In this document: one piece after another, positions 1-64,000 of the stretch
Numbering within the stretch: position 1 is the first letter of the stretch
Layout: each line of letters begins with the position of its first letter
Translations under genes and position numbers: made by a program
Source of the DNA: Pirellula sp.
Lineage (GTDB): Bacteria; Planctomycetota; Planctomycetia; Pirellulales; PNKZ01
DNA: 64,000 nucleotides
Direction: 5' to 3'
NCBI GenBank assembly: GCA_013822735.1
Contig: PNKZ01000002.1
Span: 1-64,000, forward strand
The notes under the pieces: generated by a model
Databases searched by the model: none
Seen by the model: only the letters and a program-made list of their open reading frames with translations
Told to the model about the DNA's origin: nothing

Positions 1-306
1 GTCGCGAATCGCCTTGTCGTAGTCCCCTTTTTTAGTCCAGGCGACGCCGCGGCTGACGTAAGCCGTCGTGAATTTCGGATCGAGTCGCAGGGCCTCGTCG
101 TTGTCGCGAATCGCCTTGTCGTAGTCCCCTTTTTTAGTCCAGGCGATGCCGCGGCTGACGTAAGCCGGTGCGTGTTTCGGGTCGAGCCGCAGGGCCTCGT
201 GGTAGTCGCGAAGCGCTTTGTCGTGGTCTTGTTTGCGACTCCAAGCGTTGCCGCGGCAGGTGTAATGGGGCGCTGAGGGATCAAGCCGAATCGCTTCGTT
301 GAGATC
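1..306 (-). repeat. 102-bp tandem repeat encoding TPR units
   Basis: Units at 1-102 and 103-204 are nearly identical in nucleotide sequence, and a third, more diverged unit follows at 205-306. The 102-bp period equals the 34 codons of one TPR. The near identity of the outer units points to recent duplication. The array continues beyond the left edge. Confidence 0.85.
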
Positions 307-684
307 AGCAATTGCGATATCGAGTTCTCCCAAATTACTCCAGACATTGGCTCGGCCGTTATAGAGACGTGCGGAACTTGGATTGGCTCGTAGCATCGCC
401 GTGAGTCGGTCGATCGCGCGACGGTCGAGCGGGATCACCTTCGTCACTTCCAGCCAGCCGGGCTTGCCGTTGCTGAGCCAGAGCCAGCCGCGGTTCACGT
501 CGGTGACCGTGAGCACAAGGCCCGGCCACACGTCGTCGACTTCCGTCCGGCCGTCGACCAAGAGCTTGCCGTCGGCGACGACCACGACCTTGTCGCCCGC
601 GCGATAGGTTCGCCCCTCCGCGCTGCCGGCCATCGCTGCCAGAGCCGCGGAACCGATTACCAAAACCCAAAGCATTCGGAACAT
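1..684 (-). CDS. TPR-repeat protein, C-terminus beyond the left edge
   Basis: At least 228 codons are present and the frame is open to base 1, so the C-terminus is missing. The start is the ATG at 684, with GAGGAG about 10 bases upstream; a second in-frame ATG is at 675. The first ~23 residues form a hydrophobic signal peptide ending near AGSAEG. Residues ~25-85 form a small module with VVVVADGKLLV and WLWLSNGKPGWLEV, reminiscent of SH3-like domains. From about residue 95 onward come 34-residue tetratricopeptide repeats with the pattern DKAIRDNDEALRLDP. TPRs mediate protein-protein contacts, and a secreted or periplasmic scaffold role is inferred. The partner is unknown. Confidence 0.85.
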   Translation of the reverse strand, partial: MFRMLWVLVIGSAALAAMAGSAEGRTYRAGDKVVVVADGKLLVDGRTEVDDVWPGLVLTVTDVNRGWLWLSNGKPGWLEVTKVIPLDRRAIDRLTAMLRANPSSARLYNGRANVWSNLGELDIAIADLNEAIRLDPSAPHYTCRGNAWSRKQDHDKALRDYHEALRLDPKHAPAYVSRGIAWTKKGDYDKAIRDNDEALRLDPKFTTAYVSRGVAWTKKGDYDKAIRD

Positions 685-830
685 CGGAGATCGCTCCTCG
701 GAAGTTACGAAAGCCGGCAACGTCGCCGAACGAATTTAACATACCCTGCTGCAGAAAGGGGCGGCAAACGGCCGGTTGTTGACTGTCCGGATCGCTGCGA
801 ACCGGTCCACAATATTCTCAATTCGCGGGT

Positions 831-857
831 GGCTCAGGTTGCTTTGTAACCTGGGCC
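831..857. repeat. Diverged CCCAGGTTGC-type palindrome
   Basis: Arms at 831-842 and 846-857 pair with two mismatches around a short TTT loop. The element is related to the better copies at 983-1005 and 1974-1996 and lies in the opposite orientation relative to their flanking sequence. Confidence 0.5.
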
Positions 858-982
858 TACAAGAGGAAGAGCGGCGTTCAACTTTTGCGACGGCGTGTTT
901 CCTGGCGACCCGCGATGATTCTGCAGCGCGTTCGAGGCTGCAATTAACGGTCGGGCTGCGGCTCGCTTCGGCCTCTCCTAAA

Positions 983-1005
983 CCCAGGTTGCAGAGCAAC
1001 CTGGG
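983..1005. repeat. REP-like palindrome CCCAGGTTGC/GCAACCTGGG
   Basis: Perfect 10-bp arms (983-992 and 996-1005) surround a 3-base loop. The flanks are also shared: GCTTCGGCCTC upstream recurs at the 2110 copy, and GGCACCCGCG downstream recurs at the 1974 copy. The repeat unit is therefore longer than the hairpin. Confidence 0.7.
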
Positions 1006-1160
1006 GCACCCGCGCGGCAGGCGTGCCGTCGCGATGGATCGTGGCTCCGAATTCCTCCAGCGCCTCCGGCGCACGAACAGTTGTCCGTGCCACCCTGCGA
1101 CTTGCCAAACTTACGTGTAACGACACGCACGATTGCCCTAGTGAGTGGAAAGCCTTCGCG

Positions 1161-1280
1161 CGTCTTAGCCCCCGACGAGTCGTCTGTCGTGAGCGGAGTC
1201 GAACTGCCGGGGGCAATACGGCCCGATCTGCGTGGAGCACGCGTCAACAATCCCCGGGCGACTCGCCCGGGGCTAAGACG
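1161..1280. repeat. 120-bp REPIN-like/MITE-like element with 22-bp inverted ends
   Basis: The ends at 1161-1182 and 1259-1280 are inverted copies matching at 20 of 22 positions; both begin CGTCTTAGCCCC when read inward. The right end lies in a hairpin with arms at 1252-1260 and 1264-1272. The left end holds a weaker palindrome (GACGAGTCGTC). Two hairpins in inverted orientation about 120 bp apart match the REPIN layout. No coding content is visible. Confidence 0.6.
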
Positions 1281-1332
1281 ACATACAAACAAGCTGCGAC
1301 AAGAATCTTTCGACGACTCTTCGCGCACGCAC

Positions 1333-1794
1333 TTATTTCAAGACGCGTTGGTACTTTACGTACGTCTCGAACGTGCCCTCGACGGATTTCATTTGCTTCG
1401 GGCGCGGGGCCGTCGGGACGGCGATGCACTCTTCGTAGGTGTCGCCGTCGAGGCGGTAGATTCCTAAATGCTTCTGCCCGACCATCTCGGGGTAATCGTC
1501 GTATTGCGTCGGGCGAAACTCGAACTTCGCCGGCGACCGTTTGGCGGCGACGTCGTACTTCGCGAGGCCTTTCATCACGAGCTTGTCGCCGTCCCAAACT
1601 TCCAGCTTGCCGTCGGCATGTTGGATGTAGCGATAGCGTTCGGCCAGCGGCGCGCCGTCGCTGACCACTTCCACCACTTTCCACGTGCCGACCAGCTGGG
1701 CGGGCACCGGACTCGCTTGCCTGTCGTCGGTGATCGCCGCCGAGCTAAGCAAACGCAGCGACATGAGACCGGCGAGCAGCCAGGAGAGATGCAT
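1333..1794 (-). CDS. TIGR03067-type secreted planctomycete protein
   Basis: The 153-residue protein starts at the ATG at 1794; the frame is open further upstream but without a signal. The N-terminus MHLSWLLAGLMSLRLLSSAA looks like a signal peptide. The mature part begins PAQLVGTWKVVEVVSDGAP and includes WDGDKLVMKG and a C-terminal YVKYQRV segment. This matches the layout of the TIGR03067 family, small lipocalin-like proteins common in Planctomycetes whose function is unknown. The assignment rests on the L-x-G-x-W-K-V-V opening and overall length. It stands alone between repeat-rich spacers. Confidence 0.8.
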   Translation of the reverse strand: MHLSWLLAGLMSLRLLSSAAITDDRQASPVPAQLVGTWKVVEVVSDGAPLAERYRYIQHADGKLEVWDGDKLVMKGLAKYDVAAKRSPAKFEFRPTQYDDYPEMVGQKHLGIYRLDGDTYEECIAVPTAPRPKQMKSVEGTFETYVKYQRVLK

Positions 1795-1973
1795 CGTAGA
1801 GAGCTCCGGATGGATGAACGGAAGGAAGTGCAGAACGTCGCCACCCGGGCGTGCCGCAGGGAGCGGCATTTAACATTTGCGCCGATGTGTTTTGCGATCG
1901 TCGCGAATATTCTGCCGTGTTGTGGGACCTACGGCAACGAGTTGGGGGATGACTTGCTGCGGCCTCTGGTGAA

Positions 1974-1996
1974 CCCAGGTTGCGGAGCAACCTGGG
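1974..1996. repeat. REP-like palindrome CCCAGGTTGC/GCAACCTGGG
   Basis: Perfect 10-bp arms at 1974-1983 and 1987-1996 with loop GGA. This is the same unit as 983-1005, including the downstream GGCACCCGCG. Confidence 0.7.
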
Positions 1997-2040
1997 GCAC
2001 CCGCGGACGGCACACGGAGTGTGCCTGCAACTTTGCAAAG

Positions 2041-2067
2041 TCCCCTCGCTTGCGCGTCGGGGGCTAG
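2041..2067. repeat. Dispersed repeat with core ACGCGCAAGCGAGGGGA
   Basis: The reverse complement shares a 17-base identical core with 39953-39977, and both copies continue into CTAG-ACCC or CTAG-CCCC. Two copies in separate spacers mark it as a dispersed intergenic repeat. Confidence 0.55.
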
Positions 2068-2109
2068 TGTGTGATGGTGATGCCCTGCTTCGCTTCGGCC
2101 TCTTGTAAA

Positions 2110-2132
2110 CCCAGGTGGCCGAGCAACGTGGG
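2110..2132. repeat. Diverged CCCAGGTTGC-type palindrome
   Basis: Arms at 2110-2119 and 2123-2132 are related to the perfect copies but carry mismatches (CCCAGGTGGC and GCAACGTGGG). The upstream CTTCGGCCTCTTGTAAA resembles the flank of the 983 copy. Confidence 0.5.
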
Positions 2133-2415
2133 GTGCCCGAGCTTGTTGAGCGTGTTCGTCTGTTTCCGTGCCATTGTGCGGGAAAACGGGCGACATCGGG
2201 CGTTGATTGCCGAACCTTCCTGGATCCGTCCATCGCTATTCGTCGGCCGCGGCGGTAGTATAGACGGCTGAAGTTGGCCGGATGGCCCTCTTTTCTTATC
2301 TAGCTGCTGCGCCTCTGGCGTGACGTGACGGCTATCTAACCAATCTGCCCCATCCGTTTTCGGATCGTCTTGTTCCCGCGGGAAGCAAGATCGTTGCGCA
2401 GAAAGGTGTACCGTC

Positions 2416-3972
2416 ATGGCCTCGGACAATGAACACGAGCTCTCCTCACAAGAAAAGGGAGAACGCTTCGACCTGTTGGCGACGGATGCGAAAGAGTACG
2501 CCGTTTTCTTGATCGGGCTCGGCGGCCAATTGATTTGCTGGAACGTCGGAGCGGAACAGCTCTTCGGCTACCAAACCCATGAAATCGTCAACCAGCACTT
2601 TTCGCGCTTCTTCACGCACGAAGACGTGCTCACGGGGCAGCCGGAGCACGAGCTCAAGACCGCAATGAGCGAAGGTCGGGCAGACAGTTTTTGCTGGCAG
2701 GTTCGCAAAGACGGTTCACGATTTTGGTGCCACGTTGTTCTGACGCCGCTGCTCAACGAGCATAAGCAAGTTCGTTCTTATGCCCGAGTGATCCACGACC
2801 TTTCCGAAAAAGACGCCACGCAGGCGCAGCGGATACGTGCCGACGGACTGGCGGAGGCGAATCGAAGCAAGGAAGAGTTCATGGCGTTGCTGTCGCACGA
2901 ACTGCGCAGCCCGTTGTCGCCGATTCTCAACGCCTTAAACATCTTTCGGCAGTTGCAGACGAGCGATCCGATTCTCCAACAAGCCGCGCACATTATTGAA
3001 CGCCAAGTAGGCCAGATGGTGCGGCTGGTCGACGACCTGTTGGACATCACGCGCATCACGAAAGGAAAGCTGCGCCTTACCAAGGAGCAGGTCGAGCTGC
3101 GACTCGTCGTGAACGTCGCGGCGGAAGCCGCTCGTCCCTTTATGGATGCGCGCAAGCACGAATTTTCCGTCTCGCTCCCGACGGAGCCGCTCTGGGTCGA
3201 GGCCGATCCGGCGAGAATGGAGCAGGTGATCGTCAATCTGCTGAATAACGCCGCGAAGTACACCGACACCGGCGGGCTCATCCGAATGACCGTCAGCCGA
3301 GAAGAGAACGACGCCGTGATCCGTGTACGCGACAACGGCGTCGGGATTGCGTCGGAACTTCTGCCGCACATCTTCGAACTGTTCACCCAAGTCGACGGCT
3401 CGCTCGGTCGCTCTTACGGCGGCTTGGGCATCGGCTTGGCGCTCGCCAAAAACTTAGTGGAGATGCACGACGGCAGGCTACAGGCCTCGAGCGCCGGCTT
3501 GGGCAAGGGGTGCGAGTTTACCGTGAAGTTGCCGGTGCTGACGAAGCCGACGGCGCGAGAATCGGAAACGCGGCTCCTGCCGGGAAAGACCGAGCGACCG
3601 CTCCGGGTGCTGATTGTGGAAGACAATGTCGATGCAGGCGACAGCTTGAGCATGTTGTTGCGGCTGCACGGCCACGACGTTCGGCTTGCGCGCTCCGGCC
3701 CTACCGCGCTGGAAATGGTGGCGACCGCACTTCCCGACGTGGTGCTGCTTGATATCGGCCTGCCCGGCATGGATGGTTACCAAGTGGCGAAGCAGCTACG
3801 GGCACGCCCGATTTTCCAGAACGTGATGCTGTGCGCCTTAACGGGATACACGCCGAGCGAAGCGGACCGCCAACGGCAGCAAGAAACGGGCTTCGATCAC
3901 TACTACGTGAAGCCGATCGAGTTGTCGAAATTGCTGGAGCTCTTCAAGACGGTGAAGCTCTCGCCGTCCTGA
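2416..3972 (+). CDS. PAS-domain hybrid histidine kinase with C-terminal receiver
   Basis: This 518-residue soluble sensor has no signal peptide or membrane segment. A PAS domain occupies residues ~20-130. A HisKA domain follows, with phospho-accepting H161 in SHELRSPL. The HATPase domain (~265-375) has the N box NLLNNAAKY, G1 box DNGVGI and G2 region GGLGIGLAL. The receiver domain (396-515) has acidic E402/D403, phosphorylated D446 in LLDIGLPGMDG and K499. Phosphate would pass from H161 to D446, with an external phosphotransfer or effector protein expected downstream. The start follows GAAAGGTG. No adjacent target gene identifies the pathway. Confidence 0.95.
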   Translation: MASDNEHELSSQEKGERFDLLATDAKEYAVFLIGLGGQLICWNVGAEQLFGYQTHEIVNQHFSRFFTHEDVLTGQPEHELKTAMSEGRADSFCWQVRKDGSRFWCHVVLTPLLNEHKQVRSYARVIHDLSEKDATQAQRIRADGLAEANRSKEEFMALLSHELRSPLSPILNALNIFRQLQTSDPILQQAAHIIERQVGQMVRLVDDLLDITRITKGKLRLTKEQVELRLVVNVAAEAARPFMDARKHEFSVSLPTEPLWVEADPARMEQVIVNLLNNAAKYTDTGGLIRMTVSREENDAVIRVRDNGVGIASELLPHIFELFTQVDGSLGRSYGGLGIGLALAKNLVEMHDGRLQASSAGLGKGCEFTVKLPVLTKPTARESETRLLPGKTERPLRVLIVEDNVDAGDSLSMLLRLHGHDVRLARSGPTALEMVATALPDVVLLDIGLPGMDGYQVAKQLRARPIFQNVMLCALTGYTPSEADRQRQQETGFDHYYVKPIELSKLLELFKTVKLSPS

Positions 3973-4021
3973 TTGCTCTGCGGGAGTTTGGCGGCCAGCG
4001 CGAACGTGGGCTGCGCGCGAG

Positions 4022-5452
4022 TTACTGCACGAGCTTGAGCGGTCGATCGGCGGCGACTTGCGAGAAGACGGCTTCCAATTGCGCTTGCACTTGAGCGATC
4101 GGCTGACCGCCGGGAACGATAAACGCGGCGCCGCCGGTGATATCGGCCACTTGCTGCATGAGCGCGGTGTCGGCATAGGCGCCCAGCGCGATGGTGACGA
4201 CGGGAATCTTGGCCGAGGCGCAGGTATTGGCCTCGTTGATCACGGCCGCCTTGTCCAACGTCGTATTACCCGTCGGCAGATTCACGACGCCGTCGGTCAT
4301 GAGGACGATCATCTTCTTCGCGCCGACGCGAGCATTATTTTGCAAATCGATGCGCGCCTTCGTCATACCGGCGGAGATGTTCGTCCCGCCGGTGTAGTGG
4401 CCGGCTTGCTTACTGCGACAGAGACTCGAAACGGTCGCATAGACTTTCGTCAGCGTTTGCTCCAGCTTCGCCGTTCCGTCGCTGAAACTATAAATCGAGA
4501 GGCTGACGCGATCGTCGGTACTATGGTCGGAAAGGAACGCGAGAAACACGTCGACCGCATCTTTCAAGGCGGTTAACGGCTGTTCGCTCGTCGCGTACAA
4601 AAACGGCGTGTCGGAATAGCCGCAGCGCTTTTCCAACACATAGCTGAGCATCGTCATCATGCCGTATTTGCAACGATAGCCGGCCGCTTGGACATCATTG
4701 TCCGTTTGCACGTAGTCGATGAACTCGTCCCAAGAGCCTCCGGGGCAGGGGTAGCTGACGGAGTTTAATCCGAACTGATTCTTCACGGCCGTATTGCTGG
4801 TATTCGTGGAGCCATACGCAACCGGCGTCCAGTTCATGGTGCCGTAGCGCGGCGACCCGAGCTGCTGCCAGATCTGAAGGAGATTCGCCTCGATCGCCGT
4901 CTGTCCCAATAAGTTGATGTTGCGAAACTGACTGTCGTAGCACATCGATCCGGAGTAATCGAGCACGAGGCCTATGTCGCGCGGCTGATAGGTGGCGATC
5001 GACTTGCTTTGGATGTTGAAGGTCTGGGCGTTGAGCACCTTGCCGAAGAAGAGCGGCGTCTGGTTTTGATTGGCCGTGACTCGAACGGCGTTCGGAGAAT
5101 TGTTCGTCACGGTGAAGACGCGCGTGTTCAGATCCCAGAAGCCGTACTCGAACGTGGCGTTCGACGTATTGATTGACTTGCCGCCGACTTTGTTCGCCGT
5201 GAGATAGGCTTGTCCTTCCGTCGTGGCCCCCGCCGTGCCGTTGACGAGTGCTCCGGCGGCGGCGTAAGCGGCGGCATCGGTGGCACGCTGGATCTCCGTA
5301 CGCGCATTCGCGATATATCCGATGTCGACCGCAAATGCGATCAGCCCGAGCATGAACGTCATCAGCACTGCGGTTAATACGAGGATGATGCCGCGACGCG
5401 AAGCTGGACTGCGGCGATTCGTAGGCCTGCAGCGACGGATGAATGTCGACAT
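4022..5452 (-). CDS. TadG-like pilus-assembly/von Willebrand factor A protein
   Basis: The 476-residue protein begins with a basic tail followed by one membrane helix (residues ~21-43, RRGIILVLTAVLMTFMLGL). It then shows the TadE/TadG-type stretch FAVDIGYIANARTEIQRATDAAA, typical of Flp/Tad pilus proteins. A von Willebrand A domain starts near residue 158 with the MIDAS motif DYSGS (165-169), expected to bind a divalent cation. Later segments (KKMIVLMTDGVVN, VVTIALGAYADTALM) fit the rest of that fold. The protein is probably anchored in the inner membrane with the domain outside. No other tad genes are adjacent, so a role in Flp pili is uncertain. Confidence 0.85.
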   Translation of the reverse strand: MSTFIRRCRPTNRRSPASRRGIILVLTAVLMTFMLGLIAFAVDIGYIANARTEIQRATDAAAYAAAGALVNGTAGATTEGQAYLTANKVGGKSINTSNATFEYGFWDLNTRVFTVTNNSPNAVRVTANQNQTPLFFGKVLNAQTFNIQSKSIATYQPRDIGLVLDYSGSMCYDSQFRNINLLGQTAIEANLLQIWQQLGSPRYGTMNWTPVAYGSTNTSNTAVKNQFGLNSVSYPCPGGSWDEFIDYVQTDNDVQAAGYRCKYGMMTMLSYVLEKRCGYSDTPFLYATSEQPLTALKDAVDVFLAFLSDHSTDDRVSLSIYSFSDGTAKLEQTLTKVYATVSSLCRSKQAGHYTGGTNISAGMTKARIDLQNNARVGAKKMIVLMTDGVVNLPTGNTTLDKAAVINEANTCASAKIPVVTIALGAYADTALMQQVADITGGAAFIVPGGQPIAQVQAQLEAVFSQVAADRPLKLVQ

Positions 5453-5858
5453 ACGCTTGATTCAGTCTCGGTTTTATTAGTCGCAGAACCGGCATTACCG
5501 ACTGCCTGAGAAGGATACACCCCAATTTGTTCACGGATGGCGTCGTCCGCTGGTCGATCTTAGCGCGGTCGACGGACGTTTGCGGATGGTGACGGAGCGG
5601 GTGCGAGCACTCGCGGGCGGCAATCGTCAAGCGTTGCCATCGCGGTGCGGCGCTTCGCAGGGGAGTCGGCACGGCATGGTTGGGCCCGACTTCAGGAGCA
5701 CCCGCTATTCGGATCGCGAAGCGGTCGCCGCTTTATTCCGACGGTGACGATTGCATCGACCGATTCGTGTTCAGATTGCGGTTTTTACTACGTCGCTGCC
5801 GGTTGCGAGCTAGGATTTTGCAGAACCCATTCACGAAGACGATTGCGGCTTTCGTACG
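5453..5858. other. Intergenic region without recognised features
   Basis: This spacer lies between the divergent TadG-like gene and a small plus-strand frame. Overlapping frames on both strands look like composition artefacts. I see no repeat, hairpin or tRNA-like sequence. Promoters for both directions probably lie here. Confidence 0.4.
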
Positions 5859-6086
5859 ATGCTCTACATGCAAACCTCGACTCCCGAAGAACTGCACAAT
5901 CAACTGGAGCGAATGTTTCGGCAAGCGGCGGCGATGACGGAAGGGTCCGAGACGGACGCCGATCTGGCGAGGCGGATGCTCAATCAGCTGGCGATCGGCA
6001 TCGAGTCGACGCGAGCGCGACCACGAGCCTCGGACGCTCCTGCGCAAACACCGTCGGACGGGCAGTACTGCAGCGCGCGACGGTAG
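5859..6086 (+). CDS. Small hypothetical helical protein
   Basis: A 75-residue frame begins MLYMQTSTPEELHNQLERM. The first 50 residues have a plausible amphipathic helical pattern with acidic and polar content unlike the arginine-rich spurious frames around it; the last 25 are low complexity. No clear ribosome binding site precedes either the ATG at 5859 or the one at 5868. It lies upstream of a response regulator gene and reads in the same direction. I do not recognise a family. Confidence 0.4.
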   Translation: MLYMQTSTPEELHNQLERMFRQAAAMTEGSETDADLARRMLNQLAIGIESTRARPRASDAPAQTPSDGQYCSARR

Positions 6087-6246
6087 CGCTTCGTTCCGGT
6101 GGTAGCGGTTGTTACGGCCCGCGAGGTCTCTGAAGCGGCGTTTCTGCTCACATGGCGCAGCAGCGACCTAGACTATGGGAGGCTTCGCTGCGCGAGGCGC
6201 CGCGAGCTTCCTGATTCGACTTCGGCATCCTTTTCCCACGGCCATC

Positions 6247-6639
6247 ATGCGTCACGTTCTACTTTGCGATGACGATCTGCCGTTGGTGCGAGCCATGGAA
6301 GTCGGATTTCTCCGCGAAGGGTATCGCGCTAGTTGTTGCTTCGACGGACAGTCGGCCTTGGAGTCGATACTTCGTGACGTGCCCGATTTGCTCATTACCG
6401 ACTATTGCATGCCGCGGTTGAACGGCGTGCAACTGATTGAAAAGCTCCGAGCGGAAGAACAAACACGGGCTCTGCCGATCATCGTGTTGACGGCGAAGGG
6501 GCACGAGCTCGACTTGGAAAAATTAGCCGGCCGATACGGCATTCATTCGGTGATTTCCAAGCCGTTTAGTCCGCGCGCGTTGATCCGGTTGGTGAACGCG
6601 ACATTGGTCGCGGTCGCGCAGTGGCAAGCCGCGCAGTAG
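6247..6639 (+). CDS. Single-domain response regulator (CheY-like)
   Basis: The protein is 130 residues, essentially a bare receiver domain. Acidic D8-D10 (LLCDDDLPL), phospho-acceptor D52 (LLITDYCMPRLNG), T82 (IIVLTAKG) and K105 (VISKPFSP) are all in place. There is no output domain, so it probably acts by protein-protein contact or in a phosphorelay. I chose the ATG at 6247 because MRHVLLCDDD is the normal start of the fold; the frame extends upstream to 6175 without domain content. The hybrid kinase at 2416-3972 is a conceivable partner, but nothing proves it. Confidence 0.92.
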   Translation: MRHVLLCDDDLPLVRAMEVGFLREGYRASCCFDGQSALESILRDVPDLLITDYCMPRLNGVQLIEKLRAEEQTRALPIIVLTAKGHELDLEKLAGRYGIHSVISKPFSPRALIRLVNATLVAVAQWQAAQ

Positions 6640-6714
6640 CGAGCCGCGCAGCGACTCGGCCGTCGGCGTCGCCGCGCATCGCACGCCGCTTCGGCTGCAG
6701 CCCGACGGCTCGTG

Positions 6715-7569
6715 CTACGCCAGCGACACGCCTTGATGCTGCAACTGGCTTTTCAGCATTGGTTCGAAGTGCTGACCCGGCGCTAGTTGGCAGTCGACGA
6801 CCATCTGGCGCAACGAGACGCTGCCGAAATCGCTGGCGACGGCCGCCTCGGCGGCGTCGCGCGTGTTGCCGATCCGCACGAGCCCGTTGAGGTGCGCTAA
6901 TCGCGTGGCGTCGAAAATCAGCCACCGGCCGTCGATGTAGGCCTCGAAGCAGGCATGGAAATCGGGGGGCTGAAGCTGGTAAGCGTAGCCGGAAAAATAG
7001 CGCGCCGGAATCGTCAACGCCCGGCAAAGCGCGATGCCGAGATGCGCGAAGTCGCGGCAAACCCCTTCGCGTTGCGTGACGGTATCAAACGCCGACGTTT
7101 GGGCGTCGGTGCTGCCGGGCACGTACTTCACGTTGCCGTAGATCCAATCGGAGATGGCGACGACCTTTTCATACGTCCCCTGAATCTTGCCGAACAAGTC
7201 CCACGCCAAGCGCGCCAACCGATCCGATTGGCAATAGCGGCTGGGAAACAGAAACGGCAGCGCGGCCTGGTTCATTTTCGCCACCGATTCGGCATCCATG
7301 TGCTCGGGCTGGTGAAACTGATAGGCGCAGTCGACCGTGCCCTCATAACGAATGGAAAGTTGCGTGGCCGTGCCGGTTTCCAAACGGAGGTAGCGGTTGT
7401 CGCCGCCGACGTCGGAAAACTCTTCGACCTGGATGTACGGCTCGATCGTAAGCCGCTCCTCGACCACGGTCTGCACCGAGTTGCGTTGCGGGTTGATGTT
7501 CAGGATCAACGTCGAAGGGCACTCGACGTTGTAATCGATTTGACAGGAGACGTTAAAACGCAACGACAT
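6715..7569 (-). CDS. Transglutaminase-like cysteine protease-fold protein
   Basis: The 284-residue protein has an N-terminal beta domain and a transglutaminase core. The triad is visible as C171 (REGVCRDFAHL), H205 (PDFHACFEAYI) and D220 (WLIFDATRL). This arrangement matches bacterial transglutaminase-like proteins that hydrolyse or ligate peptide bonds; the substrate is unknown. I use the ATG at 7569. A TTG seven codons upstream is possible, but MSLRFNVSCQIDY is the usual opening. There is no signal peptide, so a cytoplasmic location is likely. It is followed downstream by a short spacer and the convergent response regulator gene. Confidence 0.9.
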   Translation of the reverse strand: MSLRFNVSCQIDYNVECPSTLILNINPQRNSVQTVVEERLTIEPYIQVEEFSDVGGDNRYLRLETGTATQLSIRYEGTVDCAYQFHQPEHMDAESVAKMNQAALPFLFPSRYCQSDRLARLAWDLFGKIQGTYEKVVAISDWIYGNVKYVPGSTDAQTSAFDTVTQREGVCRDFAHLGIALCRALTIPARYFSGYAYQLQPPDFHACFEAYIDGRWLIFDATRLAHLNGLVRIGNTRDAAEAAVASDFGSVSLRQMVVDCQLAPGQHFEPMLKSQLQHQGVSLA

Positions 7570-7808
7570 GGCAGGGGTTCCGGAAAGCAAACGTGAGAAA
7601 ATCAGCGAGATTGCCGCAATAGAGCAAACAGGATGCCGGTGTGAGGCGTTTTCCGCTCGTTCAATTTGAAGAGATTGCGGATGCCACCCAAAGGTCTGCG
7701 CTGTCAGGTTCTTCGAGCCGCGGAAACGTCCGCAAGGGCTCGCTCATTCCGACGTCGGCGCGCACGCCCGCGACATTCGAAGGAACTCGCCGCGCACGAT
7801 GGCGGAGC

Positions 7809-8675
7809 TTAGGCGTTCGTTTCTTGCAGGACCGAAGGCGGCGGCAGTTTGACGTCCCACACGATGCCCAGCCGCTTCAGGCCGCGGATGACGTTGTAGC
7901 CCAGGTCGGACTCGTGCGGCAGGAAACCTTCTTGCGCCGAGCTCGGTGCGCGATGGTGGTTGTTGTGCCAGCCGTCTCCCAACGCCACGATGCCGAGAAT
8001 GAAATTGTTGCGGCTGCTGTCGCCGGTGTCGAACCGTTGCGGGCCGAAGGTGTGTCCGACGGAGCCGATGGCCAACGTGATTTGAAAGGCCAGCGCGGTG
8101 CCGAGGCAATAGCCCCATACGACGCCGTTCCAGCCCATGAGCCAGTAGGCCGTGACGACGCAGGCCAAGGCCGGCAGCATGAACAGCCGGTTGAGCCAGA
8201 CCAGCTCCGGATAGACGGTGAAATCCTTGATGCGCGCATAGTCGCCTTGCGTGATCTTGCGCGAGAGCATCCAGCCGATGTGCGAATGCCAGAACCCGTG
8301 CAGCACCGGAGAGTGCGGGTCGCCTGCTTCATCGGAATGGGCGTGATGGTTGCGATGCGTCGAGGCCCACCAGAGAGGACCGTTTTGCAACGACGCGCAA
8401 CCGACGAAGCCGATGAAGAACTGAAACGCGCGCGAGGTCTTATACGAGCGATGCGCGAAATAACGATGATAGCCGACCGAAACGCCGAGCCCGGCGAAGT
8501 AAGCAAAGAACAACATCGCCGGAATCGACCAGCGAGTGAACTCCACGAAGGGAACGGCGAACACCGCGAAGTGCACGGCAAATCCGGGCGCCATCGTGAG
8601 CGCGTGCTTGATACGTTCGGCGGTAATCGACGGAGCGCGCGGCAGTATGCAGGGCGCGACGACTTCGCTACTCAT
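7809..8675 (-). CDS. Acyl-CoA/fatty acid desaturase (stearoyl-CoA desaturase type)
   Basis: The 288-residue membrane enzyme carries three histidine boxes: HRYFAH (70-75), HRNHH (107-111) and HNNHH (237-241). These ligate the di-iron centre that introduces a cis double bond into an acyl chain. Hydrophobic segments near 30-65, 85-95, 163-180 and 188-205 fit the integral-membrane fold. The start at 8675 follows TTAGGA; the upstream in-frame extension is arginine-rich and rejected. The likely role is tuning membrane fluidity. Electron donors (ferredoxin or cytochrome b5) are not encoded nearby. Confidence 0.93.
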   Translation of the reverse strand: MSSEVVAPCILPRAPSITAERIKHALTMAPGFAVHFAVFAVPFVEFTRWSIPAMLFFAYFAGLGVSVGYHRYFAHRSYKTSRAFQFFIGFVGCASLQNGPLWWASTHRNHHAHSDEAGDPHSPVLHGFWHSHIGWMLSRKITQGDYARIKDFTVYPELVWLNRLFMLPALACVVTAYWLMGWNGVVWGYCLGTALAFQITLAIGSVGHTFGPQRFDTGDSSRNNFILGIVALGDGWHNNHHRAPSSAQEGFLPHESDLGYNVIRGLKRLGIVWDVKLPPPSVLQETNA

Positions 8676-8916
8676 GAAATTCCTAACGACGACGTAGGGG
8701 CGCGTTGCAAGAACCGGGTCGGTCTTCTCGGAGAGTCCGACAAGACAAGCGGTAGAAAGAGCCGTCGTTCCGAAAGAAACGACCGACGGGGATTGCCCCA
8801 CCGCGACGAGTTGCCGGCTTGATTGTAACGGCCTGCGTCGACGGCCACTAGCGACGCCGTTCGACCCGGTCGAAAAACGCGCAGCGCTCACGGCTGCATC
8901 GGAGCGCCGACTGCAA

Positions 8917-9108
8917 CTAACTTTCCCGCCCGCTATTGGCGACCAGCAGCACCACCAGCACGATGAACACGCCTACGAACAGTACTTCGTTTTGATAGAT
9001 GAACAGCTCGGGGATCGCCCCATCGAGCGCGGGCAAGGAGTGCCACGCGTAGAGAAAACCTACGGCGAGTGAAGCGATGAGCAGTCCGGAAGAGGTGAAG
9101 ATGCGCAT
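8917..9108 (-). CDS. Small two-helix membrane protein
   Basis: This 63-residue protein has two hydrophobic segments, at about residues 8-22 (GLLIASLAVGFLYAW) and 40-57 (NEVLFVGVFIVLVVLLVAN). The linker between them is short and acidic. It lies upstream of the desaturase gene on the same strand, separated by ~240 bases. I do not recognise a family. The composition is typical of a true small membrane protein and not of an antisense frame. Confidence 0.65.
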   Translation of the reverse strand: MRIFTSSGLLIASLAVGFLYAWHSLPALDGAIPELFIYQNEVLFVGVFIVLVVLLVANSGRES

Positions 9109-9151
9109 AGGCGAAATAGTTAACGGTGGCGGATGGCCCGGAAAAAACGAC

Positions 9152-9637
9152 TCAACCGCGGACGGCCGCTTCGATTGTCGCGACGTCGATCTTCTTCATC
9201 TCCATCATCGCGGCGAAGGCTCGCTCGGCGACGGCAGGGTCGGGATGGGTGACCGCTTTCGTCAGAGCAATGGGCGTGATCTGCCAGTTGATGCCCCACT
9301 TGTCTTTGCACCAGCCGCACTGGCTCTCTGCGCCGCCGTCGCCGACGATGGCGTTCCAGTAGCGATCGGTCTCGGCTTGGTCCGCGGTGGCGACTTGAAA
9401 TGAAAACGCTTCGCTGTGGTGGAAAGCAGGGCCGCCGTTGAGGCCGATGCAGGGGATGCCCAACACGGTAAACTCCACGGTCAGCACGTCCCCTTTCTTC
9501 CCCGACGGAAAGTCCCCCGGCGCGAGATGCACGGCGCCGACGGACGAATCAGGAAACGTGCGGGCGTAGAACTTCGCCGCTTCCTCGGCGCCGCTGTCGT
9601 ACCAGAGGCAGATCGTGTTTTTTGCCGGCGTCGCCAT
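9152..9637 (-). CDS. PhnB-like VOC-superfamily protein
   Basis: The 161-residue protein has the layout of the 3-demethylubiquinone-9 3-methyltransferase-like/PhnB group of the vicinal oxygen chelate superfamily. It starts TICLWYDSGAEEAAKFYART and contains VEFTVLGIPCIGLNGG, DRYWNAIVGDGG and WGINWQITP. The start at 9637 follows AGGAG, 8-9 bases away. VOC proteins of this group often have unknown ligands, and metal binding is not certain here. The frame upstream of 9637 has no domain content. Confidence 0.88.
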   Translation of the reverse strand: MATPAKNTICLWYDSGAEEAAKFYARTFPDSSVGAVHLAPGDFPSGKKGDVLTVEFTVLGIPCIGLNGGPAFHHSEAFSFQVATADQAETDRYWNAIVGDGGAESQCGWCKDKWGINWQITPIALTKAVTHPDPAVAERAFAAMMEMKKIDVATIEAAVRG

Positions 9638-9831
9638 GGGCTGCTCCTGGGTGATGGTTAGCGTTGTCGCGAGCCGCGCGGGGCCGGAGTTCGGCGGTCG
9701 TGGTCGGGAGAAATTGTACGGCAAGATTTGTGCCGTGCGAGCGCTGTGGAATTAGCGATCCCGGCGTCACGTGCGGGCAAAATAGGAACGGCGGGGTCCG
9801 TTTGCGGAGAACGCGTCGCGCGAGCGCGGCG

Positions 9832-10863
9832 TCACCACCAGTTGCGGCCGGGGTTCCAAGGCCAGTAGCTGCGCGAGCGGCCGCCGCCGATGCGAATTTC
9901 CATACCGGCCGTGAGCGTGATGTTGTGCATGTCGCTCACCTGACCGCTGCTGAACGTGTAGTTGTCGAGCAACTCGAAGCGGAGCGCCAGACGCGTGCTG
10001 TGGCGATACTTCATGCCGACGCCGAACGGCAGCGTGACGAGCGTGTTGTGATAGCGCTGAACCGTGCTGTAGAAGTTGATGTCGTTCAGACCGCTGCCGA
10101 CGAGCGCGTAGGGACGCCAGCGCGTGTCGCCGGTCCAGTACCACAGCCAGTTGACGTCCCAGTAGAAGATTTTGGCGTGGCGGAGGTCGGTGCCCGTCAC
10201 GAGATCGCGCACGCCGACGTCGGCGCCGGCCAAGCGCGTTTCGATTCCCCAGTGGGGGCCGAGATCCCAACTCAGGCGTCCGCCGTAGGTGAGGCCTACG
10301 TCGCCGCCGACGACGTTTTGAATCGGATCGTCCAAAAACATGCCGCCGACGAAGTAGCTCATGCCGAACGGTCGATTGAGCCAGCTATCCGCCATGAGCG
10401 GCATTTGGCGCGGACGGTTTTCGAGATAGGTCTTCAACGGGTGATGCTGAAGTCGTCTTTGCACGCCCGGCGGCGGGCCTTGCCATGTAGACGATGGTTC
10501 ATCAACGTAATCATCGCCCGTCGATGCGCCGGGAGCGCGCGGATCGTCGGCATAAATCGGCGGCGCTTCTTCGACAACCGACTCATGCGGCGGAAGATCG
10601 TCTTGCAGAATCTCTTCGCCGAGTTGCGCGCGCGGCACGGTGGGAAGTTGGGGCGGTCGCGGAGCGAGATCGACGGAACGGGGATCGAACTCCGGTTCGG
10701 CTGCGTAGTACGTCGGCTCTGCTTCCGCTTCGTACTGCGGTGCGACGGCTTCGCGGCGCGCGATCGGCCGAGGCTTCGGCGGCGCGGCGAGTGCGACGAC
10801 GCTTGAGGCGCAAGTCGCCGCAATGACGCCAACCAGCACGGCGGTTCGCACAAGATGAGCCAT
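9832..10863 (-). CDS. Secreted outer-membrane beta-barrel protein
   Basis: The 343-residue protein begins with a signal peptide (MAHLVRTAVLVGVIAATCASS to about LAAPP). A proline- and acid-rich linker (~30-150) follows. The C-terminal half has alternating amphipathic strands such as GGRLSWDLGPHWGIETRLAG and NITLTAGMEIRIGG, ending in aromatic residues NWW. The pattern resembles OmpA/OmpW-type eight-stranded barrels that sit in the outer membrane. The start at 10863 is preferred because the signal peptide begins there. It is divergent from the pilus cluster, sharing a ~305-base upstream region. Confidence 0.8.
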   Translation of the reverse strand: MAHLVRTAVLVGVIAATCASSVVALAAPPKPRPIARREAVAPQYEAEAEPTYYAAEPEFDPRSVDLAPRPPQLPTVPRAQLGEEILQDDLPPHESVVEEAPPIYADDPRAPGASTGDDYVDEPSSTWQGPPPGVQRRLQHHPLKTYLENRPRQMPLMADSWLNRPFGMSYFVGGMFLDDPIQNVVGGDVGLTYGGRLSWDLGPHWGIETRLAGADVGVRDLVTGTDLRHAKIFYWDVNWLWYWTGDTRWRPYALVGSGLNDINFYSTVQRYHNTLVTLPFGVGMKYRHSTRLALRFELLDNYTFSSGQVSDMHNITLTAGMEIRIGGGRSRSYWPWNPGRNWW

Positions 10864-11168
10864 GAATGCGCGGTGCTGGCGCCTCGGAAGCGCGAGGTTC
10901 TGCGGCACGGCCACGGCGACGAACCGAAGCCTTGTGAGGGGGCGGGATTATGACGAGCACCGCCCGCGGCGACAAGGCGGATCGGCGGCGGCCGGCGCGG
11001 GAGGGCACGCCGTCGATTTGGCGGGGGGCGGACCGAGCGCAACCCGTTCGTTGACAGTGGGTTTCGGCCCCATTACGCTGAATCGTTGCGTCGGCCACGG
11101 TTCCTTCATTTCTCGGCCGCGCGTGCAAATCGCCCATCTTTCGCCGTCTTTCAACAAGAATCCCATTC
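10864..11168. other. Divergent promoter region between the outer-membrane gene and the pilus cluster
   Basis: The 305-base spacer contains no gene. It must carry promoters in both directions. The only strong match I see is a TTGACA box at 11051 on the plus strand, listed separately. Confidence 0.6.
11051..11079 (+). promoter_or_regulatory. Candidate sigma70-type promoter for the pilus/secretion cluster
   Basis: A consensus TTGACA at 11051-11056 is followed by a 17-base spacer and TACGCT at 11074-11079, which matches TATAAT at three of six positions. A start near 11086 would leave an ~80-base leader before the first ATPase gene. Confidence 0.4.
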
Positions 11169-12860
11169 ATGGCTGATTTTCTCGAGATTCTCGTACGCAA
11201 TAAGCTGTTGGATGCGCCGAAGGTCGCCGAGGCAAAAAAGCTATCGCGCGCATCGAATATCTCTACGGGCGAGGCGCTTGTTAAGCTCGGATATTGCACG
11301 CCGGAACTGGTCGCCAAGGCGATGGCCAAGGCCGGCGGCATGGAATACGTGAAGCTCGACGGAATCGACATCCCTCAGGCCATCGTCACGATCGTCCCGG
11401 AATCGATTGCCCGCGAGCATGCGGTGCTGGCAATTAGCGATGACGACGGCGTACTCAAGGTCGTGATGGCTGATCCGGACGACTTGGAAGCGATCGATAA
11501 GCTGCAATTCATCGTCAATCGGAAGATCCGTGTGGCGATCGCGCCCAAGGAAGCCATTCTCACGGCGGTGAACAAGCTCTACGCGCGCGAGGACGAAACG
11601 GCCCGCATGATGCAGGAGGTTTCCGACTCGGCGATCGACTTCAGCGAAATGGGGGGGATATCCGACTCGGACGAGGCGGTCGACGAAACCAGCGCCCCGG
11701 TCATTCGCCTCGTGCAGATGATCATCAGTGAAGCGGTTACGAGTCGGGCCTCGGATATCCATGTCGAGCCGTTTGAAGATCGGGTCCGGATACGCTACCG
11801 GATCGATGGAGTTTTGAGCGAACGCGATAGTATCCCCAAGCGACTGCTGGGGGCGGTGCTCTCCCGTATGAAGATCTTGGCCAAGATCGACATCGCAGAG
11901 CGCCGGCGTTGCCAGGACGGACGCATCAAGGTGACGGTCGGCAGTAAAGAGCTCGATCTTCGTGTGAGCGTGATGCCGTCGAACCATGGCCAAACCGTGG
12001 TCATGCGGTTGCTCGACAAAGACAACATCAAGGTCGGCCTGAAGCAGCTCGGCATGTCGGACGAGCTCTTCCGCCAAATGAATGCACTTATCCGCCGCCC
12101 CAACGGCATCATCCTCGTGACGGGGCCGACCGGTTCCGGAAAGACGACCACGCTCTACGCCGCGTTGAACGATCTGAACCGGCCCGACCGCAAGATCATC
12201 ACGGCCGAAGACCCTGTGGAGTACTATCTGCCGGGCATCAATCAGGTCGAAGTGAAGCACAGTATCGGTCTCGATTTTCAGCGCATCATCCGGGCAATGT
12301 TGCGTCAGGCGCCCAATGTGATTCTCGTGGGCGAAATGCGTGATAGCGAAACGGCGGAGATGGGAATTCAAGCATCTCTAACGGGACACTTGGTTTTTAG
12401 TACGCTACATACGAACGATGCGCCCAGTGCCATTACACGTATGGTCGATATGGGGGTGCCCGCCTACCTGGTCGCAAGCAGCGTGATTGCCATCCTTGCG
12501 CAGCGCCTGGTGCGCAAGGTTTGTGAGAAGTGTAAGCAGCCCTACACCCCGCCCGACACCGTACTTGAGCAAGCCGGATTAACCCCCGAACAGGTGTCGA
12601 AGGCTACCTTCATGAGGGGGAAAGGATGCACTGCCTGTAATCGCATGGGATACCGCGGACGGGTGGGTATCTACGAGCTGATGATGATGACGGCTCGGGT
12701 GCGAGAACTCGCGTTTCAAGGGACTTCGTCACAGGCGTTGCGAAAAACGGCCGTCGCCCAAGGGATGACGACGCTCTTCGACGACGGTCTCGTGAAGGCG
12801 CTCCGGGGGCAGACGACCCTGGAGGAAGTCTTCCGGATCGCCAAGCGTGCGGAAGAGTAA
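11169..12860 (+). CDS. pilB: Type IV pilus/type II secretion assembly ATPase (first copy)
   Basis: The 563-residue protein has an N-terminal GspE/MshEN-type domain (1-140) and a C-terminal GspE ATPase. The Walker A motif GPTGSGKT is at 319-326 and the Walker B-like VILVGEMRD at 384-392. The Asp/His boxes include STLHTNDAP. A zinc-binding tetracysteine, C452/C455 and C487/C490, is typical of GspE/PilB extension ATPases. It would hydrolyse ATP in the cytoplasm to drive pilin assembly through the PilC/GspF platform. It is the first gene of a long plus-strand block. A second, similar ATPase lies ~3 kb downstream, so one may serve extension of a distinct fibre. Confidence 0.95.
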   Translation: MADFLEILVRNKLLDAPKVAEAKKLSRASNISTGEALVKLGYCTPELVAKAMAKAGGMEYVKLDGIDIPQAIVTIVPESIAREHAVLAISDDDGVLKVVMADPDDLEAIDKLQFIVNRKIRVAIAPKEAILTAVNKLYAREDETARMMQEVSDSAIDFSEMGGISDSDEAVDETSAPVIRLVQMIISEAVTSRASDIHVEPFEDRVRIRYRIDGVLSERDSIPKRLLGAVLSRMKILAKIDIAERRRCQDGRIKVTVGSKELDLRVSVMPSNHGQTVVMRLLDKDNIKVGLKQLGMSDELFRQMNALIRRPNGIILVTGPTGSGKTTTLYAALNDLNRPDRKIITAEDPVEYYLPGINQVEVKHSIGLDFQRIIRAMLRQAPNVILVGEMRDSETAEMGIQASLTGHLVFSTLHTNDAPSAITRMVDMGVPAYLVASSVIAILAQRLVRKVCEKCKQPYTPPDTVLEQAGLTPEQVSKATFMRGKGCTACNRMGYRGRVGIYELMMMTARVRELAFQGTSSQALRKTAVAQGMTTLFDDGLVKALRGQTTLEEVFRIAKRAEE

Positions 12861-13184
12861 ATCCGGTGCTTGCCCTGTTGAAAGCCTGGTAAAATGCGGC
12901 GACTGGGCGGGCCTGCTCTGCGGCGACTTTGCCGCACTTTTCGCCGGTGGCGGCGGCGGCGGATGAAAAACGGAAAACGATTTCACCTTCATTGCAAAGC
13001 CAATTCCTAACAGTTTTTTGAGTTTCACCGGGGGCGTACGAATAATCTCGATGCGTGCTGGTCGGAGCAGGCTACTCCGGTCCTTTTCCCACGCGAGTCA
13101 TTCGACGCGCACGTCCCCGGGAATCTCATTCGAGATTCTTGTTACTTCATTTCACAACTTCGGGACGTAAAGGATCGCAACGGT
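12861..13184. other. Spacer between first ATPase gene and pilT
   Basis: This 324-base spacer holds no gene. A weak hairpin with a short T-run near 12919-12941 could be a partial terminator. A promoter for pilT may lie in the AT-richer stretch around 12960-13020. Confidence 0.4.
12919..12941 (+). terminator. Weak hairpin followed by CTTTT
   Basis: A 6-bp stem (12919-12924 with 12931-12936) and 6-base loop are followed by CTTTT. The stem is short, so at most partial termination is expected between the first ATPase gene and pilT. Confidence 0.25.
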
Positions 13185-14276
13185 ATGGGCACGGTTCTCA
13201 TCGACAAGCTGCTGCAGACGGTCGTCAACCAAGGCGCGAGCGACTTGCATATTTCGGTCGGTCAGCCGCCGGTGATTCGTCTGCACGGGCGCATGCGGCG
13301 TCTGGAAACCAAGTCGCTGACGGCCGACGATACCGCCGCCCTGATGAAGAGCATTACGCCCGAACGTTGCCAGACCGAGCTTCAGGAAGCGGGCGGGAGC
13401 GACTTCGGGTTCTCGTTCGGTACGCAAGCCCGGTTCCGCGTGTCGATTTTCAAGCAGCGCGGCTTCATCGGCATGGTGCTCCGGCAGATTCCGAACAAGT
13501 TCATGTCGATGGAAGACCTGGGCCTGCCGCCGGTTTGTCGAGAATTGATCAATCGCCCGCGCGGACTGTTCCTCGTCACGGGGCCGACCGGGTCCGGCAA
13601 GACGACCAGCCTCGCCAGCATGATCAACTGGCTCAACGAAAACACCGATCGGCACATCATCACGATCGAAGATCCGATCGAGTTTCAGCACGAACATAAG
13701 AAGTCGACGGTCAATCAGCGCGAAATCGGCGTCGACGTCCCGTCGTTCTCCGAGGCGATTCGCCGCGCCTTGCGACAAGACCCCGACGTGATCCTGGTCG
13801 GCGAAATGCGCGACTTGGAAACCATTGAAGCGGCGATCACCGCGGCCGAAACGGGGCACGTGGTGTTCGGCACGTTGCACACGACCGGTGCTCAGGGAAC
13901 GGTGAACCGCATCATCGACGTGTTCCCCACGAACCAGCAGGAGCAGATTCGCACGCAGCTCTCCACCGCGATCATCGGCATTCTTTCGCAGACGCTCGTA
14001 CCGAAGATCGGCGGCGGCCGCCGCGGCGCCTACGAAATGCTCGTGGTCGATTCGGCGTGCGCCAACCTGATCCGCGAAAACAAAACCTTCCGCATCAACT
14101 CCGTGATCCAAACCGGATCGAAGAAGGGGATGCGCTTGATGGACGACTCGCTCTACAACCTTTGGAAGAAAGGAGATTGTGCCAAGGAAGAAGTGTTGGA
14201 ACGCTCGGTGTATCCCGACGATCTCAGCGCTCGCATCGCGAAAGCGGAACGCGGCGTGTTTGACGACGAAGCGTAA
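13185..14276 (+). CDS. pilT: Twitching-motility retraction ATPase PilT
   Basis: The 363-residue length is normal for PilT. The N-terminus has the PilT signature LLQTVVNQGASDLHISVG. Walker A GPTGSGKT is at 133-140, Walker B VILVGEMRD at 202-210, and the FGTLHTTGA box follows. There are no zinc cysteines, as expected for a retraction ATPase. The C-terminal region is variable. PilT powers pilin depolymerisation and pilus retraction, a type IV pilus trait not found in classical type II secretion. It lies between two assembly ATPase genes, 48 bases upstream of the second. Confidence 0.95.
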   Translation: MGTVLIDKLLQTVVNQGASDLHISVGQPPVIRLHGRMRRLETKSLTADDTAALMKSITPERCQTELQEAGGSDFGFSFGTQARFRVSIFKQRGFIGMVLRQIPNKFMSMEDLGLPPVCRELINRPRGLFLVTGPTGSGKTTSLASMINWLNENTDRHIITIEDPIEFQHEHKKSTVNQREIGVDVPSFSEAIRRALRQDPDVILVGEMRDLETIEAAITAAETGHVVFGTLHTTGAQGTVNRIIDVFPTNQQEQIRTQLSTAIIGILSQTLVPKIGGGRRGAYEMLVVDSACANLIRENKTFRINSVIQTGSKKGMRLMDDSLYNLWKKGDCAKEEVLERSVYPDDLSARIAKAERGVFDDEA

Positions 14277-14324
14277 TCCCGAGCCCCCTTCCCCTTCCGG
14301 CAAGTCTTCTTAAGAGCGTCGTTT

Positions 14325-16037
14325 ATGGCATTCAAACGCATCGGCCAAATCCTCGTTGAGCGGAAGTTCATCTCCCGCGAACAGCTCGAAACGCTTCTCG
14401 AAGAGCAGAAGAAGCGTCCGGGGGAACTTCTCGGCCGTATCGCCGAAAGCATGAACCTGATCAACGACGAGCAGCTCATCGAAGCGCTCGCCGAACAGAT
14501 GGGCATGCAGGCGGTGTCGTTGGGCGAAATTACGATTCCTCCCGACGTCTTGGCGTACGTCACCGAGCCGATGGCGCAGCTGTATCGCATTGTCCCGCTG
14601 AGCTTTCGCGACGGCGTGCTCACGGTCGCCATGTGCGATCCGCAGAAGCTGCAGATCCTCGACGAATTGCGCAACTTCTTGGGTTATGAAACGCGCGGCG
14701 TCGTGGCGTCGGAGCGCGATATCGTTGCGGCGCTCAATCGCTATTACTCGACCGCCGAGAGCGTCGAAGACATCATCGGCGATTTGGAGAACGACGCCGA
14801 ACTCAAGGAAGCGTTGGAAGGAGCCCGCTCGGGCGCTTACGACCTGACGAAATCCGAAGAGTTGGCCGATAGTGCTCCGGTGCGCAAGCTGCTGAATATG
14901 ATCATGCTCCTGGCGATCAAAGATCGCGCGAGCGACATGCACTTCGAACCGTTTGAAGACGAATTCAAAGTGCGCATCAAGGCCGACGGCGTGCTCTTTG
15001 AAATGGTGCCGCCGCCGAAGCATTTGGCGTTTGCCATCACGACCCGCATCAAGGTCATGGCGAACCTCGACATCGCCGAGCGCCGGTTGCCGCAAGACGG
15101 GCGCATCGAACTGACGATCGGCGGCCATCCGGTCGACTTGCGCGTGTCGGTGCTGCCGACCATGTTCGGCGAAAGCGTCGTCATGCGGGTGCTCGATCGT
15201 TCCGTGGTGAAGCTCGACCTGGAAGCGGTCGGCATGACGCCGGAAACGCTCCGCGACTTCCGCGAAGTGATCGCGCGGCCCAACGGTATCGTGCTCGTGA
15301 CCGGGCCGACCGGCTCGGGCAAGACGACGACGCTCTATTCGGCGTTGAGCGAGCTGAACGACATCGCGGACAAGCTCATCACGACCGAAGACCCGATCGA
15401 GTACGACATCGACGGCATTACGCAGGTGCCGATCGACGCCTCGATCGGCAACACGTTTGCCAACTGCCTACGCGCCATTTTGCGACAAGACCCCGATGTG
15501 ATCCTGGTCGGCGAGATTCGTGATCCGGAGACCGCGGAAATCGCCGTGCAGGCCTCGCTCACGGGGCACATGGTGTTTAGCACGCTCCACACGAACGACG
15601 CCCCGAGCTCGGTCACGCGTTTGCGCGATATGGGCGTGCCGCCGTTTCTGATTACGGCGACCGTCGAAGCGATTTTGGCCCAGCGGCTCGTGCGGCGCAT
15701 TTGCTCGAAATGCATCCAGGAAGTGAAGCCGAGCATGGACTTGCTGGCCGAGCTTCAGCTCACGCCCGACGACATTCTCGGCAAGAAGTTCTACCGGGGC
15801 GTCGGCTGCGACACCTGCAACGGCACGGGCTACAAGGGGCGCGTGGGACTCTACGAACTCATGGTGTTCAACGACGACTTGCGCGAGATGGTGATTCGCA
15901 ACGCTTCCACGGAAGAGTTGCGCGAGAAGGCCCGCAGCTACGGGATGGTGACGCTGCGCGACGCCGGATTGGAGTACGCCTTTCAAGGCGTGACGACGAT
16001 CGACGAAGTGGTCCGTGAGACGGTGCTGGAAGCCTAA
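14325..16037 (+). CDS. pilB: Type IV pilus/type II secretion assembly ATPase (second copy)
   Basis: The 570-residue protein starts GQILVERKFISREQLETLL, an N-terminal MshEN/GspE-type domain. Walker A GPTGSGKT is at 327-334, Walker B VILVGEIRD at 392-400, and zinc cysteines are C460/C463 and C495/C498. It resembles the ATPase at 11169 but is clearly diverged, especially in the first 180 residues, so this is not a recent duplication. Its position directly before the pilC/gspF gene (86-base gap) suggests it is the principal partner of that platform protein. Confidence 0.95.
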   Translation: MAFKRIGQILVERKFISREQLETLLEEQKKRPGELLGRIAESMNLINDEQLIEALAEQMGMQAVSLGEITIPPDVLAYVTEPMAQLYRIVPLSFRDGVLTVAMCDPQKLQILDELRNFLGYETRGVVASERDIVAALNRYYSTAESVEDIIGDLENDAELKEALEGARSGAYDLTKSEELADSAPVRKLLNMIMLLAIKDRASDMHFEPFEDEFKVRIKADGVLFEMVPPPKHLAFAITTRIKVMANLDIAERRLPQDGRIELTIGGHPVDLRVSVLPTMFGESVVMRVLDRSVVKLDLEAVGMTPETLRDFREVIARPNGIVLVTGPTGSGKTTTLYSALSELNDIADKLITTEDPIEYDIDGITQVPIDASIGNTFANCLRAILRQDPDVILVGEIRDPETAEIAVQASLTGHMVFSTLHTNDAPSSVTRLRDMGVPPFLITATVEAILAQRLVRRICSKCIQEVKPSMDLLAELQLTPDDILGKKFYRGVGCDTCNGTGYKGRVGLYELMVFNDDLREMVIRNASTEELREKARSYGMVTLRDAGLEYAFQGVTTIDEVVRETVLEA

Positions 16038-16123
16038 CGAACGAACACGATTACGCAAACAGATACACGCTAGCCTAGGCCGCGACCGAGTAACGCGCGG
16101 CGAACTTTGAGAAGGATGCGACG

Positions 16124-17449
16124 ATGCCTACGTTCCAGTTCGAGGCGATGGATCCGGCCGGCAAAGAGATCAAGGACGTAATCGAGGCGGCGAACGAAGA
16201 AGAAGCCCAGGCCACGATACGCGGCATGGGCTACTACGTTACGAAGATCTCCGCCAAGAAAGCGAAGCGCTCGGCGGAGAAGAAAGGAGGCGACGGCAAG
16301 GGCCGCGCCTTCGTGATCGGCGGCGTGAAGTCGAAGGAACTGACGATGTTTACGCGTCAGCTCTCCATTCTTCAAGACGCCGGCCTGCCGATCTTGCGCA
16401 GTCTCAAGATCTTGGAGCAGCAGTCCAAGCCGGGGCGTCTCAAGAACACGCTGATGGACGTGTGTGAAGACATCGAATCGGGCTCGACGCTTTCCGACGC
16501 AATGTCGAAGTGCCCGAAAGTCTTCGACCGTCTCTACGTCAACATGATCAAGGCCGGCGAAGCGGGCGGTGCTTTGGAAGTGATTCTCCGCCGTTTGGCC
16601 GAGTTTCAAGAAAAGTCGCAGTCGTTGAAGCGCAAGGTAAAAGGCGCGATGGTTTATCCCGTCGTCGTCGTGATGGTGGCCGTCGGCATCTTGGCGTTCA
16701 TCATGATCAAGATCGTGCCGGCGTTCGAAAAGATCTTCAAAGACTTTGATGCCGAGTTGCCGGGCATGACGCAAATGCTCATCAACATTTCCAATTGGAC
16801 GGCGAGCTACTGGTTCTTGATCCCGATCATCCCGATCTCCATCGTGCTGATGGTGAAGCTGATCTGCAAGTTCAAGGCGGGGCGATTCGGCTGGCATCTC
16901 TTTACGCTCAAGCTGCCGGTGTTCGGGCAGATCGTGGAGAAGAACATCGTGGCCCGCACCACGCGCACGCTCGGCACTTTGGTGGCGAGCGGCGTGCCGA
17001 TTCTGGAAGCGCTCAACATCACGCGCGAAACCAGCGGCAATGCGGTGTTCGAGCAGCTTTACGGGCGCATCTACGATTCGATTCGCGAAGGCGAGTCGAT
17101 CGCCAAGCCGATGCGCGAATACTCGCGGACAAAATTCAATTTCGTCGCCATGTTCTTTTGGACGTTCTTCATTCCGGTCATCGGTTTGGTGATTTATCTC
17201 ACGCGCGCCACGCAACGCATCATCGACGACCTGGTCGTCAACATGGTCGACGTCGGCGAAGAGACCGGTGAGTTGGACAAGATGCTTTACAAAGTCGCCG
17301 ACAATTACGACGAAGAAGTCGACGTGCTCACGGAAAGTTTGGTCAGTTTGCTCGAACCGATTTTGATCGTCGTGCTCGGCGTGATCGTCGGGTTTATCGT
17401 CATCGCGTTGTTCTTGCCGCTGGTCGCGCTGATTCAGAAGTTGAGCTAG
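16124..17449 (+). CDS. pilC: Inner-membrane platform protein PilC/GspF with an extra hydrophobic insert
   Basis: The 441-residue protein has the two GspF domains. The first includes FTRQLSILQDAGLPILRSL (residues 76-94) and the second TRTLGTLVASGVPILEALN (280-298), with VGEETGELDKML at 377-388. Membrane segments are near 176-198, 228-247 and 411-432. An additional stretch at about 331-368 includes the hydrophobic run NFVAMFFWTFFIPVIGLVI inside the second GspF domain. The N-terminal MPTFQFEAMDPAGKEI is the usual GspF opening. It anchors the assembly ATPases and pseudopilins in the inner membrane. Confidence 0.93.
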   Translation: MPTFQFEAMDPAGKEIKDVIEAANEEEAQATIRGMGYYVTKISAKKAKRSAEKKGGDGKGRAFVIGGVKSKELTMFTRQLSILQDAGLPILRSLKILEQQSKPGRLKNTLMDVCEDIESGSTLSDAMSKCPKVFDRLYVNMIKAGEAGGALEVILRRLAEFQEKSQSLKRKVKGAMVYPVVVVMVAVGILAFIMIKIVPAFEKIFKDFDAELPGMTQMLINISNWTASYWFLIPIIPISIVLMVKLICKFKAGRFGWHLFTLKLPVFGQIVEKNIVARTTRTLGTLVASGVPILEALNITRETSGNAVFEQLYGRIYDSIREGESIAKPMREYSRTKFNFVAMFFWTFFIPVIGLVIYLTRATQRIIDDLVVNMVDVGEETGELDKMLYKVADNYDEEVDVLTESLVSLLEPILIVVLGVIVGFIVIALFLPLVALIQKLS

Positions 17450-17586
17450 CCCGAGCGTCGTCGAAACGCGTCGCGAAGTAGGCAGTATAAGAGTTCGAAA
17501 CTAGGGAAATTAACTTGTCGTTCGCGCCTCAGGATCGATCGCGGGAAGCGATTGAGCGCGAAGCCGGCGTAGTCGGGAGAATCCGT

Positions 17587-18732
17587 ATGTTGGTCGGAGC
17601 AATCGCAAACCGCCGTAGCGTCGCATCGCGTGGAGCCGCGGCTCGTCTGGGCTTTACTCTCGTGGAAATGCTCGTGGTGATCGCCATCATCGGCATGCTC
17701 ATGGCATTGGTGAGCGTCGCCGTGTGGAAGGCCTTAGAGCGCGCCCGGATGACGAAGATCATCGTCGAAATCGGGCAGTTGCAGACGGCGATCCAGTCGT
17801 ACAAGGAAAAGCATCTGCAGTACCCGCCGTGCATGGCGGAAATCAACCTCACCAATCGCAAAGTTCACTTCATGCGGCACGTGCAGGTGGCGTTCACCAA
17901 CGCCAACTACGGTACCGCGGAAAGCAACTTCAACAACTTGCGAAGCAATCTGATGACGGGCACCGGCGTAACGGCGCAGGTTTACAATTACAAAGACATG
18001 GCGGGCGTCGTCAAACCGCTCGATCTCAATACGCTCGATCAAGCGGAAGCGCTCGTCTTTTGGATGGGCGGTTTTCCCACCCCCTTTAATTCGGGCAGCT
18101 CCGCTTCGATCGCCAACCGCCGCATCTTCGGCTTCCATCGCGATCAGGACTCGCCGTTTCGCCGCGACGCTGCCGGGACCGAAGGTCTCGACCCGCTGCG
18201 TTACCGCACGGACCCGTTCTTTCAGTTCGACGAAACGCGCTTGACCGATCAGGACGGTGACGGCTGGTTCGAATACCTCCCGATGCCTCAGGTCGGCAGC
18301 GCGGTCGTGGCGCCGTTCGTTTATTTCGACGCTGATTCTTACAGCACGGCATCCACGGCCACCGGCACCGCGCTCGAAATGCAAATCTACGGCTATCCGC
18401 GACTCGGCGACCTCAACTCCTTGGAGAACGCCGGCATCTGGGGCTTGTCCGTGCCTTTCGCGTCGTACATGGATCCGACGAATTCGAGCCCGATGCTTTG
18501 GGCGAATCCGGAATCGTTTCAAATCCAATGCGGCGGACTCGACGGCATGTATTCCGCGCCGGTCGACGACTTGTCGCAGGAAATGCGAGTCGTCATTTAT
18601 CCCGGCGGCCAGGTTTACAAGAAGTCCGACGGCTATTCGAAGCTGGGATCGCTCTCGGTCGAGGAGTCGGACAATCTTTCGAATCTAAGCAGCAACACGC
18701 TCGACGGCGCTCGTCAGGAAGCCGGTAGGTAA
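17587..18732 (+). CDS. Large pseudopilin, GspG-like
   Basis: The 381-residue protein has a class III prepilin signal: a basic leader, then G22^F23 in LGFTLVEMLVVIAIIG with E27 at mature position 5. After cleavage and N-methylation the hydrophobic helix would be the assembly stalk. The helix continues into KIIVEIGQLQTAIQSYKEKH, typical of the GspG major pseudopilin. The rest is far longer than the ~140 residues of GspG and unrecognised. I chose the ATG at 17587, preceded by GGGAGA; an upstream TTG at 17515 is less likely. It probably forms the fibre core or its base. Confidence 0.88.
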   Translation: MLVGAIANRRSVASRGAAARLGFTLVEMLVVIAIIGMLMALVSVAVWKALERARMTKIIVEIGQLQTAIQSYKEKHLQYPPCMAEINLTNRKVHFMRHVQVAFTNANYGTAESNFNNLRSNLMTGTGVTAQVYNYKDMAGVVKPLDLNTLDQAEALVFWMGGFPTPFNSGSSASIANRRIFGFHRDQDSPFRRDAAGTEGLDPLRYRTDPFFQFDETRLTDQDGDGWFEYLPMPQVGSAVVAPFVYFDADSYSTASTATGTALEMQIYGYPRLGDLNSLENAGIWGLSVPFASYMDPTNSSPMLWANPESFQIQCGGLDGMYSAPVDDLSQEMRVVIYPGGQVYKKSDGYSKLGSLSVEESDNLSNLSSNTLDGARQEAGR

Positions 18733-18733
18733 A

Positions 18734-20002
18734 ATGAGCGGCAATTTTCTCACCTCTCGCACGCGTGCATCCGCCGTAAGGCTCGGCCGTCGCGGCTTCA
18801 CGTTGGTGGAGTTGATCGTGGTCATCACGATCATCGCCATCTTGTCGTCGCTGTTTCTCGGCGCGCTCGATCAGGCGGAGCAAACAGCCAAGGCCGCGCG
18901 CACGTCGTCGCTCGTGCAGAAGCTCCATAACATGATTATGGCGCGCTGGGACAACTATCGCGCGGTCCGTCTGCCGATCAACGTGGATGCGCGCGTCGGC
19001 GGAAATTTTGCAAATGCCGGCAATGAGCAGCAATCGCGCTTTCGCCAAGACGTGGCGCGACGACGGATGGTGGCGATTCGCGAATTGGTCCGGATGGAAA
19101 TGCCCGATCGTTATGAAGATCTGACGTTCACACCGGAAGTGTTACGCTCGCCGCAAAACGGCAATCCGATTCGTCCGTTTCTCTGGAGCGCTTACCAGCG
19201 GCGGATGCTCTCCGCGAAAATGGCCAATAGTTTGACAAAAGACGAGAAGATGGCGGACTTCATGGGCCGCATCGCCGTCGACAATCAGTCGGCGGAATGT
19301 TTGTATTTGGTCATGACCGTCGGCGTGGAAAACACGTCGACCTCGACCGAGCATTTTACGTCGGCCGATTTCGGCGATACCGATCGGGACGGCATGCCGG
19401 AGTTCGTCGACTCTTGGGGGCGCCCGATCAACTTTCTCCGCTGGGCGCCCGGCTTCGTCTCTCCGGCGCAGCCGCTCTACCGTTATTCGCCGAGCGACCC
19501 GAAGGCCTCGGTGTTCCACGGCACGCAACCGCGTGATCCGGAGAACGGCATGATCATGAGCCGCTGGAAAATTCAGATCGACCGCGCGACGGACACGAGC
19601 GTCAGCCCGGCGAAGATTTACGACAAGCTCGTCATCATCGATCAAGACGATCCGTTCAATCCGATGCGCATCGGCCCCATCGCCGATACGATTCCCGGTC
19701 AGGGATGGTTGCGTTCTTCCCGTTGGCGGCCCGGCGATCCTGCGCCGGAGCACGGTTTCATTCTAATGCCGCTGATTTATTCCAACGGCCCCGACGCGCA
19801 ATCGGGCATCGATCATTGCTACTCCAATTTCGGCTACACGATGAAGCAGAGCCCAACCGAATCGCTCGGCCCCGTTTGTCAAAGCGATCCGTACAACCTT
19901 TACCAAGTCTCAGGTACCGAAGGCATGCGCTACCGAGGCGTTTCGCTCAACGACGGTCGGATCTTCGATAATATTCACAACCAACAAATTGCCACCAAGT
20001 AG
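18734..20002 (+). CDS. Large pseudopilin
   Basis: The 422-residue protein begins one base after the previous stop codon, suggesting translational coupling. Its prepilin signal is RRGFTLVELIVVITIIAILS with cleavage after G21 and glutamate at mature position 5. The helix runs into SSLVQKLHNMIMARWDNYR. The remaining ~330 residues are of unknown fold, with many short polar loops (SADFGDTDRDGMPEF resembles a calcium-binding loop). It belongs to the same operon-like block as its neighbours. Confidence 0.88.
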   Translation: MSGNFLTSRTRASAVRLGRRGFTLVELIVVITIIAILSSLFLGALDQAEQTAKAARTSSLVQKLHNMIMARWDNYRAVRLPINVDARVGGNFANAGNEQQSRFRQDVARRRMVAIRELVRMEMPDRYEDLTFTPEVLRSPQNGNPIRPFLWSAYQRRMLSAKMANSLTKDEKMADFMGRIAVDNQSAECLYLVMTVGVENTSTSTEHFTSADFGDTDRDGMPEFVDSWGRPINFLRWAPGFVSPAQPLYRYSPSDPKASVFHGTQPRDPENGMIMSRWKIQIDRATDTSVSPAKIYDKLVIIDQDDPFNPMRIGPIADTIPGQGWLRSSRWRPGDPAPEHGFILMPLIYSNGPDAQSGIDHCYSNFGYTMKQSPTESLGPVCQSDPYNLYQVSGTEGMRYRGVSLNDGRIFDNIHNQQIATK

Positions 20003-20030
20003 TGCGAGCGCGAATCGGCGGGGGCCCACA

Positions 20031-21533
20031 ATGCATCGACGACAAGTGACGACTGCGAGCACGAACATGAGCGATAATCGACTGTTACGAACGGTGATTC
20101 GGCGCGGCGGATTTACGCTGCTGGAGTTGCTGGTCGTGATTCTCATCATGTTGTCCGTCACGGCCGTGACGATTCCCGTCGTCGCACCGGCCATGAAGGG
20201 GCGACAGGTGCGCGAAGGCGCTCGCATGTTCAATACGTTTCTCAATGCGGCGCGCAATCGCGCCATTGAGTCGGGCCGGCCGTGCGGTGTTTGGCTCGAA
20301 AGAATGCCCGGCCTGCGCGAGGCTTGCGTCAACGTGCATTTCGCGGAAATTCCGCCCGCCTACGCCGGCGATTTTCTTGATTCGTCCATCGAGTCGTTCA
20401 TCGTCAACGGCAATCCTGCCGACGGCGCGACGGGAACGATGTCCGGCCAGTTTTTTAACGTTCCGCGAACGGAAACCTCCTGCCGCGATTACTGGAACAT
20501 CATCATTCCGCGCAGCCGTACGACGATGAACGTCGATTGTTGGGCCAGCCCCGATCCGGCCGATCAGCAAGTCGTTCGGGAAGGGGATCTGATTCAGTTT
20601 GAGGGGGACGATCGTCAGATCCCGTTGAAGGTCGTGAAGATGACGATTCCCGGTGCGACCAGCGCCAGCTCGAAGAATCTCTGGTGGTACCTCTATCGCG
20701 GGCGCAATTGCGACTGGAACGTCGGTCCCGACGGCACCTATCTCCCCGGCAACAGGAATCGACATTGGGACGGCGCCTACATCATCAACTGGTTTGATCG
20801 GTCCCATTACGTCAGCGGCGACACGGTTCGCATCACCACCTGGATGCCGATGAATCCGAACGTGACCGGCCTGCGTTACAAAATCCAACGGCAACCGATC
20901 AAGATGCAAGCCGGCTCCTTCAAAATGCCCGACGGCGTCGTGATCGATCTCAATTTTTCGTCCATGAGCGACGGCACGGCCAGTACGACCGTCTACGCGG
21001 CGACCACGAACTTCAATAGCGCCACGGTCGGATTCGGCTCTCCGGGCTGCCCGTTTCATCCGCGACGTGATCCGGGGGATACGACGAACATCAAGTCGCC
21101 CTACTGGGGCGACCCGATCTATCCGCAAGACGAGACGCCAATCATTCTCGTGTTCTCGGCGGGGGGGCATTGTGAGCGCGTCTATTGCCGAATCAAAGAC
21201 GGCATTACGGCGAATTCGCAATGGTCGTGGCAAGGGTTTGAACCCTACGGCATGATCCATTTCCTGGTCGGGCGCCTCGAGCGCATCATCCCGCACGAGC
21301 AGTACTACATGTCGCAAACCGCCGCCGTGAATCTTGAGATTCAAAAGAAGAAAAACTGGCTCGATCTCGACAACCTGTGGGTCAATGTCGAAACACAGTC
21401 GGGCATGATGACGACGTCGCTGATCGACAACGTCGATCCGTCCGCCGGCTTCGCCGCGCAGGCCGGCAATCCTCACAATGTGCATTTGACGCGGGTCAAG
21501 GCCCGCTTGGGTCGAACCTACGGAGGTCGCTAA
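20031..21533 (+). CDS. Large pseudopilin, GspH-like
   Basis: The 500-residue protein carries the prepilin signal RRGGFTLLELLVVILIML with a typical glycine before the phenylalanine. The following region REGARMFNTFLNAARNRAIESGRPCGV resembles the GspH/FimT pattern, in which the helix is followed by A-R-x-x-A-I-x-x-G. The start could be ATG 20031 or ATG 20067; the former is preceded by a G-rich stretch. The large C-terminal part is unrecognised. Canonical GspH is about 170 residues, so this one is enlarged threefold. Confidence 0.85.
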   Translation: MHRRQVTTASTNMSDNRLLRTVIRRGGFTLLELLVVILIMLSVTAVTIPVVAPAMKGRQVREGARMFNTFLNAARNRAIESGRPCGVWLERMPGLREACVNVHFAEIPPAYAGDFLDSSIESFIVNGNPADGATGTMSGQFFNVPRTETSCRDYWNIIIPRSRTTMNVDCWASPDPADQQVVREGDLIQFEGDDRQIPLKVVKMTIPGATSASSKNLWWYLYRGRNCDWNVGPDGTYLPGNRNRHWDGAYIINWFDRSHYVSGDTVRITTWMPMNPNVTGLRYKIQRQPIKMQAGSFKMPDGVVIDLNFSSMSDGTASTTVYAATTNFNSATVGFGSPGCPFHPRRDPGDTTNIKSPYWGDPIYPQDETPIILVFSAGGHCERVYCRIKDGITANSQWSWQGFEPYGMIHFLVGRLERIIPHEQYYMSQTAAVNLEIQKKKNWLDLDNLWVNVETQSGMMTTSLIDNVDPSAGFAAQAGNPHNVHLTRVKARLGRTYGGR

Positions 21534-21537
21534 GTTG
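21522..21537 (+). promoter_or_regulatory. Ribosome binding site selecting a TTG start
   Basis: GGAGG at 21522-21526 lies eight bases before the TTG at 21535. It overlaps the end of the preceding gene, so the two genes are likely translationally coupled. Confidence 0.65.
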
Positions 21538-22998
21538 ACCACGAAGATTCAGCGCGGACTACGTCGCGCCGTAACTCTGTTGGAAGTCCTGGTTTCGATG
21601 GGCGTCATGTCCGTCGGGCTCTTGGGGGTCGCCGCGCTCATTCCCTTGGGCCGGATGGAACTTGCCGAAGCCAACAAGATGGACAACGCCTCGACGATCG
21701 GGCGTTGGGCGTTTCGCGATCTGATGGTGCACGGATACTTGCAGCCCGAGATGTGGGTCGACCCGCTGAGCGGCCTCCAGTCGATTCGACCTTCGTTTAT
21801 TTCGTCGCCCACGACCGATCCCTATTCGCTCACGCCGAGCGGATTGCCGAAATCGCGCTTTGTTACGACCACGAACGGCACGATCGTTCCGCCGTTCGGA
21901 CCGATCATCATCGATCCCTTGATGCTGGCCCCTCGCCATTTCGGAGGCGGCTATTACACCGGTACGTCGGGGATGGCTCCCCAGGAACTTACGCATCGCC
22001 AGATTTGCAGCTCGTTTCCCTACAGCGTGAATTTGGCCGGCGCCGCGGCAGGTATGCCCGAGCAGCGCTCGGATGTGCCGCGCTTCGCACGCGTTTCCTT
22101 GCGTACCTATCCCATCGATACGTTTACGGCGTCGCCGCAACAATTCATCATGCGCAACGACATGGCGTCGCGTTTCTTTAAGTCGAACGACGATCTGATC
22201 ATCCAAGTACCGCGCGACAAATCGCGCCGCCCCGTGCAAGTGTTCACGCAAACCACGACGACGAGCTCCAACGTCAACATCTTGAACAACGACGGCTACA
22301 CAAACGAAGTGCGCACCGACGGCATCGCGTTTCGCAAGTTTCGCGGCGATATGAGTTGGTTTGTGATGGCCGAGCCGAGTATGGCCGAGAGCTACAATCA
22401 AGCGGTTGAAAACGCTCCGGCCGCAGCGGGCCCCGTCGGTTCTTCGGCGACGACCAAGCAGTACCGAGCCTGGGTCGTCGTGTGCCACCAGCGCGATCTA
22501 CGCGACGTCAGCGGGCAAACGCTTACCGATCCGCGCGGCGTCGGCGAACGGATGGTGTACGTCGACTTCATTGATCGCAACACGGCTCGCTTGCGTTGCG
22601 GCGGTCTCACGACCGAAGGAGCGGCGGCCACCGCGCTCGGCGTCAAGGCGAATCAGTGGATCGCCGTCTGCGGGCGCTATTTCGAGCCGGTCCTTCGCGC
22701 GAATCGCTGCATTATCGAGTGGTATCGCATTACCGGCGTGTCCGATCGTCCGACCTCGATGGGCAGTAACAATTGGTATCGCGAAGTGACGCTCATCGGC
22801 CGCGAATTCTCCGGCCTCGGCTTCACGTTTCAAGACGAAGATAACACCACCTATTCCGACTTGAGCATGACGCTCACCGGTGAGACCGTGGCGGCGCAGC
22901 CCATGACGGGCTTCGGCATCCTCATTTCCGGGGCCTGCGGCGTATATGAGAAATCGATTTACGTCGATCGTCCTTCGTTGTGGTCCATCCGTTATTAG
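21535..22998 (+). CDS. Pseudopilin, GspI/PilV-like
   Basis: The 487-residue protein starts at a TTG one base after the previous stop, supported by GGAGG at 21522. The N-terminus MTTKIQRGLRRAVTLLEVLVSMGVMSVGLLG matches the PilV/GspI minor pseudopilin pattern. The residue before the predicted cleavage is alanine (RRA^VTLLEV), where glycine is usual. Glutamate at mature position 5 is kept. The C-terminal ~430 residues are unrecognised. Canonical PilV/GspI proteins are 120-200 residues. Confidence 0.85.
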   Translation: MTTKIQRGLRRAVTLLEVLVSMGVMSVGLLGVAALIPLGRMELAEANKMDNASTIGRWAFRDLMVHGYLQPEMWVDPLSGLQSIRPSFISSPTTDPYSLTPSGLPKSRFVTTTNGTIVPPFGPIIIDPLMLAPRHFGGGYYTGTSGMAPQELTHRQICSSFPYSVNLAGAAAGMPEQRSDVPRFARVSLRTYPIDTFTASPQQFIMRNDMASRFFKSNDDLIIQVPRDKSRRPVQVFTQTTTTSSNVNILNNDGYTNEVRTDGIAFRKFRGDMSWFVMAEPSMAESYNQAVENAPAAAGPVGSSATTKQYRAWVVVCHQRDLRDVSGQTLTDPRGVGERMVYVDFIDRNTARLRCGGLTTEGAAATALGVKANQWIAVCGRYFEPVLRANRCIIEWYRITGVSDRPTSMGSNNWYREVTLIGREFSGLGFTFQDEDNTTYSDLSMTLTGETVAAQPMTGFGILISGACGVYEKSIYVDRPSLWSIRY

Positions 22999-23081
22999 TA
23001 AGTTCTGAGAAGATCGGCGTCGATGACGACGCCTCGCGCGTCGTCGCCGTGACGAAACCTGATCGAATGGAATTCCGAGCT

Positions 23082-26000
23082 ATGAATACTTCCGCCAAAG
23101 CAGTTATCGCCGTCCGGCCGACACCCGGTCCTCGAGGCGTCATCCTCCTGATCATGCTCGGGCTGTTGGCGTTGTTCACCCTGATCGCGGTGACGTTCGT
23201 GGTTGCCTCCGGGCAATTCCGGCGCGGCGCCACGGCCGCGGCAAGCGCGGAACGGATGGGAGATCCTTTCGACACGCTCCTTCATCAGGCGCTCATGCAG
23301 GTGGCCCGCGGTTCGAATCACCCGCATTCGGTGATCGGTCCGCATAGCTTGTTGGAAGATATGTACGGGAACGGCGACGCCGTAACCGGTTGCTGTTTTA
23401 TCGACACGCAGCAAATCGGCGGCACGGTCCCGGCGTCTCTGTACTCACAACCCGCCGGCGGTTCGCCGGCTTTGTCCGTGCGCGCGGACAGGAATATTAA
23501 GAATTATAAGGGAATGCCGGGTCAGGCCGCGCCGCCTATGCTGATCGAAATCGGCGCCGTCAGCTTCGGTTGGGATCGTGAGCCGGGCGTCGCCTTGGCC
23601 GACGACAACAACAACGGCGTCACGGACGACGCCGCGGAAGTACCGGATCGTGCGAGCGATCCGCTCAACGGCGACGATTGCTTCTTGGGCGCCACGTACG
23701 CTCACCCCGCGATGGTCGGCGAAGATCCGACGTATTGGCCCACCGTTTGGCAGAACAAACAAATGTCGGACGGCAGTAGTGCCTTGCCGCTGATCGACAA
23801 TGTGGAGAACTATTATGCCGGGCGAGTGATTACGTTCGTCAACGGGGATGCGGCGGGCCAAAGCGCGTATATCGTTCGCTCGAAACTTGTTCCCGTGACA
23901 TTCTCCCAGACGGCGAACCTCGCGTTTCGCACGATCTTGTACATCCAGCCGTTTGCGAACGGAGCTCAGCCGTCGCACAAAGATCGTTTCGTCATCAACG
24001 GCCGAGCCTTCAACGGCGCCGGCTTCGGTTACAACCCCTACATTGCCTCGACCGCAAGCTTGCTGACGCGCAAGCCGGCGTACGTACCCAGTGGTAGTAC
24101 GGCGCCTAACGTCCCGAATCCGCTGCTGCGCGCGCTCGACATGCCCTATAGCGAGCCGTTTATTCGCACTCCAGCGAACGACGGCGCTCCCTACACCTTC
24201 GACATGATTCGCAGCGGCGGATATCCGATGGCGTTGCTGCCGAACCCGGTCGACGGCGGATATCGCGACTATTTGAATCGATACACGTCGATTATCGATG
24301 CCGACGAAGACTACGACGCTCCCGACGAACAGAACATGTTGTTGTCTTATAGCGTGTGGGTGCCGTCCACGAACGGCTGGGATCCCGGTCGCTATCGGAC
24401 GATCATGCCCTCGCTGCATCGCCCGGACTTAGTGAAGTATTTTACGAACAAGCCGGAGTTGTCGGTCGCAAAACCGAGTTCGATAACTTACGCGCGCTGG
24501 CACGACGTTCCGCCGTATATTCGCCGACGCTACATCATGCGTCCCGACCCTTCCGATCATTACGACTGGACGCAAGAACTCAATGCGACGCAACCGCAAA
24601 ACAGCGACGGTTGGACGCCGGGCGAGCCGTTCCTCGATACGAACAACAACGGTCAGTGGGATCCGGTTACGGTCGTCGGCGGCGCCGCCGGCCCGGCGGA
24701 GCAATACACCGACTTGCCGAATCCGAAACAGAATCAGATGTACGACATCGGTGATCGGGCCTACTACAACACCGGCTTCGACGCCATGGACGGCCCTTGG
24801 GACGTCGACAACGACAACGACAATTTGCCCGACAGCATCTGGGTTGATTTGGGAGCGCCAGTTACCACCGCGCCCGACGGCAAAATCGTGAAGCCGATGT
24901 TTGCCGTTCTCGTGCGCGATCTCGACGGCCGCATCAACGTCAACGCCCACGGTTCGGCGAAGCACTACGATCGGACGGCGGCCGCGTACGGCCCGTATAC
25001 GCCGCAAACGAAGCCGAATCCGTACCAGTCGCACGAACGCTTGCGCATGGGGAACTATGCGGTGGCCATGTATCAGTATGAACCGGACGTCGCGTGGAAC
25101 ACGGTCGACGTTATCAAGGTGCATACGGCCGGCGATCCCGACGCGAAGCGCGACGGTATGACATTTCGCGACATTCCGTTTCAAGGCGTGTGGGCGTTGC
25201 CCTACTACAACGACGGCCCGTTCTTTGGAAACAATGCTCTGAAGGCGACGAACTACATCGTCACGGTTCCGAACAGTCCGACGTTTCCGGCGTTCAACGG
25301 CAATCGGGGTGGTCCTCGACCGTTGATGTTCGATATTCGCGGAAGCGCGAATTCCGCCGGAGCCGTCGACTGGGCGCGACAGATACGCGGCTTTGAGCCT
25401 GCCGTAGGCCAAGGCTGGTCCGTGGCCGACATCAATCTCGCGCAGGTGCTCCAGACCGGCTTGCACGGTCTGTCGACCCTTCCGAATTCCAATGCCACCA
25501 GCGTTACTTCCTACGCCTCGTCAAACTACTATCGCTTTCTGCTCGAAGGCGTTCCCCACGAGAAGGGAAATAGCGCTCCGGCGGTCGGGCGCTATGGCGA
25601 AAGTTATTTGGTGGCTCCGAGCGGCGCCGGCGGCTCTTTTCCCGGACTGGTCGGACCGCGCGCCGGCGTGACGGATCTGATCACGATGTATCCGAACCTA
25701 GTGGCGGCCGGCACTCCCGCGGTAACTGCCGTGGCCGCCATGCCGCCCGTGCGAGGTGACGACGATATTCCTGCCGCTCCATCCCGCTTTGTGGCCCCGT
25801 CGAACGATTCTCGCTTCGTCCGCGGCGGCGCATTTCGCAATGCCTTTATGCCGTTCATTCTGCCGTATAAGGTGCCGACCGCTTTACCCACCGATCAGCC
25901 TTACGGCGTTACGGTTCCCGAGTTTGGTCCTCGCGTCCCCAACTCGCCGACGACGCTCTCTTATTCGCCCAGTCCTTGGGGTTCGTTGCACGGAGATTTC

Positions 26001-29000
26001 GGCACCCCGGGCGATGCCGACAGCGACGGCTCGGTCGCGCTCGACGCAAGCGGCCAACCGGTCTTCGTGAAAATGGGAACCGCCAACGAAGAGTTCGACG
26101 ATCCGACGGAAATTAATTTGCATCGACGATACTTCGCGCAAACGTTCTTCGGCATTAGCAACCCCGGAGCCGGCCTGTCGGCATCACTAAACGGGGCGGG
26201 AGTTCCCTACACCACGGACATTGACGCACCCTTCGCCCCGGCGGAAATGGAGCGCCTGCTTCGAGCGCGCGATGCGGGAAGTGATACGTTGCCGAGCCGT
26301 CTGCGCAACCTACTGCGCGGCGACGGTGAAGGTGGCGACATCGACAACTATGACTTGCGCCGTTCGCTCACCACGGAAAGTTGGGACGTGCCGTGCCCGC
26401 ACGTCGCCCCGACTCCGGAACTTGCCGCCGCGATGCGGGCGCTGAATCTCCCGATCAATAATCCTTCGATCAGCGATTTGCTCCGCGCGCGGTTTTATTT
26501 GGCTTCGGGCCAGGCCCCATCTACGGCGCTGGCGCTGAAGTCGGCCCGCTTGGCGACCATCGCGATGCGCAGCTATCGGTGGCAAACAGCGCCCGTTGAG
26601 TATAACCAGCTTCCCACCAATGCGACCGCCGACGAGAAGGCGCAGTTCCCGGGAAACTACAGGCTCACGAACGTGGCCCGTAAGCGTTGGCACACGCGCT
26701 TGCTTTCGGCCGACCTGGGTCAAGGCTTGCGGATGGACCTGAATGTGCCCTTCGGCAACGGCTTCGACGACAACAACAACGGCGTCGTCGATGAACCTTA
26801 CGAATGGACGTCCGGCGGAACCGGTAACGGCAGTATTTTCGGTGCGCTTAACTTCGACGGCAATCGCGACGGCAACTATTTTCCCAATCTCGATGAAGAA
26901 CCAAGGCAGCAATTTGCCAAAGAATTGTACTGCTTGATGATGCTGTTGATCGATCAGAATTATGTCGAGTTGATGCCGCTGTCAGTTTCCTCAACGTCGA
27001 CCGCCACCGGAATTTTCAACGTCGGTCTGGAAGCCAACTTAGCGTACACGGGTGCCGCGACCGCGCTGTATCCGTATATTCCCGCCACCGGGAATAATCC
27101 CGTAACCGGGATTTCGTATGCCCAAGAAAAACTACGCCGCTGGCTTACGGCGCGGCGCATTGCCCAATGGGCAATCAACGTCGTCGATTTCCGTGATCGC
27201 GACTCCATCATGACGCCGTTTGAGTTCGACGCCGATCCGTTCTTCGACAACGACAACGACACCGTCAACGTTCCCTCCGCGGCCGCGGCGGAAGGCTCGA
27301 TGGCGGCGCACCTACCTACCTGCAACGGCACCTGGGACGTCGACGGCTATTTGATCCCGACGACGATGGCCGACGGCTTCAACGACACCCTTCAGCCCTG
27401 GCGCGGCGTCGTCTGGGGTTGTGAGTATCCCGACCTGTTGCTGACGGAGACCGCGGCGTTTCATGATCGCAGGACGCAAAATCTCAAATCTGTGGACGGA
27501 AACACCAACGGCTTGACATTCGCCACGACCAACTATTTGACGGAGATTCCTGCGCCTACCGGCACCCCTGCACCACCCAACGATCCAAGTTGGGATTCCT
27601 ATCGTATTCCGCAGGGGACGGCGCTCTTCGAACTTTACGCGACGGGCAACCCCAACAATCCCGCCTTGCCGCGCGAACTCTATACTCTGAATCCCTCGAC
27701 CGGCGACCTCACGCTCGACCTTACGCGGACCGTGTCGGCGACGACAACCACCGCCGGAACGCAGATCTATCCGGTTTGGCGCCTGGCAATTACGCAATCG
27801 CATTACGTGGGGGAAGTGCCCCAGTCGCTCGCCACGAACATGAATCTGAGCATCGCCGACCGGCTCCGAGAGTATCCGGCAACGTGTTCGCTCGACCTGC
27901 GCGACCCGGGCATGTCGCTGTTGCCTAGTTCGGTTTGCACCAACATCACTGCGGGATCGGAGCAGTACGTTCCGATCGAACGCGTCGTGACGTTCGTGCA
28001 AAACCCGACCGCGTCGTTCAATGCCAAGGCCGGATTGACCTCGAGTAAGACGTTGGCGAATCAGGTGGGCACGATCGATGTGTACTACAACACGACGACC
28101 AACACCAGCTACGCGCAAGTGTTGCCCGGCGACTACGTCGTCGTCGGACCGGGTCGCGACGTCGTCGCCGGCCCGCGCAACATCACTTGCATCGGCAAAA
28201 CGTATCCGAAGATGGTCTTTACGTCCGGCTCCACGAGCACGACGCTGACCAACTACAGCTATCCGCAAAGCATTATCGACATGGGGGACCCGTCGGTCCC
28301 CGGCCGTTACTTCCTGCACACCAGCGTGAATGGGGTCGACGAGTACCCGATCCGCTATCTCGGCGCCAGTACGCTGGGGAATTTGGTCCGTCCGACCACC
28401 GCTCTCGGGTCGTTGAACATTCTCGACATCCCGGGCTACCTGCAGATTCGTCCGCCGGTGTCGGTGCCGTGTATGGCTACCGTAGGGTCGACCGGTACGC
28501 GCCGCGTCGGCCTCAATATCTCCGAACCGACGGTCTCCGGTGCGGGATCAACGTATTATCCTGCCCCCACGAAAGCAACGAAGGACGAATGGCTGACGAC
28601 GCTGGAGACCATGGACGCGTATACGACCGTTTACGACACGCCATTGGATGAAATGACGCAAGGGGACAGCGGTTCGCACAATGAAAATATTCCCCACAGC
28701 GCGACGGAAGAGGAGGATCGCACCCTTCTCAACTACAAGACCGTGTTCTTGCAACGTCTGGCCGATCCGACGCGCGGTTGGGATCAGTATCTCAATCCGT
28801 ATCTAACGATCGACTGGATGCCGATCGATCTGACGATCTACAACGGCGAGCCGCACTACGTCTATAAAGATTCGGCCAACGTCTATCAAAAAGACATTAC
28901 GAAGACGACGCATCTCATCGATCCCTCGAAACAGAAGCGCGTTACGGTTGCGAAGCCGCAATACGCCGCGGATGTTCCCGCGACGGCCATTCGCTACGGT

Positions 29001-31679
29001 TCGCGTCAGCGCGGCGCGCCGCGCACGCCGTTCCGCGGCAACTATTCCTACTACGACCTTTGGTCGCAGCCCGATTGGCTGGATACGTCCGTGGAGGCTG
29101 ACACGCGTCCGCCGTTGACCGGTCGCGTGATGGACAGCAAACTCAAAGTCCTTCACGTCGGCGGCACCAGCACCACGCTGACGCCCGCCTACTACAACGT
29201 GGCGGCATTGCGCTGGCAGGATCCTTTCGACCACACGTTTGGTTACCTCAATTTGGGATACCATACGATGCGGGCTCCGACCAACGTCAACAATCGCGCC
29301 AGCTTGGCCATGCAAGACCCGCTTTGGGTCAACAACGCGGCAACCGACTTGCCGGAAGCTGTGTCGAGGTACTGGCTGCGCATGTCCCCCGTGCGCGAAC
29401 CCTTGCGCCGGCCGTTCGGCGACGCCGGCTTAAACACGGGCTGGTTCACGGCCGCGGATCTCGGCGGTAATACGCGCTACGTCGGTACGCCCCGTCGGCC
29501 GTTTAACTGGCTCACTTGGAATAATCGACCGTTTGCGGGGTCGATGGAGCTAATGCTGGTTCCGGCGTCGTCGCCGGGTCGGCTATTGCATGAATACTCC
29601 ATGCGCGTGCCGACGCCCCCTTCCGTACCCGACGATTTAGCGCCGGGCGCCCCGAATCCGGCGCAGCCTGAAACCAGACTTTTCGCCAACCGTTACGCTC
29701 CATACTCCGGCGTACGTGCCGCAAACCATTACATGCCGAGGGTCGCGGCGCCGCAAGCTACGATTACGAGCGGACATACGACCGCCGCGCCGGCTTCCGG
29801 TTCCAGCGTTTACGCCGGCAACTTCATGGCGGGCTTTATCAGCAAGCCTCCCTTTGGACATTTGCTCAACTTCTTTGAATCGTCGAATGCGACGGGCATG
29901 ACGTATTCGGTGGACACTTCGATTCCGCCGGTGAGTATTTCGCCGACGCTCAACAACACCAAGCAGACCAACGCGGCGAATTTCTTTCGCTTGTTCGAGT
30001 TTGTCAACGTGCCTTCACGCATGGCCGGCTCACGGATGCCGAATTACTCCACGCTCTATAACAATGCCCCGGCACCGCTGGGCTACGAGCACCCGGGTTG
30101 GCCGTTTACCGCACCGCATAATCTCTTCTCGGCGTATCGCGAGCCGGGACGCGTGAACATCAACACGATCATTCCGCTGCATTCGATTGTTCGATTCAAT
30201 TCGGACAATAAGCCCTACGGACGAACCGAAGGAACATCCCTCGCGAACGGAATGGCGGCGGTCGTGCGTAACGAAAGGTATCGTGACGACGGAGCATCAA
30301 TTTGGCGCTCCGTCCTCAACGATTTCCATCCGGCGATTCGCTGGGTGGGAAATACGGCGGCGGATGTCGTCGACGGACTCGGAGTGCCGCTTATGCCCCG
30401 TGGCGTAGGGTCGCCGCAGTTGCAAACGCCGAAAACGATGGCGCATTTGCGACAACAGAATACGTCGACGGCCTCGGGACAGACCGGTACCCGAGCCGGC
30501 TTCATGCAAGGCGCGAATGACGTGACGCAATCGCCGTATATCTTCAACCCGAGTGAAGACACGGTCGGCAACTTCTATTCGGCGTTTGCCAGCATGTTTA
30601 AGGACGATACCAATTCCGACCCGCGCGGACCGGACGGCGTTTACCAGAATTTTCCTTATTGGGATCCGCTGACGAGCACGGTTTACAACAGCGACGATCG
30701 GTTCTTGCATCCGTTCTGGAACGGCGCGAGTCCGCCCAAGCTCTCGCGCCACGACGGTTTCCGATCGTCGATGATCTCCAATCCGTTCCGCTCGTTTATG
30801 GAAGACTTCTCGGCGACTCCCAAGGGGCAGCCGGCGGTGTTCGGAGCGCTTGCCGACAAGCGATTCTCCACGTTTGAGGACCTAACCAATAACAACCAGA
30901 GATTGCCGTTGCTTGCCGTCGATTCCACGTTGTTGCGACGTCGCGACACGACTTGGAACCCATGGCATCGCAATTGGCTGCCGATTAATCCCACTGCAGG
31001 CGAAATCCAAGCGGCCTCGGTGGGGACGGCCCCGACGAGCAAATTGTTTGGACCCGCTCAGATCGACCCCCGTTTCGACCCGCTGTTTGCCTTGAACTAT
31101 CCGCGCCCGTTCCACCACCGCTCGCAGCAGCAAGGGGACATCTTTAGCACCAACGCGATCGTGCCGGGAACTACGGCCAACGTTGCCAAGCCGGCTTGGT
31201 GGATGTACTCGGGCCTGAGCTCCTCGTTGGCACATTATATCGGTAGCTCGTCGGTCACCGGGGCGATCACCTACGGGGCGGCTACGGTGGATGCCATCCG
31301 GGTGAAAGACTCCGACTATCGCAACACCGATCGCAATCCGTTCTTCCGTTATCAGCTTTACACCAAGTTGAGCAACACGATTACGACGCGTTCGAACGTT
31401 TACGCCATCTGGGTAACCGTCGGCTACTTCGAGTGCGAACGAGTGCAACCGGGCGTCATCTACCCCGTGCAGTTCGGACATTCCAACGCCACCGAGTTTG
31501 CGACCAAGCATCGTTATCCGGACGGATATCGAATCATCCGCGAACTTGGGAGCGACAACGGTGAAACCCAGCGACACCGGGCGTTTGCGATTCTCGATCG
31601 GACGATTCCGGTCGGTTTCCTACGCGGAGAGAATCTGAATGTGGATCGCTGCTTCTTGATTAAACGCGTCATCGAGTAG
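23082..31679 (+). CDS. Giant GspK-like pseudopilin, 2,865 residues
   Basis: The protein begins with a short leader and GPRG^VILLIMLGLLALFTLIAVTFV, a prepilin-type segment cut after G19. It lacks glutamate at mature position 5, as GspK minor pseudopilins do. GspK-like GRINVN motifs occur twice: DGRINVN at 615-621 and PGRVNINT at 2355-2362. Aspartate/asparagine-rich loops resembling calcium-binding loops (DDNNNGVTDD at 174, DTNNNGQWD at 519, DDNNNGVVDE at 1229) are spread through it. Ordinary GspK is ~320 residues. I chose ATG 23082; ATG 23067 is possible. Position between GspI-like and GspJ-like genes fits a tip-complex role. Most of its length is unrecognised. Confidence 0.85.
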   Translation: MNTSAKAVIAVRPTPGPRGVILLIMLGLLALFTLIAVTFVVASGQFRRGATAAASAERMGDPFDTLLHQALMQVARGSNHPHSVIGPHSLLEDMYGNGDAVTGCCFIDTQQIGGTVPASLYSQPAGGSPALSVRADRNIKNYKGMPGQAAPPMLIEIGAVSFGWDREPGVALADDNNNGVTDDAAEVPDRASDPLNGDDCFLGATYAHPAMVGEDPTYWPTVWQNKQMSDGSSALPLIDNVENYYAGRVITFVNGDAAGQSAYIVRSKLVPVTFSQTANLAFRTILYIQPFANGAQPSHKDRFVINGRAFNGAGFGYNPYIASTASLLTRKPAYVPSGSTAPNVPNPLLRALDMPYSEPFIRTPANDGAPYTFDMIRSGGYPMALLPNPVDGGYRDYLNRYTSIIDADEDYDAPDEQNMLLSYSVWVPSTNGWDPGRYRTIMPSLHRPDLVKYFTNKPELSVAKPSSITYARWHDVPPYIRRRYIMRPDPSDHYDWTQELNATQPQNSDGWTPGEPFLDTNNNGQWDPVTVVGGAAGPAEQYTDLPNPKQNQMYDIGDRAYYNTGFDAMDGPWDVDNDNDNLPDSIWVDLGAPVTTAPDGKIVKPMFAVLVRDLDGRINVNAHGSAKHYDRTAAAYGPYTPQTKPNPYQSHERLRMGNYAVAMYQYEPDVAWNTVDVIKVHTAGDPDAKRDGMTFRDIPFQGVWALPYYNDGPFFGNNALKATNYIVTVPNSPTFPAFNGNRGGPRPLMFDIRGSANSAGAVDWARQIRGFEPAVGQGWSVADINLAQVLQTGLHGLSTLPNSNATSVTSYASSNYYRFLLEGVPHEKGNSAPAVGRYGESYLVAPSGAGGSFPGLVGPRAGVTDLITMYPNLVAAGTPAVTAVAAMPPVRGDDDIPAAPSRFVAPSNDSRFVRGGAFRNAFMPFILPYKVPTALPTDQPYGVTVPEFGPRVPNSPTTLSYSPSPWGSLHGDFGTPGDADSDGSVALDASGQPVFVKMGTANEEFDDPTEINLHRRYFAQTFFGISNPGAGLSASLNGAGVPYTTDIDAPFAPAEMERLLRARDAGSDTLPSRLRNLLRGDGEGGDIDNYDLRRSLTTESWDVPCPHVAPTPELAAAMRALNLPINNPSISDLLRARFYLASGQAPSTALALKSARLATIAMRSYRWQTAPVEYNQLPTNATADEKAQFPGNYRLTNVARKRWHTRLLSADLGQGLRMDLNVPFGNGFDDNNNGVVDEPYEWTSGGTGNGSIFGALNFDGNRDGNYFPNLDEEPRQQFAKELYCLMMLLIDQNYVELMPLSVSSTSTATGIFNVGLEANLAYTGAATALYPYIPATGNNPVTGISYAQEKLRRWLTARRIAQWAINVVDFRDRDSIMTPFEFDADPFFDNDNDTVNVPSAAAAEGSMAAHLPTCNGTWDVDGYLIPTTMADGFNDTLQPWRGVVWGCEYPDLLLTETAAFHDRRTQNLKSVDGNTNGLTFATTNYLTEIPAPTGTPAPPNDPSWDSYRIPQGTALFELYATGNPNNPALPRELYTLNPSTGDLTLDLTRTVSATTTTAGTQIYPVWRLAITQSHYVGEVPQSLATNMNLSIADRLREYPATCSLDLRDPGMSLLPSSVCTNITAGSEQYVPIERVVTFVQNPTASFNAKAGLTSSKTLANQVGTIDVYYNTTTNTSYAQVLPGDYVVVGPGRDVVAGPRNITCIGKTYPKMVFTSGSTSTTLTNYSYPQSIIDMGDPSVPGRYFLHTSVNGVDEYPIRYLGASTLGNLVRPTTALGSLNILDIPGYLQIRPPVSVPCMATVGSTGTRRVGLNISEPTVSGAGSTYYPAPTKATKDEWLTTLETMDAYTTVYDTPLDEMTQGDSGSHNENIPHSATEEEDRTLLNYKTVFLQRLADPTRGWDQYLNPYLTIDWMPIDLTIYNGEPHYVYKDSANVYQKDITKTTHLIDPSKQKRVTVAKPQYAADVPATAIRYGSRQRGAPRTPFRGNYSYYDLWSQPDWLDTSVEADTRPPLTGRVMDSKLKVLHVGGTSTTLTPAYYNVAALRWQDPFDHTFGYLNLGYHTMRAPTNVNNRASLAMQDPLWVNNAATDLPEAVSRYWLRMSPVREPLRRPFGDAGLNTGWFTAADLGGNTRYVGTPRRPFNWLTWNNRPFAGSMELMLVPASSPGRLLHEYSMRVPTPPSVPDDLAPGAPNPAQPETRLFANRYAPYSGVRAANHYMPRVAAPQATITSGHTTAAPASGSSVYAGNFMAGFISKPPFGHLLNFFESSNATGMTYSVDTSIPPVSISPTLNNTKQTNAANFFRLFEFVNVPSRMAGSRMPNYSTLYNNAPAPLGYEHPGWPFTAPHNLFSAYREPGRVNINTIIPLHSIVRFNSDNKPYGRTEGTSLANGMAAVVRNERYRDDGASIWRSVLNDFHPAIRWVGNTAADVVDGLGVPLMPRGVGSPQLQTPKTMAHLRQQNTSTASGQTGTRAGFMQGANDVTQSPYIFNPSEDTVGNFYSAFASMFKDDTNSDPRGPDGVYQNFPYWDPLTSTVYNSDDRFLHPFWNGASPPKLSRHDGFRSSMISNPFRSFMEDFSATPKGQPAVFGALADKRFSTFEDLTNNNQRLPLLAVDSTLLRRRDTTWNPWHRNWLPINPTAGEIQAASVGTAPTSKLFGPAQIDPRFDPLFALNYPRPFHHRSQQQGDIFSTNAIVPGTTANVAKPAWWMYSGLSSSLAHYIGSSSVTGAITYGAATVDAIRVKDSDYRNTDRNPFFRYQLYTKLSNTITTRSNVYAIWVTVGYFECERVQPGVIYPVQFGHSNATEFATKHRYPDGYRIIRELGSDNGETQRHRAFAILDRTIPVGFLRGENLNVDRCFLIKRVIE

Positions 31680-31716
31680 CGATCACTCGATCATCTTTTA
31701 CTGCCGAGACTATCCG

Positions 31717-33600
31717 ATGAAGAACCATTCCAAGCCTTGCGGCGCGTGCGTGCGAACGTCACGAAGCGCTTTCACGCTGCTTGAAGTTCTGATCGCATTG
31801 ACGATCACGCTCATTCTCATGGGCCTGGTCATGGAGATGTTCACGCGCGTCAGCGCCGGCATCAACAACAGCCGCGCCAACATGGATCTCAACGATCAGC
31901 TGCGGCATGCCAAGAATCGACTCATCTTAGACTTACGCGGGGCGACCGCGCCGACGGTGCCGCCGCTCGACCCGAACATGCATCTCGGCTACTTCGAATA
32001 CGTCGAAGGACCGAGAGTCGCCACGTCGCAGTTTGCTGCGAACAGTACCGGCGGCGACATGGGAGAGCAACTCGGCGGCAATTGGTTCACGAGTCGTGGG
32101 CCCACATGGCCGGCGGGCGCGGCCAATCTGAACGTGAACTCGGTGATCGGCGACAACGACGACATTCTCATGTTCACGACCTGCAGCTACGACGACAAGT
32201 TTGTCGGCCGCGGCGGCATCAAAAACGGCGTGCCGTTGGCGCTGAAATCGCGCCACGCCGAGGTCGCGTGGTTCTTGCGTCGTCGGACGCCGGGCGAGGT
32301 GAATTCGATTCGGAACGACTCTCGAACGGAAGTGTATACGCTCCATCGCCGACAGTTCGTCATCTTGCCGAACGGCGGATATTGGGGATCGCTCGACTAT
32401 TCCAACGTGGATTTTTCCATGCGTGCGCAGGGAGGAAACTACGACAATCTTCTCGTCCCCACGAATAACGTAACCGGCAAAAAGGCGTTAGACCCCGCGG
32501 CGGCCCGCAATAGCCTCGGCGATCTTACCAAACGTGAGAATCGCTCACTGCATCAGCCGTTTCTATGGCCGTATCAAATGGTCTACGTGGCGCCGCAATT
32601 TAACAGCGGCACGACGAACCACGGCACTTTCAATCCGGCCTCGATGCTGGGCTCAAATCCTCTCGCTGCGGCCACGGATCCGCTCCGGGCCTATGCGTTT
32701 AATGTGCCTATCAGCGCCCTTTCGATTCCGACGCTGGCCGAGCAGAGTCACGGCGCGTTTCCACTACCGAATCCGGAGAAGGTGTCCGGCACGGGCAATT
32801 ACGTGTTGAAAAATCTCATGACGCCGACGCCGCCGGGCGGCTACATCGGAGGCCAAGTGCTGCCGCAAACGGGATCACGCATCGGCGCCGATATCATCCT
32901 GACGAACGTGATCGGCTTCGACGTGAAAGCGTGGGATCCGGGGGCGCCGGTATTCCGAGCCGAATCGTCGTCGGCAAATCCCAATAATGCCGGAGTGCTT
33001 GTGCCGGGCGATGCCGGCTACGTGCGGGCCGTCGACCTGTTTATCGGCGGCGCCACCACGGCCGCTCGGCAACCGGTGGCATTTGGCGCCTTTGCCGATT
33101 TGAACTATCTGGGGATGGATGCTGCGACGAGTACTTCGGCGACTTCCGCACTTGGCAAGTATCGTAGTTATCAAGAGCCGCTGACCGGGCTTTCGACCTT
33201 GCAAAGAATGGAAGCCGGCGCGCCGTTTAATAGCAGATGCCGCGTTCCTCGCGCGCAGTTCGCACATCCCGGTAGCGGCCCGCTTTCCGGAACGCCCACG
33301 CACGGTTTCGCGCGCCCAGCGGTCTGGGATACTTGGTCGACACATTATGAGTACGACGGCGTCGACAACGATTTCGACGGAGTCATTGACGAATTGACCA
33401 ACGGCGTCGATGACAACGCCAACGGCCTTGTCGATGAGCCGGACGCGACCGTTAGTAACGGAGCCTACATCGGCGAACTAGAGGCCCCGCCCCCTTATCG
33501 CTCGCCGCTACGCGGCATCAAGGTGACGATCCGCGTGATGGAGCCCGATAGCAAGGAAGTTCGCGAAGTGACGGTCGTTCACGAATTTGTGCCGCTCTAA
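31717..33600 (+). CDS. Pseudopilin, GspJ/PilW-like
   Basis: The 627-residue protein has the prepilin signal SRSAFTLLEVLIALTITLIL, with alanine (A18) before the predicted cleavage and glutamate at mature position 5. The helix continues MGLVMEMFTRVSAGINNSRANMDL, then LRHAKNRLILDLRGATAP, similar to GspJ/PilW. Near the C-terminus are paired calcium-loop-like motifs, DNDFDGVIDE and DDNANGLVDE. Canonical GspJ is ~200 residues. It is the last gene of the cluster; its stop codon overlaps the stop of the convergent hydrolase-like gene. Confidence 0.86.
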   Translation: MKNHSKPCGACVRTSRSAFTLLEVLIALTITLILMGLVMEMFTRVSAGINNSRANMDLNDQLRHAKNRLILDLRGATAPTVPPLDPNMHLGYFEYVEGPRVATSQFAANSTGGDMGEQLGGNWFTSRGPTWPAGAANLNVNSVIGDNDDILMFTTCSYDDKFVGRGGIKNGVPLALKSRHAEVAWFLRRRTPGEVNSIRNDSRTEVYTLHRRQFVILPNGGYWGSLDYSNVDFSMRAQGGNYDNLLVPTNNVTGKKALDPAAARNSLGDLTKRENRSLHQPFLWPYQMVYVAPQFNSGTTNHGTFNPASMLGSNPLAAATDPLRAYAFNVPISALSIPTLAEQSHGAFPLPNPEKVSGTGNYVLKNLMTPTPPGGYIGGQVLPQTGSRIGADIILTNVIGFDVKAWDPGAPVFRAESSSANPNNAGVLVPGDAGYVRAVDLFIGGATTAARQPVAFGAFADLNYLGMDAATSTSATSALGKYRSYQEPLTGLSTLQRMEAGAPFNSRCRVPRAQFAHPGSGPLSGTPTHGFARPAVWDTWSTHYEYDGVDNDFDGVIDELTNGVDDNANGLVDEPDATVSNGAYIGELEAPPPYRSPLRGIKVTIRVMEPDSKEVREVTVVHEFVPL

Positions 33601-34862
33601 TCGGCGTTATTCATTGAGCGTTGTTGCCGTTGCGAGGCTTGTTCCTCGGCAAATTGTTCGGCGTGGAACGGTAGCCACGCGGCTTGCGTATAGACGGCGT
33701 GGCCCGCGAGGTGTTCTTCAATTCCTCCTCGCGGCGGACCATAATCCACGAGCAACGTTCGTCCGGACTCGGCGGTGCGGATCCCGGAGTTGATTCGAGC
33801 CCAGAGCGTCGTCGCGCCGAATTCGTTCGGCTGCAAGAGTGCGTTCAGTTTTCGATCGGCCGACCAAGCGCGCCACATCCAAATCGCCGGCGGCGTATTG
33901 GAACCGGCGATGCCGAATTGTTGAACATAGTCTCCCCCCGACGCCTGTAGCAACTCGATGGCCCCGCGCGGCGCCTTGGTGCGGTGCGGCGGAGCGTCGG
34001 TCGGAGCGCGATGGTTCACGAAATGCACCAAAGTCGCGCAGCCGGCTTCGCACCAAGCATAGCGCAGCGGCGTACCGAACGTCGCAATGTCCAAAGGATA
34101 GCCGAGTGCCGGTCGCGGGCCGTCGCGTAGCATCTGCTCGACGTTGTTCCAAACGGCCAGATCCGCCGCACCTTTCCAGGGTGAACGAAAGTAGCAGCGT
34201 GCCGCATCGAAGAACGCGGCAACCGCTTCGCGCGGCCCGGCCAAGAGATGCGTTACGAGGGCCGCGACGTTGCCGCCGTGGCTATGCGTCCAGAGCAATA
34301 CCCGGCCGCCGGGAGGAACTTTCGCGTGCAGCAGTTCGTCGACGAGCCTCACCGCCGCATGAGCGCGACCCAGATGATGATTTTCACCCGTCCAAGGAAA
34401 CAGCGTCACCGGCGCACTGTCGCGACCCGCCGCACGGAGCGCTTCGGCCAGCTGTTGTGCAAACGCGGGCGTGTAATTCCCGTTGTCGCGCATCACGGCG
34501 TCGACCAGTCGCTTCGAGAGTCGCGCCAAACCGTCGCGCAGTTCCGGAAAGCGCCGCCCGATTTCCGTGCCGAGGCCTGAAGCATCGGTTCCCGCGAACG
34601 TGCCGTGGATGATATAGACGCGCGCCGTGCCGGCGGCTCGCAGTTTTGCGGTCGCCGCTTGCAACTGTTCGCGCCAGGCGCTACTTCCGACGTCCGGTGG
34701 AGGCGGAGGACTTAAATGCCGCGGTGTTAAAGTGCGGGGCTCGTCCGTGTAACGCTGATGGGGAAACAACGCGCCCGACGGGAGCGTGTCCTTCGGCGGC
34801 GTCGAGCCGTCGGTTTTGGTTTTCGGCCGGACTAATTCCCAGAGTGCCTGACCAAGTCTCAT
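33597..34862 (-). CDS. Alpha/beta-hydrolase-like protein
   Basis: The 421-residue protein shows the alpha/beta-hydrolase order: strand and oxyanion region RVYIIHGTFAGTDAS (81-95), then a nucleophile-elbow-like LLWTHSHGGNVAALV with S194. A later LDIATFGTPLRYAW resembles the lipase/Fungalysin-type segment near the acidic residue. The substrate is unknown, and there is no signal peptide. The start at 34862, preceded by CGAGG, lies inside the upstream metallophosphoesterase gene, overlapping by 182 bases in another frame. Co-translation of the two is likely. Confidence 0.72.
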   Translation of the reverse strand: MRLGQALWELVRPKTKTDGSTPPKDTLPSGALFPHQRYTDEPRTLTPRHLSPPPPPDVGSSAWREQLQAATAKLRAAGTARVYIIHGTFAGTDASGLGTEIGRRFPELRDGLARLSKRLVDAVMRDNGNYTPAFAQQLAEALRAAGRDSAPVTLFPWTGENHHLGRAHAAVRLVDELLHAKVPPGGRVLLWTHSHGGNVAALVTHLLAGPREAVAAFFDAARCYFRSPWKGAADLAVWNNVEQMLRDGPRPALGYPLDIATFGTPLRYAWCEAGCATLVHFVNHRAPTDAPPHRTKAPRGAIELLQASGGDYVQQFGIAGSNTPPAIWMWRAWSADRKLNALLQPNEFGATTLWARINSGIRTAESGRTLLVDYGPPRGGIEEHLAGHAVYTQAAWLPFHAEQFAEEQASQRQQRSMNNAD

Positions 34863-36180
34863 AAGGCCGACCTCGGCGCTCGTCGCCCTGGAAGAACGTC
34901 AGGTAAGTCATCACGTCCGAAGCCAAGAATTCGTGCTCGGAAGGAGCGAGCATCGTCTGACGATGCACGCGCCGCCAAGTGCCCGAATTGAAATACGTTT
35001 GGTTCAGTACGTATCCTTCGGCGTAGCTCGCATCGAGCGGCACGCTTTCCGCATAGTGCGTGTGCCCGTACACGATATGTTTCGCCCGCCGGTTGCGGAA
35101 GTCTTGTTCCGCCAGCGCGTGCGCCGCGTACGAATCGTTGTCTTGTCCGCGCAGCCCGTTCACGAGCTTGAGCAGATCCGCGGCCCAGCCGACGGAGAGT
35201 CGCTTGCTGAACTTCAGCACCCGTTGCAAACTGTCGACCAAATCGTTCGGATTCCACGTGTCGCGCTCGCGCACGAAAGACAATTCGAGAAACTGATCGG
35301 CGAGCCGATCCCAGATGATTTTGACGCGGCGACGCATTTCCGGAAAGGCGCAAGTCCGTTCCAGAATTCCGTCGATCCACACCGGAATCAACAGGAGCGG
35401 TCGCACGTTATCGATCTCGCGCAAGCCGTGGAAGGTCGCGTCGGGCAAGTCGGCCCCGAGTTCCGCTTCCACTTGCGCCGGAAAGCGATTCAGAAGTTCG
35501 ATGACGATCGCGTCGCCCAGGCTGCTCGCATTGCGATCCCCTTCGAAGTTGAACGGGTCGTAAATGTCGCCGTGTCGGGCAAACACTTTGTGGCGGCGCA
35601 TCGTATCCAGCAGCGCATCGTTCTCGTGCGGGTCGTGCGGAAACGGCTGATCCGGACGATTCGCCAGGCCTAAGTGCCGCACTACCGATTGACGCAGCAA
35701 GTCGTAGCCGGGGCCGGGAAGCCGGAAAAACCAATCATGGTTGCCGACCATGTAGTGAATGTTCACCTTCACGGATTGTTGTTCGCGCGTGTCGGCGATG
35801 CGCCCAAGCTTGTCGGCCGGCGGCAAGGTGATGCCGCCCGGTTCCGATAGCCGCCGGAGCGTCGCCAGCGACTCTTCATTTTGACGCAGAATTCCGGCGG
35901 TCACTTGGTTGACCATGTCCAAGTATTCCGGCTTGGTCGGATCCGTCCAAGGTCGCACGTCTTTCCGTGCGAGCCAGCGCGTCGAACGGATCACGTCGAG
36001 CACGTCGCCGAGCAATAACACGTCGATCTGTTCCAGCGGCCTGTAGCCGCCGTCGACGCGTAAAGATGCCGCGAGCGCCATGTCTTGCAGGCGTTCGGCG
36101 AAGACTTCGAAGGCGCCCGACGAAATCGTTTCGCCGCTGGTGCCGTCGGTGAGGTGAAGATCGCTAAGGACGACGAGCAT
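34681..36180 (-). CDS. Calcineurin-like metallophosphoesterase
   Basis: The 499-residue protein has the five-part metallophosphoesterase signature: VVLSDLHL (residues 3-10), LLLGDVLD (55-62), MVGNHDWF, ARHGDIYD and VYGHTHYAE. These residues bind two metal ions and hydrolyse phosphoesters. A long helical insert lies between the GNHD and GHTH motifs. The start at 36180 is preceded by AAGGAAG. The last ~60 residues overlap the downstream gene and are low complexity. The substrate cannot be predicted, and nothing suggests secretion. Confidence 0.9.
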   Translation of the reverse strand: MLVVLSDLHLTDGTSGETISSGAFEVFAERLQDMALAASLRVDGGYRPLEQIDVLLLGDVLDVIRSTRWLARKDVRPWTDPTKPEYLDMVNQVTAGILRQNEESLATLRRLSEPGGITLPPADKLGRIADTREQQSVKVNIHYMVGNHDWFFRLPGPGYDLLRQSVVRHLGLANRPDQPFPHDPHENDALLDTMRRHKVFARHGDIYDPFNFEGDRNASSLGDAIVIELLNRFPAQVEAELGADLPDATFHGLREIDNVRPLLLIPVWIDGILERTCAFPEMRRRVKIIWDRLADQFLELSFVRERDTWNPNDLVDSLQRVLKFSKRLSVGWAADLLKLVNGLRGQDNDSYAAHALAEQDFRNRRAKHIVYGHTHYAESVPLDASYAEGYVLNQTYFNSGTWRRVHRQTMLAPSEHEFLASDVMTYLTFFQGDERRGRPYETWSGTLGISPAENQNRRLDAAEGHAPVGRVVSPSALHGRAPHFNTAAFKSSASTGRRK

Positions 36181-36305
36181 GGCAACTTCCTTGTTGCGCG
36201 AATCGCAAATGAGCAACGCTACGGCAATGCGCCGAGTCTGCTCGTCCTAGCTATCGGCATACGGAAAACCTTGAATTGAGAAGATTTTCCGATTGTAGGG
36301 AAAGT

Positions 36306-36332
36306 AGCGCCGCCGGCAGGGCCGGCGGCGCT
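36306..36332. repeat. Strong GC-rich hairpin
   Basis: Perfect 12-bp arms (36306-36317 and 36321-36332) surround a 3-base AGG loop. No T-run follows on either strand, so it is not a classic intrinsic terminator. It lies between the sugar-dehydrogenase-type gene end and the metallophosphoesterase gene start, both on the minus strand. Confidence 0.6.
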
Positions 36333-36371
36333 CGTTCAAGTTGTCAAAGAGCCTGGCGCTTCGTATCGCTC

Positions 36372-36459
36372 GGGTGGCTGGGGCACAACGAAGTGATGCC
36401 CCAGTTTCCACCACGACGCGGGGCCACTGGGGCATCACTTCGTTGTGCCCCAGCCACCC
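36372..36459. repeat. 88-bp REPIN-like palindromic doublet with perfect 33-bp arms
   Basis: Arms 36372-36404 and 36427-36459 are exact reverse complements with a 22-base spacer. Within each arm CTGGGGCA and TGCCCCAG form a second, local hairpin with an 11-base loop. It therefore has the layout of two REP units in inverted orientation. It may also stop transcription of the upstream minus-strand gene. Confidence 0.75.
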
Positions 36460-36476
36460 TTTGCCATGCAGCCAAG

Positions 36477-38498
36477 CTACTTCGTGTTCACAAAGCGGAA
36501 GAAGCGATTGCCGGTCGTCGTGAAGTACAACTCGCCCGCCTCGTCTTCGCCGAACGAAACCACCGGCGCCACGTTGCCGGAAATCTCTCGGTTGGATTTC
36601 ACCTTCTTGGTCGCCGCGTCGTAGTCGAGAGCCCACACCGTGCCGCGGATGTAATCGGCGTACACGTATTTTCCTTCCAGCGCCGGCACCGCCTTGCCGC
36701 GATACACATGTCCGCCGGTGATCGAGCGCCCCAGGTCGTGGTGGTATTCCCAGATCGGTTCGATGTACTTCGGGTCGGGGCCCGAGCCGTTGGCGCGGAA
36801 CTTGTGCATCCCTTCGCGCAGGTTCCAGCCGTAGTTGCCGCCGCGTTCGATCAGGTTGATCTCTTCCCAGATGTCTTGGCCGACGTCGGCGGCCCACAAC
36901 GCGCCGGTCTTGTCGTCGAACGATAGCCGCCAGATGTTGCGGATGCCGTAGGCCCAAATCTCGGGGCAAGCTCCCTTTTCACCGACAAACGGATTGTCTT
37001 TCGGCACGGCGTAGGCGAGCCCTTCGTCTTTGCCGTCGACGTCGATCCGCAAGATCGAGCCGTTGAGCGTGCCGAGGTTTTGGCCGTTGCCGTGCGGGTC
37101 GTTAAACGCGCCGCCGTCGCCGAGCGCAATGTAGAGCTTGCCGTCGGGACCGAAGGCGAGCGTGCCGCCGTTGTGGTTCCAATACGGCTGCGGGATGCGG
37201 AGCAATTCCTCTTCGGTCGCCGGATCGGCCTTGTTCGCATCGGCCGACGAAACGCGGAATCGCGATATCACCGAGGTGTGCGGCGGAGCGTCTTTCTTCG
37301 TATAGAACAGGAAGAACTGGCCGTTCTCCTTAAACTTCGGATGGAAGGCCATGCCGAGCAGGCCTTCTTCGTTTTCCTTGTCCTTGTACATCACATGCGG
37401 CTGGAACTCCATGAAGAGTTCCGGCTCGGCATCGTCCGTGGCTTTCGCGAGCGAATAGATGTTGCCGAGTTGCGAAGCGACGAACAGTCGCCCGCTGCCG
37501 TCGCCGGCATGCGTGATGTCGATCGGCCGCGCGACCTCTTCGAGCTTCTCAAACGCCGGCACGATCTTTACCTCCGTGAGCGGCGTAACGTCGACGTCGG
37601 TCGGCACCGCGGAAACGATCGACACGCCCAGGAGCGTGCCGGCCTTCATGTCGGGCACCAGAAGTTGGCCGGTCTTGGGGTTTAGGCAGAGGTCGGCACA
37701 AGCGGTGAACGACGGGCCGAATTTCTCCGCAGGACCTTTGCCGCCGCGAAGCAGAGAGAGAATCCCCTTCGACCATTGCGTTACGTACAGATTGCCGTCG
37801 AAATCGGCCGCAAGTCCGTCGCCCCCTTCAAGACCGTCGGCGACCTTTTCCAGCTTGCCGTCGGCGAGATTGAGACGGTTGAGTTCGCCGCTGAAGAAGT
37901 CGAGGATGAGCAGCTGATCGGTGCCGACCAACAGCAAGCCGTTCGGCGCACGGATGGCGGGGTTCTTCCCGTCGATCACCGTCGACACTTTGCCGTCGGC
38001 GGCAATCTTGTAAACCGCTCCTTCGCCTCCTTTGAGGTCGCCGGAATCGCTCACGTAAAGATTGCCCGCGGCGTCGACTTCGAGGTCGTTGAGGAACTTG
38101 GGCGGCGTCGGGAAAGCTTCCGCCGCGGCAAATACTTCTTTGCCCCCCTTCGGTCCGACGCGCCACACCTTCGTCTTGTCGGCGACGAACAACTGCTCGC
38201 CCACGAAGGCGAGCCCCTTCGGGTCGTCGAGGCCGTCGGCGAGCGTCACTTTTTCGGCGCCTTTGATCACGGAGACCTTGCCGTCGCCGTCTTTGCCGAA
38301 CTCTCCGATCTCGGCCACGACGATCGTGAACTGGGGAAACTGCTTGGCGTAACTTACGCCGACCGCGACCGATTCCGGATTGACAAGCCCCTTAGCCAGC
38401 GGCGTGACGACCGGATCGGCCGCCCCCGTTACGAGGGACCAGGAGCAGGCGCTCCAGAGCGCAAGGGCGGCCGGCGCGTAAGCAAGAGTCTTATTCAT
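36477..38498 (-). CDS. Secreted two-propeller protein: SMP-30-like plus sugar dehydrogenase (GSDH) domain
   Basis: The 673-residue protein begins MNKTLAYAPAALALWSACSW, a signal peptide. Residues ~30-300 form an NHL/SMP-30-like beta-propeller (NDLEVDAAGNLYVSDSGD, GDGLAADFDGNLYVTQW). Residues ~305-673 match glucose/sorbosone dehydrogenase-type propellers: HNGGTLAFGPDGKLYIALGD near 440, GSILRIDVDG, YGIRNIWRLSFD and GGNYGWNLREG. Such domains bind PQQ and oxidise sugars in the periplasm; activity is inferred. The much longer open frame extending to 39395 runs antisense into the next gene and is rejected. Confidence 0.9.
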   Translation of the reverse strand: MNKTLAYAPAALALWSACSWSLVTGAADPVVTPLAKGLVNPESVAVGVSYAKQFPQFTIVVAEIGEFGKDGDGKVSVIKGAEKVTLADGLDDPKGLAFVGEQLFVADKTKVWRVGPKGGKEVFAAAEAFPTPPKFLNDLEVDAAGNLYVSDSGDLKGGEGAVYKIAADGKVSTVIDGKNPAIRAPNGLLLVGTDQLLILDFFSGELNRLNLADGKLEKVADGLEGGDGLAADFDGNLYVTQWSKGILSLLRGGKGPAEKFGPSFTACADLCLNPKTGQLLVPDMKAGTLLGVSIVSAVPTDVDVTPLTEVKIVPAFEKLEEVARPIDITHAGDGSGRLFVASQLGNIYSLAKATDDAEPELFMEFQPHVMYKDKENEEGLLGMAFHPKFKENGQFFLFYTKKDAPPHTSVISRFRVSSADANKADPATEEELLRIPQPYWNHNGGTLAFGPDGKLYIALGDGGAFNDPHGNGQNLGTLNGSILRIDVDGKDEGLAYAVPKDNPFVGEKGACPEIWAYGIRNIWRLSFDDKTGALWAADVGQDIWEEINLIERGGNYGWNLREGMHKFRANGSGPDPKYIEPIWEYHHDLGRSITGGHVYRGKAVPALEGKYVYADYIRGTVWALDYDAATKKVKSNREISGNVAPVVSFGEDEAGELYFTTTGNRFFRFVNTK

Positions 38499-38762
38499 GG
38501 TGACCAACTCAACGGGGTGACGAAGCCAACGGATTGCAATCCGGCGATGATACGCCGACCGCAAGTCGATTGCCAGTCTGGGAATGGCCGGTCTCCGGGC
38601 CTCGGCCGTGCCCCCTCGTGCTAGGGCATGCAGGTATACTGCCGGCAAGGCGGCCCCGGCGTATTCCCGTAATTTTCTTGCCTGGAGAGCGCCGATTTCT
38701 AAACTTAACGGCTGAGGGTATTTCCACGGGATTTCTCTGCTACGGACTACAGAGGTATGGCA

Positions 38763-39479
38763 ATGCGTTCGACGAATCTCGGAACTCGCCGTTGGGTCAT
38801 GGGATTGTCGGTATTGGGTCTTGTCGCAGGAGCGGCCGCTTGGCAACTCAGCGGCTCCGAAGACGATTCGCACGTGGTCACGATGCGGCCGATAGTCGAC
38901 GCTTCCGCGTCTGCTCCTTTGAAAACCACCGGTGAATCCGTGGCGGCTTCTGTTCCCGTGCCCCACGAAGGGATCTTTCCCGTTCGCAAAACGATCGACA
39001 TCGCCGGCGTGCCCGCCGAAGTGCGACTGACGGGGCAAGCGATCCGCAAGGCGATGATGATCAAGTTTTATCAGATCGCCAGCTATTGCGACCACGCTCA
39101 CGCACCGGCCGACGTCGATGCCTTGGCGGCCGCCGATTGCCCGAAGCAACTTTGTTTGACAATGGTTCGCGACGTCCCCAAGACGGTGTTGGAACGGGGC
39201 TTCAAAGAGAGCTTTGCGAAGAACGATCCGGAAGGGAAATTCGCCCGCGAAACCGAGATCATGCTGGAGCACATGCTGAAGTCGCCGCTGTGCGAGGGGG
39301 AGACGGTGCATATCACGCACTTGCCGAAGCAGGGGATTCGCGTTTCCGTGCGCAACGAGGCTCCGATCGACGTCGATAACTTGGCGTTTGCGCATGTCGT
39401 GTGGAACGTCTACATGGGTCCCGACGGCGTCTGCAAAGAGCTGCGACGCGGCCTGGGCGAAAAGCTCGCCGCTAAATAG
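38763..39479 (+). CDS. Chalcone-isomerase-like exported protein
   Basis: The 238-residue protein has an N-terminal signal or anchor (RRWVMGLSVLGLVAGAAAW). The rest resembles the chalcone isomerase-like family PF16036: VRLTGQAIRKAMMIKFYQIA, a segment LCLTMVRDVPKTVLERGF, then VWNVYMGPDGVCKELRRG at the end. Bacterial members are not known to act on flavonoids, and their role is unclear; some may bind fatty acids. AGAGG at 38751-38755 is well spaced for ATG 38763; ATG 38757 is too close. It is divergent from the sugar-dehydrogenase-type gene. Confidence 0.8.
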   Translation: MRSTNLGTRRWVMGLSVLGLVAGAAAWQLSGSEDDSHVVTMRPIVDASASAPLKTTGESVAASVPVPHEGIFPVRKTIDIAGVPAEVRLTGQAIRKAMMIKFYQIASYCDHAHAPADVDALAAADCPKQLCLTMVRDVPKTVLERGFKESFAKNDPEGKFARETEIMLEHMLKSPLCEGETVHITHLPKQGIRVSVRNEAPIDVDNLAFAHVVWNVYMGPDGVCKELRRGLGEKLAAK

Positions 39480-39528
39480 CGGTTTACTGCGCGGATGTTG
39501 CTCCGATCACCCGTTTTGCTGCGCCGCA

Positions 39529-39796
39529 GTGCGCAATTCCTGCGCGCTTCGCCCGATTGATTTTCCGCGGAGTGCGCACTCGCTCGGGAGACGCGCACTG
39601 CGTCACCGCGCGGAATCCGAAACTTGCGTCATCGACGGCAAATTCGAATCGCAGCCGCGTCGGAAATCGACGTAAGTGCTCGAAACGTGAATCGCCTCCT
39701 GCGCACTCATTTCGACGGTAGTGCGCCCCCTTGTTTCCAAGCGCGCCGACGCGCACTTCCAGGCGGAAAAGTGCGCACCGGCGCGATTTAGTGCGC
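39529..39796. promoter_or_regulatory. Cluster of eight GTGCGC/GCGCAC hexamers
   Basis: Copies start at 39529, 39572, 39593, 39701, 39721, 39751, 39771 and 39791. The last five are spaced 20, 30, 20 and 20 bases, close to whole turns of the helix. Two copies (39572, 39771) are full GTGCGCAC palindromes. This resembles an array of binding sites for a dimeric regulator, but no regulator is identified. Confidence 0.35.
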
Positions 39797-39952
39797 AGGA
39801 CTTACGTCAAATCTGCGCGTCTCGCTGCGCCCGCTGTCGCCGAACGAGAGCAATGGTCGATTACAAGTTGCCAAAGATCACCCCGCACTCTATCGAATCG
39901 GCCGGCCCAATATCCAGGCGATTTTTGGCCGGCTGTGATTTTCTCGGCAAGG

Positions 39953-39977
39953 CTAGACCCACGCGCAAGCGAGGGGA
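39953..39977. repeat. Dispersed repeat with core ACGCGCAAGCGAGGGGA
   Basis: Second copy of the element at 2041-2067, in inverted orientation, with the 17-base core identical. It lies directly before the REPIN-like doublet. Confidence 0.55.
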
Positions 39978-39981
39978 CCAG

Positions 39982-40088
39982 AGTAGTCCGCCACTCCGTG
40001 GCGGAATTAGACTGCGCACCGTCGAAGCAGATTGCCGTCGTCCACACGCTGTGCCAACCGCTTTTCCGCCGCGGAGCGGCCGACTACT
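39982..40088. repeat. 107-bp REPIN-like element, copy 1
   Basis: Both ends, read inward, follow AGTAGTC-[CG]-GCC-x-CTCCG-x-GGCGGA (39982-40005 and the complement of 40065-40088). Each end is itself a hairpin: TCCGCCAC/GTGGCGGA with a TCC loop at the left, one mismatch at the right. The middle (ACTGCGCACCGTCGA) resembles that of the copy at 42475-42580. No coding content. Confidence 0.75.
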
Positions 40089-40095
40089 TTGGCGC

Positions 40096-40134
40096 AAAAA
40101 AAAGCCGCCTCCTCGGCGGGAACGAGGAGGCGGC
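40096..40134 (-). terminator. Strong intrinsic terminator facing left
   Basis: On the minus strand a perfect 12-bp GC-rich stem (arms 40123-40134 and 40104-40115, 7-base loop) is followed by eight consecutive T. There is no minus-strand protein gene upstream, which suggests a non-coding transcript. Confidence 0.75.
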
Positions 40135-40521
40135 GGTGACGGCAATCGGAAACTTTTCCACGAGCGCTTGGCCGGCCGATTTTGCGGCTCCGACCAAGTT
40201 TCGCGGGCGGGTTGCAAGCGGCCGTTCGCAGTATTCGCCGGCCCACCGAGCCCTGACAAGGCGAGCAGGCTTTCCTACGAGTTCCCGTTTGCATCCGACC
40301 GCTGGGTGTTGTCTGCCATGACGAGCCGCAAGCCCTTCTCATCCTCCGTTGCGCCTGAAGTCGGCCGAAGCGCGACTTCAACGCGGTTGAATCTTCTGGG
40401 GGATGTGTCTTCCGGGGCCTAGAAAAGCAAACTGCTTCTCTAGCAAGAAAGGCCTACGTATCACGCGCAGACTCCTCAGCGCGGTTCCGATTGCCCGTTG
40501 AGCGGGCTTCCGAGCAATCTG
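40096..40521 (-). ncRNA. Candidate structured RNA upstream of groES
   Basis: On the minus strand a possible promoter, TTGCAA (40550-40555) with a 16-base spacer and TATCTT (40528-40533), precedes a run of hairpins: 40489-40519, 40464-40483, 40419-40443 (11-bp stem, one mismatch) and 40356-40380 (UUCG loop). The run ends at the T-run terminator. The ~426-nt length is RNase P- or tmRNA-like, but I could not find the conserved sequences of RNase P, tmRNA or SRP RNA. Confidence 0.3.
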
Positions 40522-40737
40522 GAGATAAAGATAGCGAAGTCGCCGATATTTGCAAATTTTTTCGCCCGAGCTGATTACTTTGTCACCGCGCCCGAGCGGA
40601 GCCCAACGGTCGGGCCGTTGCTTCGTGCCGGCAACTTCGTCAGAATGCTTGGCTGCCGCAAACGGCCTTACCCGGCAAGGGAGCTTCCCTGCTCCGAGGC
40701 GACGTGATCGGCCGCCGGACACTTAGTGAATTGACTT

Positions 40738-41028
40738 ATGAAAATTGTGCCGCTCAATGATCGGATTGTCGTACGACCTCAGGTGCCGGAAACGCGCACC
40801 GCCGGCGGGATCGTCTTGCCCGACGCCGCGCAGGCCAAGTCGCAGCAAGGCAAAGTGCTGGCCGTGGGAGACGGCACCCGAATCGACGGCACCGATCGCC
40901 GCACGCTCCCGCAAGTGTCGGAGGGGGATCGCGTGCTGTATGCGCCCTATTCCGGCGCCACGGTGGTGGTGAACGGCGAGGATCTCTTGATCCTCAGCGA
41001 ACGGGATATCCTGGCCATCTTGGATTGA
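40738..41028 (+). CDS. groES: Co-chaperonin GroES
   Basis: The 96-residue length is typical. MKIVPLNDRIVVRPQVPE matches the GroES opening, TAGGIVLPDAAQAKSQQG contains the mobile loop with its GGI(V)LP motif that docks on GroEL, and VLYAPYSGATVVVNGEDLLIL matches the conserved C-terminal part. It caps the GroEL ring during ATP-driven folding in the cytoplasm. No groEL gene follows: the next gene encodes an unrelated exported protein. I see no CIRCE operator upstream. Confidence 0.95.
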   Translation: MKIVPLNDRIVVRPQVPETRTAGGIVLPDAAQAKSQQGKVLAVGDGTRIDGTDRRTLPQVSEGDRVLYAPYSGATVVVNGEDLLILSERDILAILD

Positions 41029-41360
41029 TGCAGCTTCGGTTTCTGCACCCCGAGCTCTGTCGAGAACGCCCTCCGTGGTGTTCCGTGCGATCGGGCATAC
41101 GACCAAACTCCGCAGACACGTCGGCCTCACGGCTCGACGCTCGCCGGAACGCCGCAGAGGGCGTTGCCTACACCTGCCCCAATGGCGAAAATCTCGCCGC
41201 TTCCGTCGCTAGATTGACCGCTCACGAGCGTCCGGCGGTCCGTTACTTCAGGCCGGCTGCCGGGTTAGAATACGGCCAACGTCGGCGATGCGGCGACACG
41301 GATCGGGCCCGCTCGGCCAACCCTCCGCCGACGGTGCATCATCTCACGAGGCCCACGGTC
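41029..41360. other. Spacer between groES and the toroid-protein gene
   Basis: The 332-base spacer has no convincing gene. The downstream frame is open back to 41025, but the extension is low quality and lacks domain content. A promoter for the exported protein probably lies here. I see no repeats. Confidence 0.4.
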
Positions 41361-42476
41361 ATGCTTCGCAGCTCTTTTGTCGCACGTTGTGCGGCGTTTT
41401 TACTTCTGCCCGTTTCCATAGCCGCCTCGGCTCGCGCCGAGGACGCCTCACTTTGGACGAAGCGCGATGCCGCCGTGGCCAAGGCCGCAGAATTTCTGGC
41501 CAAGGCCCAATCGCCCGAAGGGGCCTTTACGCCCGCCGCCGGACCCGCGGTGACGGCGCTCGTAACGGCCGGGCTCTTGAAAAACGGCCGCACGGCGGAT
41601 GACCCCGTCGTCGCCAAGGCATTGAAGTACCTCGAAGGATTCGCCCAAGCCGACGGCGGGATCTATCTGCCGGAGAGCAACCACCGCAACTACGAGACCT
41701 GCATTTCGATCGTGGCGTTTTCCGCCGCCAACACCGACGGCCGCTACAAAAAGCTGCTCGATGGAGCTGAAAAGTACGTGAAGGACTTGCAGTGGGACGA
41801 AGGGGAAGAGAAGACCAAAAGCGATCCCTTCTACGGCGGCGCCGGTTACGGCAAGAGCAAGCGGCCCGACCTTTCGAACACGAGCTTCTTGATCGACGCG
41901 CTGAAGGCGGCCGGTCGCGGCCCGGAAGATGAAGCATTGCAAAAGGCGCTGGTGTTTGTGTCTCGTTGCCAAAACTTGGAGACGGAATTCAACACCACGG
42001 AATTCAGCGCCAAAAATCCCGACGGCGGTTTCTACTACACGCCCGCCGCGGGGGGCACGAGCCAAGCCGGCAAGACCGACCAAGGGGGCTTGCGCTCCTA
42101 TGCGTCGATGACCTACACGGGCCTGAAAAGCATGATCTTCGCCGGCGTAGGGCCGGAAGACCCGCGCGTGAAGTCGGCCGTGACGTGGCTGCGCGGCAAC
42201 TACTCGCTGAAAGACAATCCGGGCATGGGAGACAACGGGCTCTTCTACTACTACCACACGTTCGCCAAGACGCTCGACGCCCTGGGCCAAGAGAAGTTTG
42301 CCGACACGTCCGGCAAGGAACATGCTTGGCGTGAAGAACTGGCCGCCGAATTGGTGAGCCGGCAGAAAGAAGACGGCTCATTCGCCAACTCCAACCCTCG
42401 CTGGATGGAGGGGGATCCGAACCTCGTAACCGGCTACGTATTGCTGACGTTCGCCTATTTGCATCCGGCGAAATAG
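41361..42476 (+). CDS. Exported alpha/alpha-toroid protein (prenyltransferase/squalene cyclase-like repeats)
   Basis: The 371-residue protein starts with a signal peptide (MLRSSFVARCAAFLLLPVSIAASARA). It then has repeated helical units with glycine-rich turns typical of squalene-hopene cyclase/prenyltransferase folds: QSPEGAF, AQADGGIYL, NPDGGFYYTP and QKEDGSFANSN. The catalytic DxDD motif of cyclases is not seen, so cyclase activity is not implied. Planctomycetes encode many such periplasmic toroids of unknown role. A REPIN-like element begins inside its stop codon. Confidence 0.85.
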   Translation: MLRSSFVARCAAFLLLPVSIAASARAEDASLWTKRDAAVAKAAEFLAKAQSPEGAFTPAAGPAVTALVTAGLLKNGRTADDPVVAKALKYLEGFAQADGGIYLPESNHRNYETCISIVAFSAANTDGRYKKLLDGAEKYVKDLQWDEGEEKTKSDPFYGGAGYGKSKRPDLSNTSFLIDALKAAGRGPEDEALQKALVFVSRCQNLETEFNTTEFSAKNPDGGFYYTPAAGGTSQAGKTDQGGLRSYASMTYTGLKSMIFAGVGPEDPRVKSAVTWLRGNYSLKDNPGMGDNGLFYYYHTFAKTLDALGQEKFADTSGKEHAWREELAAELVSRQKEDGSFANSNPRWMEGDPNLVTGYVLLTFAYLHPAK

Positions 42477-42580
42477 TAGTCCGCGACTCCGTCGCGGAAA
42501 TGGATTGTGCGCTGTCGATACCGGTGGATACGTAATCCGTAATGCAAATGCCGATTTCCGCCGCGGAGCGGCGGACAACT
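42475..42580. repeat. 106-bp REPIN-like element, copy 2
   Basis: Ends at 42475-42498 and the complement of 42557-42580 match those of the 39982-40088 element at most positions. Each end is a hairpin: TCCGCGAC/GTCGCGGA and TCCGCCGC/GCGGCGGA with 3-base loops. It overlaps the last two bases of the upstream stop codon. Confidence 0.75.
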
Positions 42581-42683
42581 ATGCGGGAGGGTGCGGCGCG
42601 GGGCGAGTCGGGGATTGGTATAATCCTCGCACGCGACCGGTGCCCTGCCCTCCCGCTTTCTTTTGCCACACGGACGTCGACGC

Positions 42684-43994
42684 ATGAATCCTCGCATTCT
42701 TCCCGCCGCTCGAGTTCTCCCTGCGGCCCTCGGTTTGATCCTGATCTGCCTCACGGAGGCCGGCGCCGACGATTGGCCGCAATGGCGCGGCCCGCAGCGC
42801 GACGGCGTCTGGCATGAGTCGGGTCTGATCGACAAGTTCGCCGGGCCGGAAGTACCGATCGTTTGGCGAGCGCCGATCGCCTCGGGCTACAGCGGCCCGA
42901 CGGTCTACCAAGGGCGCGTCTACGTGACCGATCGCCTCGTCGAGCCGAAGCAGCAGGAACGCGTGCATTGCTTCGACGCCGCCACGGGCAAACCGGTTTG
43001 GTCGTACGTTTACGATTGCGCATACGAGCGCGTCGGCTACGAAGCGGGGCCGCGCGCGAGCGTGAGCTGTGACAACGGGTTTGCCTACGCGCTCGGAACG
43101 ATGGGGCACTTGCATTGCTTCGAGGCGGCGACGGGAAAGATCGTTTGGCAGCACGATCTCGACAAGGAGTACAAGATCCAGATGCCGATCTGGGGCATCG
43201 CCGCGTCGCCGTTGGTCGAAGGAGATTTGCTCATCGTGCAGGTCGGCGGCGAAAACGCCTGCTTGGCGGCCTTCGACAAACGGACCGGCGCCGAACGTTG
43301 GAAGGCTCTCGACGATCGAGCCTCGTACGCCGCGCCGATCATCGTCGAACAGGCCGGCAAACGCGTGCTGGTGTGCATGACCGGAGACAACGTCGTCGGG
43401 CTCGACCCGCAAACCGGCGCCGTCTATTGGACGCAGCCGTTTCCGCCGCAGAACATGCCGATCGGCATCTCGACACCCGTGGTCTCCGGCAATCGTGTGT
43501 TCGTCACCTCGTTTTACGACGGCTCGCTGATGATCGGCCTCGACGGCGCGAAGACCGAGGCGACGACGCTCTGGCGTCGCAAGGGCTTCAGCGAGAAGAA
43601 GACGGACGCCTTGCACTCGATCATTGCCACGCCGCTGTTTTTGGGCGATTACGTCTACGGCGTCGATAGTTACGGCGAACTGCGCTGTCTCGACGCCAAA
43701 GACGGCGAGCGGCTCTGGGAAAACACGACGGCCGTACCGCCGGCCCGTTGGAGCAACATCCACATGACCGTCAACGGCGACCGCGTTTGGATGTTCAACG
43801 AGCGCGGCGACTTGATTATCTCCAAACTTTCGCCGAAAGGCTACGAAGAGATCAGCCGCGCGAAGTTGCTGGAGCCGACCATGGATCAATTGCGGCAACG
43901 GGGCGGCGTCTGCTGGTCGCACCCCGCGTACGCTGAGCGCCACGTGTTTGCCCGCAACGATAAGGAACTCGTCTGCGGCAATCTGGCGAAGTAG
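42684..43994 (+). CDS. Secreted PQQ-like beta-propeller protein
   Basis: The 436-residue protein has a signal peptide, then DDWPQWRGPQRDGVW, the usual opening of planctomycete PQQ-like propellers. Repeated propeller blades are visible as RVHCFDAATGKPVWSYVYD, HLHCFEAATGKIVWQHDL, CLAAFDKRTGAERWKAL, NVVGLDPQTGAVYW and ELRCLDAKDGERLWENT. Such proteins can be PQQ enzymes or binding scaffolds like BamB; I see no basis for a dehydrogenase activity. ATG 42684 is chosen over an upstream TTG. Confidence 0.88.
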   Translation: MNPRILPAARVLPAALGLILICLTEAGADDWPQWRGPQRDGVWHESGLIDKFAGPEVPIVWRAPIASGYSGPTVYQGRVYVTDRLVEPKQQERVHCFDAATGKPVWSYVYDCAYERVGYEAGPRASVSCDNGFAYALGTMGHLHCFEAATGKIVWQHDLDKEYKIQMPIWGIAASPLVEGDLLIVQVGGENACLAAFDKRTGAERWKALDDRASYAAPIIVEQAGKRVLVCMTGDNVVGLDPQTGAVYWTQPFPPQNMPIGISTPVVSGNRVFVTSFYDGSLMIGLDGAKTEATTLWRRKGFSEKKTDALHSIIATPLFLGDYVYGVDSYGELRCLDAKDGERLWENTTAVPPARWSNIHMTVNGDRVWMFNERGDLIISKLSPKGYEEISRAKLLEPTMDQLRQRGGVCWSHPAYAERHVFARNDKELVCGNLAK

Positions 43995-44012
43995 CGTGAA
44001 TAGTCGCCACGA

Positions 44013-44657
44013 CTACTTCTTACGCCGTTCCCGCTCGTAGCGAATCATGCAGCCGATGGCGACGGTTTCCTTCGTCGTCGGCTGCTTCCCTTGGGCGACG
44101 AGTTGCACGGCGTCTTCGAGGTAGTGCTTCTTGGCCAGCTTGGCGCTGCTGTGATCGTCGAAGCCGCCCATGTAGGCGATGCGGCGCTCGCGATTGATGA
44201 CGAAGAATTCCGGCGTGAAGGTCGCCCCGTAATCCTTGGCGATCTTCTGCGTTTCGTCGTAGAGATACGCAAACGGAAACTTCTTCGCCTCGGCGCGCTT
44301 CTTCATTTCCGCCAGGCTGTCGGCGGGGATCTTGTTGACGTTTACGGCCACGAACGCCGTCTTCGTCTTGGGGCCGGCAAACTTTTCGGCGAATTTCACG
44401 ATGCGATCTTCGTAGTCGGTCGCCACGTCGCAGCTGTTGCAAGTGAAGCAAAGCACGATGACGTCTTTGTCTTTTAAGTCGTCGAGCGAGTGCTTCTTGC
44501 CGTCGATGCCCGGGAGGTCTTTCCAGGCGGGCGCCTTATCGCCGACGCTCAGCACCGGATTGTAGTCGCCCGCCGAAGCGGCGCCGGTTGCGAAGCCGAA
44601 CAAACACACTGAAGCGCCGAGGAACAGCAACGTGCGAAACGACGCAAAGCGAGACAT
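44013..44657 (-). CDS. Exported thioredoxin-fold redoxin (AhpC/TSA-like)
   Basis: The 214-residue protein has a signal peptide (MSRFASFRTLLFLGASVCLFGFATGAASA). The thioredoxin-like core has LSVGDKAPAWKDLPGIDGKKHSL followed by IVLCFTCNSCDVATDYEDR, with C70, C73 and C76; C73-x-x-C76 is the likely redox pair. FTPEFFVINRERRIAY corresponds to the cis-proline strand. The ending VAIGCMIRYE is the C-terminal cysteine region seen in planctomycete redoxins. It probably acts in the periplasm as a peroxidase or thiol-disulfide exchange protein. Confidence 0.86.
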   Translation of the reverse strand: MSRFASFRTLLFLGASVCLFGFATGAASAGDYNPVLSVGDKAPAWKDLPGIDGKKHSLDDLKDKDVIVLCFTCNSCDVATDYEDRIVKFAEKFAGPKTKTAFVAVNVNKIPADSLAEMKKRAEAKKFPFAYLYDETQKIAKDYGATFTPEFFVINRERRIAYMGGFDDHSSAKLAKKHYLEDAVQLVAQGKQPTTKETVAIGCMIRYERERRKK

Positions 44658-44766
44658 GGCAACTCCGGTGGGCGGCGAGAACGGGCGGGATGCGAGCGGG
44701 CGAGCTAACCGTATTGTAGCGCGCCACGCGGCCGGCGCGAAATCGTCGACGCGGATTTTTCCCCCG

Positions 44767-45981
44767 CTACGACGTACCGTCGGCTGCGATTTCCGGTTCG
44801 AGGACGAGCAGCGTCAACTCCGGCGGGCAGAAGAACCGCAGCGGCAGCTTTCCGGACGTCCCTCGGCCGACGTGCATCACCGTCGGCGGTTCGTGGAACA
44901 CGCCGCACGCGTAGTGTGCTCCATGCACGCTGGGAGCGAGAATCGGCCCGAGCGGCGGGATCTGGATTTGCCCGCCGTGCACATGGCCGGCCAGCATCAA
45001 ATCGAAATCGTATTGCCGCGCCCAGGGAAGTTCGTCGGGGGTGTGGGCCAGCAAAAGCCGGAACGATTCGACGTTGCGCGGACGCAGCGGCGGATCGGGC
45101 AGAGGCGGCGGACCGAGCCAGGGAAGCTCGTTGCCGGCGAGGAGGGAGTCGATGCCGCGAATCTCGATCCGGCGGCACGCGGCCCCGAGGTTCACGAGGC
45201 CCGACTCGACGAGCACCTGCCGCGTACGCTCGTGATCGATCCGGATGTCGTGATTGCCCAGCACGAAGTAGGTGCCGTACTGCGCTCGCAGGCTGCCGAG
45301 GGTGCCGGGGAGCCAGTCCCAACACGGCGTCTTTTCCACGAGGTCGCCCGTCAGCGCGATGAGGTCGGGCTCCAACGCGTGCGTGAGCTCGACGAAGTAT
45401 TCGTAGATTCGCCGATCGAGTTCGCCGGTCAGGTGCAAGTCGGAAAGATGCGCGATGCGCAGGCCCGCGAGCGCCGCGGGAAGTCGGGGAATGCGCAACC
45501 GCTTCGTATGCACGGCGAGCTGCAGCGCCTGATTGCCGGGGATGGACGTCAGGAGGCGCGCGCGGAGCGAATGCACGTGCGGCGCTTTGGTTTCTTTGCG
45601 CAGGTCAAGAAGCCGACGCTCGTCGCTTAGTAGCACGTCCGCTTCGCGAAACGTCAGACGCCGCACGAGCCACGGCACGAAGCCCACCACGGTATTGACC
45701 ACGCAAACGGCGACGTACGTGCGCCAGACCGGCGACAGCGGCAGATCGAGCCGTTGCAATAGTTCGGGCAGCGCGTAACCGCTGGCCGATCCGATGCGCA
45801 CGCCGGCCCAAACCAGCGCGACCGCCGCGCCGCCGACGAGCCAAGTATCCAGAGCGCGCGTGATGAGCTTGAGCTTGTGCTGGTCCATCAGCCGAGCGTG
45901 CAGCACGTTACTCAGCCACAATAGCCACGACACGTGGCCGGCAATGCCGAGAAGTGCGAGCCAAGCAAAGGGGTCGATCAT
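44767..45981 (-). CDS. Membrane-anchored metallophosphoesterase (YaeI-like)
   Basis: The 404-residue protein has N-terminal membrane segments (about 5-25, 45-65 and 88-105), then a calcineurin-like domain. Metal-binding motifs are IAHLSDLHLTGELD (~174-187), ALTGDLVE, FVLGNHDIR, LLLAHTPDE and LAGHVHGGQIQIP. The C-terminal GGQ-type ending is characteristic of YaeI/YkuE proteins, which are membrane phosphoesterases, some hydrolysing UDP-sugar-lipid substrates. The true substrate is not known. It is downstream of the PAS-GAF-REC gene with a 52-base gap. Confidence 0.9.
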   Translation of the reverse strand: MIDPFAWLALLGIAGHVSWLLWLSNVLHARLMDQHKLKLITRALDTWLVGGAAVALVWAGVRIGSASGYALPELLQRLDLPLSPVWRTYVAVCVVNTVVGFVPWLVRRLTFREADVLLSDERRLLDLRKETKAPHVHSLRARLLTSIPGNQALQLAVHTKRLRIPRLPAALAGLRIAHLSDLHLTGELDRRIYEYFVELTHALEPDLIALTGDLVEKTPCWDWLPGTLGSLRAQYGTYFVLGNHDIRIDHERTRQVLVESGLVNLGAACRRIEIRGIDSLLAGNELPWLGPPPLPDPPLRPRNVESFRLLLAHTPDELPWARQYDFDLMLAGHVHGGQIQIPPLGPILAPSVHGAHYACGVFHEPPTVMHVGRGTSGKLPLRFFCPPELTLLVLEPEIAADGTS

Positions 45982-46033
45982 CCGCAGTATTGCCCGCTCG
46001 AAAACGGCGCGCTCGAAGTCGGCGGGAGCGGTG

Positions 46034-47725
46034 TTACGTTAAGAAACGCTCGACCGTGTCGAGCAATTGGTCCAGGCGGAACGGCTTATAAAGCACCGCC
46101 TTCAGGCCGGCTTGTCGCGCCTTCACGATCGAATGTCCCGGATCCCAACCGAAGCCCGACATGAGCACCAGCGGCACCGGGTCGATCAATTCGCCGAGCT
46201 TCATCATCACGTCGTACCCGGTCATGTCGGGGAGGCGTACGTCCGAGATGATCACGTCGTACGGATGGGCCTTCGAAATGTTGCGAACCATGCAGACCGC
46301 CTCGGCGCCGTCATGCGCGGTTTCGACGACGCAGCCGTAGCGTTCGAGCAACTGGTGTGCGGCGGTGCGGACCGTATCATCGGCGTCGACCACGAGCACT
46401 TGTCGCCCGCGCATCCGCGGCCGATCGGGGCCCATCGTCCCTTGCGGCAGGGCTTGGCTCGGCGCCATCTTCTGGCCGACCTTCTGGATCACTTGCTTGA
46501 TGTCGCGGGCATTGCGCAAGATGCGCTGGAGCCGCTCCGCTACGTCGGGCTCGTGGCCGATGTAGCGTTCCATGATGTTCACGGCGTCGTTCAGAATATC
46601 GTCGACCGGCAACGCGACGGCGCTATGGATCGCCTCGACGCTCATCGCAGCGGCGCCGGCCCGTTCGACGACGAGCAATTCGAGCGTATTCAGCGCCACG
46701 GCGACGTCGCGGGCGAAAATCTCGAGGAACTGCTGATCGTTGTCGCCGAAGGCCCGCGGCTCCGGACTTTCGACGTTAAACGTGCCGATCACTTCTTCGT
46801 GCAACAGCAGCGGCACCGTCAGCGAGCTGCGACCGCCGTGCGCCCCTTCGATATAGAGCGGGTCGGAGGTCGTGTCTTCGCAGAGGTAACTTTTGCGCGT
46901 GGCGGCGACGAAGCCGGTGACGCCGTTCCCCTTCGGCTCGGCAAACAACTCGCGCTGCGAAGCCTCGGCCGACATGCCCACCGCCAAGAGCGGCTCCAGC
47001 CGGCCGGTCTTCGCGTCGAGCAGGCGAATTTCGATGATGTCGAAATTCAGCAACTGCCGCGCGTAGTGCAGGATGTTGAGCTTGAGCAGTTCGATCCGCT
47101 CGTCGATCGTCATGCGGAAGAGTTCTTCCGGCGACAAGTTCGCAAGCTCGACCCCGGCTTTGTGAATGGCGGCGAGCTTCTGCTGCTGCACGACTTCTTG
47201 CGTTACGTCGCGGAGCGTAACGATCAATCGTTTCGCGGCGCCTTCTCCCATGGGAGCGGCATGCACGCGATAGAAGCTTTCTTTCGAGTGCAGCGTCGAA
47301 CTGCTGGCCTTGCCCGAGGCGCGTGCCGTGTTGAAGGGGCACATGTCGGGTCCGAGAATTTCGGGCCCTTGCAGGGCGCTGTAGAAACCCATGCCGACGA
47401 GCGAAGCGTGGTGCGTCCAATCGCTCAGCCGCTGATTGGCCCAGACGATCCGATTGTCGCCGTCGAGCACGACGACGCCGTCGGGCATCGAACGCAGCAT
47501 CTGCTCCGGCGTGCAACCGGAGTCGGTCATGCTCAAGTGGTCGGCGGTCATCGGGGGCGTCGCTGCGGTAGTTGCCGTCGGTGCGACGGCGGGATGTCCG
47601 TCGCCGACAACTTCAAAACGCCGCGGCTCGGCACACGGGCCGACATCGTCGTCGGACGAAACCGGTTCGACGGCACTCTTCTCAGAGGTCGCCGCAGGTT
47701 TCGCCGTTTTGGTGTGGGCACTCAA
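46034..47725 (-). CDS. PAS-GAF-receiver signalling protein
   Basis: The 563-residue protein has an N-terminal unstructured region (1-70), a PAS domain (~75-175), a GAF domain (~200-350) and a C-terminal receiver (440-563). Phospho-acceptor D495 lies in IISDVRLPDMTGYD, T/S switch S523 in LVLMSGFG and K547 in VLYKPF. Residues ~360-415 look like a kinase dimerisation helix pair but lack the H-E-x-x-x-P box, and no HATPase domain follows. It therefore cannot phosphorylate itself and needs another kinase. The start is a TTG at 47725, with GGAG upstream; ATG 47551 is an alternative. Confidence 0.88.
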   Translation of the reverse strand: MSAHTKTAKPAATSEKSAVEPVSSDDDVGPCAEPRRFEVVGDGHPAVAPTATTAATPPMTADHLSMTDSGCTPEQMLRSMPDGVVVLDGDNRIVWANQRLSDWTHHASLVGMGFYSALQGPEILGPDMCPFNTARASGKASSSTLHSKESFYRVHAAPMGEGAAKRLIVTLRDVTQEVVQQQKLAAIHKAGVELANLSPEELFRMTIDERIELLKLNILHYARQLLNFDIIEIRLLDAKTGRLEPLLAVGMSAEASQRELFAEPKGNGVTGFVAATRKSYLCEDTTSDPLYIEGAHGGRSSLTVPLLLHEEVIGTFNVESPEPRAFGDNDQQFLEIFARDVAVALNTLELLVVERAGAAAMSVEAIHSAVALPVDDILNDAVNIMERYIGHEPDVAERLQRILRNARDIKQVIQKVGQKMAPSQALPQGTMGPDRPRMRGRQVLVVDADDTVRTAAHQLLERYGCVVETAHDGAEAVCMVRNISKAHPYDVIISDVRLPDMTGYDVMMKLGELIDPVPLVLMSGFGWDPGHSIVKARQAGLKAVLYKPFRLDQLLDTVERFLT

Positions 47726-48263
47726 TTTACAGTTACTCCGCAGGGACCGGGCCGCCGCAGATCGTCGAGCCGATTGGAGTAAACCAATCAGCCTGACGGC
47801 CGCCTATCGGCTGAACGTCGCCCCGAACCCCGTACAAAGGATTATAGGGATAGCGTTTGCGACGAACAACGAATTTGCGCAGCCTCAACCATTCCATCGA
47901 CCGCCGGACGAAGACACTTTGGAAGCTTCGCGTAATGGGCTAACTTTTCCAATTGTGTCGATGTCAACGACGGGCGTTGTGACTGCTAAAGTAATCTGAG
48001 CCCCGTATTCTCCGCAACCGGAGAAGCGAACGAAGCTCGCGCAAGTCGTGCACAGATCGTTGGTCGGCAAACCGCCGAATGCGGCCCGTTCGACATGGGC
48101 GCATCGATCGTTACGAACGGCAATCGGGGACAATTCTCAGAGAAAACGCCGGCGAACTCCGATTGATTACTCGATGTCGGACGCGCTCTAAAGCGGGGCG
48201 ATGCCGCGACTTCGTCGCCGCATGCCGGCGTGCGTCCCCACGAATCGGTCGGAGTTCAATGAA
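47726..48263. other. Intergenic region without recognised features
   Basis: This spacer separates divergent genes. No repeat, tRNA or strong hairpin is visible. The short frames are not supported by ribosome binding sites or composition. Promoters for both flanking genes are expected here. Confidence 0.4.
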
Positions 48264-48497
48264 ATGTGGCGCTCGTTGTTTATCGCGGTCGGCATTTCAG
48301 CCGTTCTTTTGGGGGTGGAGTGCCTTCTCATTGATAAGGCAGTTCTCGCGCGCCGCGAAGCGCCGGCCCCGGGAATGCAAGAAGCCGTCGGGCGCAATCG
48401 AGAATTCGTACCGCCCGATTGGGCTCCGTGGAGCCTAATGTCGACCGGTGCCGTGACGGTGCTCTACTCGTTTAGCCTGCCGCGCCGCGGCGCATAG
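48264..48497 (+). CDS. Small planctomycete two-helix membrane protein
   Basis: The 77-residue protein starts MWRSLFIAVGISAVLLGVECLLIDKAVLA, with one membrane helix, and ends REFVPPDWAPWSLMSTGAVTVLYSFSLPRR, with a second. A glutamate-cysteine pair in the first helix and PPDWAPWSL before the second look conserved in style with small planctomycete proteins I recall. ATG 48264 has GGAG 13 bases upstream. The function is unknown. A longer reading starting at 48201 has no support. Confidence 0.75.
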   Translation: MWRSLFIAVGISAVLLGVECLLIDKAVLARREAPAPGMQEAVGRNREFVPPDWAPWSLMSTGAVTVLYSFSLPRRGA

Positions 48498-48549
48498 GAC
48501 GCCGCAGGCGGATAGGACACCGCCTCGCTGTCGCGATCGATGCCGTTTG

Positions 48550-50328
48550 CTACGGTTGCCGCAGCGCGTCGAAGTATTGCTTCTTCTGCTCGCGTCGTGA
48601 GCGATCGAGCGCTTGATGCTCGAGTTTCTGCGTTTCCGTGTTGCCGGCGACCGCGTCGGCTTGGCGACGGATCGTGTCGAGCACTTTGCCTTTTGCGTTA
48701 GGGCCGTCGGTCGGACCGACCGCGCGCATGGGGCCTGCACCGACATCGCCGCGGACGCGCGAATCGAAACCGCCGCCGCCGTCCGTATTCGCGCTCTCTT
48801 TGCCGAGCCCGGGACCGACGCCGCGTCCCGGCTGAAGTCCGCCGGGCTGCCGGCCTTGTTGACTCTTGCCTTGCGCCACGCCTTGTTGGCCTGCGCCGGG
48901 GCGTTGCTCTTTGCCCCCTTGTTGACCTTGCTGCGCGTCCCCCGGCTTGCCTCCGGCACACATGCCCGACTTGCATTCGGCCAAGTCGTCGAGGCTCTTT
49001 TGTAAGAGCTCGCTTTCGCCGGCTTGCTGCGCCATTTGCTCGAGTTGTTCTTGCAACGACTCGAGCGACTTCTCCGCGCCGGCATCGTCGCCGCTTTGCA
49101 TGCTTTGAGCGGCCTGTTCGAAGGAATTCTTGAGCGCCTCGAGTTCGCTGTTTTCCGCGGCCAATTGCGAAAGGCTTTCGGCCAGCGCCACCGGATCGTC
49201 ACCGCCCCGTTCGCCGGGATTGGGCGCGCCGGAGGGATTGTTCGCGTCGCCTCCTTGTTTGCCGGAGTTGCTTTGTTCGCCGCTCTTGCCTGGAGCTTCA
49301 GCCGCGTCGCGGGCCTTCTGCTCTAAGTCTTTCTGCATTTCCTTGCGCGCGTCGGCCATCTGTTCTAGCTGTTTTTGCAATTGTTCGAGCTGTTGCTCCA
49401 GTTGCTTTTTCTTTTCGGGATCGAGTTGCTTGGCCGCGAGTTCTTTGCGCAGCTGCTCGAGTTTGTCGGCCGCGCCGCGATAGTTGCCCTGGCTCAGCGC
49501 CTCGGAGAACTCGTCGGCCGGTCCCTTCTTCTTCGAACGGAGTTTGCTCAGTTCCTTCTGAAGCTGCTGCGCAGCGCCGACGTCTTTGCGCCGCTCGGCC
49601 AATTCGCTCGCCATATCGCTCAGCTGGAGCAAGGCGTCTTTTTGACCGACCTTGTCGGCGCTCTGCAGCTTCAGAGCCTCTTCTCGGAGCTTATCGAGCA
49701 ATCGTTGCGCCTCGGCGAGCTTCATCAGCTCCGCTTCTTTGCGTCGCTCTTCGAGCTTCTTTACGAGTTCTTTGGCGTGTTCTTGAACCTGCGCCGTCGG
49801 GGCGGCTTCCACGGTTTCGCCGGCGGGATTCGTCGTGATCTGCGGCGTAAACCAAATCGCCAAGCCGACGGCAATCGCCGCGGGTACGAGCGGCCACGCG
49901 GCACGGCGAGGAAGCGTTAGAGGAAAGGCCTGCTTGGCGTCGACCCGCTCCGCCGCGCGCTCGGCATCGAGATACACGGCCTCGGCCATCGGACTTGGTG
50001 CGGCATTATCTGCCGCGCCGGCGCGAGTCGAAAGCGCGCTGGAGAGCCGTTCCTGCAGGCCGCACCGTTTGTCGAGTTCGACGGCCGTTTGCAAATGGGC
50101 CGGCCGCGTGGCAATGCTCCAAACCAACGCGGCACCGAGCGTCGCACCCGTTGCCGCACCGAGCAAAGTCGACCACGCGGGCCCGCTCACCATGTACTTG
50201 CCCGCCACGATGGCCGCGGCCGCCGCTAGGAACGACACCGTCGCACACCAGGGCAACGCGCGTACAAATCGCACGAGCATCCAACGACGCTGTGCGGCGG
50301 CGATCCGGCGATCGAGGGACGACGACAT
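48550..50328 (-). CDS. Membrane-anchored coiled-coil protein with low-complexity tail
   Basis: The 592-residue protein has two or three N-terminal membrane segments (~28-42, 50-70 and 141-161). A long charged helical section follows (~175-390), rich in K-E-L-E-Q repeats such as DKLEQLRKELAAKQLDPEKKKQ, predicting an extended coiled coil. A glycine/glutamine-rich tail (QQGQQGGKEQRPGAGQQG) ends near a conserved-looking QKLEHQALDRSRREQKKQYFD. Planctomycetes carry similar DUF4175-like proteins of unknown function, often next to batA/aerotolerance genes, which are not seen here. GGAGG precedes the ATG at 50328. Confidence 0.8.
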   Translation of the reverse strand: MSSSLDRRIAAAQRRWMLVRFVRALPWCATVSFLAAAAAIVAGKYMVSGPAWSTLLGAATGATLGAALVWSIATRPAHLQTAVELDKRCGLQERLSSALSTRAGAADNAAPSPMAEAVYLDAERAAERVDAKQAFPLTLPRRAAWPLVPAAIAVGLAIWFTPQITTNPAGETVEAAPTAQVQEHAKELVKKLEERRKEAELMKLAEAQRLLDKLREEALKLQSADKVGQKDALLQLSDMASELAERRKDVGAAQQLQKELSKLRSKKKGPADEFSEALSQGNYRGAADKLEQLRKELAAKQLDPEKKKQLEQQLEQLQKQLEQMADARKEMQKDLEQKARDAAEAPGKSGEQSNSGKQGGDANNPSGAPNPGERGGDDPVALAESLSQLAAENSELEALKNSFEQAAQSMQSGDDAGAEKSLESLQEQLEQMAQQAGESELLQKSLDDLAECKSGMCAGGKPGDAQQGQQGGKEQRPGAGQQGVAQGKSQQGRQPGGLQPGRGVGPGLGKESANTDGGGGFDSRVRGDVGAGPMRAVGPTDGPNAKGKVLDTIRRQADAVAGNTETQKLEHQALDRSRREQKKQYFDALRQP

Positions 50329-50578
50329 ACGGCCTCCGGGCGACGGCAGAAGTGATCCTCTAACGATTGTAGCCGCTTCCCGACCGAAAGTGAGCGTCGG
50401 CGTAAGGGAAGTCGGGATTCGCCGCGGAAAACAGCGAGGAAACACCGCTCTCCGCACAATCGCGGCTGCGCCGTATAATAGAGTGTCGGAAGTCGATTGC
50501 GGGCGGGGGCCGTGGCCGGCCCGGCTAAGCCCGATAGGCACTCCAGTTCTACGTCTCTAGTCTTCAGTCTTGCTTGCC

Positions 50579-51022
50579 ATGCATGACGTCGCCGCCAAAT
50601 CCGTCGCCCTTCCGTCGCCCGTGGATCGTCCGTCGGCCGATGTGGTGATCTACGACGGCGAATGCAAATTCTGCACGGCGTCGGTCGAGCGTTTGGCTCG
50701 CTTCGATCGCCGAGGACTGCTCGCGTTCATCTCATTGCACGAGCCGCTCGTGGCCGAACGCTGGCCGGAGCTTTCGCACGACGACATGATGCAGTACGTC
50801 TACCTCTGCACTGCCGACGGTCAAAAGTATCGCGGCGCGGAAGTCTTCCAGTATCTAAGCACGCGCATGCCGCAGTTCTATCTGCTGGCGCCGGTGCTGC
50901 ACTTTCCCGGCCTGATGCCTCTCTGGCAAATGTTCTATCGCGCGTTTGCCAAGCGACGATACCGCTTCGGACGGATCGAAAGCTGCACCGACGGCAGTTG
51001 CAAGATTCCCGCCCGCCGCTAA
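50579..51022 (+). CDS. DCC-family thiol-disulfide oxidoreductase (DUF393)
   Basis: The 147-residue protein carries the DCC motif in VVIYDGECKFCTASVERL (D-x-x-C-x-x-C), where a thioredoxin-like redox pair is expected. It then has CTADGQKYRGAEVFQYL and a C-terminal aromatic segment FYRAFAKRRYRFG. DUF393 proteins are small putative oxidoreductases whose partners are unknown. The in-frame TTG at 50570 is an alternative start to the ATG at 50579. It is divergent from the coiled-coil gene. Confidence 0.88.
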   Translation: MHDVAAKSVALPSPVDRPSADVVIYDGECKFCTASVERLARFDRRGLLAFISLHEPLVAERWPELSHDDMMQYVYLCTADGQKYRGAEVFQYLSTRMPQFYLLAPVLHFPGLMPLWQMFYRAFAKRRYRFGRIESCTDGSCKIPARR

Positions 51023-51244
51023 CGGCGCCATGGTGATTCGGTCCGGGCGATGCGCGGCAATTCGCCTCAGTGAGTCCGAAAATGGATGCACCTAGCGGAA
51101 TTGCGGGGGAGTTCGGGCGGCGAATTTTCTCCTCGTTCCGGCTATAATCGAACGTTCGTCGGGCCGGGCATTCTCGGAAGCGCCTCGCGCGACGAACTCC
51201 CGCCTTACGCTTCGCCTCCGCATCCTCGCGAATTACTCTCGCCT

Positions 51245-54200
51245 ATGCGACATCTCTTTCTGTTAACGGCCGCCGTTTCGTGGAGCGCCGCATCGACGGC
51301 CCTGGGCGCGGACGCTCCGAAGCCGAGCGAAGCCGCGCCGTCTGTATCTGCGGAACACGCGAAGTTGTTCGATCAGCAGATCAAGCCGATCTTGGCCCGC
51401 CATTGCTTTCAGTGCCACAGCCACGCGGCCGGCAAAGACAACGGCGGACTGATGCTCGACGCGCGCAGCTCGATGCTCGCCGGCGGCGACAGCGGCACGG
51501 CCCTGGTGCCGGGCAATCCGGAAGAGAGCCTGCTGATCACGGCCGTGAAGTATGAGGAAGATTATCCTCGCATGCCGCCGAAGGGGAAAATTCCCGAGGC
51601 CGACGTCGCCGCGCTCGTCGAATGGGTGCGCATCGGTGCGCCATGGCCGGGCTCCGACAATGCAGCGGCCGCAAAGCCTCGCGAGAAAATCACCGACGAA
51701 GATCGCAAGTATTGGGCCTTCCAACCCGTGACGCATCCGAAGCCGCCGGAAGTTGCCGATGCAGCGTGGCGTGCGAACCCGATCGATCGCTTCATTCGCG
51801 CCCGACTCGACGCCGAAGGTTTGCAGCCTTCTCCCCCGGCGGAAAAGGGTGCGCTTTTGCGTCGGGTCTATTTCGACTTGGTCGGGCTGCCGCCGTCGGC
51901 CGAGGAGATCGACGAGTTCGTGCGCGACGACGCTCCCGACGCCTACGAAAAGGCCGTCGATCGGTTGTTGGCGAGCCCGCGCTACGGCGAGCGTTGGGCG
52001 CGGCACTGGCTCGACTTGGTGCGTTACGCCGAATCGGACGGCTACCGCATCGACGACTATCGGCCCGACGCGTGGCGCTATCGCGATTACGTCATTCGGT
52101 CGTTCAACGCCGACAAGCCGTATGACCAATTCGTCCGCGAGCAACTCGCCGGCGATGAACTTGCGCCGGACGATCCGGAAGCGCTCTTGGCGACGAACTA
52201 CCTGACGCTCGGCATCTACGAATACAACAACCGCGATGTTCGTACCCAATGGTCGAACATGCTCAACGACGTGACGGACGTGACGTCGGACGTGTTTATG
52301 GGACTCGGCCTGGGGTGTGCACGATGCCACGACCACAAGTTCGACCCGATCTTGCAGAAGGACTATTTCGCACTGCAGGCGTTTCTCGCACCGATGCAGC
52401 CGACGCACGACCTGCCGCTGGCGACGCGCGCCGAGCAGGCCGAATACCGCAAGCGTCTGGCCGCGTGGGAGAAGGACGCCGCTAAGATTCTGGCTGATAT
52501 CGAAGCCGTCGAAGCACCGGCCCGCGAGAAGGCGGCAAAGTCGGCGATCGAGAAGTTTCCGGAAGACATCCAAGACATTTTGAATCGGCCAATCGACAAG
52601 CGAACGCCGCTCGAGAAGCAAATCGGTGCGTTGGCCTACCGCCAAGTGCAGTACGACTACGATCGCTTAGACCGTGTTTTTAAGGACGCGCAAAAGCAGA
52701 AGCTGGTGGAGTTACGCAAGCAACTATCGGCTCATGCCGCGAAGAAGCCCGAGCCGCTGCCGACGGCGTGGACGGTTCGCGACGTGGATGCCGAAGCCCC
52801 GCCGGTGACCATTCCGAAGAAAGGGAACGACTCGATCGAGCCGGCGTTTTTGACGGTGCTCGGTCACGCGCCGCCGAAGATTGCACCGCCGCCCGCCGTA
52901 AAAAAGCTCGGCGAGAAGTCGACGGGCCGCCGCACGGCGCTGGCCGAGTGGCTCACTAAGGCCGACAATCCGTTGACGGCGCGCGTGATGGTGAATCGCG
53001 TTTGGCAGTATCACTTCGGTCGCGGCATCGTGACGACCTCGAGCGATTTCGGCCGCTTGGGAGAGAAGCCGTCGCACCCGGAATTGCTCGATTGGCTCGC
53101 GTCGGAGTTTGTCGAACAGGGCTGGCATTTGAAGCCGCTCCATCGGCAGATCGTGCTTTCGCAAACGTATCGGCAATCGGCCTTGGCCCCGGCGCCGCAG
53201 GCCGCGCTCTTGAAAGACCCGGAGAATCGCCTGCTGTGGCGGATGTCGAACCGCCGGCTCGATGCAGAGCAAGTTCGCGACGCGCTGCTCGCGGCCACGG
53301 GCAAGCTCGACCTGACCGAAGGGGGCCCGGCGGCGGATTTCTCGAAGCCGCGTCGTTCGATCTATAGCCGCGTGCTCCGGAATTCGCACGACCCGCTGTT
53401 GGAAGTGTTTGACGCGCCTGAAGGGTTTCAGAGTGCCGCTGGGCGCAACGTAACGACGACGCCGACGCAAGCGCTCTTGATGATCAACAGCAATTACATG
53501 CTGGATCAAGCCGCGGAGTTGGCTGAACGGATCGACCGTGAGCATCCGTCGAACGACGCGACCGGCAAGATCGACGCCGCGTTCCGTTTGGTCTTTGGCC
53601 GGCCGCCGCGCGACGACGAGCGTTCGCTGGCTGCGGAGTTTCTCAAGCAGCAGGCCGCGCGCATCCATCCCGACGATCCTCCGCCGCCGGTCGTGCAGCT
53701 CGACAAGATTCCGTTTCGCGACGGCAGCGCCGTCGTAATGCAGCCGTCCGGACCGATGCGCCGCGCGGAAGTTCCGGAGAGCAAGAAGTTGCCGAACGGC
53801 GACTTTACGCTCGAGGCGTTCGTCGTGCTGCGCAGCACCTACGACGACGCTAACGTTCGCACCATCGCGGCACACTGGAGCGGCGATAAAGCAAAGCCGG
53901 GCTGGTCGCTCGGCGTGACGAGTCGCAAATCGCAATTCAAGCCGCAGATGCTTGTGTTGCAACTGTGGGGGGAAGACGCCGAGGGGGAGAAGGCCTATGA
54001 GCCGATCTTCTCCAGCCTCAACGTGCAATTGAACAAGCCGTACTTCGTGGCCGTGAGCGTGAAGCTCCGCGACACGGAGCCGACCGGGGTCACATTCTTC
54101 GCGAAGGATCTTTCCAATGACGACGAACCGATGCTCATTTCGCAGAACTCGCATCGCATCGTGAAGATTCCCGAAGAGCGGGGCATGTTCACCATCGGCG

Positions 54201-54499
54201 GCTGCGGCGATCGGGCCTATAGCAAAGTATGGGACGGTCTCGTCGACGACGTGCGACTTTCAGCAACTGCGCTACGCGGCGAACAATTGCTGTTAACCGC
54301 TGAACAGTTGGGCCCGAAGACCGTCGGCTTTTGGGAATTCGAACCGCAAGCGGGCGTGTTCAAAGACACGTCGGCCAACAAGCTCGATATCCAGTTCAAG
54401 GCCCCGAAGCACAAAGCGGAAATCCCGCCCGAACGCCAAGCCTGGCTCGACTTCTGCCACGTGCTGCTGAATGCGAATGAGTTTTTGTATGTGGATTGA
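51245..54499 (+). CDS. PSCyt1/DUF1549/DUF1553 planctomycete protein with inserted LamG-like domain
   Basis: The 1,084-residue protein has a signal peptide, then a cytochrome-like PSCyt1 domain with a heme-binding C54-x-x-C57-H58. DUF1549 occupies ~175-385 (NPIDRFIRARLDAEGLQ to ARHWLDLVRYAESDGY) and DUF1553 begins near 560 (LAEWLTKADNPLTARVMVNR). Residues ~815-1060 form a concanavalin/LamG-like domain (LPNGDFTLEAFVVLRST, GLVDDVRLSATALRGEQLL). The usual DUF1553 ending FCHVLLNANEFLYVD follows at 1070-1084, so the LamG is inserted in the domain's C-terminal part. ATG 51245 is chosen; the earlier frame lacks a signal. Confidence 0.93.
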   Translation: MRHLFLLTAAVSWSAASTALGADAPKPSEAAPSVSAEHAKLFDQQIKPILARHCFQCHSHAAGKDNGGLMLDARSSMLAGGDSGTALVPGNPEESLLITAVKYEEDYPRMPPKGKIPEADVAALVEWVRIGAPWPGSDNAAAAKPREKITDEDRKYWAFQPVTHPKPPEVADAAWRANPIDRFIRARLDAEGLQPSPPAEKGALLRRVYFDLVGLPPSAEEIDEFVRDDAPDAYEKAVDRLLASPRYGERWARHWLDLVRYAESDGYRIDDYRPDAWRYRDYVIRSFNADKPYDQFVREQLAGDELAPDDPEALLATNYLTLGIYEYNNRDVRTQWSNMLNDVTDVTSDVFMGLGLGCARCHDHKFDPILQKDYFALQAFLAPMQPTHDLPLATRAEQAEYRKRLAAWEKDAAKILADIEAVEAPAREKAAKSAIEKFPEDIQDILNRPIDKRTPLEKQIGALAYRQVQYDYDRLDRVFKDAQKQKLVELRKQLSAHAAKKPEPLPTAWTVRDVDAEAPPVTIPKKGNDSIEPAFLTVLGHAPPKIAPPPAVKKLGEKSTGRRTALAEWLTKADNPLTARVMVNRVWQYHFGRGIVTTSSDFGRLGEKPSHPELLDWLASEFVEQGWHLKPLHRQIVLSQTYRQSALAPAPQAALLKDPENRLLWRMSNRRLDAEQVRDALLAATGKLDLTEGGPAADFSKPRRSIYSRVLRNSHDPLLEVFDAPEGFQSAAGRNVTTTPTQALLMINSNYMLDQAAELAERIDREHPSNDATGKIDAAFRLVFGRPPRDDERSLAAEFLKQQAARIHPDDPPPPVVQLDKIPFRDGSAVVMQPSGPMRRAEVPESKKLPNGDFTLEAFVVLRSTYDDANVRTIAAHWSGDKAKPGWSLGVTSRKSQFKPQMLVLQLWGEDAEGEKAYEPIFSSLNVQLNKPYFVAVSVKLRDTEPTGVTFFAKDLSNDDEPMLISQNSHRIVKIPEERGMFTIGGCGDRAYSKVWDGLVDDVRLSATALRGEQLLLTAEQLGPKTVGFWEFEPQAGVFKDTSANKLDIQFKAPKHKAEIPPERQAWLDFCHVLLNANEFLYVD

Positions 54500-54502
54500 A
54501 AA

Positions 54503-54534
54503 GGGGTCAGGGGTGAGGGGCCAGGGGTCAGTAA
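54503..54534 (+). repeat. Left inverted repeat (32 bp) with G-quadruplex motif
   Basis: It lies four bases after the stop of the DUF1549/DUF1553 gene. It is made of four tandem heptamers of GGGG plus three bases and ends GTAA, giving four G4 tracts with 3-base loops at 54503-54527. It matches the complement of 54919-54950 at 31 of 32 positions. Confidence 0.85.
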
Positions 54535-54555
54535 CGGACAGAGTGAGCAATTAGA

Positions 54556-54915
54556 GTGAACGCTGGAATCAAGAGTTTTCGCGATCTATTGGTTTGGCAG
54601 AGATCGATGGAACTCGCAAAGATTGTTTATGAGCTAACAAAGGCGTTTCCCAGTGACGAGCGTTTCGGATTAACGAGTCAAGTGCGACGCGCCGTGGTTT
54701 CAGTTTCGTCGAATATTGCGGAAGGACATGCGCGGCAAGGTCGAGAGTTTTCGCATTTTCTCTCCATCGCGCGCGGGTCGTTGGCGGAAGTAGAGAGTCA
54801 GTTGATTTTGGCGGTGAAGCTCGAGTACCTTCCGGAAGCAAGTCTTAGCGAAGCAATGAGCGTGATGGCGGAAGTTCGTAGGATGGCATCCTCGTTGGCG
54901 GAGAAGTTAGCATGA
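54556..54915 (+). CDS. Four-helix-bundle protein (23S rRNA intervening-sequence type)
   Basis: The 119-residue protein is typical of the TIGR02436/S23 four-helix family: FRDLLVWQRSMELAKIVYEL, then FGLTSQVRRAVVSVSSNIAE and FLSIARGSLAEVESQLILA. Founding members are encoded in intervening sequences of 23S rRNA genes; relatives include Avd of diversity-generating retroelements, which form pentamers that bind nucleic acid. This one starts with GTG at 54556 and sits between two functionally linked planctomycete genes. It is bounded by 32-bp inverted repeats. Its stop codon overlaps the next ATG. Confidence 0.9.
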   Translation: MNAGIKSFRDLLVWQRSMELAKIVYELTKAFPSDERFGLTSQVRRAVVSVSSNIAEGHARQGREFSHFLSIARGSLAEVESQLILAVKLEYLPEASLSEAMSVMAEVRRMASSLAEKLA

Positions 54916-56363
54916 GCCTTACTGACCCCTGGCCCCTGACCCCTGACCCCTCCGAGCTTGCTCGGCTTTCTCGTCGTGACGCGTTGCTGCGCGGCGGTGC
55001 TGGTTTCGGTGCTCTAGCGCTTGCGCATCTCCTGCGCGATCACAAAGCGTTCGCCGCGTCGAGCAATCCATTGGCGGCCAAGAAGCCCCATCATGCGGCG
55101 AAGGCGAAGAGCGTGATCTTCCTATTTATGGAAGGCGGCCCGAGCCATATCGATACGTTCGACCCGAAGCCGCTCTTAAACAAGTTGGCCGGCAAGCCGA
55201 TTCCCGAGAGCTTCGGCAAAGTCATCACGGCGATGGGGGAATACGGCTCGCCGCTTTTGGAATCGAAGCGGAAGTGGAAGCAGTATGGCGCGGGAGGGAC
55301 GTGGATCAGCGATTGGTGCCCGCACGTCGCCGAGCATGCCGACAAGCTGGCGGTGTTGCGCTCCTGCTGGGCTGACGGAATCAACCATTCGGCCGGCGTC
55401 TGCCAGATGAACACGGGCAGCATTCTTGCCGGCCGGCCATCGCTGGGTTCGTGGGTTTCGTACGGTCTCGGCTCGGAAAATGAAGACCTGCCGTCGTTCG
55501 TCGTCATGCAAGACAACGCCTCGAGCGTGGTGAACGGCACGCGCAATTGGGGCGCCGGTTTTATGCCGGCCGTGTATCAAGGGGTGCGTTTTTCGCTCGG
55601 GAACGAGCCGATTCCGAACCTTAAAACTCCCGTCGGGGTGTCGGAAGAACAACAGCGCGGCAAACTGGAGTTTCTCAATCGGCTCAACCGCGAACATGCC
55701 TTGGAGCGTCCGCTGCAAACCGAGCTCGATGCCCGCATGCTGGGATATGAGCTGGCTTTTCGGATGCAGGCCGAAGCGCCCGAAGCGGTCGACCTGGCAA
55801 ATGAGACGGCCGAGACCGAAAAGTTGTACGGGCTCGATCACAAAGACACGGCCGTGATGGGGCGCAATTGCCTACTGGCCCGGCGGATGGTGGAACGCGG
55901 CGTGCGCTTCGTGCAGATCTATCACGGAGCCGGCAGTAAGTGGGATGCGCATTCGAAGATCGAGTCGAATCATACGCAGCTCTTTGCGGCGTCCGATAAG
56001 CCGATCGCCGGATTGTTGCAAGACCTGAAGCAGCGCGGACTGCTTGACCAAACGTTGGTCGTGTGGGGCGGCGAATTCGGACGCACGCCGATGTCGGAAA
56101 AGGGAGACGGCCGAGATCATAACCCGACCGGCTTTACCATGTGGATGGCCGGCGGCGGCGTGCGCGGCGGGCAAACCATCGGCACGACCGACGAACTCGG
56201 GCTCCACGCGGTCGAAGACCGACTGCATGTGCACGATCTGCACGCGACGATCTTGCACCTGCTCGGGCTCGACAACATGGCCCTGGTGTTCAAATACAAG
56301 GGACGCCCGGAACGGCCGACGCTCAACGAAGGCTCGGCGCTGCAGAAGATTACGACCGGGTAG
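54912..56363 (+). CDS. DUF1501 secreted (sulfatase-fold) protein with repeat-derived N-terminus
   Basis: The 483-residue protein has the twin-arginine-like SRRDALLRGGAGFGALALAHLL, then the alkaline-phosphatase/sulfatase-like core: IFLFMEGGPSHIDTFDPKP, DLPSFVVMQDN, RGVRFVQIYHGAGSKWDAHS and LVVWGGEFGRTPMSEKGDGRDHN. DUF1501 genes normally follow DUF1549/DUF1553 genes. The first 13 residues, MSLTDPWPLTPDP, are encoded by the right inverted repeat of the inserted cassette; typical members start near the RR motif. Its ATG overlaps the preceding stop (ATGA), so it is now coupled to the cassette gene. Confidence 0.9.
   Translation: MSLTDPWPLTPDPSELARLSRRDALLRGGAGFGALALAHLLRDHKAFAASSNPLAAKKPHHAAKAKSVIFLFMEGGPSHIDTFDPKPLLNKLAGKPIPESFGKVITAMGEYGSPLLESKRKWKQYGAGGTWISDWCPHVAEHADKLAVLRSCWADGINHSAGVCQMNTGSILAGRPSLGSWVSYGLGSENEDLPSFVVMQDNASSVVNGTRNWGAGFMPAVYQGVRFSLGNEPIPNLKTPVGVSEEQQRGKLEFLNRLNREHALERPLQTELDARMLGYELAFRMQAEAPEAVDLANETAETEKLYGLDHKDTAVMGRNCLLARRMVERGVRFVQIYHGAGSKWDAHSKIESNHTQLFAASDKPIAGLLQDLKQRGLLDQTLVVWGGEFGRTPMSEKGDGRDHNPTGFTMWMAGGGVRGGQTIGTTDELGLHAVEDRLHVHDLHATILHLLGLDNMALVFKYKGRPERPTLNEGSALQKITTG
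54919..54950 (-). repeat. Right inverted repeat (32 bp) with G-quadruplex motif on the minus strand
   Basis: Complement of the left repeat with one mismatch. C-tracts at 54926-929, 933-936, 940-943 and 947-950 give four G4 tracts on the minus strand. The repeat lies inside the first codons of the DUF1501 gene. Confidence 0.85.
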
Positions 56364-56407
56364 CGCCGCGCGGCCGCGGCGGCTAAGCGATTACGTTCTC
56401 ATGTCTG

Positions 56408-59365
56408 CTAGCGGCGCGGGCGGACGAGTCCCATTGCCGATTGCACGCGGCGCGGGCCGATCGCCATGCCGATCCAGCCGTCGCGGATGTCGACTTGTTG
56501 CACGTCGAGATCGGCAAAGCGCGGGTCGGTGCCGAGCTTTTCCGGCCAGAGCGGTACGCGCATGTCGTCCGGAAACACCTTGGCGAACACCGTGCGCAAC
56601 GCGATTTGCGAGGTTGTGCCGAGCCGTGGTCCGCTGAGGTGAATCAAGCCGTCGCGGACGAAGCAATTGCAGCCGTCGACGATTTCGGTTTTGAACTCCG
56701 TGCGGACCGTGAAGTCGCGCCAGCTCTTGCCCGCGCGTTGAAGTTCTTCGATCGCCAAGCGGAGTTCGACGCGGCCGTTGTCGCAATGGATCGTGATCGG
56801 GTCGACCTTAGCGAACGTTACTTCGATGTCGCTCGGAATCGTCGCCGGATCGACGACGTCGGGGAGATAGAGCTCGTCGACGGCGAAGCGATAGAGCTCC
56901 GGAGCCGTGAAGTGCCTGCCTTGTAGGGCGAGCCGTTCGAGTACGTTGTTGATCGCCGACTGGTGTACTTGCACGCTCGCGACGTTGTCGCTGTAGGCCC
57001 GAGGGCGCGGCGTGTGCGAGGCCAACTGATCGGCGCCGGCAATGCGTACCCGCATGATGGCCCGTTGCTCGTTCGATTGGAGCTCGATCACGTCGGGCGC
57101 GAGTCCCAACTTGGCGAGCGGGGCGACCACGTATGCATCGAGCTTATCGTCGGCTTGTTGCAGATGCTTGTCGAGTTCGCGATCGAGACCGCGTTCGACT
57201 TGGCGCGAAACCTTCGCGGCCGCTTCGCGCTGGGCGGGAACTCGCTTTTCGGCATGCTGGTCGAGAGCGATCGATTCGACGATGCTCCCCAGGATCGGCA
57301 TGTGGTCGAATTCGGTGCGGATGCCTTGCAAGCGCGAACGGCTCGAGGTGGTCGCCGTGGCCGGAACGACTTCCACACCCCGCGGCGTGAGACTGAAGTC
57401 TTTATAGGCCGTGAAGTTTGAATCGCTATGGCTGAAGAGCCGTACCGGACCGCTGAACGTTTGCGTTTGGGCGTGCACGAGGCCGTTGGCCGTCATACGC
57501 ACCGCGAGGCTGTCGTTGCTCGGCAGGAAGTTGATGCCGATGCCGGTGCGCGTCGAGCTCCAACCTTGCGTCGGCATGCCGAGCACCGTTTCGTTCACCG
57601 GCGCGTTCTGTCGCAACGGTTCGGGGAGCATGCGGTTGAGCAAATCGGCCGACAGCGTTACGCGGACGTTGGCATTGCGGTAGTGCGAAGTGAGCCAGAG
57701 CGCGAGCTGTTTACGTTCGGCGTCTTCCGATAAGTCGAGCATCTTGCATTGGCGAGCCAGGGCATGGGCGTCGCTCGGCAGGCCGCCCCCTTCGAAACGC
57801 TCGATGCTTTCCAGAAGCGCGTGTCCGTCAAGCTCCGTCGCCGCCAACGTTTGGAGTTGCTCGTCGAGACTAGCAAACGCTCCTTGCTTGAGGAACGCAT
57901 TGCGCTCGTCGCTCGCCGCGGCTTTGTGCATGCGTTCGAGAATCGTACGGGCCAGTTCGCGACGCTGCGCTTCGTCGCCGGCGCCGCGGGCCGCTTGGCC
58001 GAGCGTGTCGAGCATCAGGTAATCGCGCCATTGGCGGCCCGTCGCGCCGGCTTCCGCCGTTTCGCGTTCGAGCTCGACCAAGCAGACGGCCAGATCTTCA
58101 GAGCTCGCACGCACGAGAGTCGGCGGCGTGGATTCATGCTTGACCACGGTCGACAACGACTCCCAAACGTCCAGCCGCCGTTGCAAGGCGTGGCGCGTTA
58201 GCCGAACTTGAAGCGCCAAACGCGGATCGAGTTTTTGCTCGTCCAGCAATTTGGGGTCATTCAGGGTCGCCCGCAGCTGTTGAACGATTTCCAGGGTGCG
58301 CGGGGAAGCTGCGTCGGTGATCTTGTCGAGACCGGCAAGCAACGACAGGCTGCGCTCGGCAAAGGATTGCGTGTCGCGATTTTCCGCGAGGTGTTCGAGC
58401 CGAGCAAGCAAGTCGACCGGACGCGGCCACCAAGTCTTAACGACTACCGGAGTCGGCGCCGGTTGCGGCGTCGGAACGGCGATCACCTTCGGCGTCGGGA
58501 GCGCACGCGTCGGATTGGCGCCGGCGGCGGGCGACATGCGGCTCGCCACGAGCTCGGGCTGCGCCGGACGCGACGTTGCAGCGGCGACCGGGGGCTGAAC
58601 AACCGGCGGCGCTTTCGGCGCCGGCTGTTGCGGCTTGGGCGTCGCCGACGGATTTTCCAGCTTGCTCGGTTCGGCAATCTTCGGCGACACGCTCGCCAAT
58701 GGTGCGATGATCGGCGCGGCGGCGATCGGCGCACCGGGCTTGTGACCGCCGTGCAGCACGAAACCGGACGGCGAGGGACGGTAGGTTTGCACCGTGATGG
58801 TCGGCGCGGCGGCAATCTTAGGAGCGATCACCGGCGCCGGTGTCGGCAGATTGGGCGCCACGGGAGAAGACGCGATCGTCGTTTGCGCCGGAGCAAGCGT
58901 CGGCGCACTCAGCGTGGGCACGCTTAAGTTCGGCGCGGCAATGTTGGGAAGCGCCGCAATGGACTGAACTTGCGATTGCGGAGCCTTCGCAGGAAGCGCA
59001 CCGCTGAGACGTAACGCCGGAGCGGGACCGAGATTCGGTTGTGCAAACGTCGGTTGCGCGGCCTGCGTCGTCGCGGTGGTAGGCTTCGTCGCGTACTGCG
59101 AGGTAACGCGCGGCTGCGGCTCGGCAGGAGAACCGACGGCCGGAACCCTCTCCGTTACCATGGTGTACGTAGCCGTGATCCGCGTCGGACCGGTGCCGCC
59201 CGCGACGTGGCGCGTGCAGGGTTCCAGCGGCGTGCGTTGAGCGTAACGCTCCCAGTGACGGGGTGACGTAATGCTCATGGCGAACAGAAACACCAGCACG
59301 AGCAAAAACGGCCAAATTGGCGGTGATTGTCGGCCGTGATTCTGATTGCGGTGATCCATATCCAT
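56408..59365 (-). CDS. Large membrane-anchored protein of unknown function
   Basis: The 985-residue protein has one membrane helix near the N-terminus (residues ~17-33, IWPFLLVLVFLFAMSIT). Residues ~75-330 are proline/alanine-rich (PNLSVPTLSAPTLAPAQTT), a likely flexible spacer. The C-terminal ~650 residues begin with helical blocks (RLEHLAENRDTQSFAERSL) and move to a beta-rich region (VEVTFAKVDPITIHCDNGRVELRL). I do not recognise a family. The single long spacer suggests the C-terminal part reaches across the periplasm. Confidence 0.85.
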   Translation of the reverse strand: MDMDHRNQNHGRQSPPIWPFLLVLVFLFAMSITSPRHWERYAQRTPLEPCTRHVAGGTGPTRITATYTMVTERVPAVGSPAEPQPRVTSQYATKPTTATTQAAQPTFAQPNLGPAPALRLSGALPAKAPQSQVQSIAALPNIAAPNLSVPTLSAPTLAPAQTTIASSPVAPNLPTPAPVIAPKIAAAPTITVQTYRPSPSGFVLHGGHKPGAPIAAAPIIAPLASVSPKIAEPSKLENPSATPKPQQPAPKAPPVVQPPVAAATSRPAQPELVASRMSPAAGANPTRALPTPKVIAVPTPQPAPTPVVVKTWWPRPVDLLARLEHLAENRDTQSFAERSLSLLAGLDKITDAASPRTLEIVQQLRATLNDPKLLDEQKLDPRLALQVRLTRHALQRRLDVWESLSTVVKHESTPPTLVRASSEDLAVCLVELERETAEAGATGRQWRDYLMLDTLGQAARGAGDEAQRRELARTILERMHKAAASDERNAFLKQGAFASLDEQLQTLAATELDGHALLESIERFEGGGLPSDAHALARQCKMLDLSEDAERKQLALWLTSHYRNANVRVTLSADLLNRMLPEPLRQNAPVNETVLGMPTQGWSSTRTGIGINFLPSNDSLAVRMTANGLVHAQTQTFSGPVRLFSHSDSNFTAYKDFSLTPRGVEVVPATATTSSRSRLQGIRTEFDHMPILGSIVESIALDQHAEKRVPAQREAAAKVSRQVERGLDRELDKHLQQADDKLDAYVVAPLAKLGLAPDVIELQSNEQRAIMRVRIAGADQLASHTPRPRAYSDNVASVQVHQSAINNVLERLALQGRHFTAPELYRFAVDELYLPDVVDPATIPSDIEVTFAKVDPITIHCDNGRVELRLAIEELQRAGKSWRDFTVRTEFKTEIVDGCNCFVRDGLIHLSGPRLGTTSQIALRTVFAKVFPDDMRVPLWPEKLGTDPRFADLDVQQVDIRDGWIGMAIGPRRVQSAMGLVRPRR

Positions 59366-59705
59366 CGTTCGCCTTCGTCGCCGAAGCCGAGCCCCGAGAT
59401 GATTCCGTTCGATCCGTATCTATGGGAATCGGCCGGCGGCATGCACTTCATGCATGGCGGATGGATAAATTAGCCGTTGGCGACAATCGGTCGCGGGGCT
59501 TAAGGGTTTCGCCCTAAAACGCGACGACGCCGCTGGTTAGAGCGATGCTTGCGTCCCCAGATGTGGAACTTCGCACAATGCGAGGCGGTGACCGCGCTCG
59601 GAGAATCGTTACAACTCACCGAGATTCCCGGGAATTTTGCTTGGCGCTGACGCCGCTCGCAACGCCGGCAGCACCGGCGTGCGAGCGATTTCGCGCTCGC
59701 AAGCG
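59366..59705. other. Intergenic region without recognised features
   Basis: This 340-base spacer precedes the large membrane-anchored protein gene, which reads leftward. I find no hairpin, repeat or tRNA-like sequence. Confidence 0.4.
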
Positions 59706-59993
59706 CTACTTCGTCTTGGCTTTTCCAGCGGCACTCTTCTTTTGTGCGGCGCGCTTCGATGCCGACTTGCTGACCGAACCGGTAGCGTCGGCCAAGCGGC
59801 CGGTGGCGCGAGCGGCAAAGCCGGCGATCGCCGCTTGTCGTGCGGCGCGTCGGGCCGCGATGTTCTTACCGACTTGTTTTACCGTTGCGGTAATCTTTTC
59901 CAGCACCGTGGGCGATTTCTTTTTCTTTGCCGTCTTGCGCTTCGCCGAACCGACGGCGGCTCGCTTCTTCGTTGGGGCGGATTTCGTAGCCAT
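59706..59993 (-). CDS. Histone H1-like lysine/alanine-rich basic protein
   Basis: The 95-residue protein is strongly basic and lysine/alanine-rich, with KRKTAKKKKSPTV near the start and SKRAAQKKSAAGKAKTK at the end. A predicted helix (VLEKITATVKQVGKNIAARRAARQ) sits between the tails. Composition resembles bacterial H1-like nucleoid proteins (Hc1/HC2-type), but no fold is certain. A GAGG box lies seven bases before the ATG at 59993. The much longer frame extending to 60431 is an artefact covering the next gene. It may help compact planctomycete nucleoids. Confidence 0.7.
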   Translation of the reverse strand: MATKSAPTKKRAAVGSAKRKTAKKKKSPTVLEKITATVKQVGKNIAARRAARQAAIAGFAARATGRLADATGSVSKSASKRAAQKKSAAGKAKTK

Positions 59994-60148
59994 TTCAGTA
60001 CCTCTTGGGAAATTCTTCGCAAACACTGAGCCGTGCGGAAACATGCCGCACGCGCCGCGAATCGCACGGATTCTCAACTTGACGAAGCGAGACGCAAACG
60101 ACGTGCCGCGCATGGAATGGCGCGGCGTTGCACGCCGCCGCGTGCGCG

Positions 60149-60706
60149 CTATTCGGTGATTGCCCGAATCACCCGACAAGGGTTGCCGGCGGCGACAACG
60201 TCCGTCGGAATATCGCGCGTTACCACGCTTCCCGCGCCGATTACCGATCGCGAGCCGATCGTTACGCCGGGGCAAACGATCGCGCCGCCGCCGACCCATA
60301 CGTCGTCGCCGATTGTGATCGGCTTGGCGAATTCTTGACGTCTGCGCAATTCGGCGTTCAGCGGATGCGTCGCCGTGTAAAGCTGCACGTTGGGGCCAAA
60401 CAACGTGAAATTGCCGATACGCACGGGACAAACGTCGAGCACGACGCAGTTGAAATTGAAGAAGACTCGTTCGCCCAGAAGAATATTCACGCCGTAGTCG
60501 CAGTAGAAGGGGGGCTGCATCCAGACGCTATCGCCCCCGGCTCCGAAGAGCGCCGTGGTGACGCGTCGTCGCAACTCTTGCTCGGCTTCACGCGACGCGT
60601 TCAGGTCTTGGCAAAGATCGCGCGCTCGTATTCTCGCGGCGACAAGCTCCGCATCAAGCGGGTCGTAAAGTTCGCCTGCCCGCATTTTGTCCCATTCGGT
60701 CGCCAT
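60149..60706 (-). CDS. maa: Maltose O-acetyltransferase-type enzyme
   Basis: The 185-residue protein matches the LacA/NodL/Maa group of left-handed beta-helix acetyltransferases. It begins MATEWDKMRAGELYDPLDAEL, the N-terminal Maa domain. Hexapeptide repeats include VFFNFNCVVLDVCPVRIGN, then ITIGDDVWVGGGAIVCPGVTIG and SVIGAGSVVTRDIPTDVVAAG. H114 in ATHPLN is the likely catalytic histidine. It would transfer acetyl from acetyl-CoA to a sugar. Trimeric structure is expected. Confidence 0.9.
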   Translation of the reverse strand: MATEWDKMRAGELYDPLDAELVAARIRARDLCQDLNASREAEQELRRRVTTALFGAGGDSVWMQPPFYCDYGVNILLGERVFFNFNCVVLDVCPVRIGNFTLFGPNVQLYTATHPLNAELRRRQEFAKPITIGDDVWVGGGAIVCPGVTIGSRSVIGAGSVVTRDIPTDVVAAGNPCRVIRAITE

Positions 60707-60769
60707 TTGCTCAGCTCGCGGTGCGGAAGGTGAGGGAACAATGACCGATCGTAGCCTACATTCGCCGGC

Positions 60770-61402
60770 TTACTCCGAGTCGAAGCTCGGGGGCGGTTCC
60801 TCGCCGCGCGATTCTTCAAACTTCTTCCAAGTGCGCTGCAGCACGTCGAGCAGGGCCGGTACCTGTGGGGCGGCCATGAAGACGCGCGCCGCCACCACCG
60901 ATTTTGGGTAGAGGTTCGCGATGAAGTCGAAGCAAAACTCCGCCGGGGCGTGACCGATCATCACGGCATTCGCGTAACACCCGCCGAGCTGTTCGTCGGA
61001 GAGTTTGAGTTGTTCGTAAAGTTCCTCGATCGAATCGGGGGGCGGCTCTCCTTGCGTGGCCATGCGCGCCACGGGCATTTGCGGCATGCCGCCGAACGTT
61101 TCCTGATAGACCCTGAGGTTTTCTTGCAGCGCGGCGATAAACCGCGGCACGACCCCCATCGGAAGCACGATGCGCGCCGTAATCTGATGCGGATGCGCGA
61201 GCTTCAGGATGAAGTCGATGAGAAACTCATCGGGACCCTGCAGGACGATGGCCCCGGTGCTGAAGACCCCTTTGGCCACGCGCTCCGGCACACGGGCGCT
61301 CACCGGCTCAAATTGGAATTGCTGACTCAAGTGCTCCGGCGTTTCGCCGGAGCTATCGTCGTCGCCCGTCGGTTCATCGTCGGAGAAGTCGTCGCCGCTC
61401 AT
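60770..61402 (-). CDS. Protein with two DUF3467-like domains
   Basis: The 210-residue protein has an acidic N-terminus (DDEPTGDDDSSGETP). A DUF3467-like unit follows (~38-100, FSTGAIVLQGPDEFLIDFI and RFIAALQENLRVYQ), and a second unit spans ~140-200 (YANAVMIGHAPAEFCFDFI and PALLDVLQRTWKKFEE). DUF3467 proteins are usually about 100 residues with one copy; here two appear in tandem. The function is unknown. It is divergent from the ABC transporter genes. Confidence 0.85.
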   Translation of the reverse strand: MSGDDFSDDEPTGDDDSSGETPEHLSQQFQFEPVSARVPERVAKGVFSTGAIVLQGPDEFLIDFILKLAHPHQITARIVLPMGVVPRFIAALQENLRVYQETFGGMPQMPVARMATQGEPPPDSIEELYEQLKLSDEQLGGCYANAVMIGHAPAEFCFDFIANLYPKSVVAARVFMAAPQVPALLDVLQRTWKKFEESRGEEPPPSFDSE

Positions 61403-61572
61403 GCTGAAAATCTAGTCGCAAGGATATTCGTAACGTGCTCGGGCGTTCGCCGCGTCGGCGGCGCCGTCGCGCTCTGGCAGAATCGTATTCCACCGGTAAT
61501 CATAGGCGTGTCGAGCCGCGCTGCCTATCCTTCGATTTGCGGCCGCTTGCTTGCTGCGAAGAGTCGAACATC

Positions 61573-62307
61573 TTGAGCCAAGCAGAATCGCGGGCCTCCG
61601 CTTCATCGGTATTGTTGCGATTGGAAAATGTCGGCAAGACCTACCATATGGGCGAGGTCTCCGTAAACGTATTACGGCACGTGGCGCTGGAGATCCGAGA
61701 TCGTCAGGTACTCGCGATCCTTGGTCCCAGCGGATCGGGAAAAAGCACGCTGTTAAATATTATCGGCGGACTCGATTCGGTCTCCGAAGGGCGCGTTTGG
61801 TATCGCGATCGCGAAATGACCGCGTTCTCCCCCCGCGAGTTGACCACCTACCGTCGCGAAATCGTCGGATTCGTCTTTCAGTTTTACAACCTCGTGCCGA
61901 ATCTCACGGCGCGAGAAAACGTGATGGTGTCGACCGAGATCAGCCGCCGGCCGCTCGATGTCGAGGAGGCATTGCGGCTGGTCGGGCTCTCCGACCGCGC
62001 GGAGCATTTTCCGTCGCAAATGTCCGGAGGCGAGCAGCAGCGCGTTTCCATCGCGCGAGCGCTGGCAAAGAATCCTGAGTTGCTCCTCTGCGACGAGCCG
62101 ACCGGCGCGCTCGACTACGACACCGGTAAACGGGTGCTGCGTTTGTTGGTCGACGCCTGCCGCAAGCTCGGGAAGACCGTGGTAATCATTACGCACAACG
62201 CCGCCATCGCGCAGGTGGCCGACCATGTGATCCGCCTCCGCTCCGGCGAAATCGTCGAAGCACACGACAATCCGGATCCGGCGCCGCCCGAGGAGATCAC
62301 CTGGTGA
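61573..62307 (+). CDS. ABC transporter ATP-binding protein (MacB/LolD type)
   Basis: The 244-residue protein has Walker [11 protein letters not shown]-loop FVFQFYNL, signature [15 protein letters not shown], Walker [13 protein letters not shown] and the switch histidine in VIITHN. It groups with MacB/LolD-like lipoprotein or macrolide exporter ATPases. The start is probably the TTG at 61573 after GAAGAG; the frame upstream of that lacks domain content and no ATG is available until residue ~26. The next gene's GTG overlaps its stop, so the two are co-translated. Confidence 0.93.
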
Positions 62308-64000
62308 AGGTGCTCGACCGCAAGCTGCTGCGCGAGCTTCGTAGTACCGGCTTCTTGCTGCTGGCGGTCGGCAGCATCATGGCCATCGGCGTTTCGGCAT
62401 ACAACGCGCTGGGTTCGGCCTACCGCAATCTGACCATCGCACAACGGCTTTACTACGCTGATTGCCGGATGGCCGATTTCTCGCTCGACTTGAAGAAGGC
62501 GCCGCTGGCCGACGTGGCCGTCATTGCGCAATTGCCGGGCGTCGTCGAGATTCGCCCGCGGATTCAGTTCTTTGCCACGGTCGACCTGGAGAACGTCGTC
62601 GAGCCGATCAACGGGATCGTGATCTCAATGCCCAACGAGCGCCGGCAGGTGATCGACGATATCGTTCTCCGCCAAGGCGGTTACTTCACCGATCGCCGCG
62701 ACAACGAAGTGATTCTCAACGACGCCTTTGCCCGGGCCAACAAGATTTATCCCGGCATGTGGATCCATCTACTGCTAAACAACCGTCGGCAGGAGTTGTT
62801 CGTCGTCGGCACGGCCATTTCGAGCGAGTTCACGTATCTCGTCGGCCCCGGTTCTTTCGTCCCCGATGCGAAGCGGCTGGGAGTGTTTTACGTCAAGCAA
62901 ACGTTTGCAGAAGAAGTGTTCGACTTTCAAGGAGCGTGTAACCAAGTGCTCGGTCGCTTGGCGCCGTCGGTGCGCGATCGGCCGGAGGAAGTATTGCGCC
63001 GCGCGGAGATTCTGCTCGATTCCTACGGCGTGCTCGCCGCCGTGCCGCTACGAGATCAGCCGTCGAATCGTTTCTTGAGCAACGAGATCATGGGCCTCCG
63101 GGCCTTCGGCGTGATTAACCCGGCCATCTTTCTCGCCGTGGCGGCGCTCGTGCTCAACGTGCTCATGTCGCGTCTGGCGGAACAGCAGCGTGTCGTGGTC
63201 GGCACGCTGAAAGCTTTGGGCTATTCGCGTGGGGCCATCTTTTGGCACTTCCTGAAGTTCGGCTTGGCCGTGGGGGCATTTTCCGGATTAGCCGGCTGCG
63301 CTCTCGGCTACTGGCTCGCCGGCGGCATGACGGCGATGTACGACACATTTTTCGAGTTTCCCAATTTAGAGAATCGCTTCTATCCCGACCTGACGGTGAA
63401 AGGGCTCGCCATCGGCTTGGCGTGCGGCATGTTGGGCTCGTTTCACGGTGCTCGGCAAGTGCTGCAGCTGGAGCCTGCGGTGGCCATGCGTCCGAAGCCT
63501 CCGGCCGACGGCGGAGCGATTTTGCTCGAGCGCTGGCCTGCGCTGTGGCGACGGCTGTCGTTTCCCGCGCGGATGGCGTTACGCAACGTCTTTCGCAGCC
63601 GGCTGCGCACCGCGGCCGGCATCTTCGCGGCGGCCATGGGAGCCACGCTCTCGGTCGACGCACTCTTGCTCGCGTTCGAAACCAGCTACATGGTTGATTT
63701 TCAGTTCGAACTAATTCAGCGCAGCGACATCGACCTCACGTTCAAAGATGAGCAAAGCCGCGAAGCGTGGGACGAAGCCCGACGCTTGCCGGGCGTCGAT
63801 CATGCGGAACCGCTGTTCGACGTCAGTTGCACGTTTACGCACGGATCGCATTCGCGCAAGGGAGGCATCACCGGCATTTTGCCCGGCGCCACATTGATGA
63901 TCCCCCGCGACACGGAAGGGCGCCCGCTGCGCATTCCCGAATCGGGCTTGCTACTCACGAGGAAAATGGCGCAACTGCTGCACGTGAGGGTCGGCGACGA
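62304..64000 (+). CDS. FtsX-type ABC transporter permease, C-terminus beyond the right edge
   Basis: At least 565 residues are present. GTG 62304 overlaps the ATPase stop by four bases (GTGA). The N-terminal helix LRSTGFLLLAVGSIMAIG is followed by a large periplasmic domain (~45-265) and by FtsX core helices (VINPAIFLAVAALVLNVLMSRLAEQQRVVVGTLKALG). A second FtsX-like half begins near residue 422 (RMALRNVFRSRLRTAAGIFAAAMG). Together with the ATPase it forms an exporter of the MacB/DevC class, substrate unknown. Confidence 0.92.
   Translation, partial: MKVLDRKLLRELRSTGFLLLAVGSIMAIGVSAYNALGSAYRNLTIAQRLYYADCRMADFSLDLKKAPLADVAVIAQLPGVVEIRPRIQFFATVDLENVVEPINGIVISMPNERRQVIDDIVLRQGGYFTDRRDNEVILNDAFARANKIYPGMWIHLLLNNRRQELFVVGTAISSEFTYLVGPGSFVPDAKRLGVFYVKQTFAEEVFDFQGACNQVLGRLAPSVRDRPEEVLRRAEILLDSYGVLAAVPLRDQPSNRFLSNEIMGLRAFGVINPAIFLAVAALVLNVLMSRLAEQQRVVVGTLKALGYSRGAIFWHFLKFGLAVGAFSGLAGCALGYWLAGGMTAMYDTFFEFPNLENRFYPDLTVKGLAIGLACGMLGSFHGARQVLQLEPAVAMRPKPPADGGAILLERWPALWRRLSFPARMALRNVFRSRLRTAAGIFAAAMGATLSVDALLLAFETSYMVDFQFELIQRSDIDLTFKDEQSREAWDEARRLPGVDHAEPLFDVSCTFTHGSHSRKGGITGILPGATLMIPRDTEGRPLRIPESGLLLTRKMAQLLHVRVGD

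Follow-up and report, generated by a model that had tools for sequence, protein, structure and literature searches.

The window analyzed here, a stretch of 64,000 nucleotides of planctomycete DNA, carries on its forward strand a row of genes for pilus-type ATPases, a platform protein, and pilins. Among them lies an uninterrupted open reading frame of 2,865 codons, which runs from an ATG to a stop and whose product (313.6 kDa) we call giant K. An alternative in-frame start, a GTG at position 22980, would lengthen the protein to 2,899 residues and overlaps the upstream gene; translation more probably starts at the ATG at 23082. The genes of the row, with the basis of each assignment in parentheses, are as follows:

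11169..12860, + strand, PilB-type assembly ATPase (profile match)
13185..14276, + strand, PilT-type retraction ATPase (TIGR01420, 443.8 bits versus a cut-off of 319.1)
14325..16037, + strand, second PilB/GspE-type ATPase (profile match)
16124..17449, + strand, PilC/GspF platform protein (profile match)
17515..18732, + strand, GspG-like pilin, 405 aa (hhalign GspG 98%)
18734..20002, + strand, second GspG-like pilin (G'), 422 aa (hhalign GspG 97%)
19989..21533, + strand, GspH-like pilin, 514 aa (hhalign GspH 96%)
21535..22998, + strand, GspI/PilV-like pilin, 487 aa (hhalign I 85% versus J 74%, ambiguous; TIGR02523, E 5.8e-5)
23082..31679, + strand, giant K, putative GspK-fold minor pilin, 2,865 aa (frame, relatives, operon order, model of a compact relative)
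31717..33600, + strand, GspJ-like pilin, 627 aa (hhalign GspJ 96%)

The PilB matches fall slightly under the equivalog cut-offs, while the PilT match exceeds its curated one. As originally predicted, giant K sits between a GspI-like and a GspJ-like gene, the I assignment being ambiguous with J. The order (PilB-PilT-)PilB-PilC-G-G'-H-I-K-J is kept in the inspected relatives with enough flanking sequence; in about half of the inspected relatives the J-like gene has diverged too far to be recognized by BLAST. Genomes of one family (f8; L145 503-19900, and L146) hold two tandem G-G'-H-I-K-J cassettes with K proteins of differing size. At the start of the window, positions 1-257 contain a 102-bp tandem repeat that recalls TPR-type coding repeats.

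A protein search found relatives of giant K, as single open frames, in 53 of 58 genomes from the order and its neighbors. The 20 relatives that were read measure 1,552 to 3,045 aa, and the shortest of all reach 1,126 aa (L144) and 1,207 aa (L145). Within the class, a profile built on the middle block (A5) recovered the family in 146 of 199 genomes, representing 93 of 110 genera; most of these frames measure about 1,350 to 3,231 aa. A C-terminal profile matched in only 13 of 294 genomes sampled across the phylum, all of them in this same class. The spread of the family across genomes as single frames establishes that it is old and class-wide, and it disposes of the concern, voiced with the original prediction, that the frame was stitched together from several genes by a sequencing or assembly error: relatives of 1.1 to 3.2 kaa from independent genomes have no internal stop and keep the same domain order, leaving such an artefact with next to no chance of being the explanation. 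The predicted giant size is thus real and conserved (1,126-3,231 aa across relatives), and the giants sought at the same locus in other planctomycetes are there, in a fixed operon order. Internal duplication was looked for in giant K as a source of its size and rejected, none being found.

At the N terminus, a leader ending in PTPGPRG is followed by VILLIMLGLLALFTLIAV, with a prepilin-type (class III) cleavage site between the two, such that the mature protein would begin at V20 (V20-I-L-L-I). Residue +5 of the mature form is Ile, and in none of the 44 relatives with a readable N terminus is this position a Glu (V 26, L 7, I 7, F 2, A 1, G 1), while all five neighboring pilins have Glu5. A prepilin site and a helix lacking Glu at position 5 were the starting point of the original prediction, and both are borne out. 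In hhalign, the first 70 residues of the giant family match the GspK profile at 92% and other pseudopilins at no more than about 10%. Further along the chain, the following segments and motifs can be distinguished:

23082..23204, + strand, prepilin leader (19 aa) and beginning of the N-terminal helix (cleavage site; hhalign to the GspK family)
23382..24011, + strand, residues 101-310, possible inserted beta-barrel-like module (weak matches; mapped from residues 101-200 of the compact model)
23601..23627, + strand, residues 174-182, calcium-loop-like DDNNNGVTD (loop motif)
24636..24662, + strand, residues 519-527, calcium-loop-like DTNNNGQWD (loop motif)
24777..25001, + strand, conserved block WDVDNDNDNLPDSIWVD ... 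FAVLVRDLDGRINVNAHG with GspK-like motif 1, GRINVN, residues 616-621
26766..26792, + strand, residues 1229-1237, calcium-loop-like DDNNNGVVD (loop motif)
27159..27236, + strand, AQWAINVVDFRDRDSIMTPFEFD block, at the position of the GspK helix DWIDxDDxPRxxGAE
27414..28823, + strand, residues 1445-1914, beta-rich region, lamin-tail (Ig-like) domain suggested
29523..29588, + strand, residues 2148-2169, NRPFxSxxELMLVPxxSPxRLL block, resembling GspK NGPLxSxEELLLVRGVTPxLLF
30147..30167, + strand, residues 2356-2362, GspK-like motif 2, GRVNINT
31305..31676, + strand, residues 2742-2865, C-terminal block, the best-conserved part, putative C-terminal strands of the pilin sheet

The two G-R-(I/V)-N-(V/I)-N motifs that had been noticed in the sequence are indeed present, at residues 616 and 2356, and take the family-wide forms DLDGR(L/I)N(L/V)NAHG (motif 1) and REPG(K/R)(V/I)N(L/I)NT (motif 2). 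The GspK motifs RLNLNAL, DWIDxD, NGPLxSxEELLLVxG, and GKLNVNQAP are echoed, in matching order, by GRLNLNAHG, DFRDRD, NRPFxSxxELMLVP, and REPGKVNLNT in the giants. To this order we applied a profile alignment allowing free long gaps, with 300 block shuffles. When the N-terminal helix was included, the score was reached by 1 of the 300 shuffles, but without the helix it was reached by 99, which is not above chance; the motif order therefore counts as suggestive only. By sequence alone, then, only the N-terminal helix is convincing as GspK. The Pfam and NCBIfam models of GspK match no family member, and searches of Pfam, NCBIfam, and PDB sequences, whether started from giant K itself or from profiles of its family, gave nothing useful. 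The Pfam model T2SSK (PF03934), however, appears insensitive here, since it misses not only the giants but also the ordinary, 510-aa GspK of the same genome.

The case for a GspK fold comes mainly from a predicted structure. The compact 1,126-aa relative was folded whole with AlphaFold from 37 sequences (pLDDT 69, pTM 0.77), giving a model with a 40-residue N-terminal helix, a mixed middle, and a C-terminal sheet. Its best VIA-align match is E. coli GspK (3ci0_K; Z 13.9, 252 of 280 residues, rmsd 4.4), followed by 5vtm_X (13.0), 6utu_C (12.6), and 9a1f_T (11.6); these top four are all GspK/XcpX, and unrelated chains appear only from Z 7.3 downward. This likeness was seen only on the second look with VIA-align: Foldseek returned no match to the compact model at E <= 0.001, and alone it found nothing significant against the PDB and viral models. 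Because the alignment takes in residues 58-1126 and thus the length of the compact relative, the GspK core is spread across the whole chain, with the rest inserted. Compared with this relative, to which it is 30% identical, the 2,865-aa protein has 63 extra segments totaling 1,812 residues, and on this sequence comparison giant K appears to have grown by many insertions, neither by fusion of one domain nor by duplication. For the 2,865-aa protein itself, the fold rests on homology, since the model of its residues 1180-2379 (pLDDT 62) has no match above Z 3 and GspK is absent from the matches; likewise, the pilin sheet with an inserted alpha-domain is present in the compact-relative model and is assigned to the 2,865-aa protein by homology only. 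The proposed comparison of AlphaFold models with GspK thus succeeded for the compact relative and drew a blank for the middle of the giant, and the identification as a GspK-like pseudopilin gains from the compact model (Z 13.9) and the operon context what the motifs alone (99/300 shuffles) could not give it. Taken together, this modeled structure and, in addition, the operon context support giant K as a GspK-type minor pilin.

The insertions can be described in part. Three calcium-type loops of the form DxDxDGxxD occur in the 2,865-aa protein, against none expected in shuffles, suggesting that giant K may bind calcium; the J-like pilin (31717-33600) also has DxDxDG-type loops (NDFDGVIDELTNGVDDNANGLVDEPD). 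Residues 101-200 of the compact model match several unrelated barrels at a Z of about 7. A lamin-tail domain is suggested by weak matches of compact-model residues 673-843 to lamin-B1 (Z 7.3) and of one relative to Pfam LTD (E 0.031), and the model of the giant's own segment covering residues 1445-1914 is beta-rich, without a structural match.

Does such a protein belong to a filament at all? It could instead be a scaffold anchored in the inner membrane, in the periplasm or at the surface, that has borrowed only the pilin signal, and its extreme size, the weak sequence similarity beyond the helix, and the enlarged periplasm of planctomycetes (PMC5394234) would all suit such a role. We consider this improbable, given the strict synteny with pilins and PilB/PilT/PilC, the retention of the entire GspK core, C-terminal sheet included, and the covariation of K length with the lengths of H, G', and J across genomes (Spearman 0.93, 0.81, and 0.75, with genomes counted without correction for kinship), which is as expected if these subunits fit together. 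Of the two roles originally proposed, tip or scaffold subunit, the latter is thus unsupported, while a position as tip or cap would follow from homology to GspK.

The nature of the filament is suggested by the company that giant K keeps. The operon combines PilT with PilB and PilC and has none of gspC, gspD, gspL, and gspM, nor a secretin or PilMNO, and the genome holds a complete ordinary type II secretion system (T2SS) elsewhere (G000:C16; L075 794-15325), comprising E, F, G, H, I, J, K, two L/M-like genes, and a secretin. The operon is therefore of type IV pilus-like character, its minor pilins resembling those of a T2SS, and it probably does not encode the secretion piston that was envisaged at first alongside a fiber. 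The GspK of the ordinary system is the one of 510 aa, and ordinary GspKs akin to it turned up in 22 of 30 relatives. The main rival to a capped fiber is nonetheless a periplasmic piston: giant K would be the plug-like head of a short pseudopilus confined to the periplasm, in a second, unusual secretion system. In its favor, the five neighboring pilins match GspG, H, I, and J of type II systems and K is GspK-like; GspK limits pseudopilus length (PMC6211770); and a globular head of roughly 9 nm, by our estimate, would squeeze through a secretin with difficulty. The size of the head, together with reports that bulky additions on tip proteins jam the Myxococcus pilus machine (PMC7541494), keeps this reading alive, and a 300 kDa head may for the same reason fail to pass an ordinary secretin. 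Against it stand the PilT above its curated cut-off, the missing gspCDLM, and the separate T2SS, and on balance we regard the piston as unlikely.

A candidate for the envelope part of the fiber lies on the same contig, about 700 kb from giant K (G000:C2, about 722-733 kb; L155 4974-14527), where PilM (731 aa), two unnamed genes (491 and 570 aa), and a secretin (1,237 aa) stand in a row, all longer than usual. It is possible that this cluster serves the giant-K fiber. As an obligate partner it was rejected, its presence not tracking the giant tightly: among genomes it is commoner than giant K and also occurs without it. A further pilin/PilM/secretin cluster, at G000:C8 (L157 1558-11358), includes a 518-aa protein with a GspK-like N terminus (RQGVAVVLVLGMIAMT).

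We therefore favor, at a probability of roughly two in three, the reading that giant K is a GspK-type minor pilin capping a retractable type IV pilus-like fiber. Prepilin peptidase would cut off the 19-residue leader, and the hydrophobic helix without Glu5 would then top the helical bundle, distal to the I- and J-like pilins. GspK is the top of the T2SS tip complex and binds calcium (PMC6211770), and tip complexes act as primer, adhesin, and cork, with GspK and PilX both lacking Glu5 (PMC7541494). It is the distal subunit that lacks Glu5 in both systems; with such a helix at the distal end, giant K would enter first, and no subunit could be added above it. The protein would retain the GspK core (N-terminal helix, pilin sheet, and alpha-domain), from which dozens of insertions, including the lamin-tail/Ig-like module and the calcium-binding loops, would hang to form a tip head of roughly 300 kDa. 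PilB-type ATPases and PilC would extend the fiber and PilT would pull it back, while the giant head would probably prime assembly, touch surfaces or macromolecules outside the cell, and halt retraction as a cork.

What such a fiber might bind is a matter for hypothesis. Planctomycetes bear 12-nm pili-like fibers on crateriform structures that bind dextran-gold (PMC5394234, 2017), and the giant-K operon is a conceivable builder of them. A bolder and rather doubtful version would have a class-wide fiber whose tip subunit (up to 350 kDa) absorbed the role of a PilY1-like adhesin and which is the very 12-nm fiber that hauls dextran to the crateriform pores for uptake. No paper linking planctomycete giants with pilins was found in the literature searched, which lacks most subscription journals and so may miss an earlier description; a giant extracellular tip head in most of the class thus seems to be undescribed. 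If the proposal is correct, the family would be by far the largest known among type IV filament subunits, in most of a class; it would raise the mechanical question of how a fiber with a 120-350 kDa cap exits the cell and retracts, and it would offer a gene for testing what builds the dextran-binding fibers.

Several known systems invite comparison. Verru_Chthon cassette protein A (TIGR02600) is a large prepilin-like cassette protein in a related phylum; its model has no match at E <= 1 in 23 members of the giant family, and none at the giant K locus. Planctomycete "giant genes" of more than 5 kb, a class of length that the gene for giant K shares, were counted in all 29 genomes then available, without any text on pilins (PMC5177795). 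With GspK/XcpX (3ci0_K, 5vtm_X), giant K shares the prepilin helix without Glu5, adjoining G-, H-, I-, and J-type genes, acidic calcium-type loops, and, in the compact relative, a predicted fold over 252 of 280 GspK residues. It differs in length (1,126-3,231 aa versus about 320, or 510 in the ordinary GspK of the same genome), in its large inserted modules and lack of a match to curated GspK profiles, and in an operon that has PilT, no T2SS envelope genes, and the order I-K-J instead of I-J-K. The tip of type IVa pili (PilX, minor pilins, and PilY1; PMC7541494) resembles the proposed fiber in its PilB, PilT, and PilC, its Glu5-less tip pilin, and its large tip-borne module, but the bulk of giant K would belong to the pilin itself rather than to a separate PilY1. 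Modular pilins (PMC8179133) likewise carry functional modules and, in Thermus thermophilus and GspK cases, have domains inside the pilin sheet; the extreme of that 2021 survey, however, was 860 aa, whereas giant K proteins reach about 3,200 aa through many insertions over a GspK core.

Follow-up and report, generated by a model that had tools for sequence, protein, structure and literature searches.

Two short repeats of nearly the same length lie in a 64,000-nucleotide stretch of a Pirellula sp. contig (hereafter the window), and they raise the question of whether they belong to a REPIN family, that is, paired and inverted REP hairpins, and which enzyme, if any, would move them. A sequence-only reading had proposed this architecture. 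It had the two places right, with limits that were one flanking base too wide on each side (A...T), and the equal length that it gave them is a near-equality, the copies differing by 1 bp. The inverted ends and the hairpin at each end are present in both copies as it described them, in the form of a GTAG foot, an 8-bp stem and a TCC loop. The features are as follows.

39983..40087, no strand assigned: REPIN1 copy 1, a head-to-head REP pair of 105 bp running from GTAG to CTAC.
39983..40005, plus strand: left REP1 end of copy 1, with GTAG foot, perfect 8-bp stem and TCC loop.
40065..40087, minus strand: right REP1 end of copy 1, with one stem mismatch, C to G.
42476..42579, no strand assigned: REPIN1 copy 2, 104 bp from GTAG to CTAC.
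42476..42498, plus strand: left REP1 end of copy 2, with the compensated stem variant CGCGAC...GTCGCG.
42557..42579, minus strand: right REP1 end of copy 2, its foot decayed to GTTG.

Each window copy has one decayed end, the right one in both.

Across the whole genome the REPIN1 family consists of 29 pairs of REPs, arranged head to head and 102-105 bp long. With copy 1 as the query, 47 strand-matches were found by similarity, and the exact core motif, REP1, occurs 30 times and not at all as its reversed control. When a degenerate end pattern was searched with up to 3 mismatches, 80 matches were found against 11 for the reversed control, so the ends are not a product of chance. Most of these matches (57 of 80) belong to the 29 pairs, one of which has an end beyond the mismatch limit of the pattern; 4 are single or half-decayed, and the 19 that are unpaired (1 at 2 mismatches, 18 at 3) come close to the number predicted by the control. 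One additional right end is cut off where contig 16 begins. The sequence-only reading had made its case depend on a count of paired against single motifs, and would have given way to a family of two copies with no inverted pairing; at up to 3 mismatches doublets outnumber single REPs by 29 pairs to 4 single or half-decayed ends, plus the one at the contig end. The two REPs of a pair are inverted with their feet outside and their spacing fixed, as in a REPIN.

REP1 is a 23-nt unit made up of the GTAG foot, the 8-bp stem and the 3-nt TCC loop, and its stem behaves as a paired structure. In a comparison of 57 ends, 23 of them distinct (of the 58, one right end, that of copy L055, was excluded for an inserted base), 93.5% of stem cells are paired, and the covariation score of 0.239, against a shuffled mean of 0.109, was reached by none of 500 shuffles and by none of the slid controls, all of which fell below it. 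Three of the 8 stem pairs have changed on both sides, a number that 45 of 500 shuffles also attain; few pairs are able to covary because the stem sequence is strongly conserved. Compensatory changes include T-A to G-C at the base of the stem and C-G to G-C higher up, in keeping with the general REP format of a GT(A/G)G foot joined to a palindromic hairpin with compensatory change. The spacers have a mean identity of 0.54-0.66 by group, against 0.47-0.50 when shuffled, and this likeness indicates that both REPs and their spacer are moved or amplified together. When folded as DNA, only 2 of the 29 copies form the left REP as a separate hairpin by our criterion and most others form one long hairpin, so a two-hairpin substrate is not the ground state; folding into one long hairpin is also reported for Pseudomonas REPINs in the portion of PMC3116915 available.

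The search for a RAYT-like Y1 transposase, which the sequence-only reading had suggested, yielded one with REPIN1 on both sides. Eight Y1 matches occur in the genome at E 0.01, one of them below the family cut-off, and REP1 is absent from the fetched loci of the seven others than RAYT1. RAYT1 lies outside the window on contig 9 (188310-188954, minus strand), between REPIN1 copies at 188205-188307 and 188956-189058, and encodes a 215-aa protein with PNHVH, FWQ and YIAENP motifs. It matches Pfam Y1_Tnp (PF01797) at 32.2 bits (cut-off 23), and its best NCBIfam family is REP_Tyr_transpos, at 65.6 bits against an equivalog cut-off of 80 that is not reached; as this cut-off is a naming threshold rather than a biological feature, the RAYT call rests on the remaining criteria. 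All 37 aligned members match REP_Tyr_transpos at E 0.001, and the HUH pair H135 and H137 and the catalytic Tyr195 are invariant in the 37 aligned rows. The best solved structure by sequence is 4er8, E. coli TnpA-REP (E 0.0019 as a single sequence, 9.2e-6 as a profile). The same entry is the best fold match of the predicted RAYT1 model (pLDDT 87.7), with Z 14.1 and 2.7 A over 133 residues, the next match reaching 11.8, and ranks top in both Foldseek and VIA-align. By Pfam, by its best NCBIfam family, and by sequence and predicted fold against 4er8, RAYT1 is a predicted RAYT (TnpA-REP), and it is single in its own genome (1 match at E 1e-20).

We propose that REPIN1 is a REPIN population of some 30 copies that a single cognate RAYT gene, RAYT1, maintains, and place the probability of this reading at roughly nine in ten; the 29 inverted pairs of fixed span and the finding of the cognate RAYT bear out the REPIN architecture first read from the window. 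In this model RAYT1, as an HUH single-strand nuclease, would recognise the GTAG-hairpin ends on single-stranded DNA and cut at the C|T step that is conserved immediately beyond CTAC, so that REPIN1 would be excised and re-inserted in trans. Surviving copies would be those in harmless places, namely stop codons and a single slot in a second intergenic repeat. Immediately outside GTAG stands an A at 45 of the 58 ends (14/15 and 12/15 at the two ends of copies outside the composite repeat described below, 6/14 and 13/14 of those inside it), which amounts to a CT step on the strand ending in CTAC, and the third base out is A at all 30 ends of the 15 copies outside. TnpA-REP of E. coli and of S. 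maltophilia cleaves at CT, as stated in the accessible text of PMC8266576.

The composite repeat is a larger, genus-specific palindromic element, one slot of which is occupied by 14 of the 29 REPIN1 copies. Its order is a leader GGCCGGCCAAAANTYGCCTGGA, a -10-like box (recognised by eye), the slot and a palindromic core; as a family it may be described by the GGCCGGCC leader, the variable slot, and a core with ACTTACGTCGA ends and TGCGCA dyads. The leader has 73 matches with up to 3 mismatches (control 1), and 24 of the 30 copies that were aligned have a core of 130 bp, its ends being ACTTACGTCGA...TCGACGTAAGT. A sequence model gave 104 strand-matches in its own genome, at about 53 core-A places, most on both strands, and 10 and 19 matches to diverged versions in two congeners (G004 and G005, respectively); it gave none in a further congener, G006, or in three other genomes of the family. 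Its own genome holds a type-B subfamily in addition. Repeat loci are L082-L111, L140-L212 and, in the window, a type-B copy about 30 bp from REPIN1 copy 1, with a slot that is without REPIN1:

39520..39952, minus strand: type-B repeat copy, limits approximate and drawn from self-similarity; a neighbour of the REPIN and not part of it.
39913..39934, minus strand: leader motif GGCCGGCCAAAANTYGCCTGGA with 1 mismatch, belonging to the type-B copy.

Rfam has no match at gathering within the window and only weak sub-threshold matches on the composite repeat, mostly to microRNA families, and a literature search on the repeat found nothing. Covariation of the 130-bp core arms did not distinguish one long hairpin from two local ones. 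A dif/Xer site is one conceivable reading of the 11+6+11-bp dyads of the repeat, whose arm sequences differ from dif.

The alternative that survives best supposes that this larger repeat was amplified with the REPIN aboard, that there were no separate insertions, and that REPIN1 is now immobile; we think it unlikely, though it deserves to be weighed. Slot contents, labelled by hand from reading the slots, are REPIN1 in 13, REPIN2 in 11 and another sequence or nothing in 9 of 33 leader-plus-core copies, a set that excludes leader copies without a core-A match and also the 14th REPIN1 copy (L047), whose leader exceeds the limit of the pattern. On the REPIN tree the copies inside the repeat cluster (6 changes against a shuffled mean of 10.0, with 3 of 500 shuffles as low), as expected of a passenger. 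On the core tree, in contrast, the REPIN1 label is unclustered (10 changes against a shuffled mean of 10.5, at least 4 of them forced by well supported branches), and 15 REPIN1 copies are located elsewhere; the REPIN2 label requires 5 changes against a shuffled mean of 9.4. Both tree patterns could also be mimicked by recombination between copies. To us these data, which are not decisive, suggest that REPIN1 entered one slot repeatedly and that some co-amplification or recombination took place as well. The further idea that an insertion target of the RAYT can be defined, REPIN1 and REPIN2 having repeatedly entered the same slot of a repeat led by a promoter and other REPIN1 copies having entered at stop codons and supplied stops, is one we regard as doubtful.

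Stop codons bear most directly on a second alternative, in which REPIN1 is an RNA or regulatory element, either a terminator or a translation-tuning hairpin, that was amplified for its function and has a secondary link to the RAYT. Of the 15 copies that lie outside the composite repeat, 9 either adjoin a stop codon or provide one. Counted by ends, 11 of the 30 ends of these 15 copies do so, compared with 1 of 540 points shifted within the same flanks, a contrast inflated by the many shifted control points that lie inside genes. At 8 of the 11 stop-codon ends the first bases of the element form part of the stop (its last base at +1 or +4). The first G of copy 2 completes the TAG stop of the gene ending at 42476, and this gene has the same end codon as its orthologues in three congeners, with or without a REPIN. 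The available text of PMC12306157 reports that ribosomes stall at E. coli REPs lying no more than 15 nt from a stop, and REPs at gene ends are known in other species (PMC3733652, in the part at hand). Nevertheless REPIN1 is absent from the orthologous congener sites, 14 of the 29 copies sit in the composite repeat, away from gene ends, and the RAYT is framed by REPIN1, so that we consider an origin in regulatory function quite improbable; a regulatory role and mobility are compatible and not exclusive. The last alternative, a MITE of an ordinary DDE insertion sequence, whose terminal inverted repeats a DDE transposase would mobilise, would fit dispersed copies of about 105 bp with inverted ends, but it was rejected as very improbable since an 8-bp hairpin and its GTAG foot lie within each end, inspection of the 29 flank pairs by eye reveals no target duplication, and the gene framed by the same ends encodes a Y1 transposase.

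REPIN1 and RAYT1 share the genome with other repeats. A single REP of REPIN2 (GTWGYAGGCACACKCCGTGTGCC) lies at window 2003-2031; this REP has 47 matches in the genome (control 0), and a close RAYT for REPIN2 was not found in this genome. At the start of contig 16 (L079, G000:C16, 1-160) the REPIN1 right end is followed directly by REPIN2-like spacer sequence, and REPIN1 is perhaps nested inside REPIN2 there. A degenerate copy of a third REPIN-like family occupies window 41059-41171, with ends GTAGGGAACGCC-TCC-GTGGCGTTCC, and similar DNA occurs at at least 10 other genome places among those listed. At window 36374-36457 two hairpins with GTGG feet form a perfect inverted pair with arms of 34 nt (GTGGCTGGGGCA...TGCCCCAG); the pair recurs at other loci and is probably a further REP family. 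The GC-rich hairpin with A8 at 40091-40154, a terminator on the minus strand, shows 97-98% identity to its counterparts in two congeners and 83% to that in a third, where neighbouring aligned genes are 67-83% identical; a small RNA adjacent to groES may end here.

Exact REP1 has no occurrence in 6 other genomes of the family, 3 of them congeneric, and 1 among 116 other genomes of the order; REPIN1 is apparently restricted to this species among the genomes searched. The regions orthologous to both window copies in three congeners are without REPIN1, and a clean empty site was not found there; the intergenic DNA is too diverged for the boundaries of REPIN1 to be visible from congeners. The nearest RAYT1 homologues in family genomes are 55-56% identical, from G006, and are framed by GTAG or GTTG REPs with the same TCC loop; their REPINs differ from REPIN1 in a GGCACG/CGTGCC-type stem and a length of about 176 bp. 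A 43% identical homologue in G003 has yet another REP stem. Public genomes supplied 64 relatives, mostly from Planctomycetota and Verrucomicrobiota, with Poribacteria among the remainder. A GTRG hairpin lies within 350 bp of 51 of the 64, compared with 8 of 64 when the foot is scrambled, and 13 have no REP by the criterion used; the commonest loop near them is TCC (114 occurrences). We read this as RAYT and REP seeming to co-vary with foot and loop constant. The REPIN/RAYT interpretation holds because RAYT1 is flanked by REPIN1 and because its relatives carry their own GTRG hairpins. One RAYT homologue (L114, G003:C21:14315-14872) lies in a frame open for 1263 aa that includes helicase/restriction-subunit-like sequence, and is perhaps a RAYT with REPs inserted in frame within a gene.

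The sequence-only reading knew of no such elements in this lineage, and the novelty that this suggested is not supported: the accessible part of Di Nocera et al. (2013, PMC3733652) reports GTAG REPs in the PVC superphylum and, in the planctomycete R. baltica, several REP families, RAYTs, and a wealth of genes for tyrosine transposases that have repeats on their flanks. These systems resemble REPIN1 in GTAG-tagged hairpins, head-to-head dimers and flanking tyrosine transposase genes, within the same phylum, and REPIN1/RAYT1 is apparently a new member of this known class, set beside the 24 families of that paper by description and not by sequence. The REPINs of P. fluorescens, as the available text of Bertels and Rainey (2011, PMC3116915) presents them, are alike in their inverted REP doublet unit, fixed spacing, adjoining RAYT and long-hairpin fold, whereas REPIN1 has about 30 copies and another REP sequence. 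The S. maltophilia REPtron, in the part of PMC8266576 at hand, shares the 23-nt REP with GTAG, 8-bp perfect stem and 3-nt loop, and the CT step; RAYT1 differs from its enzyme as a 215-aa protein with NHVH/WQ/YIAENP motifs. Its nearest subclasses in Table 1 of PMC6006769 are 2.7 and 2.4, neither an exact match.

REPIN1 and RAYT1 add a REPIN/RAYT pair from a planctomycete that is both small and complete, and whose REP is species-specific. As the REP stems of relatives differ while the GTAG foot and the TCC loop stay, the pair is useful for the study of REP-RAYT co-evolution. Furthermore, the clustering of copies at stops and in a single recurring slot could show how REPINs choose their targets or survive there. 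If RAYT insertion does have a definable target here, the dozens of comparable slots that one genome offers, some filled and some not, would allow REPIN target choice to be tested directly.
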